64,000 nt of DNA from Macrocybe gigantea (lineage: Eukaryota; Basidiomycota; Agaricomycetes; Agaricales; Callistosporiaceae). Below, piece by piece: positions 1-64,000 of the stretch (position 1 is the stretch's first letter; each line of letters begins with the position of its first letter). The notes beneath the pieces are model-generated. The model was not told the origin of the DNA, ran no database searches, and saw only the letters and a list, made by a program, of their open reading frames with translations. The stretch spans positions 124,001 to 188,000 of the forward strand of contig SJRY01000136.1 in NCBI GenBank assembly GCA_011319805.1, in the 5' to 3' direction. Position numbers and translations under genes: made by a program.

Positions 1-153
1 GTCAGGAGCAACTGAAGGCTTGATTCACCACGTGAGCGAGACTGAAGGAGCTCATCAGGAGCGACTGAAGGGTTGATTCGACTGAAGGGTTAATTCATCA
101 TCAATAAAAGGCCGGGGGGCATAAAAGTGCCAGCGGCACGTGTTATATACTTG
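1..153 (+). mobile_element. 3' end of an upstream Helitron (family A type terminus)
   Basis: Bases 109-153 match the last 45 bases of the two full family-A Helitrons in this window, including the terminal hairpin GTGCC-AGC-GGCAC (127-139) and the end CTTG (150-153). Bases 1-108 do not match the corresponding part of those copies, so this is probably a different, possibly non-autonomous, family member. That part is made of short imperfect direct repeats around ACTGAAGG (near 11, 41, 64 and 80). The element continues off the left edge and abuts the next Helitron with no intervening host base. Confidence 0.7.
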
Positions 154-220
154 TCAATAAAGAATGGGAGGACGGGCGTGGGAGTTGGCTGATGACTAAG
201 ATGAGTAAGCCGTTCCACGA

Positions 221-321
221 GGACCGAAGGTCCGAGTCTGCCCGCGAGGACCGCAGGTCCGAGCCCCATGACTATTTTGGCAGCATTGGTCAGCAGTGCC
301 CATGACGACCACAGGTCCGAG
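221..321. repeat. Subterminal GGACC..GGTCC palindrome cluster of Helitron A1
   Basis: The imperfect palindrome GGACC-GNA-GGTCCGAG occurs at 221-236 and 248-263, with a decayed third copy near 306-321. Copy A2 has the same motif at 6049-6064 and 6115-6130. Each motif has 5-bp complementary arms and a 2-4 nt loop. They lie within about 170 bp of the 5' terminus, where Helitrons may carry transposase-binding repeats; that role is inference. Confidence 0.6.
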
Positions 322-739
322 GCCCGAGAGCCCATCAATTCAGGCCCTGAAAAAAAGCTGTCAACGAAAATTTGGCCCCCTCTTCTTTTTCCCCCTCTAC
401 CATCACCTTCAGCTTTTCTCCAGTTGGTTTGCACTTCAGTCCACAACTCTGCAAGAGACCAAGGTGAAGCCCAGTGAAGTCCTACCTCCCTGGCTTCTCT
501 TTTTTCAACAAAAAGAGTGTTTGCCAGTTGTCTATTGGCCCTTTTTTGGGTCAGACCTCTCTCTGGGCACAGTGTGTAGGGAGATTGGGCTGGCGGGTCT
601 ACAGTTGCCTCCCCTTCCTTTTTGGAAGTCGCTCCACTATCAACTACCACTGTTAGCACCGATTTCCCTGTTTCAGTTGGTGGATTTGGGTTGCATATAC
701 TCTGCAGTAGAAAACGCTTCATAGCTGCCTTGATTTTGG

Positions 740-758
740 TTTTTTTTTTTTTGGGGGG
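740..758 (+). repeat. T13-G6 homopolymer tract in Helitron A1 leader
   Basis: Thirteen T (740-752) followed by six G (753-758) lie upstream of the RepHel coding region. Copy A2 has T12 at 6550-6561 without the G6 run, so the tract length is unstable between copies. Confidence 0.7.
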
Positions 759-831
759 AAAAGCCTGATGTATGTTGAAGATTCTTTTTCTCACCATGTT
801 TTTTTATTTATAATAATAATATTGCCTCAGG

Positions 832-3800
832 GATCAACCAGTTACTCCACGAAGTGCTCTCCGTCAGCATGAGCGTGATAACCGCACTCTGGACAGTCCT
901 CATCGTCGTCGAATTGTGACTCCTGTGCCTCTTCCTATGCCTCCTGTGCCTCCTGGACCTGCTCATATTCCTGACGATCCCTTTGCTATGCCTCCACCAC
1001 CTCGCAATGCTCTGTCTGTGGCTGAACTGCGTGCACAGTTGAATGCTTTGCCAGAGCTTCAACCTGTGCGGCATATTCACAGAACCCTTCCTGTACCTGC
1101 TCCTATTCCTCAAGTTGCTCCTCCTCCTCAAGCTGCTCCTGCTCCTGTCTATAGTCATCTTCCTGCTCATTTACAGCAAGCATTAACTGCTTTGCCTCCT
1201 ATACGCTCCTCTATTGCTCTTCTTCCTGCTCCTGCTCCTGCTTCTGCTGTCTCTTATGCTGAATTGGCTGCTCGATATGCAAATTTGCCTCCTTTGCCTG
1301 CTCCTGTATGTCATTTTTCTGATAAGCTGGATTAATTTCAATGAATATTGTTTATTTTTAGCCTTTGCGACCTGTTCAACTGCCTGCTCCTTTACCACTG
1401 CCATTGCCTCCTATGCCTCCTCCTGTTGCCTCTCATGCTGAATTATCTTTGGCTGCTCCTGTACGTCATTTTTTCTAATAAGCTAAATTGATTTCAATAA
1501 ATAACAATTTGCCTTTAGCCTTTACCACCTATTCAACCACTTGCTCCTTTACCACTGCCATTGCCTTCTCCATTGCCTTCTCCTTCACCACCACCACCTT
1601 CTCCTCCTCCTCCTCTGCCACCACTGCCTATTGTCACCAACCTACCCCTGGCACGTCGCCCATTTGATCCCAATTGGCCTCAACATGACATGGGTAGAAT
1701 GAACATTGAATGTTCTTTCTGTCATGCACTGCATTGGATCTCTGAGCGTTTAGTCAAGTCTTCAATTTTTAACCCCAAGTTTGGCATGTGTTGCTACCAA
1801 GGCAAAATTGTGCTTCCTGCTCTGGATCGCCCACCTCCTGAACTTTTGACTTTGCTCTCTGAGCAAAATCCTATTGCAAACAAATTCCGTAAACATATTC
1901 GCAACTACAACAATGCACTTGCAATGGTATCAATTGGGCGCAGAGTCGATGCTTCTCTTCAGGCCAACGGAAATGCTCCCTATGTGTTTAGACTTCATGG
2001 AGAGCTCTCTCACAGAGCTGGGTCTCTTCTTCCTCCTCCTGGAGAGCCACCTGTCTATGCCCAGCTCTACATCTATGATCCTGATGATGCTCACAATTTC
2101 CGTATCGCAAACCAGTGGAATACCCATCTTGATCCTACAACTCTTCGCACAGTGCAAGATATGCTTTATCGTTGTCATCCAGGGGTGCAGTTATATCGGC
2201 AGGCATATGAGCAAACCAGAAATATGCCAGAAGATCACCAGTGCAGAATTGTATTGCGATTGGAGGATACTACTGATCACCGTCGCTATAATATGCCCAC
2301 TACCAATGAAATTGCTGTCATTCTGCCAGGTGATGGTGATCAACTTGAGAGTGCTCAGGACATTATTCTGTACCGCCGATTTGGTGAACCTCTCCAGTGC
2401 ATTTCAGACATCCATCCATTCTATCCAGCCCTCCAATTTGTCTTGCTCTTTCCTACTGGACAGCTCAGTTGGCATTCTAAAATTCTCTACAATCAAGCTG
2501 ATGCTTTGCAGCATGTCAATGCAAATGCACAGCTGCCAGATGCTCCAGAGGAAGCTCCAGAGGAAGAGGCTGAGGTCAATGGCAACACTACTGCCATACG
2601 ACGCAGATATGTTTCCAAGGTCCAGTTTTATCGCTACCGCCTCCATCCCCGTCCTCCTGCCATTGATTCTCAGCATCTCTTTCTCTCTCAAAAGCTCTTT
2701 CAAGAGTTTGTCTGTGATGTCTGGGCTACTGCAGAGCAGAGTCGCCTGCGTTGGGTTTGGCAAAACCAGAACACAATCCGAGGAGACATTTATGCTGGAT
2801 TGGCTGATGCAGTGGCTGCCAATGTGGATGTTAGCACAGAGGAATTGGGCCGCAGAATCATTCTGCCTGCTACCTTTGCAGGAAGCACCAGAAACATGCA
2901 GCAGCTTCTTCAGGATGCTTTGGCCATCAATCGTTTCTGTCATGGTGGAGATCTCTTCATCACTATGACTGCCAATCCAAACTGGACAGAAATTACTGTC
3001 GAGCTTTTGCCTGGCCAGACAGCAGCTGATCGTCCAGATTTGGTCATCCGAGTCTTTTATCGCAAAAAGGATGAGCTGATCGAGGACATCAAGAAAGGTG
3101 TCTTTGGCAAGGTCATAGCCTATCTCTTTGTCATCGAGTTTCAGAAACGTGGCCTGCCTCACATGCACTGCATCCTCTTTCTTGATCCAGAGTCTAAACT
3201 TCAGACTCCTGAGCATATCGACAGCCTACTCTCTTCTGAATTCCCAGAGGACAATCCTGAACTGCTTGAGCTAATCAAAAAGTTCATGGTCCACACACCA
3301 TGCGGTGCAGAAAATCCCAGAGCTCAATGCATGGAAAATGGCAAATGCACCAAGAACTTTCCAAAGCCCTTCAGAGAGCATACCACCATTACTGACAATG
3401 CATATGCTGCCACCCATCGTCGAGACACCGGTCATACCCATGATGTTCGAGGCAAGCAGGTCGATAATCGCTGGGTTGTTTCTTATTCTCCCTGGCTTAT
3501 CTGGAAGTACCAGTGCCATATCAATGTGGAGTGCATTGCATCTATCAAAGCAGTCAAATACATCTACAAATATGTTTACAAGGGTCATGACCGGGTCTCC
3601 ATGCAGTTTGGCACTGTGGGTGATGAAGTCAGGCAGTATCTGGATGCACGCTATGTCTCTGCATGTGAAAGTCTTTGGCGCATCTTCCAATGTCCACTTC
3701 ATGGCCAAGCACCCAATGTCATACGGTTGCAGGTTCACCTTCCAGATGAGCAGTTTGTCACTTGGAGGCAGGATGGTCAAGAGTCAATGCCAGAGGTCGT

Positions 3801-5903
3801 TTTGCGAGGAGGAAGACAGGATTCCACTCTCACTGCCTATTTCAAGGCCAATATCAAATATCCTGATACAGCATCCACTGTACTCTATCAGGACTTTCCT
3901 TCCCAGTTTGTGTTCAACAAGAAGCATGAGTGGAAGCCCAGACAGAGAGGATTTGCTATAGGCCGCATGAATTATGCTCCTCCCACATCAGGCGATCGCT
4001 TCTATCTTCGACTTCTTTTGACCCAGGTCGCAGGCTCAATATCTTTTGAAGACCTTCGCACATATGAAGAAGTCATACATCCTTCTTTCAAAGATGCCTG
4101 TCTTGCACGTGGCCTTCTTGAAGATGATCAGGAGTGGGATCAGTGTTTACGTGAAGCAGCTGCTATGCAAACCGGTCGTCAGCTTCGCCATCTCTTTGTC
4201 ACCATTCTGAGAGATTGCAATCCTTCAGATCCTGCTGCTCTATGGAACACATATTGGCCCCAGATCTGTGATGATCTACGCTATCATCTTGAGCATGACA
4301 ACATCCGTGTCAATCCCTCAGATGAAGATATCATGGATTATGGCCTTTTTCTCATTGACCAGCTTCTCCAATCTTCTCGCCGCTCTCTCAAGGATTGGCC
4401 ATCCATGCCACAGGTCACTCAGAATTGGAATGAAAGGGTTGCAAATCATCTCATAGCAGAGCAGCACAATTACGATCAGGAGGAGCAGGCTCAATTGGCA
4501 GCAGAGAATGAGGCCAGGTTGAATCCAGAGCAAAGAGATGCCTTTGATCAGTTCCGACAGGCCATTGCCAACAAGACAGGACAGATCTTCTTTCTTCATG
4601 GTCCAGGAGGCACTGGCAAGACATTCCTCTATCACACTCTCTGCTATCATCTGCGTTCCGAGGGCAAGATTGTTATCTGTGTGGCATCTTCTGGCATTGC
4701 CTCTCTTCTGCTTCCAGGTGGTCGCACATCACATTCAAGTTTCAGAATCCCCATTCTCATTAATGAGTCTACTATGTGTACAATCACAAAGACATCACCA
4801 CTTGCTGCTCTGATTCGCATAACAGATCTCATTATCTGGGATGAGGCTCCTATGCAGCATCGTCACATTCATGAAGCTGTTGATCGCACATTCCAAGACA
4901 TTCGGGCAGTGATCTACCCTTTGGTGGATTGACTATTATCTTTGGTGGAGACTTTCAGCAGATTCTTCCAGTCATTAAAAATGGATCCCGTCCAGACATA
5001 GTGGGTGCATGCATGCTGCGTTCTCAATTGTGGAGAAAGATTACAGTCCTCCATTTGAGAAGAAACATGCGATTGAACACTGATAATCTGGAAGAGCGTG
5101 CTTTTGCAGAGTGGCAACTTCAAGTTGGACATGGTCAGCACACAGATATGGATGCCAACATTACCCTTCCTGATCATTTTCACTGTGAACACAATACTGT
5201 TGCTTCTCTTATCCAAACCATCTATCCCAACATCAACACTCCCATCCAGAATCCACAGCAATACTTTTCTGCTCGCACCATTCTGTCTAGCCGCAATGAC
5301 GATGTGGACTCTTTGAACCATTACATTCTCAGAGACTTTCCTGGAGCAGAGCAAGTCTTTCACAGTGCTGATTCGGTCCCTGCAAGCAACAATGGTGAAC
5401 AGCTGCTCTATCCAATAGAGTATTTGAACTCTATCAATTGTTCAGGACTGCCACTGGCCAAGCTAGCTCTCAAAATAGGCTGTCCTGTCATGGTGTTGCG
5501 CAATCTGGATACAGGCCATGGTGTTTGCAATGGGAGTCGAGGAATCGTCACTCGGATCTGTAATCGTGTTCTGGAGCTAAGGCTCATTACAGGTGATCAT
5601 GCAGGAGAGTTGATCTTCATCCCACGTATCAAGCATGAGCCACCAGAAGGACAAGTGCCATTCCCACTCACTCGGCTTCAATTTCCCATCCGCTTATGCT
5701 TTGCCATGACAATCAACAAGTCACAAGGCCAATCAGTAACACATGTTGGGCTGGATTTACGTACACCGGTTTTCAGTCATGGTCAGTTTTATGTTGCTAT
5801 ATCACGGGTAACATCAGTACATAACATTAAAGCAATATGGGAAGCAGACAAGATAGATAGTGTAACTAAAAACTTTGTATATAATGAAGTACTATTGGAT
5901 TGA
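832..5903 (+). pseudogene. RepHel (Rep/helicase) of Helitron A1, frameshifted
   Basis: This encodes the rolling-circle transposase of the element. Recognisable exons are about 832-1305, 1362-1460 and 1519-5903, separated by GT..AG introns 1306-1361 and 1461-1518. The first coding exon and ATG lie further upstream, beyond an apparent acceptor ending at 830, and are not resolved. The N terminus is Pro-rich, followed by a CxxC..CC zinc-binding-like block (about 1705-1790) and the Helitron Rep domain with HUH motif GLPHMH (about 3150-3170) and tyrosine motif YIYKYVYKGHD (about 3560-3590). The PIF1-like helicase follows with Walker A GPGGTGKT (about 4600) and Walker B WDEAP (about 4840). Near 4904/4905 one A present in copy A2 is missing, so the frame ends at 4932. 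The rest of the helicase (GGDFQQILPV, INKSQGQSV, YVAISR) continues in another frame from 4929 to 5903. Confidence 0.92.
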
Positions 5904-5942
5904 ACATTTAAAGTGTGTTACAAAAGGCCGGGGGGCATAAAA

Positions 5943-5969
5943 GTGCCAGCGGCACGTGTTATATACTTG
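5943..5969 (+). other. 3' terminal hairpin and end of Helitron A1
   Basis: The perfect 5-bp stem GTGCC/GGCAC with loop AGC is followed by GTGTTATATACTTG, after which the next element starts at 5970. A hairpin shortly before the 3' end is the recognised termination signal of Helitrons. Confidence 0.85.
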
Positions 5970-7705
5970 TCAATAAAGAATGGGAGGACGGGCGTGGGAG
6001 TTGGCTGACTAAAATTAATTTGTCAGCCTTGGTCAGCAGTTTCCACGAGGACCGCAGGTCCGAGCCCCGAGGCCCCATGACTTTTTTGGCAACATTGGTC
6101 AGCAGTGCCTGTGAGGACCGCAGGTCCGAGCCCCGAGAGCCCATCAAAATCAGGCCCTGAAAAAAAGCTGCCAACGAAAATTTGGCCCCCTCTTCTTTTT
6201 CCCCCTCTACCATCACCTTCAGCTTTTCTCCAGTTGGTTTGCTCTTTAGTCCACAACTCTGCAGGAGACCAAGGTGAAGCCCAGTGAAGTCCTACCTCCC
6301 TGGCTTCTCTTTTTTCAACAAAAAGAGTGTTTGCCAGTTGTCTATTGGCCCTTTTTTGGGTCAGACCTCTCTCTGGGCACAGTGTGTAGGGAGATTGGGC
6401 TGGCGGGTCTACAGTTGCCTCCCCTTCCTTTTTGGAAGTCGCTCTACTATCAACTACCACTGTTAGCACCGATTTCCCTGTTTGGGTGTGAGGATTTGGA
6501 TTGCATATACTCTGCAGTAGAAAACGCTTCATAGCTGCCTTGATTTTGGTTTTTTTTTTTTGGAAAGGTCTGATGTATGTTAAAGATTCTTTTTCTCACC
6601 ATGTCTTTTTATAATAATAATATTGCCTCAGGGATCAACCGGTTACTCCACGAAGTGCACTCCGCCAGCATGAGCGTGATAACCGCACTCTGGACAGTCC
6701 TCATCGTCGTCGGATTGTGACTCCTGTACCTCTTCCTATGCCTCCTGTGCCTCCTGGACCTGCTCATGTTCCTGACGATCCCTTTGCTATGCCCCCACCA
6801 CCTCGCAATGCTCTGTCTGTAGCTGAACTGCGTGCACAGTTGAATGCTTTGCCAGAGCTTCAACCTGTGCGGCGTGGTCGCAGATCCCTTCCTGTACCTG
6901 CTCCTATTCCTCAAGTTGCTCCTCCTCCTCAAGCTGCTCCTGCTCCTATCTATAGTCATCTTCCTGCTCATTTACAGCAAGCATTAACTGCTTTGCCTCC
7001 TATGCACCCTTCTGTTGCTCTTCCTCCTGCTCCTGCTGTCTCTTATGCTGAATTAGCTGCTCGATATGCAAATTTGCCTCCTTTGCCTGCTCCTGTAAGT
7101 TATTTGTTCTAATAAGCTACATTGATTACAATAAATAATAATTGACTTTTAGCCTTTACCACCTGTTCAACCACCTGCTCCTTTACCACTGCTATTGCCT
7201 CCTATGCCTCCTCCTGTTGCCTCTCATGCTGAATTATCTTTGCCTGCTCCTGTATGTCATTTTGTCTAATAAGCTAAATTGATTTCAATAAATAACAATT
7301 TGCCTTTAGCCTTTACCACCTATTCAACCACTTGCTCCTTTACCACTGCCATTGCCTTCTCCATTGCCTTCTCCTTCACCACCACCACCTTCTCCTCCTC
7401 CTCCTCTACCACCACTGCCTATTGTCACCAACCTACCCCTGGCACGTCACCCATTTGATCCCAATTGGCCTCAACATGACATGGGTAGAATGAACATTGA
7501 ATGTTCTTTCTGTCATGCACTGCATTGGATCTCTGAGCGTTTAGTCAAGTCTTCAATTTTTAACCCCAAGTTTGGCATGTGTTGCTACCAAGGCAAAATT
7601 GTGCTTCCTGCTCTGGATCGCCCACCTCCTGAACTTTTGACTTTGCTCTCTGAGCAAAATCCTATTGCAAACAAATTCCGTAAACATATTCGCAACTACA
7701 ACAAT

Positions 7706-7709
7706 GCGC
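7706..7709. repeat. Target site duplication, left copy (GCGC)
   Basis: GCGC directly precedes the TG of the left LTR and is repeated at 16837-16840 after the CA of the right LTR. The uninterrupted Helitron sequence around it matches A1 (AATGCACTTGC there). A 5-bp reading (GCGCT) is also possible if the LTR starts one base later. Confidence 0.8.
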
Positions 7710-8836
7710 TGATAACTATCGGGTAGCACTAACCTACAAACCAACAAGGTGGAATGAAGGAAGCGTCAGTCCCTATCCGAGGCTGTATAAACTACGAGCT
7801 GTTCAAGTCACAGAGTAACCCGAGGGACTGTAGCGTGAAAGGGGGGAATGGAACGAAGTGAATATGGATGGTTTCGAGCGGGTTTCGGGGTTTTCGAAAC
7901 AAGGCTGTTAGACTTAGCTGAATTCCCGCGCGATATCGAGGGCTTCAGTGAGGGTTTCGGAAGGGTTTCGATGATAATGACTTCCACGCGAAGCCAGAGA
8001 CACTGATTTCGAGACTGAGTACAGTGGCTCCATGCGAGCGCGACACTTTGAGATCGGATAACACAAGGACTCCACACGAGTCGTAGACTGCGAGACTGCT
8101 GAAGGACTGAGACGGTAACTTTTTCTATGTGTTACAAATGCCAAGTACATGGGTTTTTATAGATGAGAAGATTTCGGGTATCAGAATAACCGGCGAAGTT
8201 GAAACCGAATGAGAGAACGTATCGTATGATTTCGAAAGGGTCGTTTAGTGGCTGAAACGTCGGGGAGATGTAAGTCCGTTCGAAATCTGAACATAAAGGG
8301 TGAAACAGTAGGTAAAAGAACATCCCGAAACCGGTGCCATGCGTCGTAGAATGGAACGTGAAAATAATCTAAGGAACGTAGAATGTATCAGTGAAATATG
8401 AGTCATGAATTTCGAAATGAGAGTGGATGAAATGGTAGCGCGCTCGAAATCCCTTGTTTCGAATGTACTGCGGCGAGGCAGTGTCGGGAACGCGGGAAGG
8501 CGTGAGGCGGTGCGATATCGAAAATGGTAGTAGTCTTGCCATATCGGGATCTGGAAATCGGGGGAGGCATATAGGAATAAGACTGCCTGACCGGATTGGG
8601 CGGTATAGGAAGCGCAGAATGTCCGGAATGTACGTGTGCGATGCGTTTGGCGAAGTGTCAGGGACCTGGAATGGAAGCCTCACGGAGTTGTCGACATCCC
8701 GAGTACTCGAACGAGAAGTCAGCGACTGGACTGCGGTATCATGCTGAGGGGGCCGAGTAGTGGTATGATTTCGAATGCGGGGGCGGGATTACCAAATTAG
8801 GACTTATCGGCGGTCAGCGGTGCGGAGCGCTCATCA
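7710..8836 (-). repeat. 3' LTR of the Gypsy element
   Basis: The LTR is 1,127 bp with TG..CA ends. Against the 5' LTR I find one extra base (near 8032) and substitutions near 8042, 8182 and 8574. It contains no long ORF. On the minus strand a TATAAAAA box lies at 8161-8154. Confidence 0.95.
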
Positions 8837-8837
8837 T

Positions 8838-8853
8838 CTGTCCTCCCCACTTA
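8838..8853 (-). promoter_or_regulatory. Polypurine tract of the Gypsy element
   Basis: Read on the minus strand, AAGTGGGGAGGACAGA is almost pure purine and stands immediately upstream of the 3' LTR. That is the expected place for the RNase H-resistant primer of plus-strand DNA synthesis. Confidence 0.75.
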
Positions 8854-8994
8854 GCGGTCGACTGTCCTCAGTCGGCATTCCCATTGAACGGCGACCTTGG
8901 TCGTTATTCGGGTAACGTGGGTTTCGCGAGTTGATCTGCCATGACGAAGTCGCGAGGCATTTCGGGCGTTCCCGTCGTTTACAGATTGCGCCTG

Positions 8995-9002
8995 TATAAA
9001 AG
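8995..9002 (+). promoter_or_regulatory. TATA box of the antisense gene
   Basis: TATAAAAG lies 107 nt upstream of the ATG at 9102, on the strand opposite to gag-pol. The spacing leaves room for a start site about 30 nt downstream and a 5' leader of about 75 nt. It is outside the LTR. Confidence 0.55.
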
Positions 9003-9101
9003 GGAGGGTGGGATGGGTACGAACACCTTTCTTGTCGACTCGTCGAAATCTCAGCTCTCGCCAAATCGCATACCGCTTCTCAAAACCGTCTTGTACACGA
9101 C

Positions 9102-9647
9102 ATGTCCGCCGAAATCGTCAAGACCGAAACTTCTATTGCCGAGCTTGAAGGGCTCTTCGAGGCCGTCCCCGGACCGAACGCGAGCGTTGAGGCCATCAAG
9201 GCCTTTAGTGCTGCGGTCTCGAAATGTTTTGTAAGTCCAACGGGGAGTGAGTGAGGCGATATCTTTATCCGTATTGACATTAGGATGAGTGGGCAAAGGA
9301 GGGTCAAGACGTTCCCGAAGACGTCTTTCAGGATTGGGTTTCGCGATACAATGAGTGGGTTGGCCGCCTGGACGAGGATCGTCGGGATGAGGTTGGGGGC
9401 CTGTACGAGAGCCCGGGATCTGGTGAGTCACGCTATTTCGTCTCCACTACACTGGATTGCTGATTTCGAAGGTTCTTCGCTTGGCGGAATGGTGCTCGCG
9501 GATGGTCCCCTGGTGCCCCCGAACGCGATGCTGACTACGCGTGTCCCAACTGCGGGACCTTCTCGAAAGCGTGGGGCGTCAGATTCTGCAGCTGGTGGTG
9601 CGGATTCGGGAGCGAAACGACGGCGTGCGGTGACTCTTTCGGCATAG
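9102..9647 (+). CDS. Antisense two-intron gene carried by the Gypsy element (147 aa)
   Basis: The exons are 9102-9230, 9284-9422 and 9472-9647. The introns 9231-9283 (GTAAGT..TAG) and 9423-9471 (GTGAGT..AAG) have strong donors and restore one frame of 148 codons including the stop. The protein begins MSAEIVKTETSIAELEG, is acidic and helical in its first two thirds (DEWAKEGQDVPEDVF, RLDEDRRDEVGGLYE) and ends in a basic segment with PSRKRG and KRRRAV that resembles a bipartite nuclear localisation signal. I do not recognise the family. The gene lies opposite to the retrotransposon transcript, so its introns would not be removed during retrotransposition. Its last codons overlap the integrase region on the other strand. 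Codon-level fit, splice sites and the TATA box make a chance ORF unlikely, but expression is not shown. Confidence 0.7.
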
Positions 9648-12160
9648 AAGACCGAATGGACGTATTGTGACCACTTGCTTTCGACACCGTCTGCTGCCTT
9701 TATCAGTGATTGACGAACATCATAATGCGGCCGCTCAGCTATCCCGTTGGCGCGGGAATTGTATGTCGAGATTCGGATGTGGTAGATGCCGTAGCGTTTC
9801 CCGAGGTAGTCAAGACCTGCCACGAAGGGACCACCGTTATCCGTGACAATTTCGCGAACACCACCCCATCGACATAATACATCCTGGAACAGCCATTCAC
9901 CGATTGCGGGACCGTTTTCTTTCCGGAGGGCTCGAAATTCAGGATAATGCGTGAGGGAGCAACGACCTTGCACGATGTACTGGTAGCCATTGGACTTTGG
10001 CATCTTCATGGTGTCGGCATAGAATTTTCCGAAAAGGGGCGCGGGTACTGCCACGACTGGCGGGATGAGAACCTGTCGGGACTGTCGTTGCTGACAGATG
10101 TGACAAGTCCTGCAAAACCAAGAGATATCGGCCAGCATGTGAGGCCACCAAAAGCGCTCACAAACCAAGGTACGTGTCGGGTAGATGCCCTTGTGACCGA
10201 GGTCATCATGGGCTTGGGCGATGATGTTCATACGCCGATTTCGAGGGATCACGAGTTTGTGACTACCTTGGTCGTCCTTTCGCCATAACTTGTCAGCAGC
10301 AACGAAGAAGTGGAAGCAATACCGAACAAAGGCCTCGAAAGCAGAATCTGTGAGACTGGGTGGACGACGCAAGGTGGTCAAATAGTCCTGTACGAGGTCG
10401 AGACGCTGATCGTCGGCAATGGCTGATTTCGAACGAGGAACAAATACATAGTCAGGGATGGAGCTGAGCTGTCGAAGGTCAGGGTTGGCTTCCAGGCGGT
10501 CTTCGGACTCGGGAGAGGAGGAGTTTCGGTGGAGGACAGCTTGACTGTCCTCCCCACTTGAAATGTCCTGTCCTAGGTATATCGAAATGAGGTGACTTCG
10601 ACGTGTTTCGGGACGATATCGAGGGGTGTTAACAAAATGGATGAAGCCATAGACTCTGTCGATCCAATCGTCGAAATCTTCGTCTTGGTCAGGCTCGGGA
10701 TCGCCTGGTCGGCGGGAAAGACCATCAGGACCGTGACTAGAGCCAGGAACATGAACAAGTGTGAAGTGGAATGTCAGGATCGTCAGGATCCATCGATTGA
10801 TACTGGCAGAGGGGACTATATCGGGATTGTTTAGCATGCCTTTGATGTAGCGGGCATCGACTTCGACAACGAGGTTTCGTACACCAATGATGTACATGCG
10901 TACTGCACGGACCGATCGGAATAAGCCATAGATTTCGAGTTTCGGTTGTGAGAAGCGACGTTCGCGATCGTTCAGTGTGATGGATCCGAAACGGTTATAA
11001 TATCGGATTCGAGGGTTATCGGGGTCGCATTGGCAAAGGAAGTAACCGACTGCGATGTAGGAGGTATCGACGGCGAGGATAATGGGGGCTTCCGACTTGT
11101 AGTCGAGGGGTCGGAGAGCTGGAGAAGTGATAAGGGCTTGTTTCAGGTCTTCCTGTGCGTCGAGTTGCTCCTGACCGAAGACGTAGTCTACATTCTTCCG
11201 CGTAAGGCGGACTAAGGCGTCAGCGCGATGAGCGAAATTTCGAATGAAGATACGCATGACACCAATCGTTCCGAGGAAGGCGCGAACGTCTGAGAGGTCT
11301 CGGCACGGTTTCCAAGTTTTGATTGCGACAACTCGGGATTCATCAGGAAGACGACCTTTAGGCGTACAACGGTGTCCAAGAACTGTGATTTCGGGACTAC
11401 AGAGCGTGAGCTTTGTGCCAGAAAAGGTGCCTCCAGAATACTTCATGCGCTGGACAACACGGTTCAGATTGCAAAAGTGTTCCCAAACGAAGCGACGGAT
11501 GCCGGGATTCTGTGGAATGGTTTCGAAACTGTTATCGGGACGTCGATATTCGGAATCTGGGCCTTTCACGGGGACATCATCGATATAGGGGATGGTAAGA
11601 TGCGGTATCTCGTCTTGTAGGATGAAAGTTACATCATCATGGAATATAGGAACGGAATTGGTCCAGCCCATCGGGAGCGTAACAAGTCGCATAGCGCCAA
11701 AAGGGGTCTGGAACGTAGTGAGATCCCGAGAGTTTTCAGCGAGGAGTCGTTCATCGTAGCCAACATAGAGGTCAAGCATCGCACCACAGGGGCGGCCACC
11801 AAATTGTTCTGCTAAGTGATCAGGGACCGGGGTAACTCCGGAATGACGGATGGTGACTTTGTTTAGCGGCTCGAGGGAGTGGACGATGCGAAGCGACTTG
11901 CCATCTTTCTTGACGACTGTGAACCACCGGGAGCGGTAGGAGGAATTCGAGGGCTCATAGACACCGGCATCGATCTTTCGACGAATGAGCTGACAAATTT
12001 CATCATAAATACCAGGAGGTATCGGGATGTTCTTGTGAATCCAAGGCTTGTGCTGAATGACAGGGATTTCGACGGCAGGGAAAAAGTCTTCTCGAAATCG
12101 ACCGCGCTCTTGGTCGGTCCAAGCGAAGGCGCCGTTCTGGAGGCACATAAAGTGGTGCAT
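9428..12160 (-). CDS. Gypsy pol: reverse transcriptase, RNase H, integrase
   Basis: The frame holds 910 codons. Reverse transcriptase is at the N terminus (VVKKDGKSLRIVHSL near residue 90, active site YIDD near residue 190). RNase H follows (ILAVDTSYIAVG, QPKLEIYGL, VEVDARY). The integrase has an HHCC zinc finger (HDDLGH, then CRTCHICQQ) and a DDE core with FYADT, IVTDNGGPF and NGIAERPH; the last Asp and Glu are about 35 residues apart. No GPY/F motif or chromodomain is visible after VTARRR, where the frame overlaps the antisense gene. The final 70 or so residues are Pro/Ser/Ala-rich and may be only an overprinted frame. The start is set by a -1 shift from the preceding frame near 12190-12198, where one base seems to be missing. 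Confidence 0.88.
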   Translation of the reverse strand: MHHFMCLQNGAFAWTDQERGRFREDFFPAVEIPVIQHKPWIHKNIPIPPGIYDEICQLIRRKIDAGVYEPSNSSYRSRWFTVVKKDGKSLRIVHSLEPLNKVTIRHSGVTPVPDHLAEQFGGRPCGAMLDLYVGYDERLLAENSRDLTTFQTPFGAMRLVTLPMGWTNSVPIFHDDVTFILQDEIPHLTIPYIDDVPVKGPDSEYRRPDNSFETIPQNPGIRRFVWEHFCNLNRVVQRMKYSGGTFSGTKLTLCSPEITVLGHRCTPKGRLPDESRVVAIKTWKPCRDLSDVRAFLGTIGVMRIFIRNFAHRADALVRLTRKNVDYVFGQEQLDAQEDLKQALITSPALRPLDYKSEAPIILAVDTSYIAVGYFLCQCDPDNPRIRYYNRFGSITLNDRERRFSQPKLEIYGLFRSVRAVRMYIIGVRNLVVEVDARYIKGMLNNPDIVPSASINRWILTILTFHFTLVHVPGSSHGPDGLSRRPGDPEPDQDEDFDDWIDRVYGFIHFVNTPRYRPETRRSHLISIYLGQDISSGEDSQAVLHRNSSSPESEDRLEANPDLRQLSSIPDYVFVPRSKSAIADDQRLDLVQDYLTTLRRPPSLTDSAFEAFVRYCFHFFVAADKLWRKDDQGSHKLVIPRNRRMNIIAQAHDDLGHKGIYPTRTLVCERFWWPHMLADISWFCRTCHICQQRQSRQVLIPPVVAVPAPLFGKFYADTMKMPKSNGYQYIVQGRCSLTHYPEFRALRKENGPAIGEWLFQDVLCRWGGVREIVTDNGGPFVAGLDYLGKRYGIYHIRISTYNSRANGIAERPHYDVRQSLIKAADGVESKWSQYVHSVFYAERVTARRRFAPESAPPAAESDAPRFREGPAVGTRVVSIAFGGTRGPSASTIPPSEEPSKSAIQCSGDEIA
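10546..10559 (-). promoter_or_regulatory. Second copy of the polypurine tract (candidate central PPT)
   Basis: The 14 bases TGTCCTCCCCACTT at 8839-8852, which form the core of the terminal polypurine tract, recur exactly here inside the pol frame, between RNase H and the integrase zinc finger. An internal primer for plus-strand synthesis is a plausible role; this is inference from sequence identity alone. Confidence 0.4.
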
Positions 12161-12776
12161 CAGTCTTCGTTCTTCTGGCCAAAGGAAGCCTTCGGGATGG
12201 CCTTGTCGACGAGATTTCGACGATCCTCGGTATAGCGACCGGTCGGGATAAAAGGAGGGGGATTTGGGGATAGTTTCGGCATACTGGCAAGCGGGTCTCC
12301 GCGGATTTCGCGGAGGATTCGAAATTTGCCATTATCGGGAAGTGGGGCAACGACGGAACGGACTTTGAGGGCGACGGGCTTGTATTTACGTTTCGCGAAC
12401 GTATCGCGCGATTCGGGAGGGGTATGTCTAGAAAGTTCGGGAGCGCACCTGGTCACATCATATAAATAAACAAAATCGGAAGAGGAAGTGTTCGTGGTGT
12501 TGAAACCACTCTGAAATTGCGTCTGAGGTCGTGTTGGACGACCACTAGACTCGTACAGTAAAGCTGAAATCGGGGAAATGGAAATATCACAGGCCGAAAG
12601 ATATAAGGATGAAAGATAATTTGAAATGGACGTATCGGGAGCGGAATTAGAGACGGGATTGGGAGCAGGAACCTGGGCGTAGTAATCGAGGCGAAGGTCC
12701 AAATTGTCTTGAGTTTTGTCCGAGGAAACAACGAAAGCGTAATCGCCGTCAGCTAACGTGTCCTCTATCTGCGAAA
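12160..12776 (-). CDS. Gypsy pol N-terminal segment (linker before RT)
   Basis: This open frame lies between the protease frame and the RT frame. Its first ATG is at 12702, but the frame is open up to the T7 tract at 12774-12780 and would be entered there by a -1 shift. It encodes about 200 residues rich in Ser/Thr/Tyr, with GYNTT-like and RKYKPVALKVRSV segments and a C-terminal part that leads into the conserved region just before RT. It ends at a TGA at 12160 where the RT frame takes over in -1. It is best read as part of pol, broken or shifted, and not as a separate protein. Confidence 0.65.
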
Positions 12777-15053
12777 AAAATCCACTGCAGCCGTCTTCTT
12801 TCCTGGCATCATGTATTTCGGTTTGCCACGGGGCTGAGTCGGGATCGTAGTACGTCTGTTGGTGTTGGGATCGTGTATTGTGATGGTTTGATCCTCGTTC
12901 CGGTAGTTCTTGACGAGAGATTCGGTTAAGACGTCAAAGGGGCGACCGAGGAGGATATCATAGGCGGGGTTAGGTAATACATGGATTTGGGCGTAGAGGG
13001 TGATTTCGTTGATAGTAACCGGGATGTTTCGGGATAATCCAAGCGATTTGTCAATTTCGCCATTGGCTGACTGCATATCGAGGCGGACGGTAGGGTCATA
13101 GGCGATCCCGAGCTTGTGACATACTGCATCAGACATGGCTATAATTTGGGATCCGGGATCAACGACACATTCAACATAGTCTTGATGATCGATGAGACAT
13201 GTGATAGAGCGAAGGGCATGACTCTCTTTGGCTACGATGAGGCGTTCGGGATCGATCTGGTCACGGCTCATGCTCGAAATGTAGGTTGAAATCGGGTCTT
13301 CGATGATGGTAGCGCCCCTCGGTGGCGCGGCTTGTCCATATGTAGCGGCGTTGGAATCTGCGATGCCGAAAGGGAGTTCGTTAAGGTTGATTGATTTCGA
13401 CGGGGTGGTATCTTCGTCGGGGATTTCTTCGATGGTAGCTCGAAACACAGGTTCGGGAATGCTGTACTCCTGGGACATGACTGCGATGGGGTTGGTCTCG
13501 TTAGCTACCCGTTTTGGAGTGACAAGCTCGCGCATCTTCGATCTGATTTCGGGGGAAAGGGAAAGGAGGGCCTCGTTGGAGATTTGAGTGGTGCCTTTCA
13601 AAACGGTTTCGAAGATTTCATCTGCATGCTTCTTATCGACGACGGGGAAAACGTTCTTGTAGGCGGGTTGTTTCGAGGGGTCCTTGTTAGTTGGTTTGGC
13701 TACTGGGGCGGGAGCTGCAAAGTTTCGAGTGGTGGGAGGAGCGTAACGAACTTCAGGAACATCGCGGAAGGGATGGATGGGTCCCTCGTGACGGATGGTT
13801 TCGGCCTGGGTATTCTCGGGAAGAGTCTGCGACGAAGGAGCTGGGGATACTTCCTTTTCTTTACCTTTTGATGCCGAAGTACTGGCCTCGGGATTCTGTG
13901 GCTGACCTGGGGATGGTTCTGGATTTCGAGGTGAAGAAGCAACTACAGGAGTTTCGGGATTGACTCGGCGGTTTGCGCGAGGCGGCCCTCTGCGGGTGAT
14001 TTCGACATGATCCATAACGGTGCGGCGGTTGGCGAGGACTTGGGCTTCGAGATTTAGCTGACGGATACGTTCTTGGATATCAGACAGGCGGTCGTTGACC
14101 TGGGTACTGGCCGCGGGATTTACGGCATAAGCATAGGTGGAGTCGCTCGGGACTATGGGATTCTCTGTAGGGTTATAAGTTGCGACGGAAAGGAGCATTT
14201 GGCCGGTGGTGTCTGCATTGGAGGTAATAATTCCGCGTGGTCGCTCGTTAGGATACTGCCTATAATATTCGTTGACACGTTCCTGCATAGTGGCACCTCG
14301 AATAGCTCTCGGAATTTCGGCCTGTGTCGGGAGTGTGATTCGCCCATTGAAATCACGGCGGATAAGGCCTTCTCGGATATAATTCTCGGCCGTCTCACAG
14401 TCCCTAATGCGACAATCGGGTTTACCACAGAAATGACAGCCCTCGGGACGGTTTCCGGGAGCCCGGGGTCGGAAGCCTCCAGTATTGGCTTGTGCCTGCA
14501 TAAACTTGACGAGAACGTCGCTGATCCCGGTTGTGATGTTTTGAGTCATACTCGCAAGGATGGTGTTAAGGTCCTCCTGTTTTACAGAGGTTTCTGGAGC
14601 GGCTGAAGTACTTCGGGTTGCGGGGGCTATGGACTGGTAACGGACCGACGAAGCTCCGGGCTGTTCTTCCCGTTTAAAAACGTAGGCTGCGGCATCTTGT
14701 ATATCGACAAGCGAGTGGGTGAAATAGGGATCGTAATCCGGGAACTTGACTTCGAGGCGATCTCGGACTTTGGCTTGTAAATCCGTGGGGAACGCGCGTT
14801 CGTAGGCCCTAGCTTGCTCTTTGGCCGACATCTCTTCTTTGTCAACTAGATACTTCGTGATAGTGTAAAATTTGCGGTAATATTCCGCGAGCTGCTCGTG
14901 GGTCCTGATGCCGAGGCGACTGGTTTCGCCAATGAGCCGGTCTAAATCGCCCATGTTATAGCGATGTTTGTCTTCAGCTCCGGGTAGAGACGCTGAATGG
15001 CATCTCGGAAGTCGGCATAAGGGCGACCTTGGAACTCCGGGAGGCTTTCCCAA
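12765..15053 (-). CDS. Gypsy gag C-terminal part, zinc knuckle and aspartic protease
   Basis: The frame holds 762 codons. It is entered near 14976-14986 by a -1 shift from the gag N-terminal frame, so residues before that point are probably not translated. It has a helical capsid segment (MGDLDRLIGE, EYYRKFYTITKYL), then a zinc knuckle-like CHFCGKPDCRIRDC (about 14390-14440), where the usual His is Cys. A long Pro/Ser-rich linker follows, then a retropepsin-type protease with VVDPGSQI (about 13140-13160) and ILLGRPF (about 12940-12960). The catalytic triad reads D-P-G. The frame stops at TAG (12765-12767), nine bases after a T7 run. Confidence 0.85.
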   Translation of the reverse strand: MGKPPGVPRSPLCRLPRCHSASLPGAEDKHRYNMGDLDRLIGETSRLGIRTHEQLAEYYRKFYTITKYLVDKEEMSAKEQARAYERAFPTDLQAKVRDRLEVKFPDYDPYFTHSLVDIQDAAAYVFKREEQPGASSVRYQSIAPATRSTSAAPETSVKQEDLNTILASMTQNITTGISDVLVKFMQAQANTGGFRPRAPGNRPEGCHFCGKPDCRIRDCETAENYIREGLIRRDFNGRITLPTQAEIPRAIRGATMQERVNEYYRQYPNERPRGIITSNADTTGQMLLSVATYNPTENPIVPSDSTYAYAVNPAASTQVNDRLSDIQERIRQLNLEAQVLANRRTVMDHVEITRRGPPRANRRVNPETPVVASSPRNPEPSPGQPQNPEASTSASKGKEKEVSPAPSSQTLPENTQAETIRHEGPIHPFRDVPEVRYAPPTTRNFAAPAPVAKPTNKDPSKQPAYKNVFPVVDKKHADEIFETVLKGTTQISNEALLSLSPEIRSKMRELVTPKRVANETNPIAVMSQEYSIPEPVFRATIEEIPDEDTTPSKSINLNELPFGIADSNAATYGQAAPPRGATIIEDPISTYISSMSRDQIDPERLIVAKESHALRSITCLIDHQDYVECVVDPGSQIIAMSDAVCHKLGIAYDPTVRLDMQSANGEIDKSLGLSRNIPVTINEITLYAQIHVLPNPAYDILLGRPFDVLTESLVKNYRNEDQTITIHDPNTNRRTTIPTQPRGKPKYMMPGKKTAAVDFFRR
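12774..12780 (-). promoter_or_regulatory. Candidate -1 frameshift site T-TTT-TTT before the protease stop
   Basis: On the minus strand the protease frame reads GAT TTT TTT CGC AGA TAG. The heptamer T TTT TTT fits X XXY YYZ in the zero frame, and a -1 slip enters a frame that is open through the pol N terminus. I have not identified a downstream pseudoknot. A simple homopolymer indel would look the same. Confidence 0.45.
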
Positions 15054-15298
15054 AGCTCGGAGGTCGCAAAGTCGGGATAACGAATGGCATACTCCTTCTT
15101 CTGCGCGTCACCCGTGACTCCGGCATCACTGAAGAGGTGGTCGAGTTCTCTGAAGTATCGGGAGAGCTCACGGGGCTGCGCGGGATCGAAACGTGGAGCT
15201 GTGGAGTGGCCACGAGCTGGCATAGTTACTAGCCGTGCGGGAGCGGGGTCACCGACACCAGCGCCGGACGCGGGATTGTTGGTTTCATTGTTAGACAT
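14942..15298 (-). CDS. Gypsy gag N-terminal part
   Basis: The frame has 118 codons from the first in-frame ATG (MSNNETNNPASG). It contains a capsid-like segment (PRELSRYFRELDHLF, WESLPEFQGRPYADF). The frame is open for about 130 codons upstream of this ATG without another ATG, back to a TAG near 15680. Gag could therefore start at a non-AUG codon, or an earlier ATG was lost. The capsid homology continues in the -1 frame after about 14980, so the last dozen residues here are probably out of frame. Confidence 0.75.
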   Translation of the reverse strand: MSNNETNNPASGAGVGDPAPARLVTMPARGHSTAPRFDPAQPRELSRYFRELDHLFSDAGVTGDAQKKEYAIRYPDFATSELWESLPEFQGRPYADFRDAIQRLYPELKTNIAITWAI

Positions 15299-15689
15299 GC
15301 TGGATAACAGATTTCGAACTGATTGTCGGAGATCACGGAGTTGTTGGATATTTCGGGAAGGGGTTCTTTCAGGAGGGGACTGTGATGGAGTTGGATTGAT
15401 AAGGATGGGACTTGAGTCTAGTGTCGAAAGCGGGTCTGAAAGGAGTTCTAGATCGGAATCCGTTTCTTGTTTGACTGAGGCTGGGGATAAGGGTTCGGGA
15501 GATGAAGGTAGCGAGTCGGGAAGAGAGATAAGGAGTTCAGGAGAGGGTGCTCGGGAGCGCGGAACAGGTGATCGACGGAGATTTCGGGGACCCGGGGTTT
15601 GTCTCCTGCGAGCGGCTGCCTGGGCGCGGGAGGTAACAGTGGACGAGGTAGAAGATTGGCGGTTGGGGTTACTTGAAATCTTGAACTAG

Positions 15690-15707
15690 CCCTCGCGGTG
15701 GGCTCCA
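15690..15707 (-). promoter_or_regulatory. Primer-binding site of the Gypsy element
   Basis: On the minus strand TGGAGCCCACCGCGAGGG starts three bases after the 5' LTR. It begins with TGG, the complement of a tRNA CCA end, and has the composition of an acceptor/T-arm. I cannot name the tRNA from memory. Confidence 0.65.
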
Positions 15708-15710
15708 AAA

Positions 15711-16836
15711 TGATAACTATCGGGTAGCACTAACCTACAAACCAACAAGGTGGAATGAAGGAAGCGTCAGTCCCTATCCGAGGCTGTATAAACTACGAGC
15801 TGTTCAAGTCACAGAGTAACCCGAGGGACTGTAGCGTGAAAGGGGGGAATGGAACGAAGTGAATATGGATGGTTTCGAGCGGGTTTCGGGGTTTTCGAAA
15901 CAAGGCTGTTAGACTTAGCTGAATTCCCGCGCGATATCGAGGGCTTCAGTGAGGGTTTCGGAAGGGTTTCGATGATAATGACTTCCACGCGAAGCCAGAG
16001 ACACTGATTTCGAGACTGAGTACGTGGCTCCACGCGAGCGCGACACTTTGAGATCGGATAACACAAGGACTCCACACGAGTCGTAGACTGCGAGACTGCT
16101 GAAGGACTGAGACGGTAACTTTTTCTATGTGTTACAAATGCCAAGTACATGGGTTTTTATAGATGAGAAGATTTCGGGTATCGGAATAACCGGCGAAGTT
16201 GAAACCGAATGAGAGAACGTATCGTATGATTTCGAAAGGGTCGTTTAGTGGCTGAAACGTCGGGGAGATGTAAGTCCGTTCGAAATCTGAACATAAAGGG
16301 TGAAACAGTAGGTAAAAGAACATCCCGAAACCGGTGCCATGCGTCGTAGAATGGAACGTGAAAATAATCTAAGGAACGTAGAATGTATCAGTGAAATATG
16401 AGTCATGAATTTCGAAATGAGAGTGGATGAAATGGTAGCGCGCTCGAAATCCCTTGTTTCGAATGTACTGCGGCGAGGCAGTGTCGGGAACGCGGGAAGG
16501 CGTGAGGCGGTGCGATATCGAAAATGGTAGTAGTCTTGCCATATCGGGATCTGGAAATCGGGGGAGGCATATAGAAATAAGACTGCCTGACCGGATTGGG
16601 CGGTATAGGAAGCGCAGAATGTCCGGAATGTACGTGTGCGATGCGTTTGGCGAAGTGTCAGGGACCTGGAATGGAAGCCTCACGGAGTTGTCGACATCCC
16701 GAGTACTCGAACGAGAAGTCAGCGACTGGACTGCGGTATCATGCTGAGGGGGCCGAGTAGTGGTATGATTTCGAATGCGGGGGCGGGATTACCAAATTAG
16801 GACTTATCGGCGGTCAGCGGTGCGGAGCGCTCATCA
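15711..16836 (-). repeat. 5' LTR of the Gypsy element
   Basis: The LTR is 1,126 bp, TG..CA, nearly identical to the 3' LTR. It should carry the promoter for the minus-strand genomic RNA. Confidence 0.95.
16154..16161 (-). promoter_or_regulatory. LTR TATA box
   Basis: TATAAAAA on the minus strand lies about 675 bp from the outer LTR edge. A start about 30 bases downstream would give a U3 near 700 bp and an R-U5 near 415 bp. The same box is in the other LTR at 8154-8161. Confidence 0.45.
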
Positions 16837-16840
16837 GCGC
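16837..16840. repeat. Target site duplication, right copy (GCGC)
   Basis: The right copy of the 4-bp duplication lies at the point where Helitron A2 resumes. Confidence 0.8.
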
Positions 16841-19800
16841 TTGCAATGGTATCAATTGGGCGCAGAGTTGATGCTTCTCTTCAGGCCAATGGAAATGCTC
16901 CCTATGTGTTTAGACTTCATGGAGAGCTCTCTCACAGAGCAAGGTCTCTTCTTCCTCCTCCTGGAGAGCCACCTGTCTATGCCCAGCTCTACATCTATGA
17001 TCCTGATGATGCTCACAATTTCCGTATCGCAAACCAGTGGAATACCCATCTTGATCCTATGACTCTTCGCACTGTGCAAGATATGCTCTATCGTTGTCAT
17101 CCAGGGGTGCAGTTATATCGGCAGGCATATGAGCAAACCAGAAATATGCCAGAAGATCACCAGTGCAGAATTGTATTGCGATTGGAGGACACCACTGACC
17201 ACCGTCGCTACAATATGCCCACTACCAATGAAATTGCTGTCATTCTGCCAGGTGATGGTGATCAACTCGAGAGTGCTCGGGACATTATTCTGTACCGCCG
17301 ATTTGGTGAACCTCTCCAGCGCATTTCAGACATCCATCCATTCTATCCAGCCCTCCGATTTGTCTTGCTCTTTCCTACTGGACAGCTCAGTTGGCATTCT
17401 AAAATTCTCTACAACCAAGCTGATGCTTTGCAGCATGTCAATGCAAATGCACAGCTGCCAGATGCTCCAGAGGAAGCTCCAGAGGAAGAGGCTGAGGTCA
17501 ATGGCAACACTACTACAATACGACGCAGATACGTTTCCAAGGTCCAGTTTTATCGCTACCGCCTCCATCCCCGTCCTTCTGCCATTGATTCTCAGCATCT
17601 CTTTCTCTCTCAAAAGCTCTTTCAAGAGTTTGTCTGTGATATCTGGGCTACTGCAGAGCAGAGTCGCCTGCGTTGGGTTTGGCAAAACCAGAACACAATC
17701 CGAGGAGACATTTATGCTGGATTGGCTGATGCAGTGGCTGCCAATGTGGATGTCAGCACAGAGGAATTGGGCCGCAGAATCATTCTGCCTGCTACCTTTG
17801 CAGGAAGCACCAGAAACATGCAGCAGCTTCTTCAGGATGCTTTGGCCATCAATCGTTTCTGTCATGGTGGAGATCTCTTCATCACTATGACTGCCAATCC
17901 AAACTGGACAGAAATTACTGTTGAGCTTTTGCCTGGCCAGACAGCAGCTGATCGTCCAGATTTGGTCATCCGAGTCTTTTATCGCAAAAAGGATGAGCTG
18001 ATTGAGGACATCAAGAAAGGTGTCTTTGGCAAGGTCATAGCCTATCTCTTTGTCATCGAGTTTCAGAAACGTGGCCTGCCTCACATGCACTGCATACTCT
18101 TTCTTGATCCAGAGTCTAAACTTCAGACTCCTGAGCATATTGACAGTCTACTCTCTTCTGAATTCCCAGAGGACAATCCTGAACTGCTTGAGCTGATCAA
18201 AAAGTTCATGGTCCACACACCATGCGGTGCAGAAAATCCCAGAGCTCAATGCATGGAAAATGGCAAATGCACCAAGAACTTTCCAAAGCCCTTCAGAGAG
18301 CATACCACCATTACTGACAATGCATATGCTGCCACCCGTCATCGAGACACCAGTCATACCCATGATGTTCGAGGCAAGCAGGTCGATAATCGCTGGGTCG
18401 TTTCTTATTCTCCCTGGCTTATCTGGAAGTACCAGTGCCATATCAATGTGGAGTGCATTGCATCTATCAAAGCAGTCAAATACATCTATAAATATGTTTA
18501 CAAGGGTCATGACCGGGTCTCCATGCAGTTTGGCACTGTGGGTGATGAAGTCAGGCAGTATCTGGATGCACGCTATGTCTCTGCATGTGAAAGTCTTTGG
18601 CGCATTTTCCAATATCCACTTCATGGCCAAGCACCCAATGTCATACGGTTGCAGGTTCACCTTCCAGATGAGCAGTTTGTTACTTGGAGGCAGGATGGTC
18701 AAGAGTCAATGCCAGAGGTCGTTTTGCGAGGAGGAAGACAGGATTCCACTCTCACTGCCTATTTCAAGGCCAATGTCAAATATCCTGATACAGCATCCAC
18801 TGTACTCTATCAGGACTTTCCTTCCCAGTTTGTGTTCAACAAGAAGCATGAGTGGAAGCCCAGACAGAGAGGATTTGCTATAGGCCGCATGAATTATGCT
18901 CCTCCCACATCAGGCGATCGCTTCTATCTTCGACTTCTTTTGACCCAGGTCACAGGCTCAACATCTTTTGAAGACCTTCGCACATATGAAGAAGTCATAC
19001 ACCCTTCTTTCAAAGATGCCTGTCTTGCACGTGGCCTTCTTGAAGATGATCAGGAGTGGGATCAGTGTTTACGTGAAGCAGCTGCTATGCAAACCGGTCG
19101 TCAGCTTCGCCACCTCTTTGTCACCATTCTGAGAGATTGCAATCCTTCAGATCCTACTGCTCTATGGAACACATATTGGCCCCAGATCTGTGATGATCTA
19201 CGCTATCATCTTGAGCATGACAACATCCGTGTCAATCCCTCAGATGAAGATATCATGGATTATGGCCTTTTTCTCATTGACCAGCTTCTCCAATCTTCTC
19301 GCCGCTCTCTCAAGGATTGGCCATCCATGCCACAGGTCACTCAGAATTGGAATGAAAGGATTGCAAATCATCTCATAGCAGAGCAGCACAATTATGATCA
19401 GGAGGAGCAGGCTCAATTGGCAGCAGAGAATGAGGCCAGGTTGAATCCAGAGCAGAGAGATGCCTTTGATCAGTTCAGACAGGCTATTGCCAACAAGACA
19501 GGACAGATCTTCTTTCTTCATGGTCCAGGAGGCACTGGCAAGACATTCCTCTATCATACTCTTTGCTATCATCTGCGTTCCGAGGGCAAGATTGTTATCT
19601 GTGTGGCATCTTCTGGCATTGCCTCTCTTCTGCTTCCAGGTGGTCACACATCACATTCAAGTTTCAGAATCCCCATTCTCATTAATGAGTCTACTATGTG
19701 TACAATCACAAAGACATCACCACTTGCTGCTCTGATTCGCATAACAGATCTCATTATCTGGGATGAGGCTCCTATGCAGCATCGTCACATTCATGAAGCT

Positions 19801-20864
19801 GTTGATCGCACATTCCAAGACATTCGAGGCAGTGATCTACCCTTTGGTGGATTGACTATTATCTTTGGTGGAGACTTTCAGCAGATTCTTCCAGTCATTA
19901 AAAATGGATCCCGTCCAGACATAGTGGGTGCATGCATGCTGCGTTCTCAATTGTGGAGAAAGATTACAGTCCTCCATTTGAGAAGGAACATGCGATTGAA
20001 CACCGATAATCTGGAAGAGCGTGCTTTTGCAGAGTGGCAACTTCAAGTTGGACATGGTCAGCACACAGACATGGATGCCAACATTACTCTTCCTGATCAT
20101 TTTCACTGTGAACACAACACCGTTGCTTCTCTTATCCAAACCATCTATCCAAATATCAACACTCCTATCCAGAATCCACAGCAATACTTTTCTGCTTGCA
20201 CCATTCTGTCTAGCCGCAATGACGATGTGGACTCTCTGAACCATTACATTCTCAGAGACTTTCCTGGAGCAGAGCAAGTCTTTCACAGTGCTGATTCGGT
20301 CCCTGCAAGCAACAATGGTGAACAGCTGCTCTATCCAATAGAGTATTTGAACTCTATCAATTGTTCAGGACTGCCACTGGCCAAGCTAGCTCTCAAAATA
20401 GGCTGTCCTGTCATGGTGTTGCGCAATCTGGATACAGGCCATGGTGTTTGCAATGGGAGTCGAGGAATCATCACTCGGATTCGTAATCATGTTCTGGAGC
20501 TAAGGCTCATCACAGGTGATCATGCAGGAGAGTTGATCTTCATCCCACGTATCAAGCATGAGCCACCAGAAGGACAAGTGCCATTCCCACTCACTCGGCT
20601 TCAATTTCCCATCCGCTTATGCTTTGCTATGACAATCAACAAGTCGCAAGGCCAATCAGTAACACATGTTGGGCTGGATTTACGTACACCGGTTTTCACT
20701 CATGGTCAGTTTTATGTTGCTATATCACGGGTAACATCAGTACATAACATTAAAGCAATATGGGAAGCGGACAAGATAGATAGTGTAACTAAAAACTTTG
20801 TATATAATGAAGTACTATTGGATTAAATATTTAAAGTGCATTACAAAAGGCCGGGGGCATAAAA

Positions 20865-20891
20865 GTGCCAGCGGCACGTGTTATATACTTG
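20865..20891 (+). other. 3' terminal hairpin and end of Helitron A2
   Basis: GTGCC-AGC-GGCAC, then 14 nt ending CTTG. The first base of Helitron B1 (TCTATAAAG) follows at 20892. Confidence 0.85.
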
Positions 20892-21229
20892 TCTATAAAG
20901 AAGGGGACAAGGCAGAATGCTGACGTAAAAATTGGTAATCTTAGTCAGGATTTGTCAGGATTTGTCAGAATTTGTCAGAAAAGCTGTGTTCTTATGTAAT
21001 AAGGCTGAGTTTCAATGGGACGCAAACGTGTGGATACCTTTTTTCACGCCTCTTTCAATTTTGGGCTCCGTGGGAACAAACAAACCCTAATCCCTACTAT
21101 GTGTGGGGTGAAAGGCAGCTTGAAAACAATCACAATCACAACCTATTCAAAGTTGATTTAGTACCCCCACACACATTGATTGAATAACAAATATTGCTAT
21201 TGACATTGTATGTTGTTTTATAATCCAAG

Positions 21230-21445
21230 ATGACTTTCTGGCTTAATAACTAAATTTTGCCAATAGAAACCAATTGATTGATTGACTGTCTACAAATTGT
21301 TACAATTTGTAACTGAACTAAAACATGTGAGTTGATACAAAATGATCTTTGGCTTAATAACTAAATTTTGCCAATAGAAACCAATTGATTGATTGACTAT
21401 CTACAAATTGTTACAATTTGTAACTGAACTAAAACATGTAAGTTG
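21230..21445. repeat. 111-bp tandem duplication with nested palindromes
   Basis: The segment starting GGCTTAATAACTAAATTTTG at 21240 is repeated at 21351, an offset of 111 bp, with few differences. Each unit contains the perfect inverted repeat ACAAATTGT-T-ACAATTTGT (21292-21310; 21402-21420). It lies in the leader of the B1 RepHel gene. Confidence 0.8.
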
Positions 21446-21491
21446 CTGCTTTATTATAAAAAATAACTTATATATATTGATATTATAATAG

Positions 21492-24400
21492 GGCTACAAA
21501 TACAAATTCTTCACCTACTACTCCTGAAAGAGAGCGAACTGCTACCCGTACAGCAGATCATAATGATCGATTACAAATGACAGATCCAGAAGAACGTCGT
21601 GCACGGCAAAATAGGCCTATTACTTCTGCATTGCCTCAATCAGATTTTTCTGCAAACTTGGCTGCTGCTATTCCTCAAGTTGTTATACCTGCTTCTATTG
21701 ATGCTCCAAGGCAATATCCTATGCCTACTATTCCTTTGGCTCAACTACAAGCTGGATCAAGAACTTTAGAGGCACCTTTTCAATATCAAAATCCTTTATT
21801 ATCTGCTATACCAGAAACTCGGTTGCCTGCTGGATGGGATGCTCCTTTGCAAAATCCTATTCCTATTGTTCCACCTCTTCCACTTCTACAAACAAGAAGA
21901 GGAAGAGGTAGAGGAAGGGTTCAAAATCCTATAGATCCTGCTATTCAGCAACAAATGCTACAGCATTTTGCTGAACAGAGAAGAGCTGCTGAGAGAGATC
22001 AGAGAGAAGCCGAACTTAGAAGACAAGAAGCAGAGTTACAAAATATTAGAAGGCAGCAATCTGCTCAGGCTGAAAGCAGACAACATCAAATAGAGGAAAT
22101 GGAAAGGCAGCAATCTGCTCAGGCTGAAAGCAGTCAACATCAAATAGAGGAAATGGAAAGGCGGCAATCTGCTCATGCTGAAAGCAGACAGCAACAAGCT
22201 GAACAGATTAGAATACAGCAGGCTACTGAAGCAGAAGCTGTTAGACAGCATCAGCTGTTAATTCAGCAACAAGCTCATCAGCAAAATGCTGTGGCACAAC
22301 AGCAGGCTCTAAATGAGCAACCACGCTATCAGGATCCTCCAAGGATCGATATTCAAGCAGCTTTAGAGGCACGCAGAAGACAAGACCAAGAATTGATTCA
22401 GCAGGTCTACAACATGTGGAGACAGCAGCGTCAAGCTGATGAACTTCAGCAGCAGGATGAATTAGAAGCTGAAAATAGAAGAAGACAAGAGGATCAAGAA
22501 CTTATTGAAAGAATGCTACGCTTGGAACAAATTGGAAATAATATGTCTGCTGATCGGCTTCGTAACTATCAAGCTCAAATTGCTATACGAGCACAAATGC
22601 TTATTGAGCAAGATGTAGCAGATGGAACTGCATTTTCTTATAATAGGCAGCATGGCTTTTCTGAACACCATCCACCACCTCTTAATCCACCACCTCTTAA
22701 TAATCCACCACCTCTTAATAATCCACTACAGCCTTTACATTCTCATATACGCCGAGTTGGTGGAGCAAGACATCATTTGCCAAAAGGTCGAATGCCTTAT
22801 CATGAGCCTGAACAAAGACATTCTCTTGGACCAATGAATGTACAATGTTCCAAGTGTAATGCACTTCACTTTAATGCAGAAAAGCTTGCTTCTTCTACAC
22901 GTCAAGAATCAAAGTTTGGATCCTGCTGTCTTGAAGGTCAAATTAGACTGCCAGAATTCCAGCCTCCTCCTGCTGATCTCAAAAATCTTTATAATGGAAC
23001 AAGTCCTTACTCAAAAGAGTTTAAGGATAACATCCGTCAATATAATGCTGCTTTTGCATTTACTTCTCTGGGCGTTAATATCGATCAATCTGTAACTGCC
23101 ACATCAGGTCCTTACTCATTTCGAATCAATGGCGAACTTCATCATCTTACTGGAGCACTTATTCCACCTTCTGGAGCAATTCCTATATATGCTCAGATTT
23201 ATATCCATGATCCTATTGTTCAAGCACAAGCCAGAGAACAAAATAATCCCAATCTCAACTCTGCAATCATGACCCAAATCCAGGGTGTGCTTAATGAAAC
23301 CCATCCTTATGTTCCTCTTTATCAACAAGCATATGATATTATGAAGAACAAACCTGCTGAAGAACATCAAAATATTAGAATACGTCTTCGAGCAGAAAGA
23401 GACAAGGATTTGCGTCGATACAACTTGCCCACTGCTAATGATGAAGTGGCTGCTATTATTCCTGGTGATGGATCAGAAGAGCGCTTGGACCACAGAGATA
23501 TTATTCTTCGACTTCAAGGTGGAGGTCTTCGAAGAATAAGCCATTTACATCCTTCCTATGCCTCTCTTCATTATGTTTTATTCTTTCCTCATGGAGAAGA
23601 TGGTTGGCATAATCAAATTCCAGCTCATATACAAGAAGGAAGAAGAGCACGCTCTAAAAACATTACTCAAAGATGCTATCATGCATATCGATTGCATTCA
23701 AGACCAGGAGATCAGCCACTTTTATTTTGGGGTGGAAATCTATTTCAACAATATGTTGTTGATGCATGGGCTTCAATTGATCAAAGTAATTTGAATTGGG
23801 TCAGAACACATCAAAAGGAGTTGAGAGCAGATGTATACTCTGGGCTTCGTGATGCTGCATTAGGTGATCGGGATGAAAATATAAATCTGGCTAATCATGG
23901 ACGACGCATCATTCTTCCTTCTACATATGTTGGCAGTGAACGTCATATGAACCAGCTCTTTCAAGATTCAATGGCCATTTGTCGTGCATATCGAAAACCT
24001 GACATCTTCTTGACTATGACTGCAAATCCTAACTGGCCTGAAATTCAAGAGCAGTTATTACAAGATGTTCCTCCATCTCTTGGATCTAATCATCACAGAA
24101 GAAAGCAAAAAGCTTCTGATCGACCTGATATTGTTGCACGTGTCTTTGAACAAAAGAAAAATGCTCTTCTCAAAGAAATCAAAAATGGTTTTTTTGGAAA
24201 AGCTGTTGCAATGGTTCATACAATTGAATTTCAGAAAAGAGGCCTTCCTCATATCCATCTTCTCATCTTTCTCGACACCGATGACAAAATTCGAAATGCA
24301 GCAGATGTCGACTCTATTGTTTCTGCTCAACTTCCTGATCCTGAAACAGAACCCATGCTATTTGAAACTATCTCCAATTGTATGCTCCATGGTCCATGTG

Positions 24401-27119
24401 GAACTGCAAAGCCTGGAGCAAAATGCATGATGGATGGAAAATGCAGTAAACGATATCCAAGAGAATTTCGAGAAAATACATTATTTGGTGAAGATGGCTA
24501 TCCTCTTTATGCTCGCCCCAATAATGGTCGTACTGTCATCAAGAATGGATATACCTATGATAATAGAGATGTTGTTCCATATAATCCTGATCTTTCTGCA
24601 AGGTAAGTTTTTGCCTTGATTATAGTAACATAATTTATAACATTATGTTTTTTTTTAGATATAACTGTCATATCAATGTTGAAATATGTGCTTCTGTGGA
24701 TGCTGTCAAATATATCCACAAGTACATTTATAAAGGACATGATAGAACAACTCTTGAAGTCCTCGATGAACAAGATCGTAATGAAGTCAAGGAATATCTC
24801 GATGCTCGATTCATTGGCTCTGTGGAAAGCTGTTGGCATATCTTTGAATTCAATATGCATGCAGAATACCCTCATGTCTACCGCCTTCCTGTTCATCTTG
24901 AAGACCAGCAATTGGTATACTTTAATCCAGATGACAATATTCTTGATGTCTTGGATAGAGGTTCTACCAAAGAAACTCCTCTTACTGCATGGTTCAAGAT
25001 TAATCAAACAAATGAAGCTGCTAGGAATACAACTTATCAAGACTTTCCAAAAACTTGGGTTTATAATACCAAAACCAAGACTTGGAAACCAAGACAAAGA
25101 GATTATGCAATTGGGCGAATGTATTTCGCATCCCCTATACAGGGTGAAAGGTTTTACCTTAGACTTTTGCTTACAGTCATTACAGGTATTATCTTTATTA
25201 CTTGGTTAAATATTCTATTTCTAATAATTGCTATTATAGGTGCAACTTCCTTTGCTAATTTCCGTACTGTCAATGGTGTTGTCTATAACACCTATCGTGA
25301 AGCCTGTATTGCATTGGGCTTATTGCAAGATGATAATGAATGGATTCAATGTCTTACAGAAGCAGGAGCTATGCAAGTTGGATCAGCTCTTCGAACTCTA
25401 TTTGCTACTATCTTACTCCATTGCCATCCTACTTCTCCTGGCGAACTCTGGCAACAATTCCGTCATCAAATTTGTGATGATCTTCCTCATAGGCTTCATA
25501 CTATTTATCCAAACTAGCAATTCTCTCAGGATGATGTCTATATGTATGGCCTTCATCTTCTAGATCAAATTCTTAGAAGGTCGAATAGGGAGATCAATCA
25601 ATTTGCTGGCATGCCTGCTTTGACAGGAAACTGGCAAATTGATATTCCTACAAATATGATACTTCAAGCTCAAAGGGACTACAATATAGAGGAGCTTAAC
25701 ACTAGAGTTGCCCACAATATCCAGCTCTTTAATCCTCAGCAAATGCAAGTTTACAATACTGCTATGGACTCCATCAATCATAATCGGGGTCAACTCTTAT
25801 TCATTCAGAGTGCAGGTGGTTGTGGCAAGACATTTGTCTGCAATACCATTGCTGCAGCTGTTCGAGCTCAACATCAAATTGCTCTTTGTGTTGCATCATC
25901 TGGAATTGCTGCACTTCTCCTAGAAGGTGGTCGCACTGCTCATTCCACATTCCGAATTCCTATTATCCTTGATGAAGCATCCACTTGCCCTATTCTTCGA
26001 GGATCTGAAATTCATCAGGTTCTTGAACAAACAGCAGTAATCATATGGGATGAAGTTCCTATGCAACACAAGCATGCTATTGATGCTGTTGATTGCACTC
26101 TACGTGATCTTCTTCGAAAACCCACTCTTCCATTTGCTGGCATTACAGTGCTCTTTGGAGGTGATTTTCGTCAAACTCTTTCTGTTATTCCTAAAGGCAC
26201 TCGCCAGCAAATCATTTCCGCCTCTCTTAAACGAAGTTCACTCTGGAGATATATTACAGTTTATCAACTCGAGCAAAATATGCGCCTTGAACAGATACCA
26301 GAAAACCTTGCTCATGCTAATTGGCTATTGGATATTGGAGAAGGCAGAACAGTTGATGAACAGGAACAAATCACAATTCCTGAGCAAATGATCTGCACTG
26401 AAAACACAATCAATAATCTTATCAATTTCACCTATCCTGACATCGAACTTGGTAGTCATGAAGATCAATACTACCTTGATCGTACCATATTATCATGCAC
26501 TAATGATGATGTGGATAACAACAACACCATTATTCTTCACAAATTTCCAGGAGAAGAAAAGATACTTCTTAGTGCAGATAGCGTGGAATCAGGAGAAGAA
26601 GACTTTCAGCCATATCCTGTTGAGTATCTCAACTCACTCAAAGCAGGTGGTCTTCCTTTAGCAAGGCTAGCTTTGAAGACAGGTTGTCCAATTATGCTAC
26701 TTCGAAATTTTGATCCTTCAATTGGACTATGCAATGGAACTCAGTTGATTGTATTGGAAATAGGAGAAAGAGTATTGAGATGCAGGATAATTAGTGGAGA
26801 TACCAAGTTTGCAAGAACTATTGTTTTCATTCCTCGAATTTCTCTTACTCCATCAGCTGAAAATCTTCCTATACCTCTTCGAAGGCATCAATTCCCTGTA
26901 CGACTTGCATTCTGCATGACAGTTAATAAATCACAAGGACAATCTGTCAAGCGAGTTGGATTAGATCTTAGGTCTCCAGTTTTTTCACATGGACAATTAT
27001 ATGTTGCATTATCAAGATGTACATCAGGGAATCGTATAAAGATACTATTAAACAATACTAATAGAGATAGAAAGACTCCCAATATTGTATTTAAAGAAAT
27101 ACTTACAGGAGTTTTGTAA
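21492..27119 (+). pseudogene. RepHel of Helitron B1, premature stop
   Basis: The coding exons are about 21492-24602, 24659-25185 and 25240-27119; the initiating exon upstream of the acceptor at 21490-21491 is not resolved. Introns 24603-24658 (GTAAGT..TAG) and 25186-25239 (GTATTA..TAG) interrupt the Rep domain. The N terminus is Gln/Glu-rich and predicted coiled coil. It is followed by CSKCNALHF..GSCC, HUH motif GLPHIH (about 24240), YIHKYIYKGHD (about 24712-24745) and a PIF1-like helicase with GCGKTF, WDEVPMQ, GGDFRQTL, NKSQGQSV and YVALSR. An in-frame TAG at 25515-25517, between Rep and helicase, truncates the protein; the frame is otherwise open to 27119. Confidence 0.9.
22051..22200 (+). 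repeat. 54-bp repeat encoding an 18-residue coiled-coil unit
   Basis: The unit encodes RQQSAQAESRQHQIEEME and is repeated about 2.7 times in frame with minor changes. It builds a charged Gln/Glu-rich helix in the N terminus of the B1 RepHel protein. Confidence 0.85.
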
Positions 27120-27155
27120 ATAAATCTATTTGGACTATTTGGATTTCAATTACAA

Positions 27156-27183
27156 GTGGCAAAGCCACGGGTTCTTAAGCTCG
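27156..27183 (+). other. 3' terminal hairpin and end of Helitron B1
   Basis: GTGGC-AAA-GCCAC followed by GGGTTCTTAAGCTCG. Helitron B2 starts with TCTATAAAG at 27184. Confidence 0.85.
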
Positions 27184-27354
27184 TCTATAAAGAAGGGGAC
27201 AAGGCAGAATGCTGACGTAAAAATTGGTAATCTTAGTCAGAATTTGTCAGAAAAGCTGTGTTCTTATGTAATAAGGCTGAGTTTCAATGGGACACAAATG
27301 TGTGGACACCTTTTTTCATGCCTCTTTCAATTTTGGGCTCTGTGGGAACAAATA

Positions 27355-28476
27355 CGAGGATCTGAAATTCATCAGGTTCTTGAACAAACAGCAGTAATCA
27401 TATGGGATGAAGTTCCTATGCAATACAAGCATGCTATTGATGCTGTTGATTGCACTCTACGTGATCTTCTTCGAAAACCCACTCTTCCATTTGCTGGCAT
27501 TACAGTGCTCTTTGGAGGTGATTTTCGTCAAACTCTTCCTGTTATTCCTAAAGGCACTCGCCAGCAAATCATTTCCGCCTCTCTTAAATGAAGTTCACTC
27601 TGGAGATATATTATAGTTTATCAACTCGAGCAAAATATGCACCTTGAACAGATACCAGAAAACCTTGCTCATGCTAATTGGCTATTGGATATTGGAGAAG
27701 GCAGAACAGTTGATGAACAGGAACAAATCACAATTTCTGAGCAAATGATCTGCATTGAAAACACGATCAATAATCTTATCAATTTCACCTATCCTGACAT
27801 CGAACTTGGTGGTCATGAAGATCAATACTACCTTGATCGTGCCATATTATCATGCACTAATGATGATGTGGATAACAACAACACCATTATTCTTCACAAA
27901 TTTCCAGAAGAAGAAAAGATACTTCTTAGTGCAGATAGTGTGGAATCAGGAGAGGAAGACTTTCAGCCATATCCTGTTGAGTATCTCAACTCACTCAAAG
28001 CAGGTGGTCTTCCTTTAGCAAGGCTAGCTTTGAAGACAGGTTGTCCAATTATGCTACTTCGAAATTTTGATCCTTCAATTGAACTATGCAATGGAACTTG
28101 GTTGATTGTATTGGAAATAGAAGAAAGAGTATTGAGATGCAGAATAATTAGTAGAGATACCAAGTTTGCAAGAACTATTGTTTTCATTCCTCGAATTTCT
28201 CTTACTCTATCAGCTGAAAATCTTCCTATACCTCTTCGAAGGCATCAATTCCCTGTACGACTTGCATTCTGCATGACAGTTAATAAATCACAAGGACAAT
28301 CTGTCAAGCGAGTTGGATTAGATCTTAGGTCTCCAGTTTTTTCACATGGACAATTATATGTTGCATTATCAAGATGTACATCAGGGAATCATATAAAGAT
28401 ACTATTAAACAATACTAATAGAGATAGAAAGACTCCCAATATTATATTTAAAGAAATACTTACAGGAGTTTTGTAA
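27355..28476 (+). pseudogene. Helicase remnant of RepHel in Helitron B2
   Basis: This is the C-terminal two thirds of the PIF1-like helicase (from Walker B WDEVPMQ through NKSQGQSV to YVALSR). The Rep domain and Walker A are lost. A TGA at 27589-27591 replaces a CGA of B1. The rest is open from 27637 to 28476. It cannot supply transposase. Confidence 0.9.
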
Positions 28477-28512
28477 ATAAATCTATTTGGACTATTTGGA
28501 TTTTAATTACAA

Positions 28513-28540
28513 GTGGCAAAGCCACGGGTTCTTAAGCTCG
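28513..28540 (+). other. 3' terminal hairpin and end of the Helitron array
   Basis: GTGGC-AAA-GCCAC followed by 15 nt ending CTCG. The next base is T, as expected for insertion before T. The host sequence here forms an inverted repeat CGTTCTT-GT-AAGAACG (28539-28554) across the junction. Confidence 0.8.
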
Positions 28541-28757
28541 TTCTTGTAAGAACGTCAACAGGATGGGATGACAAACCATCCATTCCGGAAACCGTTCGGC
28601 TGTCGCCCTGCCGGACCGGATTCTAGCTATGTTGCTTCATCATCGACTTCTCCCATCGCTATTCTTAGTCAGTATAGGGCTTCCGTTTCCCGAAAAAATG
28701 GATGAATAAAAGAGCAAATCACCATCTGGTTCTACTACCATCTTGTAGCGCCGAACA

Positions 28758-30241
28758 ATGATGGCATCCCTTCCCAATAACGTGAACGTACGCGCACCTA
28801 ATGTCCCCTTCTTCACCCCACTTCAAGATCCTCCTGCGGGTACTGCGTTGAACCCTCAACCCAGTGGCAAACCGATACCGAAGGTGTTCCAGCCTCTTAA
28901 AATCCGAGGCGTAGAGTTCCAGAATAGAATCTTTGTACGTCCGATTTCAGGACAGAGGCGCCGAGCTCCAGCTGACTACTATCCTTTCCAAGTTATCGCC
29001 GCTGTGCCAGTATTCCTCAGAGAATGGGAAGCTACAACCGTGGCATCCAGCTCATCGTAAGCCGCGCGGAGCCATAGAATTTCTCTGGCTCTGCATCTAA
29101 TTCCGCCATACAGTCGGCGGTATTTTGACCAGAGGACCTGGTCTTACGTTCTTCGAGGCCACTGCCGTCACTCCTCAAGGCCGCATCTCGCCCCAAGACG
29201 CCGGAATCTGGTCTGACGATCTCATTGAACCGTTTGCTAACATCGTCCAGTTTGCGCACTCCCAAAACCAGAAGATTGGCATCCAGCTCGCTCATGCAGG
29301 TCGCAAAGCATCTACGCCTGCGCCTTGGATCGCTGGAGATGCGCTGGCATCCGAGGCAGCTGGCGGCTGGCCGAATGATGTCTGGGGTCCATCAATCGTT
29401 CCCTTTCATGAGTCCTTCGCGCATCCGAAGGAGTTATCCAAAGACGGCATCAAGGACATTGTCGGTGCGTTCAGAGACGCCGCTATCCGCTCAGTCAAGG
29501 CTGGTTTTGATGTCGTCGAGATCCACAATGCCCACGGGTATCTTCTGCACGAGTTCTTGAGCCCCATCAGCAACAAGCGGACTGACGAGTATGGAGGGAG
29601 CTTCGAAAATCGTACGAGGCTGACTTTAGAGGTCGTTGACGCTGTCAGAGCTGTCATCCCCCAGGATATGCCTCTCTTCCTCAGGTAAGCAACTGCACTT
29701 GTTCATGATGATTATTCTACGACCTCGTTTATGCAGGATCTCTGCTACCGACTGGCTGGAAGAGGCATTGCCCAACGAGCCGTCTTGGCGTTCCGAAGAT
29801 ACGTGCAAGCTAGCCCCAATTTTGTGGGAGCATGGTGTCGATTTTCTCGACGTTTCCACCGGAGGCAACCACCCGGCGCAGAAGATCAAGCCAGGTCCCG
29901 CTTATCAAGCGCCATTCTCAATCGCCGTGAAGCGCTCCCTTCCACCCTCTGCCCGAGATGGAACGGCGACGCGTGCTGGACTGTTCGTCGGGGCTGTCGG
30001 CGTCATCACCAATGGTCACATCGCGGAGGAGGTCCTTCAGACGGGCGTCGACGCCGTGCTGGTCGGCAGGCAGTTTCAGAAGAATCCTGCCACCGTTTGG
30101 TCATTTGCCGAAGACTTGGGCGTGCAGATCCAGATTTCGTCGCAGATCAGGTGGGGATTTGCTGGAAGGATCAAGAAGGTTTTGGGGGGGACCAGCGAGG
30201 ACACGAACGTCAAGACGGCTGGTTTGACCTCCAAGATCTGA
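28758..30241 (+). CDS. Old Yellow Enzyme-type NADH:flavin oxidoreductase
   Basis: This is an FMN-dependent ene-reductase-like enzyme with a TIM-barrel fold, probably cytosolic. Exons 28758-28934, 28993-29056, 29114-29684 and 29737-30241 give 438 residues. The start MMASLPNN is the first ATG. Visible family motifs are PLCQYS (spliced exon 2), [26 protein letters not shown] with the His/His pair that binds substrate, and [17 protein letters not shown]. The C-terminal FMN-phosphate region has [16 protein letters not shown] and [13 protein letters not shown]. Intron 1 ends in AAG; the other introns end in CAG. The motif set fits the YqjM-like branch. The ATG is only 217 bp from the end of the Helitron array, so its promoter is short or partly within transposon sequence. 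The true substrate is unknown. Confidence 0.93.
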
Positions 30242-31174
30242 AACACGTTATAGTGACTAGAAACAGATGTTCTATGGGCTATCTTTATCAGCATCTATGC
30301 ATTTCTACTGACACGAGGAATTAACTAGAGCACATGCAACTTCTACGTACGTTGGCATTACTTGACTATGCCAGTGACTTGCATCTGCCAAACGACCGCG
30401 AAAGTTGAAAAACGAAGAGCCAAAGAATCTAATTTCGCAGCACTGATTCACTCTTGCGCCTGCAGGAGCGCGCGACGTGAGACAAGGCGCTCCTTCTCTA
30501 ATTCTCGTTGTAGACCACAGAGTGAAGAAGGGAAAGAGCCTTTCTATTTTCGCCCTGAGCACCAGGGATATATTTCAGGGAATGACTTGCCCATGCCTTG
30601 CAATACTTCTCCAGTCCTTTTCTACAACTATCTTTGGCAAGAGAGCAGAAACGTCCCACGTATTTGTTACCTCAAGTGTCTCATGGAAAGAGTCGCTTCT
30701 TTTCCCTGTGTGTAATAGAACAGGGTAAATGGGAATCGGAATCTTCGCGGCGTGTTCAATGGTGAACCCCTCGACAACATACTTAAACAAGATTGCAGCC
30801 TTGCCGTCACCGTCATGGATAGGACAGATGATTGACATCTGATGAAAACGATCTGCTGGACGGTAACTGTTATAATTTTGTTGGGTTTCCAAGAACAGAA
30901 ATTTGAGCACGGTATTACAACTGTTCTGTCTGACCATTACATAGAAAACACTTTTCTATACACATCTGTGACAATCTCGCCCAAGTGGCTCGGCTTCGGA
31001 ACATGAAATCAGGCCATCGAGCCACCAAAGAGCCCTGTGATCGACACTAAGTAAAAAACAACTGTTCAGTGCAACCGGTACTTACAGTATTTTGCTGCAT
31101 ATTTGACGGTGATGTCGGGTGAACCGACGACACACTAAAAGCGAAATGACAGTCAGCGACCTGCGCTCGTACTT
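30242..31174. other. Intergenic, no supported gene
   Basis: Several short ORFs on both strands show no recognisable domain and no coherent splice structure. I see no RNA gene or repeat here. Confidence 0.5.
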
Positions 31175-31937
31175 TCACGAAGCACATACAGAGGCGGGAG
31201 GCTGCCCTTCTCTGGTATCAGTTCGGTAGACCTCTTCCGCTAATGCTCCTTGGACAGCTTTCAAGCTAACCCAATCAATATCCTGAGCACCAGTGGGGGC
31301 GGTCAGGCCACCAGTTTTGGCGGCCAAAACATATGCGTTAGAGTTACCGGCATATTGCCCTTGAGACGTGAAATCCCATTTAGCAATAATACCACTGCCG
31401 GACGGATTAGCAGCATGATAATGTTGGCCTGTGGAACGCCAGTTGTTAATCTCAGGTTCGGGCGCAAAGGGCACCGGGAGCTCACCAAGAATCTCGCCGG
31501 CCTTCACTGAGTGGAGGACGGAGATCAAAGTCTGTGGCGTGACAAAGGGAGGAGCGGCTTTCCAAGCCTGTATAGCAAAGTCCTGGACTCTGTCGAATGC
31601 GCCAGTGTTGTAAAGGCAGGAAATATCGAAGAGTTCTGCAAGGGCTCCAATATTGCTACATGTCGAGCATGCTATATGAGGACAAGGTATCCGCAGAAAA
31701 GAAAGTAATGAGATCTCACCTGTACTTGCCATTGACGCAGGTGTAGTTTTGCGTGCCAATGGCGACGGCAACGAAGGACGGCTTGGTCGTCGGTTCCGCC
31801 ATAGCTGATTGACCAGGAGGGAGGTCCACCGTGGCTTTTGAGATATCACATTTTCCGCGCTTAACGTGGGGGTTTGCCAGAGCAGCAGAAGCAAACAGTA
31901 AAGAAAAGAGTGATGAGGCCAACATGGGTCTGTTCAA
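31175..31937 (-). CDS. Secreted DUF3455-family protein
   Basis: The exons are 31937-31720 and 31655-31175 with intron 31656-31719 (GTGAGA..TAG), giving 232 residues. A classical signal peptide (MNRPMLASSLFSLLFASAALA) precedes a mature protein starting NPHVKRG. The sequence TQNYTC..NGKY, ALAELFDISCLY, GQHYHAANPSGSG, KWDF and PTGAQDIDWVSLK follows the pattern of fungal DUF3455 proteins, often annotated loosely as malate dehydrogenase-like without evidence. The three Cys in the first half (KCD, YTC, ISC) are probably structural. The biochemical function of the family is unknown. Confidence 0.85.
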
Positions 31938-33417
31938 AGAGCGTATTGTTCACTTTTGGGGTCAGTGGAGGAGGGCTAGTTGCTGAAGAAAGTTCAGAGA
32001 TTAAATGGCAGATATTTATACCTACCACATCCTACCCTGATGAGTTCCCGCAGTCAGTGAAATCAGTAAGGACTTGCAAAGGATACAAGCAGAAGCGCTG
32101 TCGCAATCGTGCGGGAATGCCAGACGCCTGCCATCTGCCCAACGTCGAAAGTTTCACAGCTGCTGATACACATTTGCGAGTCGGGCGCGACTCTCAAAAG
32201 CATGCCTACAGTATGTTGAGAGATCTTCCGTCGTTTGTCACTGTTCATTAACACTTTCAAGTTCGTACCTGACAGGAAGAAAAAGATGCGTTTTGAGACC
32301 CTAGCAACCGCTTCGAAGAATGAATTGATATAGAAAGAAGTTCTACCCAGAAGATGGATTCGATTCACGATATGAAAAAAGGTTCGAGTGTTAAGACGGC
32401 ACTGTACGGCTGTATTATTATTAGCATCAAGCGCGACTGTTTTTGGGTGATTGATTTGAACGGAGAAAAACGGTGATAGGATTATATGCATACCCTGCCA
32501 CCGAACGAGCACCCGCCTCGGGACGCATAGATAACGTCTTCGTTGTTGAGGAGCTTCTTCGCAACAAGGAACCAGCACAGTTTGCCGCAGGAATACGGTC
32601 CCGGTGTCAATAGTCATGAGCGCTCAAGGTCTATTCCACTATCCCTTAATCCTGTTGAAAACGTAGAGAACGTTTATATCGGCGAATCCCAGTCTCACTA
32701 GGTTGACAGAAGGAAGGATGAAGCTGGGATTGGCAACCGGGAAATGGCGAGGAAGAAGACGATGCCGCGACCCCCAAGACCTTCGAGATTCAGGTATGAT
32801 CGACGGGGCAGACGAGGGAAACTTTCCAAGAAAATTTCCACTGGTGAGGAGAATGCGGGATCAGGATCAAGCAAACGGTGGACATTAATCTGTTTCAAGT
32901 GTTGACAGATCGGCGAGGTCAAATGAAGGCGAAGGAGGGCTCTGAACGATCCATATCAGAGGCATAGCATTTCCCTGCTCAACACTGGCCGTGCAATAGT
33001 CAGAAGAACTGTCAGAACTACTGACAGCCAGAAACACGGTCGGGACAATCAAGCAAGATGGCATCGGATAATCATGACCATCAATCATGTCAAGGCGGAG
33101 CCGTGCATTATCGAAATGCAAGCCATATCATGAAGTTGTGGGAGGGAGGCGTGCGCCGCTTTGGTGGTTGGACTGAGAGTCTAGATAGGATTGAAGCTCT
33201 GAGTTTCAAATATAATGCAAGGCAGACTCCATTGTCGTCGTGGCTCACGGTGAACGTGAAAGGAAAGGTGCAAACAACACGAACTTGCGTGAGGTGATTG
33301 GGCGGCATAATGTGTCAGAGTGTCAAATTGTCAACTTGTGTTGGGAACAACACTCTCCTCCGTTCCCTCACTGCTGGACACGTCAAAGCTCGCTCATCAG
33401 AAACGAGCTGTGTGCTC
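31938..33417. other. Intergenic, no supported gene
   Basis: The longest ORF (32063-32617, minus, 184 codons) has a composition unlike a protein gene, and I find no splice-consistent extension or domain. Nothing else was recognised. Confidence 0.45.
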
Positions 33418-34344
33418 ATGCGAACGTTTTACCTAACTGAACTCCTCCTTCTAACCTTGCTCATCGCTTTCTCCGGGAATGTCGCATTCACTTCTGAATT
33501 AGAAGATGAGAGCCTATACACGCCTGCCGAGATTCAAAGGAACGCACAGCGGAAGGCTCTGGGCATGCCACCCATTCCTCCGAAAGCTTTGAGAAAGAAG
33601 GTGCCTAAGAAAAGTAAAGGCAGAGCTGGAAACGCGGGGTCGGGTGCGTTGGGCATTGTCCTTATTGAAGCTGAACGTCACCTTAACTTAGTGGCGACTC
33701 ATAGTACCGTTGTCCATGGGACAGTGGGTCATCGCTTCTCGCCGCATGGCGTTCCATTGACTTCGGCGCTGCAGAACCTCGACAGGCTATATCGCTGTGT
33801 TGTATGACAATATTGATGGACCTGTTGTCGGATATCTCAGCAACCACAAGATAGTCTTCTCTCTTATAGAAGCGACGGAATATCAGTATACCACCATGGG
33901 AGGGCTTATGGAAATACGTGAAGCGAACTCTCACTACCGGCTGTGCGTTGTAACAGGACTATACGGACAGTCTTTGGGATTTGGATCTAAAAAGTACTTC
34001 CCACAATGTGCTAAAGTTTCCTATTTTCTCAATTACTGCATATCTGCAGCTTCCACGTCCCTCGGCGTACGCGTTTATCTAGTACGTTATGGTCGCCTGT
34101 TGCGCATTTCGTCATTCGCTCATTATCCTGAAGCCGGTGATGGTGATACACCCTTTCACGACCATTCGACGGCCCAACATCTGGAAACGACCGTTGTAAG
34201 TCATCGTGGCATCATATTTTATATATCAATTGCGTATAGTCGGGTCTCCTGTAGTTCTCATTAGACCCTGCAACCGGCGAGATCGAAATCCATTGGGTGA
34301 ACCCGGATAGGAGTGAGTTTGAATATCCTCATCATTATCCTTGA
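33418..34344 (+). CDS. Putative secreted protein, exon structure partly unresolved
   Basis: The chosen ATG gives an N terminus MRTFYLTELLLLTLLIAFSG that looks like a signal peptide. It is followed by YTPAEIQRNAQRKALGMPPIPP, a stretch typical of a basidiomycete-specific group of secreted proteins of unknown function (residues around N-x-R..GLPPLPP). Removing an intron 33644-33785 joins this to SGYIAVLYDNIDGPVVGYLS, which also fits that group. A donor GTAAGT at 34196 and an acceptor ending at 34264 suggest a last intron. The final segment with IEIHWVNPDR is in a frame I cannot connect cleanly, so an additional intron or a frameshift is likely. It could be a pseudogene. Confidence 0.5.
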
Positions 34345-34677
34345 ACCCCAACTGCCCGTCACCTAGGCCGCCATGATATCCATATCATTCTCCGAGGAAC
34401 ACGAATATATTATGCAGGAGATGCCACAACATTCAGGTCTCAAATCAATGAAGAAGTCCTGCCTACCGTGGTATGTGGCTATCCTGAATTTCAATTCTAG
34501 GGTCTGAAATGCACCTCTCTGAAAGGTATATAAATGGATCCCAAAAGATTCTCCCGAACCACTCGAGATGTGATTGATGTGTATATTATCGAACTTTCGA
34601 TTGTTCAGCTCAAAAAATGGGTAATGAGGATGCATAGAAGCTTCAAGGTGCCGTCGCGACAATGCCATAACAATTGA
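34345..34677. other. Convergent 3' region, no gene seen
   Basis: This is the spacer between two genes that converge. Only short unsupported ORFs are present. Confidence 0.5.
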
Positions 34678-36359
34678 TTATTGTATAGCTATCATTCCGA
34701 CGAGAAGAGGAACGATCAAAGGAACCAGCACGAGCAATGCCTGCAGCGGAGATCGTTCATCAATCCACACCCACATGTAAAACATGGAGCGAAAAGGTCC
34801 ATAATTATAATCGGGCCTAGAAATTTCCTGATTGACACGCAAACGCCGCATCCTGACAGTGTACCACGCTGTCTCGACGCCTGCACCTATCAGTGGTATA
34901 CGTGGTATGTAGTTCCAGAGGCGTTCCAATGACATGGGAAAATGCATGCTGAAGTTCGGTCCCGGTAAGAAAGGTTTGTCTAGGTCATTATTGTCTCTGA
35001 GCCTCTTCAGTAGAACGTGAGGCAAGTCAGGACATAGTAATGACGCTCGCCCAATGCCGAGTAAGTGGGCATGATTTGAGACCAGCACCGAAGAGAGGAT
35101 CTCTGGAGTGTTCAATCCTCCTGTCAGGAGAATCAATGGCAGAGGCCGCTGCAGGTGATCTGGCGGTATCGACTTCAACGATTGCACGGCTTGGCGAGAG
35201 AAGCGAGAGAAGAATGCTTGTCGAGAGGAGCTCGACGAAGAAAGAAATTCTGACGTGATTTAGGTTACTGAAATGAGAATAAGATGGCATGGCCGACCTG
35301 GTCTTTCGTAATCCCCTCCGCTTATTTCGATAAAATCCAGAGCGTCCCAACTGGCCATCTTTTGGACATGACTCAATGCACGCCCTTCGCTGACCAAGGA
35401 ATATGCATAGTCAGCTGCATTAACTTTAACGCCAACGATGAAATCATCAGGAACCACTTCGCGTATGGCGGAGACGATCCTGCGCAAGAAGCGTAATGCG
35501 TTGTCCTCATCTGAAGAGTACTTGTCTGCCCGGTGATTCGACTTGAAAAAAATCATTGTTAGTCCACTTTGAAATTGGCGTAAGATCCAAACGAACCTTG
35601 GGCGACATGAACTGAGAAAGGAGATCTAGATAAGTCAACCCCACTGAAAGTTCTGGACAGCCCACACCAGTACTCACATCCATGGGCAGCATGCAACTGA
35701 ATCCCATCAAAACCTGATTCCAAAGCCATTTTAGCGCCCTTGACGAACTGCGCTATGGTGTCGAGTATTTCAACCTCGGACATCGCTTTAGGTGTCTGAA
35801 AAGCAATTCTGTGCAGCAAACTGGACAATAGACCACGTTCGTCGCCTTTGATGCGAATGGCGCTGGGACCGAGTGGAGGGTGGAACGGTCTTCGACCGCC
35901 GATGATATTGAGTGACTGTCGTCCTGCATGGCTTAGTTGCATTACCGCCAACGGTTCCGACGAGTTACTTGAGCCATTGTTCCCGTGGATAGCAGAAGCG
36001 AGATCCTTAAATAACTTCAGCGTTTCTCCAGTGACTTCGTTTGGCACGACAATGTCGCGGCCAAGGGAGAGGTGGGAAGAAGAAACCTGAACATTTCCAG
36101 TTATAATCATACCCCAATCATACTTGGACCAGATTGAATACAATTCCAAGTGACGCCTGTTCGGAAGACCGCCCAGGAAGCTCGCTAGATGTTCATATAA
36201 TGCAACCTTGAAAGAGCTGAGTTCGTAAACCTGGTTCGAAGTCGGTTTTGGTTTTCACTGTCCCACCTTGACGAGTCTGTTCCGAATGCTGCGCCCGCAA
36301 GGCAGAATTATAGGCGTGAATGGCCCGCCGCTGTCGAGAGCATAGTCAGGACCAGTCAT
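34678..36359 (-). CDS. Second OYE-type flavin oxidoreductase with hydrophobic C-terminal tail
   Basis: The exons on the minus strand are 36359-36267, 36206-35678, 35625-35597, 35541-35298 and 35249-34678, giving 488 residues in one frame. Family motifs are ILPCGRSIRNRLVKVALYEHL, GMIITGNVQVS, VMQLSHAGRQS, GIQLHAAHGYLLSQFMSPK (across the splice), DFIEISGGDYE and ILLTGGLNTPEI. Exon 3 is only 29 nt. The donor of intron 4 is GTCGGC, weaker than the others. After the barrel the chain ends with a hydrophobic stretch (LVLVPLIVPLLVGMIAI) a few residues from the stop, compatible with a tail anchor in the ER or mitochondrial outer membrane. This gene is divergent from TFIIE alpha, with about 220 bp between their ATGs. 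The start could be an upstream in-frame ATG at 36455. Confidence 0.9.
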
Positions 36360-36580
36360 ACCTCGAGGGAAGGTAAACAAAGGATTTGTAAGGCAGGAGT
36401 TGGCGTTGCGGCTGTGTCTCAAATTTTCCAAGCCTTTTCCTCGAACGACCATCATCTCGACCGAGCGGCTTCGGCAACGCTAAATATCGAGCGTCGAACA
36501 GCTTAACTACACATTTCCTGCGGTCGCAGCAGGCTTGCGGCCCTTGGGCCTTTGTTGGGAGCGACAGCTGTCGGTAGACA
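36360..36580. promoter_or_regulatory. Shared divergent promoter region
   Basis: These 221 bp separate the ATGs of the minus-strand OYE gene and the plus-strand TFIIE alpha gene. It must hold both promoters. No clear TATA box is visible, which is usual for fungal housekeeping genes. Confidence 0.5.
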
Positions 36581-38518
36581 ATGGCGACCAAGGAAGACCA
36601 AGAAACCCTTCGTCTCCTCGTTCAGCATGTGGCAAGGGCATTTTACGATGCCAAGTACACTATCATCATGGATCAGCTTGCTCGACATCCGGTGTAAGTA
36701 GCAGTTGAGATAGAAATTCCACAGAGCCCTTCGGCTCCCTTTTTATTTCATGCGCAAGTGCGAATAGATACCGATGCTTATTCCCCTTTTCCTTCCTTCA
36801 CGATTCGGTCTTCTTGCGGGTGTAATTCATCTAGTCTCAAAGATGACGATCTGGCCGGACGAATGGGTCTGCAACCGAAAGAGCTGAACAAGGTCATCGC
36901 AGTTTTATCAAATGACTGTCTGGTCAAAGTGTGCGTGTCATGGGGTTCCATCCACCTTAACGGCACAATCTCTCATATACTTTGTTGATTCGACGTTGTC
37001 TTTACTCAGTTATCGTCAGAATGAGCTCAAGGAGGGCGCACAGAGGTCCGTCGGCAAGCAATATTACTACATCGACTATGAGTACTTTTGCAACGTCGTC
37101 AAGTGGCGTATCGCAAAGATGCGGCACATCATCGACTCCTCGCTTCGAAACGTAAGTGCATGGAAGCATACTACTTCCCTTCTTCAACTGACCACGCAAC
37201 AGGAGCTGGACAACAAAGGATACATCTGTCCGCAGTGCAAGCAATCGTATTCTGCCCTCGAAGTCGACAAATTGATGGACTTCTCGCGTGGCATCCTCGT
37301 GTGCGAGATATGTCATGCTGAAGTAGTGGATAATGAAAACGCGGAGAACGTGCAGGGCAGCAAGGATAGGATGCAGAGGTTCAATCATCAGATGCGCTTC
37401 ATCAGGGAAGGCCTTCAAAAGAGCGAACAAATGATCCTGCCTGCGTATGTTTGGCTGCTTTGCCAACCGAGGAGAAGGCTGAATTGATTACTTTAGCTTC
37501 GACGTCGCGGCCTGGGTGAAAAATAATTTTGGTGATCAGGAGAAGCAAAAGGCTTCTCAAGCAGGAGCTGGCTTGAAGATTGCCGGCTCCGACTCAACGA
37601 AGAAGGAAGATGAGGGTATTGGAATCATGATGTCGATGGACAAGGACGAGCACACGCGCAAGTTGGAACGTGCCGCCGAGGCCGAGCTGAAGAGACAGCA
37701 AAATGCCTTACCGTCCTGGCACTTGAAGAGCACTATCACGGGCGACTTGACCGCGTTGGGTGTGAAGGAGAGTGCAAGAGTGGAAAGCCACGTAACGAGC
37801 GTGTCGAGTTCCAATGATGATATACTCAGAGGGTTAGGAGTAGTTGGTGTTAAGCCTGAGAAACCAGCTGCACCAGTGGAAGATGTTAAGCCGGATGTCA
37901 CTCAGGAAGTTGACTGTGAGTTCTCCCACCACGAGGTCTACCTGATCCGTCATTTATGCATGTCGCGCCAGATTATGACCAGTATTATGCGTCGTTAGCC
38001 GCTTCGACATCGACTGCCGTGTCAACCGCACCAACGCCATCTGGCCTCAGCCTGCCTGGGAGCTCGGAATACGGAGATTTAGCGGTGGAAGAGGAAGAAG
38101 ATCGAAAACCGTCTTTGGAGTATCTTGATTCTTTGAACGAGTATCGGAAACGGTCCAGATCACAAGAAGATGTGGGCTCTGTAGCGAAGAGCAAAATTGC
38201 ACGAGTTGGCGAAGAAGTCAATGGGGCAGTGAATGGCACTAACGGCGTCCCATCACATGTTGAGGCGCATATCAGCTTGGAAGCTGACGCCACCATGTTT
38301 GAGGACATTGCCCCGCCGTCAATGTCGCCTGAAGATGACCCTATGATTTACGGTGAGTTCATGGAACCCTAGCAGCATGCCTTTAGCTAACGTAGAACTC
38401 CTTTCTTATAGTGAATGGTAAACCAGTACCTTTCTCCCAGGTGACAGAGGAAGATCACGAGCTTATGACGCCCGACGAATACATGGCGTACTTTGAAGTC
38501 ATGCAATCGCGTTCATGA
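36581..38518 (+). CDS. TFA1: Transcription initiation factor IIE, alpha subunit
   Basis: This is a general transcription factor of RNA polymerase II that binds the pre-initiation complex and recruits and regulates TFIIH in the nucleus. Seven exons (36581-36693, 36835-36930, 37010-37151, 37203-37444, 37497-37915, 37972-38352, 38412-38518) give exactly 500 codons. The N terminus holds a winged-helix domain (FYDAKYTIIMDQLARHPV, LKDDDLAGRMGLQPKELNKV, YYYIDYEYFCNVVKWRI). A zinc ribbon follows with CPQCKQSY and CEICHAEV. The C-terminal half is charged and low in complexity (EEEEDRKPSLEYL) and ends MTPDEYMAYFEVMQSRS, like the acidic tail of fungal TFIIE alpha. All splice sites are GT..AG and in phase. 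Confidence 0.96.
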
Positions 38519-40471
38519 GCCGGAGCGTGGTGGAGTGGTGTGGTACGATGAAAACGTGCAACACACGCATAGAAGTACTGTACTATCACATGGCAATGTA
38601 ATTAATTGTCCTGAGCATTTGGGTACCGGCTATGAACGATTAAAGGCATCGGCATTTCACAAACCTCAGCTCGACTTCCTCACAGTGTTCGCAGCCGAAA
38701 ACATGAGATATATGGATGGAACTGAATGAAATATCAACTGAGTGAAGATTGACGGCGCGATCGTGACCACGTACTCAATGCCAGATTCCAGATCAAAGTT
38801 CTACGTAATTTTCTTGTCCGTTCTGTCTCTGATTTAGATTTCGTGAACGTGGAGAGAAGATGAATTGTGTACCGAGTGTGCTGCATCCATGCGGGCCGCC
38901 TTTGCGACGATTTCGGGATCCACTTTTTTATCTTTCAGCCGCGCAAGATTTCCTCTAGGAGCGACGCTAGTCACATGCACATGAGCAGGAATGGATGCTG
39001 GAACTGTACTTCAACACACTTGTTAAACCCAATTGCTTTGTTGATCAGTCCGGCCTGGGAAGAATATAAAAAAAAAAGGGGGGGGGGGGGGGGGTTCGGC
39101 CGTTGGGAATGGATATACTTACTCTCAATACCGCGGGATAGAGACCGACGAACCAGACCAGAGGAATTGAATAGAGCGAAAGAGAACTTGATAGAAGCGA
39201 CATCTGTAGGTGGCCATACAGTTGATTGGCGTCTCTTGCCTGCTGGATGCTTATATAGGAACGTAGCCCCTTAGTCCACGTCAGAAAATCAATTTCACAT
39301 CGTCTGTAAACTTAGCCGGCAGGTTGGTACGTGTACCACCGGCGGACCGCAGAGACGACATAAATTGTTGGGAATTCAAAGTTAGGATGGATATGATAGA
39401 TTCTGACAACTAAAGCGTCCTATTCTCTTTCCAAATCTTTCCACGAGCAACGTGCTCATGACGTCTCGTGAAAAGCTGACATGTTCTTCCTTCCCACCAC
39501 TCTTAACAGCCTCAACCCTGACCGATGTCTGCATCCTGGTCGTAATTCTCCTCAACCCCCACAGGAACACTGTGACACTATGCATGGAGCAGAAGTTCTG
39601 TCCTGGACATATCTTGTATCAAATCCTCGGGTCAATGATCAGGACGGGTTGCTGTCAGCGGCATGTTGCAGCCGCCACCATATGTCGTATGGGATCGTCG
39701 TCTCAGAAAGACGTGTGGTGGGACGAAGAAATCGGACGTCGGTAGGAAAGCGTTACGCGGGCGGGGCGATGGAGGGAGACTAGTCGATTTCGCAACGACA
39801 ATGAACGTTCACCATTCGAAACTCCGAATGTCGATTCTCGTCATCCAAAGGGTAACTCATGCTTGCTTTTCCGCCTCGCGTTCCAACACATCGAGGAAGT
39901 CGTGTTTCCTTCACCGTGCCAGACATGATCCTATGACGCCTCCTGCATCGGCCATCCGGATGTGAAGCCCTCCTTGACAATCTAGTTGGTCTGTTCCAAA
40001 CGGGCGAACGGATTCATGTATCTTTCTTGATGGAGGAACGAACAGGGGATATCCCGGAAAGTCACCAGGGTGGTGATGTCTTGCATAGGCGAGCGACTCC
40101 AGTATTGTGTCGACAAGAGTCATAATTACAAGACTGCCTTAGGATGAGGAATGATGCTGTGTTGAAACAGGATGAAGGTGTCGGCATCGCATGATATCTA
40201 GAAGAGAAAGCAGCTACCTTGCGAGAACCACCGAGTGGGAACCTAGTCGCGAGAGCTTCCTTATGCATGACAACCACATATTTCGTCAATCTCTGGCTGA
40301 GAGTCAGAAACAATGACCCTGAGATCTCGATACGATTGAACACGGGCTGCAGCTACTCGAAGGCCTATGACACAGTGTGTCAGCAGGCGAAAGTGATCAA
40401 TGGACACATTTGCGCACCGTTATGGGTCCAATGCCTAGTTGGAGAAGGTAAAGCATGCTTCAATAGGCTGT
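38519..40471. other. Intergenic, no supported gene
   Basis: This stretch of about 2 kb has only short ORFs without domains. Besides the A10-G17 tract at 39068-39094 nothing structured was seen. Confidence 0.45.
39068..39094 (+). repeat. A10-G17 polypurine tract
   Basis: Ten A are followed by seventeen G without interruption. Such a tract can form triplex or G-quadruplex DNA and is prone to length change; its exact length in the assembly may be unreliable. Confidence 0.85.
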
Positions 40472-41902
40472 TCATCTTTCGTAATATGCGCATCCAACAA
40501 GCTCCAACCAACTCTCCCGGTCCCGATCCCGGCGACAAAGCGAGCCGCTCGAGTCCGAACATCGTCCGACGACGCATATACGATCTCTCGAATCAACGGA
40601 CGTTTGAATTTGGCTCGATTGCCTTGTCACTTGCGTATCGGCGCTCGAACTAGGCGTCCGGACGAGGCAAGGCAAAAGTGAAGGAAGGGTACCCGGAGAA
40701 GATGCATATTGAAGGATGCGTATCAATTGCGCATTGCTCAGAACAGGTGCCAAGAACGACAGTATGTGAAATTGAACTTCGGGAGGTAAGGCAACAAAAT
40801 GAAAGAGGGCGACGTGAGAGTCGTTCATCTCGGATACTAAGACTCGTTTCACACTTTGGTCGTCCAGTGGCGCGTTGTGTTTTTCCCGGTTCCTCGAGCA
40901 TAGCAGCAATGGCCTGGAGTAGCGGAGAAGTAAGAACGCCTGGCGCTCAGTCTCGCGCTGAAGATACAGGTTCCGAGAAAGAATGACTTTTAGGACAGCA
41001 TGGGCTTCCTTCCAAACCCCATAGCTGTCTTCGCCGTCTACGCGGAAGGAGTCAAAAGCGGGATCATCCGACAGCCTATTCGAGAAGCAGTCAAAAGTCG
41101 TTATCGTAAAGTTGTCATTTTCGATGGTTTGAATGATTTGCCTCGCCACATTGAGGCCTAGAGAGTTGCCGCTGCATGTTAACGTATGAAGGCGGCATCG
41201 TTCGGAGGAATGGATATAGTCCATGATATAGGAGCCTGCGTGGGGGGTCATACCGATGCCAGACATATGAAGTTCTTTGAGCCGGAGCGATTTGAGGCCT
41301 GGGAGGAAGACGTGGACGAAGGCATCCGAGAGCTGTCTATTCGACGCTATGGAAAGCAAAGAGAGACATGAACTATTGATCGCGTTTGTAAAGATAGCCG
41401 TTGCCTTTTCGTCTGGACTGAAATTATTCTGGGCAGCAGGGTCGTCGGCATACGAAAAAAAATACCAAGGCAATCTGCCTGCTACTCACATTCTGAAGGA
41501 AAAGTTCCTGGAGGTCCTCGTTGTCATTCAAATACTCCGAGATCGCCGAAAGTCCAGTATTCCCTATGCCATTGGAATTGAGGCTGATGCAAGATATCTT
41601 GTTCCTTCTCCCAATCTCTGAGCTCAAGAAGCGGAATAGAACAACACATCCCTCATCTCCGAGTTCATTATGGCCTAAGACGAGCTTCTTGACAATAGTG
41701 CCGCGCGACACGATGTTCGAAATGATTTCCTCAGCACCTGTTTTAACAGCATACACAACCGAATTCTTCAGCGAAACCCAACAATGAACCTACCGGTGAC
41801 TGAGTAGAGCCCAGACTCCTTCTTGTCAAGGGAACCTGTACGCTTTATAGCTATGATTGCATCCGATGGAGAACGAAGAGGCTTTATCCTGCCTGTCGCC
41901 AT
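40472..41902 (-). CDS. Leucine-rich repeat (RNI-like) protein
   Basis: The exons on the minus strand are 41902-41794, 41737-41490 and 41404-40472, about 429 residues. The leucine-rich repeats are of the ribonuclease-inhibitor type: KKLVLGHNELGDEG, SCISLNSNGIGNTGLSAI, LKELHMSGIGM and LHTLTCSGNSLG. After the repeats comes LPPEVQFHILSFLAPVLS, which resembles an F-box-like helix, then a Ser-rich tail. The third exon starts after an AAAAG acceptor, chosen because it restores the frame; a TTTCAG acceptor 13 bases upstream would not. Such proteins usually serve as protein-binding scaffolds; the partner is unknown. The last 70 residues have unusual composition, so another intron near the 3' end is possible. 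Confidence 0.7.
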
Positions 41903-43648
41903 CCGTGCTGCAAATGCAGAGAGGTCGAGCTGATCACTTGTTTGCAAACCAAATCACTCGCAATCAGGACGGATTTGGCTGTTGTAATTTGTGGTTCATC
42001 GCCATTCAAATCAAATTGTTACAAAGAAGTGCCGCAGCCCAGTGGACACGCCTCGAGTTCGTCAATAAAATATTCTGGTCTCACAACAGATCGAAGAAAT
42101 AAAGGTATGTATTTCGGATTGGCAAAACACAACAATTTACAGAGGAGCAAAGGATCTGGAGTGTGTTCTACGGATTTAAATCCTGATTGGGTTATCAGGA
42201 GGCAGAAAATACTGATTACAGATAACATACCTACCGGGAAGGAATATAGTAGCGTCGACCGACGATACATATCTGCGGAATGGCTGGCACGGTGCGGCGG
42301 CTGGCAATTACGCTGAAAAGTAAAGCGTCAGAACGGAGATGTTGATGGACAGAAGATACAAAGCAACATCAAGGTCATCACGCGTTCTATTCCTTGTTGA
42401 TATATGTTCATCTCTAGGCGAAGTTCCAAGAGCCCAGTGGCCATCGCAAAAATAACCGTGCAACCGTACAACCGGAGGACCCAACCCATAGGCTGCGCGA
42501 GGCATTTCGGGAGTCCCCCGAGTTGCGTAGGGCTTGGGAGACGCTGTCTTCAGACAAAAGCTCAACCTGGATTCCAGGGTACGCAGGCAATCTTGCTCAG
42601 ACAGGGTGACGATGACATGCACCTGAATGACTGCCATTGCTTTCTACGAGCCATGCCCAGGGGCTCCACAAACACAACTGAGGAAGTGAATGATCACACT
42701 ACTGCTCCCCGTCACGAGCCTCGCGACTTGATCATATGCACGGCGGCTGAACCCAGCCAACCACCTTACATTGTGGCCTGTACTTTGCCTTCTGCGACTG
42801 AGATTGAGACTCGCCTAGAGGGAGAACGGTTTTATCCGATTTTTGCGTTGGGTGAGACATGAATCGAAAGGTGGTCAACGATGGAGTGCGTGATGTCTTA
42901 TCGTGACGGGTGCGCGTCAAAGAGAGTGGCAAGAGCGTATAGTGATGCGTAAGACGAGAAGGGCGGTGGATATAGCAGACATATAGGACATGGAGGAGGT
43001 ATGTATTCGGACACTGGGACATTTGATTACTATTGTCTTCACCGACTTTGTTCCGATTCCCGCGTTTTGACCTTTGGCAGCGATACGAGACCTATGGCGG
43101 CTACTCACGACGCGGATTCTTGCTCATATTTACTGATGCCCGTAACAACGCGTTCTCACGCAGTCTAAGGCAGAGCCATGGATGCGTCTCCATCACCTGA
43201 CTAGGATTCATGCCAATTAACGGGGCCGGAGCGCCTTTGCACTTCCCATGCTACACACTGTCTTCAGAGTCGCCAGATACATTCCGATCGATATCTCAGT
43301 GAATCGCTTCGCATTGCTCGCAACACCTTCCCTAAACCGACCGCGGCGTAAAAACGATATTTTGAGCTCGCCTATATGCAATGCAAATGGTCTTAGCATG
43401 AAAGCGATTCAAAGTCGCAACGGTCCGCTTCAGTGATCTCGTGGTACATTTAATGAACTCGTAACAAGTGGTAGGTTCTTTTTTCATCAGGTCCGGGGGA
43501 TCCGTCTCAGAGCATCTCGGAAAAACGGGTCCCGTCAAATCGGTTGTCACCTGCCAGCTCCTTCACCGAATAAGTTCCAGTTTTCTCGAGCTGTTGAAAT
43601 ATATAATCCACCAGATCGCAAGGGCCCTTTCCAACCTGAAATCTATCC
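41903..43648. other. Intergenic, no supported gene
   Basis: Overlapping short ORFs occur on both strands (for example 42404-42862), with no domain, signal peptide or splice-consistent model that I can support. Confidence 0.45.
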
Positions 43649-44986
43649 ATGAGAATCCTGAAGCTCATTGCCCTATCCTTCCTGCCGCTGCTTGCTCCTG
43701 TCCAGGCGCTCACATATCGGGGGCGGACTTGTCGTCCCTCGTGAACTTGGAGAACTCTGGTCGCACGTACAAGGACGGGGGAACGACAACCAAGTTCGAG
43801 ACGATCCTCAAGAATCATGGTGCCAACTTGGCCCGGATCCGGATCTGGACGAGCACGAGCAGCTCACAATACAGCCTTTCTTACGGCCTTGCGCTAGCTA
43901 AACGTGCCGTCGCGGCTGGGATGGTCTTGCTGGTAGACCTTCATTACAGCGATACGTGTCCGTCGTCGTATGATTCGTAAATTTTGCTCGAGTCACCGAA
44001 TCATGTATGAACATGTAGGGGCTGATCCTGGGCATCAAGCCATTCCTTCAGCTTGGCCGAAGGATCTCGCGGGTCTCGACACTCAAATCTATACGTGCGT
44101 TGGGGATCAACGTTGATATTGAGGTAGGCAGGACTTCTTACACAGGAATATCAATCCAGATATACGAATAGCCTGGTCAAATCATTCGCTGCTCAGGGAA
44201 CACCTATCCAGTTCATTCAAGTATGCTTTCGTCTGCCGTTTCTGATATGTGCCTTCAATCATCCTTGTTTAGATCGGCAATGAAATTAATGACGGTATGC
44301 TTTGGCCAGTTGGTCGCATCTCCGCGAGCGGATACTCTCCCTTGTCGCAGTTGCTTCACTCAGCAGCCAATGGCGTCCGGGATGGTTCGCCCTCGACCAA
44401 AATCATGATCCACCTCGCGAATGGCTGGGACTCCAGCTCGCTCAACTCGTTCTTCAACCAGATCTTCATCCCGGGGCAGTTTGCCATTGGTGACTTTGAC
44501 GTTTTTGGCGTCTCGTTCTATCCTTTCTACGGTACTGGAGCGACATACGCGGCGCTGCAATCGAGTCTGCAGAGTATGGTCTCGAAGCTGAATAAGGTTC
44601 GTTCTGTACATAATGTCGTGAATTTGTCGTGTGCTAAGTTGCTTGCACAGGATATCATGGTCGTCGAAACGGATTGGCCTGCTGTATGCTCAGGCGTGAC
44701 GCTGAGCGAGCGCTCAGTTCCGGTTTCTGTGGCTGGACAGTCACAATGGGTTTCCGGCATCCGAAATGTGCTGCAAGCTTTGCCAAACGGCCGCGGAATC
44801 GGTATCGTTTACTGGGAGCCTGCTTGGATTGGAAACGCAGGTCTAGGATCCAGCTGCGCGGTAAGTCTTTCGAGCGACCGCTTTGCAGACTCGTTTAATT
44901 CTTACCCTGTGTCGCAGGATAATCTATTGGTAGATGGTTCGGGTAACACGCGTAGTAGCATCTCCATGTTCTCTACAAGCATGTAA
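43649..44986 (+). CDS. GH53 arabinogalactan endo-beta-1,4-galactanase, one-base break near the N terminus
   Basis: This is a secreted hydrolase of beta-1,4-galactan side chains of pectin. Six exons (43649-43957, 44019-44094, 44160-44220, 44273-44596, 44651-44860, 44918-44986) assemble the GH53 barrel: GADLSSLVNLE, ARIRIW, LLVDLHYSDTWADPGHQ, FIQIGNEINDG with the acid/base Glu, and IMVVETDWP with the nucleophile Glu. The ATG gives a signal peptide MRILKLIALSFLPLLAPVQA, but between it and the barrel the G run 43719-43723 has five G where the frame needs one more base. All other exons join in frame, and the total is one base short of a multiple of three. Either a sequencing error in the homopolymer or a young null allele is possible. 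Confidence 0.9.
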
Positions 44987-45060
44987 TTTAGTGTTGCGTT
45001 TTCGCTGTACGGCGTTGAATGACGTTATCGCCAAATGACGTCACACCCCTAACAGTACCC

Positions 45061-45067
45061 TATAAAA
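45061..45067 (+). promoter_or_regulatory. TATA box of the 82-aa protein gene
   Basis: TATAAAA lies 54 bp upstream of the ATG at 45115, in the short spacer after the galactanase gene. Confidence 0.5.
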
Positions 45068-45114
45068 CTCGGACGCACCTGGTGAGACGACAATCTTACC
45101 GCCACTTTGCACAG

Positions 45115-45466
45115 ATGAGCGAAAAAATTCCCCGTGTCAGCCGCAGAGGCACGCCTATGGTATGCAGTTCATGAATACAATGAAGAGAAGTTCAAATGCT
45201 GCAATTAGGCGATTGCATGCGTCGCCGCTATCGGGGCTGCATTGACTGCAATGTATGCTACCGGTTTGGATACGAAGCAGAAGGAAGGCGCAGATTCACC
45301 TTATAGTAAGCCATTTTACCGACTGAATTGAGTATTACTGACTATTCGTTCGAACGCAGAGACCAGCTCTCCAGTGTCGGATAAGCGAATGACTTCGGGA
45401 GACGTTAGCGCCGCAGTCTCCATTCCGAAGCCCGGGAAAGAACGGATTCATCATTCTGGAGATTGA
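45115..45466 (+). CDS. Small single-pass membrane protein (82 aa), unknown
   Basis: Three exons (45115-45159, 45209-45305, 45360-45466) with introns GTATGC..TAG and GTAAGC..CAG give 83 codons including the stop. The protein has a basic N terminus (KIPRVSRRGTP), one hydrophobic segment (AIACVAAIGAALTAMYATGL) and a hydrophilic tail with SPYKTSSPVSDKR and PKPGKERIHHS. The pattern of basic N terminus, one helix and short soluble tail resembles small inner-membrane mitochondrial proteins, but I do not recognise the family. The gene is supported by splice sites, by phase and by a TATA box. Confidence 0.65.
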
Positions 45467-45689
45467 GAATAAGGACTGTGTTCCCGTTGTCAGATCGTAA
45501 CTTATTGTCATGAGGTCGTAATTCAATCCTCCTGTTTCTTTCGGCGTCCTCTCTGATTGGCCTTCGCATCAGCGAGGTTATCACATCTCGGCGCAAACGT
45601 ACGCAAACAGCGCCGATGTCTCTGAGCCTTATGGCGGCCGCGTGTGTGAGCAGAGACATATCCTTCACTTCTTTACGTTTTGCGCCCAA

Positions 45690-48303
45690 ATGCCAACGCG
45701 AAGGGTCGCGGACGCAAACCACATTACACCCTACCTTACTCACGTCGTAACACACCACGGGCAAGTCACCTTGGTTCCCCCAGACAACGCTGGCCGGATT
45801 CGCCAGCAGAAACCTACTTCCAGTGTGAAGCCGAAGCCCCGTCCGAGGCAGGACAGAACTGCGAGGCCCGAAGATGAGATCAGATTCAACACTGGCCCGA
45901 GGTCTCTCAGGAATCTGGCTACTTCCCGTGGTGCGCGTCGGGGCACCCGACCAGAACGCCAAGGCCGGAGGGACGACCTCACCATTGAGATCGACAACGA
46001 TTGTGCGTGTATTTGATTTTAGTGACTTTGATATGACACCGATTATTATCTCTTGAAGCTTATCCCGACTACCCTCCTCCGTCTTTTCAGGAAGCCATGG
46101 CCTCTCCCCGATTTCTGTGTCTAATAGCAATCTGACCAATGGTCCGTCTTCGGACACTTCCACACCTCCGATCACTCCAGTGCGAGTTGCTTCGCGGCAC
46201 GGAAATATATCCGATAGCTCGGTCCGCGGTCCTTCGCCTACAAGTCAATCTAATATCTCCGACGACGACAGAGACGGGGAGCTCGACGGATCGTTTGAGA
46301 CAATTGAGACGAGCTCAGTGCGTGCCGAGCAGCCTCCCTCAGGACCTTTGCTGGAGGAGCAAGTTCGAAAGTACTGGAGGTCGCGCCATGGAACGGAATT
46401 TCCAGAGCCGACGTCGCATTGGGAAAACTCTCGAGTTAATGATCCGCCACGCGGTCGGGCAAGGCAGCGTAGCCGTAGTGCATTGGACTTGGACCCTGAT
46501 GACGAGATTGACAACGTGCGGACGCCAACTCATGAAACTCCGAAACGCAGGCCCATGTCTCTCTCGCCTTTACGAACGTTCTTCGGTTCTAAGGCTCTCA
46601 ATTCTCATGATCGGTCTATTTCCGCCCACGCCTCTCCAGTGTCGTCTCCGTATTCTTCGCGATCATCTATTCCGTTCTTGAGCACCACCTCTCTGAAGAT
46701 GTCGTTAGGAAGTGCCTCGTTCCTCAAACTTCCTACCGTCCCGCCGTCTCACAATGAGAGAAATAGACTTTTCCATTTCAGGTCAAAGGAATCTCTTCAG
46801 AGTTGGGAAGTCGTCGAGTCTGAATCACTGGGAATTGAATCGACGCTTGAGGCTGCTGATATCGCGCGGCCGAAGTCTCCTGCCAATGGACATTGCACTA
46901 ACGATTCGCAGTCACCATCCGTAAACCATGGGGATACTAATCCGAGTCTTAGCACTACAGTGCCCCCTGAGAGCACCTCTCAAACTTCATCTTGTCATCC
47001 TTTGTCGCTACGGGATCGCAAAAACCCATTGATATATATATGCAACGACCACGCAGGCAGCGACAGCCTCAATCGCATGTACCGACCCCTCCTCCACCAC
47101 CGGCTCCGGCGGGTCCCGTCCTGACTACCGTACGTACACGGAAAGCGGACAAGGGTGACAATTGCTCCTGCACTCTCGCGCTCGAAAATAGAGAACTCCA
47201 TCCTTTGGATCAGGGTGCTCGAGTTGGACACCCTTCCGTGCCGTCCTCAAACATGGCACACGCTCATTCGGCACAGCAGGTTTCTCAGCCTCTGGAATGT
47301 GAAAATCATGTCTCGCACCCTGTTTCTATGCCCATCCACAACTCCCACATCGACTGTGAGGAATCTCAGCTTTCTCGGGTTGCTGACGGACTTCGCTCTC
47401 TACATGTTCAAGCGGCCCAATCTCCTCCGTCACCTGTCCAAGCTGCGCCATCTGCGACGCCTTTTGATGATGCTTCATCTTTCCGCCGTCACTATCCTGG
47501 ACGGCCCTTGCCCCGTCCTCCGCGGGCGCATAATGACCCTCTGCAACTGGTCGATGAACAGTCCAACTTCAGCACGCAACGGTCTCAGAGCCCCTGTCCT
47601 GAGGGCGTCCTAATTGACTTGGATGACACCTCACTAGATGCTCAGTCAGTCAGCAGTTCGTCTACTCTATGGACGGGCAACGGAGACAATCCTCAGCCTA
47701 ACGGGACTTCTAATGCGCGAATTCTGGACACGCTGAGTGAAGATCCAGACGTATCTTTGATCACGCCGGTAGCTCCTGCATCTGCCTCAGCTCCGTTCTC
47801 GGAGCTCACAGATCTAGACGTGCTAGTTTCTCGTCTGAGTGAAGAACACTCCAATGCCAACGGAACTAATTATGAGGTCAGTCTCCCCTACTTTAGATAC
47901 GATTGTTGTGGAGTCTGACAGCATGGAGCTTCAGGCTATGCTCATGCTCTCTGATTTCATTGGACCTGGGACGTCTGTCAGAAACGCTCCTGCTCGGCTC
48001 CCGGCGTCTCCGTCCCAGCAGCCTGTGGCAGAGGACGGAGTGCTGGAGAACGAGATCATGAACGGAAACGTCGAGGTGACAAGGAGCAGGACAACCAAAG
48101 ACGGGAGGTCAAAAATCAAGCTAGTCTTAGGCGATGCGTCCGTCGATAGGTGTGGGATATGCTTGTCCCAGTTCAAGGATGGAGACAGGGCTCAGTCGGG
48201 TTCTGTCTGCCGCCATGCGTTCCATGAGAAATGCCTGACTCGATGGGTGTCCAGGAACAGAACGTGCCCCATGTGCAGAGTGCCGTTTGCTGACCTTCTC
48301 TGA
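45690..48303 (+). CDS. RING-H2 finger protein (probable E3 ubiquitin ligase), exon joins unresolved
   Basis: The last exon encodes a complete RING-H2 domain: CGICLSQFKDGD, then CRHAFHEKCLTRW and CPMC (48150-48282), four codons before the stop region ending VPFADLL. Upstream, long Ser/Pro-rich frames (46117-47124, then 46992-47918, then 47839-48303) look like one large disordered protein read through introns, with acidic VLIDLDD and Pro-rich PTPPPPPAPAGP segments. The frame changes near 47000-47120 and 47876-47930. I could not place these introns with confidence. The ATG at 45690 is a guess, and the true start may be elsewhere in 45500-46120. RING-H2 proteins recruit E2 enzymes to ubiquitinate substrates; the substrate is unknown. 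Confidence 0.65.
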
Positions 48304-49037
48304 ATGTTACTTTCTACTTTTTTTTCGTTGGTGATGGACCTCTTCCAGATCCATATTCTTTTGGGCGATGCAATCTTGTAGTGACAATGTTCCTGGACAG
48401 GCACACACAATTTCCCTTTGTTTCTATCTACCTTGCTAGATGTGTTGCATGCAACTTCGTTTTTTGGGCTGTTGTGTGATCGTCTTTCTACCGGCCTGGC
48501 GGGTTTGAAGGAACAAAATTTGCGTTTACGTGACATATGAGTCCTTATTTACATTTATTTGCCTCAGCGGAGATCAATCCGCCTCCTTTGCTGCGTGTCA
48601 CCTGATCGACACAATACCACAATGCCGCGTCCAAGAACGCGTCCATAGGGGCAATTGGGAAGCCTCCAGGCAGCCTAGTGCCACGTTCAAGACGGCTGCG
48701 CGTAGGTGAGTCTCTCAGACGCGTGCTTTTGGGGCTGGCATTGTCATCATGAAGTGCAACAACGTCCAAGTAGACCTTTCGTGGGCGATGGGGTAATGAG
48801 TCAAAATTGAAATTGAAGGGTCAAATTCCCTTCTCACCCATGCTAGTCAAAGCTACATCATCAATGTGATATGTCCACGTGCAGCTGGACAAGGTTAGCT
48901 GCTTTCGATATTGTCCGCCTGTTTTTGATAACCTGTTCACTCGATTGGGATTTGTCAAAGCTGTGGGCTGCTTTCAACGAACTGTCCTATATTCTCTCTT
49001 CCACTATCCCTCACCATTCGAAACCCAGAACCTCACC
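48304..49037. other. Intergenic, no supported gene
   Basis: No domain or coherent splice model is visible. It contains the 3' region of the RING gene and the promoter of the next gene. Confidence 0.5.
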
Positions 49038-51135
49038 ATGGTCGGCTCCACTTCAGGCGATGTTCACCCTCGGCGTATGAAATCCCGATCCAATGCGAAC
49101 ACGGGCAAGAACGCTCTCGGTTTCAGCGCTGTCCCCAACATCCGCCAACGTACCCTGCTCCGGAGCGTGAGGGGCGTTGCAGGACCTAGCCCTGTGCCCG
49201 ATTCTGGCGATCACCGTGCTGGCACGAGTGGTCCTGGGGACATGACACCGAAGAATAAAGGATCGGCGTTCAGGAGGATGCCATTAGTTCGGACGAAGAG
49301 GGTGCACTTTTTCCACCAACGATTGAACCCAGAGAACGAAGATCCGCAGACGCCGCAACCGTCGCGCATTCTAAAAGACATCCCAAGAACGAATCCGAGC
49401 GTTCCAAAGATCGTGTTGCCAACAGTCAGGTATGTGGCATCAGCAACGACTTCTATTGTCAGCTCATCGCCACCCCAGACGCAGACGACCTCCCACACCT
49501 CGCAAAGCTCACAAGGACGGAGACGCCACAGACACAGACGAAGAAGAAACCAATGAGAAGGATGCGCTCGACAGTGGTTCAGGAAATGCTCGTGCTAAAG
49601 ATGAAGCAGCAGCACAACCTCAAGTAAGAGTTGAACACACAAGTTTTAACCCTCCCTGTCAAGAAGCCGAACGACAACCAATAACCGAACCAGCTGCGCA
49701 GTGCGCACATTCTGGTGAACCCGGACATCGGGATCCGTTAAACCCAGATGGAACAACTCCACCCACGTCCATGCAAGGGAATGACCAGGCTGAATCGCGC
49801 CTTCACGTCCCGTCCGTCACGGTTGCCCCTGAAGACTCAAAGGTCGGTATGGATGACAATGCGCATCAGGACACAAATCTACGGCCGACGCCAAGAGCTC
49901 ATCACAATGCGATGCCCCGCGCGCAAACATTAGCCTTCGATAACTTTGGTGTGTGTCCATCGGCTCCTCTCAAGCGCGAGTCAAGCGATGTCGACATGGC
50001 GTCCTCATCCTCACTACCTGAGCCTTCCCCTCTGCGCGAAATTCCTCCAGCTCCTCAACCTCGGCCTGTAAAACCCCAGCACAACGATTTTGGAAGTTTT
50101 TCCGGTTCTGAACCATCTTCCAGCTTCAATCATGCGCATGCGCAGGAACATGCCGTTCCCCCACCGGTATGCGATGATGTATCTATCCTGTTCTCGAGAT
50201 TTGCTGAATATAGCATAGGTCTGGAATCCAGCCGGATCCGTTTTTCAGAATAATCAACCGAATCCGGATGCTGTAGAATTTGATAGATTGCGAATGCCTG
50301 CAAGCTCGCGCTGGCCAGGCTTCCAACCTCTCTTTGCTTCCGCGCCTCCATCATACGGCGCGCCGCAGATAAACACCCACTCTGCTTCGTTCGACCACGC
50401 TCAGGCATCGTTTTCACGGCCTTCCCTTTTCTTCAACAACCAAAGCACAGGCCTCTCACATCAAATCTTGTCGAGGTCGGTTCCGACGGTCAATCATTAC
50501 GATCCATTGCAATCGCATCAACGGAATAAACTCAATTATCAGCCACCACTTCCTCACGAGAGCAAGTTCACGGTGACTCGGATGAAATTTTCGGAGCAAC
50601 CAGAGTGGCGAGCCGAGGCAACCAAAGTTTCATTCGACAGTCGACTGAAATATGCAAATCCTTTTGAGCCGATGATGCGACGGGTGGAGTCGAATCCTCG
50701 ATTTCTCTACGAGCGTGCAGGCGAACCCGTTCCCAGGCTGTATTGCCCGCCGCCGCGTCGTAGTGTCAATGGTGCATGGCGGATGTCAAGCCCTGGTCGA
50801 GGCGCACAAGTCCACACGCGCTCAGTAAGTATTCCATATACAGACGAGTAAACGGCAGCTGATATGATTTCCAGGATTGTCTTCATTCTGCACAAGCTCT
50901 TGCGAGAGTCGAAAGCCCGGCCATCGGCAAAAAGCGCAAGCTACACATAGACGAAAGGGACGAGTTGGATTACAGAACTTCACAGGCGGTAAAGATACCC
51001 AGGCAGGCCGCGACTCAGGATAGCAATAACTCTGCAGACGATTTTTCGGCCTCTCGCAAAGCGACCGCAAGATTTTGTGGACTTGCGGCTACTGTGGGAT
51101 CGTTTATTGGCTCTGTGATACAGAAGTTCACATAA
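49038..51135 (+). CDS. Uncharacterised nuclear-looking protein (638 aa)
   Basis: Four exons (49038-49429, 49479-50166, 50249-50824, 50875-51135) join in one frame of 639 codons. The protein is mostly low-complexity, rich in Ser, Pro, Asn and Arg. It has basic stretches (RRRRPPTPRKAHK, GKKRKLHIDE) that look like nuclear localisation signals, an acidic segment (DTDEEETNEKD) and a C terminus with a short hydrophobic patch (CGLAATVGSFIGSVI). I recognise no domain. The splice sites are all canonical and in phase, so the gene model is firmer than the function. Confidence 0.75.
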
Positions 51136-51447
51136 TGCAGTGCATTGTTAGCCTCTACGTTATTTATGATGCATTAAATTATTTGCTACGGACGTGATGT
51201 ACTTAATTATTGTAATGTACAGTACAATAGCTAGTCCTGTGATATCTGGGAAATCCCGGGGGTTCGACGTATACAGCCAATTCGATGTGGCTAGCAGTTG
51301 TCTCCGCATGTTAAGGACAGAGTTCCGCTCTAATACTAATTATTTCTAATACCCAATGCGAAACAGACATCCTGAGTACAAGATAAATGATACATAATTG
51401 AGTACAGGAGCGTAAGTTGCCGGGAAAAATAAACACGAAATGGTATT
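51136..51447. other. Convergent 3' region, no gene seen
   Basis: This AT-rich spacer separates two convergent genes. No terminator-like structure or ORF is supported. Confidence 0.5.
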
Positions 51448-54400
51448 TTATGAGTCGCTGCCAGCGCCTTCTGGCTCCACGATTGTCTTTCCTCGCGTTG
51501 ACCTACGTTGAGGAATGCCAGTGTTGACGACAGCTCGCTTCTGAATTGCTTTTTTTCGTTTTGCCCTCTTTGGATTGGGTGATTTGGAATCTGGCGTAAG
51601 GACGCGCCTAGTGGGCCAAGTCAGCAGAATCTCAGAAGTCAAATGCAAGCCGCCTTACTTCGACCCCTTCCATTTCGGCGTTTCTGTCTGCGAGGCCAAT
51701 GCATCAGCACCACTCCCTGCCTCGTTCTCAGAAGCGAAACTAAACGAGTTGAGTTCAGAGAAATAGATGAAACGACAGAAAATAAGGACAGTACTTAGGT
51801 GGGTTTTCTCCAGCGACGGACTTCCGAACTGGTTTCGGTGCCTGTCGACGCATTTTCTTAGGTGAAGGCGTGGGTGAGCTATGGGGAATATTCACAAGAT
51901 ATCGTCATCGTATGGAGGTGTGGAATGAAACGCATCATACCTCGGGACATCTTCGGCTGAGGATTCATCTTCATGCATAGGTGCCCCTGTCCTGATCATG
52001 GCCATGATGAGCAGACACTCTGAAGCGATAATATGCGAGTTTACTCGGTTGGTTGATCACCCTCACGAGATGGTATTTTAGCTTGCGATGGCTGGTAGAC
52101 CTTTGGTATGTCAATACCAATAAGGTTATACAATTTACGAAGTTCTTCATCGTCCGCAAGGGTGGCAGGATCGATCTCTTCCAACTTGCCCTCGAAGAGT
52201 GTGTAAATCCTGTTCTTAAAGCGATCGAATAACTTGACGATGGAGGCATCCTGGAATGGGCATTGCTAGCATTATTGCAGTATTCAGTATCAATGGCAGC
52301 AGTTCCTCCACGGCTGCTTACCTCTTCGTGATGCTGAAGCAGAAGATACAGTTTTGAAACGGACAGTGCTTGCGTATCAGAGTGTATATAAAGCTGCCCT
52401 AGGAACTGACAGAAGTTCTTGAGGTCCTCATTTGACCGTTCTGGGTCGTACAACTGAGCGAGAATGTCGATGGCAAGGTCAGTGTGAGCATCTTGCTTAG
52501 TATGGTCAAGGCTGTTCATGTCCATCTTTGAATTGTGAGACAGGAAGATAATTTGGATCGTACATTTTAGCAAGTTTCCGCGGATCAGTCCAATCGATCA
52601 TGAGCAATCCGAATTGGTATGGAGTGACCATCGTCTCATCCTCTTCGAGGGATTCGTGCAGTTTGGTGGATAGATCATACGCCGTGACGAATACCTTCGA
52701 AGGAGGGATGTCAGCGACTGCTTATTACTAGAACGTATGTAGTTGACGACGCACTGATCTCATACGGCTTTGATTGAGTGGCGAGGAGTAACAATACACA
52801 GGGAAGAAGTACGAGAGGCATTGTCGCAGTTCTTGATTATCAATCGTAGTTGGAGAGATGTAGGTAACCGCGAGGCGTGTTAAGATCTACAGTCTTATGA
52901 GCGAGCACGTTGGAAAGGCTTTCGGAGGGAATGGACTAGCCCTTGCATCGGTGATGATGTTTGCAAGTACGAGCTTGGCAAAACCTATGCAAAGCGCGGC
53001 CTGAACGGAGGGAGAATCTTCTGCTTCCAAAGTCTGCAGCAGAAAATCAATGATTTTTTCCGCCTAAGAGCGCCGGTGAAAATTCAAAGATCGGCGAAAA
53101 CATCTGATAGATCATCCTTACTATGTCTTCGGACCGTTGGATAAAGTCGGCTTCGTGAACGACCAACAGGTCAAAAATAACTTGGACGACCCCTATTTTG
53201 AGCTCCGGAGGCGCATTTTGGACTTGACCTAGAAAGAGTTGGAATGATCCTAAAGCTAAATCCTAAGAAGTGGAGTGCATAAGGGTTTTTAAGAAATAGA
53301 TTCATGATCGCATAGGGACTCACCTTCGCAATTAAGCAACACAGTCCCAAACACATCAAACCTTTCTCCCGCATTGCCAGTTCTTTTCGTCGCACGGCAG
53401 GGATTATCAAATCGGCTAGGATACCTTCTAGGGTGGAATTGTCCTCAAATGTCTGTGAAGAGCGTTCTATGAGTGATGTATACATGAAGGAAAGGCGCCA
53501 ACTCTTTACTCCATGAACCCTGCTGAGCATGGCGATGCAGAGCGTCAAAGACCGTAAGTCCGTGACATCCACCGCCATGCGTTCCTCTGGACTCATCTCC
53601 TCCCTCATCTTCACGCGTCTTGAGGGCTGCTCCTTAGCCAATGCAGACGAACTGGCATTAGCGTCAAATAAGATATCGTCATTCTGTCAAAAGATTTTAA
53701 GATATGGATCAAAAATTCTCTGTAGTCCAGGATGCCTGACCAGCACGGTAGTTTCTTGTTGCACACCCTCTCTGAGCTCGACTATGATTTCGACTATAAC
53801 ACGAACAAGTTCACGTTCAGTCGGTGTGATCCCTTTGAGGATGTCCATAGCTGGCTCGATTAGGCTTTGAGGCAGTTCTGGGTGTGCCAGCATATCCCCT
53901 GCCCACGTTTCATGACAAACATGAGAAAGAAACATATGCTGGAAAGACTCACGAACCACGGTGAACAATTTTCTTCGCCCAACTTCATCCATGAAATCCA
54001 GTCGCAAAGCTATCCTCAGCAGTTCAGAGAGGACGGTTTCGGCTTTGGCCAGCTCTTCTTCTCTGATTTCGGCCTCGTCATTATCCTCGTCTGCCTGAAT
54101 GAGTCTCGCGTTTTCCATCTCTTGAAGGATATCCAGCATCTTGTTGTAGTACTCTTGCAGGTGAAACGCAAAGGCTGTGACCACGGGAAGAGATGCGACC
54201 TCCAATTTCGTTTCGCTCTTCGTGTCTATGCAGTGCTCGACGAATATGCGAGCAAAGACGGCCGATTCTGGCGTCAGGTTTTTCCAGAAGGCATCTAGTG
54301 AACGAAACAGGTCCGAGGCGGTGAATAATCATGCTGCTAAAACACCACTAAGAACAGACGAACCTTCAAAGGCGACGACTTCGAGAATGTCTGATCTCGT

Positions 54401-55819
54401 CACCAACACAGACAGCATAGCATCGACTGCAACAACCAAGCCAGGGCCAACAACGTCAAAAAGCGACAAGAACTTGACCAGTCCTTTTATGATACCGCCG
54501 TCATCGCCCGTCCAACTTTCAAGCTCGTCGCCATCCTTTTCTGACATGACTATATCGAACCAACTTGCGACTAGCTTGCCCGCAGCTACTCTGACACTAG
54601 GTTCACGGTCACCTAGACCGTCTTTAATAAGTTGCTCTCGTTGATTTATGGTAAGCTGCCGTGGATGACGCAATTTGGGCTGTACTACACCGGAATATAC
54701 GACTCGGCGATTTAGGGAATCCGTATCACGGGTACGGGAGAGGATAATTCCCAGCGTCGACGGCAAAATAGGTATTGAAAGGAGTGCCGCTCGTCTGACT
54801 TCTCTGAAAAGCCGTAAGGTTGGCGGGTATATCAATCCGAGGTAGATGCTTACGCAGAAGAGTCGTAACGCATAACTTCTACAAGGATTTCGAGTATGGT
54901 CCGTTCCCCGTCTTCAACGTCGTCGAGGTCTTCGGTGCCGACAAGTTTAGACAGGGCGATAACAGCATGAGCTCTAATCAATGATTCCCTGTCGTTTATG
55001 CGCTCCACCAGGCTCTTTCGGAGGAGATTGTAAGTATCTTCTCTAATCGAAAACAGAAAAGACAGGTCAACGTAATGGACACTGAAAGCATGCGCAACCG
55101 ACTTGCTCAATTTCCCCTAAGTGCGTGATCATCTCAGATACGAACGCCACACAACGATACCGTACGTTCTTGTTCTTCGCCACGAAACCTTCAAGAAGCC
55201 AATGCAACAGCCGCCAAACAAATCTTGAAGCCAATGTGTCTTCGTCACCATCGTCTGCATTCCTTCCACAGGTGGATATGGGGTAAGATGGATCGGATAT
55301 CTGGTTCTTCTCCGAAAGAGCTACGATGGAGTCAAAGTCAATGCATTACGTGAGAGGAGGGTGTTTTGGCAGGAAATCAAGAGGACACGGTGACTGCGAA
55401 CGCCCGCAGTAGACATCATGAAACACCCGACAAACACGCGATACTACGCAATCCCATCATGCCAGAACAACGAATCCTAAAAGAAAGGTATGAACAAAGA
55501 CTGAGTACTGACCTTTCTCATTCAGGAACTTGATATACGCTCCGGCAAACCTCATCACCCTATCCGCAGCTGCGGGCCCCTTCTTGATCACCAAAACGCG
55601 GCTCGTCAAATCAATAAATGCATCTCCGAACTTGCGCTCGCCGACAAACTTGACCGAGACCCCATCCTTGGCTGGGCGAGTGACCGTTGCGGCTTGTTGA
55701 TGCAGTTTATGCAACGCGACGCAGTTTTTCCGATGATTGGCTAATGAGGATTGAGCTTGGTCGAATATAAAAGATACAGACTCCTGAAGTCTGTCCAGAA
55801 CATTTTCTCGCTTGCCCAT
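51448..55819 (-). CDS. cnd3: Condensin complex subunit 3 (Cnd3/Ycg1/CAP-G family)
   Basis: This is the HEAT-repeat subunit of condensin that helps bind DNA and compacts chromosomes in mitosis. Recognisable blocks in order are IFDQAQSSLANHRKNCVALHKLH and FGDAFIDLTSRVLVIKKG..ADRVMRFAG in exon 1 (ending at 55513), DEDTLASRFVWRLLHWLLEGF (near 55230), ESLIRAHAVIALSKLVGTEDL (near 54950), RRAALLSIPI, HPRQLTINQREQLIKDGLGD (near 54640) and ELVRVIVEIIVELREG (near 53800). Toward the C terminus are KGLMCLGLCCLIAK (near 53340), DLAIDILAQLYDPERSNEDL (near 52450) and a basic tail (KRAKRKKAIQKRA) ending at 51448. The order of blocks matches the family. I have not fixed all of the roughly dozen short introns. 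The start is set at the ATG before GKRENVLDRLQ; an in-frame upstream ATG exists. Confidence 0.87.
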
Positions 55820-57037
55820 TGAGTGGCCAATTGAACTTGTATCGGTAGGGGTAAAGCGGTTGATCGAAGCCTGTTTACCGTTATTTACTATTATAGACGC
55901 GTTGTTGACATGCATTGCTGGAAACGTGACGCGGATTTGACCGCGCAAGAAATTGTATGCCCCATGATGCAGGCACCGCGGCGATTGTCAGGCGGATCTC
56001 ACTTTTGTGCTTATTAAACAAATCCGCGATTGCTGGCTGGAGCACATATCTTTTTTTGCGCTTGCCATTCCTAAGCTGATTAGCAGAAGCGAGATCACGA
56101 GACCCTACAGCTGTATCATCAGATGTGGCAAGGCGAATGGGGTAACGGTGGAATATTCTAATGTCGTGTCGAAAGAAATCGGCATAAGTGTAACGTCCAA
56201 TCCTTGAGATGCAGAAACCGGATGTTGTATGCAGTGGACAATTATGCCGCGCTGAGGAATGGAAAGGCATCCGTCTGATTCCATCATAATGCGAGATTTT
56301 AACATCAATAAAGAAGTACTTAGCGGTTCTCAGGTTAGCTGGTCTTTGTGGGGCAAAAGGATGGCAGAGTGATGATCTGAGGGGTTGCGAGCAATACCCC
56401 AGTCTTCCTATCCGTTGCCCTAGATGTCACGAAGTGTGTGGGCCAAGGAGGCGCACACAGTCAGTGGATGAAACGTTGGCGCTGTGTCATACTGATAGGA
56501 ATCACCGAAAAAGGAAATTTCATCAAAGGTGAATACAAAATATGTACAAAAAAGGCGAGTACAGGCTTGAGGGCACCACAGCAATACAACAGCCATCCAC
56601 GAAGAGCATGCGGAAATTCGATACTTACTACGGAGAGATCTAATTAATCCGGCAGAGATCACGAAAAGGGGAATGCATAATGGTATCCGGAAAGGCCGCG
56701 GGATAGCACTCGACAACGACGTGCATTTGTCGAGTCGAGTCATAAATGCCGGACAACGATTAAGGAAGGGTCCGAAGGTCTGTGAGTCAGAAATCTGACA
56801 TGAAATACAAAGGGTCCCGAAGAGGATCATGGATCATAATACGCGGGGCGTAAGATTTCGCCAGGAATTAGCATGCGGGAGGAGATGCATGTGCTGAATA
56901 TGACATGAGATCATGGCCGCACGGTTTTCTGGACCATTATTTTGTTGTTGAAAATAAGGTCGATAAATACCGTCTCTGGGAGCCTTGGAATAAGCAAAAA
57001 GCGTGGTGTCAAATGAACCCGGGCAAGACACAGGTGC
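55820..57037. other. Intergenic, no supported gene
   Basis: Short ORFs only. This is the promoter side of the condensin gene and the 3' side of the next minus-strand gene. Confidence 0.45.
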
Positions 57038-57824
57038 TCAGCCGGGGGTCAGGAAATCGTCGCATGCTGCCGACATGGGTGGCGACGGCAACTCAAATGA
57101 GCCAGAGAAAAGGCTATCATGCACATTAGGCGTCGAAGACGCTGAGGTCAACGATTTCGCACGCGGCTTCGTTCTCCTGTAGGATTCGGGAGATGAAGAA
57201 CGCGCACGTTTGGAGTAACGGGGAGTGGCATCCGTGGGTATATCATACGGCAAGTTCGGGAAGGTGAGAAGGGGCTCATCAAAGAGACCGTCTAATGAAT
57301 CATCGGCGAGGGCGTCGAAGATATCTTCTCTATCGGTATTGGTGGTCGAAACCTCGTTACGCCATGTCTCTATGGACAGACTGGGATCGATGGATGGTAA
57401 CAAGCCCAGTGAAAAGGGATTGGGGTGATGTATCAGCTCGCCAAACTCATTGGTGTCGTCGGCGGGAATGGAATCAAAGCTACCCTTACCGGTACCTTCG
57501 GTGAAAGAATCTAGATCTTTCAACAAAGGCGCAGCCGGGGGTTCTAAGGGTCTGTCAGAGATAGCCTGCCAATCCGTACTGGGGGAGGAGTATGAGCAAG
57601 TACACTTGAAGGCGGCGATCGTGTGACTCACGCTACTTTGACACTCAAGCTGGATTTGCTTACTTCTGGGGTAGCGAGAGAAGAGATTCCAGACGACGGG
57701 GTATCTCTGTTGATTTCGTAAGACAAGCAACGAGGGCACTCCAGTGTATCGATACCCACGGGTCCTCACAAAGCTTGAGGCCGAGCTCGTTCAGCTTGTC
57801 GAGCTGGGGCATCCTTCGCGTCAT
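57038..57824 (-). CDS. Uncharacterised protein (233 aa)
   Basis: The exons are 57824-57664 and 57578-57038 with intron 57579-57663 (GTAAGC..CAG); 702 coding bases give 233 residues. The first part (MTRRMPQLDKLNELGLKLC) is helical. The middle is acidic with DREDIFDALADDSLDGLFDEP, which resembles an acidic activation-type segment. The end has KRARSSSPES and RRTKPRAKS, which look like a nuclear localisation signal with SP sites for proline-directed kinases. I do not recognise a domain. The ATG could also be the one five codons downstream (MPQLDK). Confidence 0.6.
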
Positions 57825-61994
<4,170 letters not shown>

Positions 61995-62651
61995 CAGCAC
62001 CGTCCGGTTGTCTCCTTTTCTCCATCTGTTAGACCTAGGCTTTCCGACCATCCCGTGTCGCTTGCTCGCTATTTCCTTTTAGTGCCACCAAAACTGTTTC
62101 TACGGCTCTGCCATTTTATTCCTGTTTTGTTCCGATGCCATTTCGTTGAGCCGACTCATGACAGTTGTCCAATTTCTTGTTACTAAATCGTTCCGAGATA
62201 GGACCCCAGCCGCATTTTCACCGATGCCCTTCCTTGTTATCTGGATGCCTTGATTTGCAGGTTCCGTTCCCAACATAGTCGGCTCTGAGTGCGAAAAAGA
62301 CGACTTCCTACCCCTGTTGTCGCGTTGGACACGTCAGTGGTAAACCTTATTTGCCACAAACGCATGCCTCCCACCCAATAGCACGGCTCAGAGGCAACAT
62401 GAATTACTGATCGGACCTCCAGTCTCGCTACATGTGTGAGTTGCCCAGTTGAGCACCCGGTTCATCCCCACGCGCCAAGTGCGCGTCTAGACCGAGAATG
62501 GTGCGATATTTCGACATCCGTCAACGCGAAGTACCGACCACATGGGACGCCTGACTTCTGTCCTGGGTGACATTTAAATTCGTCCTCCTTTATCTGTGTC
62601 CATGAGTCTATCCCTCTATCTGACGTTTGTAGTTGCCCTCCTGTACCAACA
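61995..62651. other. Intergenic spacer between SEC23 and the OPT gene
   Basis: This holds the SEC23 3' region and the transporter promoter. Pyrimidine-rich stretches lie close to the ATG at 62652, as is common upstream of fungal genes. No other element was recognised. Confidence 0.5.
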
Positions 62652-64000
62652 ATGGCGGACCCAACATTCGAACGCTATGGTGATGAGAAGGTGAAGAATC
62701 CTGGCCGCCCTCCGTCGCTAGATGAAAAGGCCGTCAACAGGAGGGATGATGGTGTGGAGTTCGCAGACGATAAGGAAGGTTTATCCGAAACCTCTTTTGA
62801 GCCTGAAGACGACACTACCTACCTAAATGGCGAACCCGTCGTCACGACCGGAAAGGACGTCTCCAGATTTGTTGTCGATCTTCGCGACGATGGAGACGCC
62901 GCCTTGACTGTGAGGTCGATTGTCCTGGGGACTGTCTTCGCCGGGCTCGGTGCAGCGCTCTGTCAAGTCAGCATTCCCGCTTTTTCCTATGACGTTGTTC
63001 TGAAGGAAATTCGTCAGATTTATCAATTCAAACCCGTCCAAATGACGGTCTCGACTGTCTTTCTCTTGCTTGTCACCTACACTGCTGGGAACGGGTGGGC
63101 AGCGTTCATGCCGAAGAATTCTTGGGTCCAGGGAACTCGATTCCAATTTCTAGCATCCACCTTCTATCACATCAACCCAGGTCCATTTACGTTGAAGGAG
63201 GTGATTCCCATCGTTACCGGAATCTCCTTCGGCGTACTGATACGCAGTGGTTCGCGCCTAGCATGTAGTTGCCTCACTAGTTGCTTCTACCGCTGCTGGG
63301 GGCAGCGCGGCGGTCAATAATTTTGCCGTGCAACGAGTACGTCTCTGACGAGGACTAAATTCGTACTGCGAAGAATTCAGATATCCGTATTACGAACAGC
63401 TTTACTATGACACTCATGTCAAAGCGACGACTGCCATTCTAGCAACCTTCTCGACAGCATGCTTTGGGTATGTCCTGTTATTGTTGAACTACGTCATCGC
63501 GAACCAACCTTTTCCAATCAGCTACGGCCTCGTGGGGATTTTACGACCTCTCACAGTTTATCCCTCCGAGATGGTATATTGGAGTGTGAGTCTTCTTTCC
63601 CCACGCCAATCGAGCGTTGGTTCACTCTAATTGTCTAGAATTTGCCAACCGTCTCCGTCTTTCAAGGCAAGTGTGGCTACGACCAAGGTGACGCATCCTT
63701 GACAGTTCATATCTCAGCTCTTCACTTCGATACCGCCGCCAATGCTAAGAGGGTTAAACTCTTTTGGGGTGGCTTCACGGGCATGTTTATCTATGAAATT
63801 ATCCCGTCGTATATTTTTCCACTTCTGAATGGATTCAACATCTTTTGCCTTGCCTCCCAAAAGGCATCGAAGAAAACAATTGATATATTCACTAACCTTT
63901 TTGGCGGGGCTGAGGGTAATGAGGGCCTTGGCTTTCTTTCGTTATCATTCGACTGGCAATATATTGGATCCACGTAAAGCCTCTTGCCCTTTCCGCTGCT
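62652..64000 (+). CDS. Oligopeptide transporter (OPT family), 5' part
   Basis: This is a proton-coupled transporter of small peptides in the plasma membrane. Exons visible are 62652-62966, 63018-63200, 63262-63336, 63400-63467, 63522-63585, 63639-63666 and 63718-63973, where a donor GTAAAG starts an intron that runs off the window. A hydrophilic N terminus of about 85 residues is followed by membrane segments (VRSIVLGTVFAGLGAALCQ, MTVSTVFLLLVTYTAG, and TTAILATFSTACFGYGLVG). Family motifs are GPFTLKEHVVASLVAS across a splice, NNFAVQR, RPLTVYPSEMVYW and NLPTVSVFQALH. The intron 63667-63717 uses a GC donor (G/GCAAGT..CAG), which is required to keep the frame. Only the first half of the protein is in the window. 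Confidence 0.93.

Follow-up and report, generated by a model that had tools for sequence, protein, structure and literature searches.

In the basidiomycete Macrocybe gigantea, a Gypsy retrotransposon carries, on the strand opposite to its gag-pol frames, a frame with the outline of a spliced gene. This arrangement raises the question of whether the frame is a real gene, whether it belongs to the element or was taken from the host, and what its product might do. The locus was analysed within a stretch of 64,000 nucleotides of contig SJRY01000136.1, referred to here as the window, and through other copies of the element in the genome (41.2 Mb, 333 contigs). A first-pass annotation of the window had considered an accessory protein of the element, an antisense regulator of pol and captured host cargo as candidate roles.

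The Gypsy Element and Its Surroundings

The element and its parts are listed in Table 1. Its two LTRs are nearly identical, as had been noted, with 3 mismatches and 1 gap over 1127 columns, and GCGC flanks the element on both sides. The domains of protease, RNase H and the integrase zinc region score above their Pfam cut-offs; RVT_1 in pol scores 20.1 bits against a cut-off of 29.6, and the pol frame 12160-12702 has no Pfam match. With the domain order RT–RNase H–integrase, the element is a Ty3/Gypsy LTR retrotransposon. In the protein database, 2021 of 7548 scored candidates match pol at E ≤ 0.001, and a protein of Mycena chlorophos, 64% identical, is the only organism-named entry among the 120 matches listed. 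A search of viral contigs with pol gave no match. A piece of the LTR has at least 40 matching places in the genome (40 of 139 candidates scored).

The element interrupts a Helitron-type coding frame. Helitron_like_N and PIF1-helicase frames are found at window positions 1-7709 and 16837-20900, and two similar Helitron-type copies begin near positions 106 and 5922. A second, different Helitron-type protein set occupies 21577-28476, with its C-terminal part repeated (525 aa at 25542-27119 and 279 aa at 27637-28476). Host-type genes are represented by Sec23/Sec24 domains (60714-61661) and the start of an OPT transporter (62652-63320). The whole window, scanned for Rfam families and tRNAs, yielded none of either.

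Table 1. Positions in the window of the Gypsy element and of the antisense gene that it carries.
Feature	Positions	Strand	Basis
Gypsy element, whole	7710-16836	-	9127 bp, paired LTRs
3' LTR, TG..CA ends	7710-8836	-	alignment to 5' LTR
TTTCGA/TCGAAA in 3' LTR, 14 hexamers	7872-8774		same set in 5' LTR
Polypurine tract adjoining 3' LTR	8837-8850	-	TCTGTCCTCCCCAC on +, named by eye
TATA-box-like TATAAAAG upstream of antisense gene	8995-9002	+	sequence
Exon 1 of antisense gene, ATG at 9102	9102-9230	+	ATG in 27/27 aligned copies
Intron 1, GTAAGT..ATTAG, 53 nt	9231-9283	+	both ends in 27/27 copies
Exon 2 of antisense gene	9284-9422	+	copy alignment
Intron 2, GTGAGT..CGAAG, 49 nt	9423-9471	+	GT/AG in 27/27 copies; GTGAGC in 5
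Exon 3, truncated after 157 of its 269 nt	9472-9628	+	comparison with other copies
Deletion junction (about 2.3 kb)	9618-9628		two sides match at 10 of 11 nt; window copy only
Foreign frame end (VTLSA + stop), antisense of integrase DNA	9629-9647	+	comparison with other copies
pol (RT, RNase H, integrase zinc-binding)	9650-12702	-	frames 9428-12160 and 12160-12702
gag (by position) and aspartic protease frame	12765-15053	-	Pfam and ORF list
Candidate primer-binding-site region adjoining 5' LTR	15681-15710	-	sequence only
5' LTR	15711-16836	-	alignment to 3' LTR

A Truncated Gene in the Window

The landmarks by which the gene was recognized are in place: the TATA-like site, the ATG, two introns with GTAAGT and GTGAGT donors and a frame of 147 aa that ends at a TAG (9645-9647), opposite to gag-pol and adjoining the 3' LTR. 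The window copy is a truncated remnant that keeps the front part of the antisense gene only. Of the 147 residues, some 142 are encoded by the gene proper; integrase DNA read in antisense supplies the remaining five (VTLSA) and the stop. The deletion has taken the rest of exon 3, introns 3 and 4 and exons 4 and 5, together with the DNA up to the integrase region; the stretch absent from the window measures 2318 nt in copy L009. With window positions 8800-9900 as query, other copies match as two parts (1-829 and 819-1101), and among the 43 matches listed the only one in a single piece is that of the window itself. The match of the other copies stops at about window position 9628 and continues elsewhere. 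Five LTR pairs in the genome (two on C264 and one each on C190, C100 and C251) lie about 10.3 kb apart, as against 8.0 kb in the window.

The truncation alters the reading of several features. The 147-aa frame is present in the window, but in other copies it runs on, its terminus here having been made by the deletion. The basic, NLS-like stretch AKRRRA, taken for the end of the protein, exists as such and lies in the middle of the product of the full gene. The view that the element moved recently with the gene on board holds for the family, although the gene of the window copy is truncated.

The Full-Length Gene in Other Copies

Twenty-nine places were fetched from the genome (L009-L037) and 27 were aligned, the partial copies L034 and L037 being left out. 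A contig end cuts L023 short, and in L030 and L031 the 3' part is rearranged. In all 27 aligned copies, which were chosen by their match to the gene, the antisense gene lies between pol and the 3' LTR, the arrangement known as aORF-3R. The full gene comprises five exons (129, 139, 269, 466 and 800 nt in L022) and encodes about 600 aa. Its four introns measure 53, 49, 56 and 76 nt in L012; since these lengths are not multiples of three, one continuous frame requires splicing.

The GT and AG of introns 1 to 3 are present in 27 of 27 copies, while intron 4 has its GT in 24 and its AG in 25 of the 27. Splice sites are thus mostly kept across copies, as the first-pass annotation had proposed to check, but not clearly above other dinucleotides of the same kind. 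Within a set of 24 copies, the splice GT is invariant in 3 of 4 cases versus 51 of 108 for other GT, and the splice AG in 4 of 4 versus 106 of 124 for other AG. Against this background, splice-site conservation was rejected as too weak a proof of the gene. The TATA-like box is not fixed across the 27 copies, with TATAAAAG in 17, CATAAAAG in 7, a deletion in 1 and the site uncovered in 2.

Broken Copies and Assembly Noise

None of the 27 aligned copies has a fully open antisense gene as assembled. On its face this speaks against the gene, as stops in other copies had been named beforehand as counter-evidence. Past function is not refuted by it, because some of the damage is of the kind left by C>T decay once a copy has inserted, and some is consistent with assembly noise. 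In L025, L026, L027, L030, L031, L032 and L035 a stop replaces an arginine of AKRRR, and these changes look like C>T decay.

Indels of 1-2 nt are distributed differently. The 14 copies at least 97% identical to the window have 59 of them in their exons, each copy having at least one (20 of the 59 are in L023, the copy cut by a contig end), whereas 11 more diverged copies have 9, five of these copies having none. The contrast is weaker in pol, with 20 indels in 12 copies versus 8 in 11. One single-nucleotide deletion in exon 1 is common to three copies and another, in exon 3, to five. The overall distribution suggests that the indels are largely assembly noise, caused by failed polishing of near-identical repeats.

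Purifying Selection on the Antisense Frame

Selection was assessed in 24 copies (L023, L030 and L031 excluded), with pol in the window and in 25 of the 29 fetched copies as a control. Variants present in two or more of the 24 copies were treated as shared, and C>T/G>A changes, the decay class, were counted apart. Counts are given below as synonymous/nonsynonymous, followed by the synonymous share expected.

An excess of synonymous changes, which the first-pass annotation had suggested looking for, is found in the antisense frame. Shared non-C>T variants number 25/7 (29% expected, p=1.4e-8) and singleton non-C>T variants 29/21 (26% expected, p=1.3e-6). In pol the corresponding counts are 15/2 (33% expected, p=4e-6) and 13/10 (p=0.002). 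Singleton C>T/G>A changes in the antisense frame lack a synonymous excess (58/103, 33% expected, p=0.24), which is slight among the shared ones (109/166, 34% expected, p=0.02). By region, shared non-C>T variants amount to 9/1 in exons 1-3 (29% expected, p=1e-4) and 14/5 in exon 5 (p=1e-4); in exon 4, which holds the cysteines, they amount to 2/1 and are not significant (p=0.19).

In the same 24 copies the other two forward frames have no synonymous excess. One reverse frame, in the wobble register, has one too (22/10, p=1e-5). In L012, exons 3, 4 and 5 contain stops in every reverse frame, so a sense-strand frame fails to explain the signal there. Two reverse frames stay open through exons 1 and 2, however, and the window has a 126-aa reverse ORF at 9051-9431. 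The shared counts translate into a rough omega of 0.11 for the antisense gene and of 0.07 for pol. Conservation of the frame is beyond chance, and the data support codon-level purifying selection of a strength comparable to that on pol. The intron-bearing antisense gene in a Gypsy element, as first read from a single copy, is thereby borne out across copies.

Age of the Association and Host-Gene Origin

Exon and pol distances covary among 23 copies (Mantel r 0.946, exceeded in 0 of 2000 permutations). Furthermore, a distant, decayed relative of the element (L068, on C192) retains the domain encoded by exon 5, with 34% identity over 99 aa (E 2e-8) and a second match of 51% over 49 aa (E 2e-5), the two in two frames; the database size for these E-values was set to that of the genome. 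The product of exons 1-4 was not found in L068 (best E 9.7), of which the LTR-proximal part seems to be missing. At the DNA level, exon 5 and L068 share an 11-nt match only, whereas the pol-side DNA is about 75% identical. Protein similarity kept without DNA similarity, next to pol-side DNA so alike, indicates that the antisense gene evolves faster than pol yet has long been part of the lineage. C192, C322, C323 and C324 show nearly the same pattern of matches to the decayed relative, and they are possibly one old insertion multiplied by duplication.

A search of the organism's own genome for a host gene of origin, made with two pieces of the protein (all 84 and all 89 initial candidates scored), returned the aligned copies and some weaker places. 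Pol sequence lies near those on C111, C192, C247, C322, C323 and C324. Two weaker places on C40 are decayed, with several stops. No intact separate host gene was found in this genome among the aligned copies and the weaker places read in context, which were those other than C40. Captured host cargo finds no support in this genome, where pol lies near most of the weaker places.

The Predicted Protein

The sequence shows an NLS-like stretch (AKRRR) and a basic stretch resembling that of bZIP factors; besides six cysteines there are proline-rich and basic linkers, and the tail is acidic. The cysteines, spaced CX2CX7CX9CX2CX6C, are the only six in residues 1-449 of the L012 product and all fall within 32 residues. 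A zinc-cluster-like pattern arose in 0 of 100000 shuffles, although this pattern was picked after it had been seen. Fungal Zn(2)Cys(6) clusters have the spacing CX2CX6CX5-12CX2CX6-8C, from which the protein departs in its first long spacer (7 residues, not 6), and PF00172 (Zn_clus) stays below the Pfam cut-off (11.2 bits vs 21, E 0.43).

The basic stretch, NKLAQQRYRERR, is not followed by leucine heptads, as judged by eye, and the product has no Pfam bZIP match; its likeness to an ATF-4 bZIP chain in the PDB is sub-threshold (E 0.49). More generally, the antisense product has no Pfam domain above cut-off and no PDB sequence match above threshold, and its C-terminal part is without a recognisable domain. 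Queried with the L012 product (449 aa) and with the exon-5 alignment, the protein database gave no match at E ≤ 0.001 (7999 and 7996 candidates scored, respectively).

Short Motifs Enriched in the Element

Two hexamers, counted on either strand, are over-represented in the element when compared with 200 Markov simulations, from which the expected and maximum values given in brackets were taken. TTTCGA occurs 14 times in the 3' LTR (1.3, 5), three TTTCGAAA palindromes (7892, 8230 and 8410) lying there, and 16 times in pol (3.7, 9). It stays within the simulated maximum in gag-pro, with 8 (2.3, 8), in the stretch lost from the window, with 12 (4.6, 13), and in exons 1-3, with 3 (0.5, 5). TCCCGA occurs 18 times in pol (3.0, 9), 11 in gag-pro (2.8, 8), 13 in the lost stretch (2.6, 6), 6 in the 5' UTR (0.8, 4) and 4 in the LTR (0.9, 4). 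With both LTRs included, the 9127-bp element holds 59 TTTCGA, as against 34 in the other 54883 bp, a density about ten times higher, and 46 TCCCGA, as against 18 in the other 54.9 kb. Both hexamers are at expectation in the host-gene part of the window (28.5-64 kb). Helitrons A and B have at most one of each, and TTTCGA occurs 8 times in Helitron C (2.9 expected, maximum 9). TTTCGG is likewise enriched (25 vs 7.3 expected), and TTCCGA (11 vs 8.5) and ATTCGA (7 vs 8.3) are not.

Two other explanations of the motif excess were considered. A codon effect does not suit TTTCGA/TCGAAA, which taken together occur in all three frames of pol and of gag-pro. Unmatched counts pointed to slower decay of CpGs within the motifs, both in the gene (87/281 vs 901/2217 for others) and in pol (24/122 vs 235/626), as expected from low context mutability or protection of the motif CpGs. 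This difference is gone when CpGs are matched by tetranucleotide: decay is 0.224 in TTTCGA vs 0.256 in other TCGA (p=0.28) and 0.342 in TCCCGA vs 0.320 in other CCGA (p=0.52), so motif CpGs decay no more slowly than others in the same tetranucleotide, and an excess due to low context mutability is not supported.

The strand bias of TTTCGA is small (8/6 in the LTR, 9/7 in pol). TCCCGA lies on the genomic-RNA strand in 46 of 51 internal sites (window 8837-15710 plus L009), in coding regions, the 5' UTR and the antisense gene, and favours one frame (6 of 10 sites in pol and 6 of 10 in gag-pro). This preference for one frame and one strand suggests that TCCCGA is not a simple double-strand binding site.

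Comparison with Known Systems

Grande, RIRE2, Retand, PvRetro13 and the fungal Boty have been described as carrying an antisense ORF in the interval from pol to the 3' LTR (PMC7264820). Grande gene23 and the genes of RIRE2 and PvRetro13, classed as aORF-3R, share the position of the Macrocybe gene (PMC7264820) but are from plants. Maize Grande gene23 is reported to have a promoter in front of it and to encode a nuclear protein (PMC7264820). Boty, or BcGypsy1, of Botrytis cinerea, with its additional ORF brtn (PMC8365987), likewise has an antisense extra gene in the pol–3' LTR interval of a fungal element (PMC7264820). The function of the known antisense ORFs is described as undetermined in PMC7264820 and PMC11963269, the latter relaying a regulatory role proposed for the TRP28 antisense ORFs of Retand by comparison with retroviruses. 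Retand encodes TRP28 (PF04195) in its antisense ORF, whereas the Macrocybe gene has no PF04195 match and has a six-cysteine cluster and several introns instead. The word "intron" does not appear in the main text of PMC7264820 or PMC11963269, whereas four introns are inferred here from 27 copies. Among the papers listed from the open-access literature, no title or opening of an abstract pointed to a basidiomycete example or to a multi-intron antisense gene with a cysteine cluster.

Two other systems serve as analogies only. HBZ of HTLV-1 is a spliced gene for a bZIP protein, and VANDALs are DNA transposons. HTLV-1 being an animal retrovirus, no homology is claimed; what is alike is that an antisense retroviral gene gives a nuclear protein (PMC11963269). 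The antisense promoter of HTLV lies inside the 3' LTR (PMC7264820), whereas the TATA-like site here is internal to the element. The Arabidopsis VANDAL/VANC system pairs a TE-encoded protein with short motifs accumulated in the TE (PMC5735166). These motifs are non-coding and often tandemly repeated (PMC5735166), whereas the hexamers in Macrocybe are dispersed, coding parts included, and their binding is hypothetical.

Proposed Role and Alternative Explanations

An accessory protein of the element is the best reading of the gene. This role, among those first suggested, is favoured by the purifying selection and the old association with the element. The window feature is probably the truncated 5' part of a true Ty3/Gypsy accessory gene whose product acts as a nuclear, DNA-binding regulator of its own family. 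The gene would be inherited with the element, its introns escaping removal during copying because it is antisense to the genomic RNA. Presumably transcribed and spliced in vivo, it would give a protein that enters the nucleus, most likely through its basic stretches, and whose basic/six-cysteine region is predicted to bind DNA; the C-terminal parts may tune transcription or silencing of the family. A more specific version, by analogy with VANC, is speculative and rather unlikely as a whole: the protein would be a self-recognition factor that binds TTTCGA (TTTCGAAA) sites in the LTR and much of the element and activates or de-silences its own family alone. It would be a retrotransposon counterpart of VANC, built on an HBZ-like spliced antisense gene and evolving together with its array of motifs, and TCCCGA may then be a distinct signal at the RNA level.

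The gene could be dead in this genome, selection being past, all copies broken and new ones arising with help in trans or not at all. This is a serious rival, though less likely than not: the lack of any open copy as assembled and the single-nucleotide deletions common to three and to five copies agree with it, whereas the greater number of indels in near-identical than in diverged copies is what assembly noise would produce. A structural or integration-targeting protein, such as a nuclear tether or particle accessory, in place of a DNA-binding regulator is unlikely; the domainless C-terminal part and the undetermined function ascribed to known antisense ORFs in PMC7264820 leave room for it, while the basic/six-cysteine region, the NLS-like stretches and the TTTCGA enrichment in the LTR, all circumstantial, point away from it.

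Recent capture of a host gene by transduction, now carried as passive cargo, is quite improbable. Introns of the spliceosomal type and a TATA-like box are what a cellular gene typically has, but no separate intact host gene was found among the places read in the genome, those other than C40, the distances of the gene covary with those of pol, purifying selection acts among element copies and the same domain occurs in a distant relative of the element; an ancient capture of a host gene is possible. Finally, it is very improbable that the antisense RNA is what matters, pairing with genomic RNA to feed silencing or dampen pol, with the frame incidental. The antisense position and the promoter-like site in front would suit such a role, which is discussed for plant antisense ORFs in PMC7264820, but the codon-level selection (25/7) and the protein similarity in L068 without DNA similarity both need a protein.

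The Macrocybe gene is real and selected, and it occupies a place where antisense accessory genes were already known, from plant Gypsy elements and one fungal element. The present data add codon-level evidence, drawn from copies in one genome, that selection has maintained a gene of this sort, and several introns may persist in it because it is antisense. The enrichment of TTTCGA makes the question of function testable, as binding of the protein to a motif in its own element.
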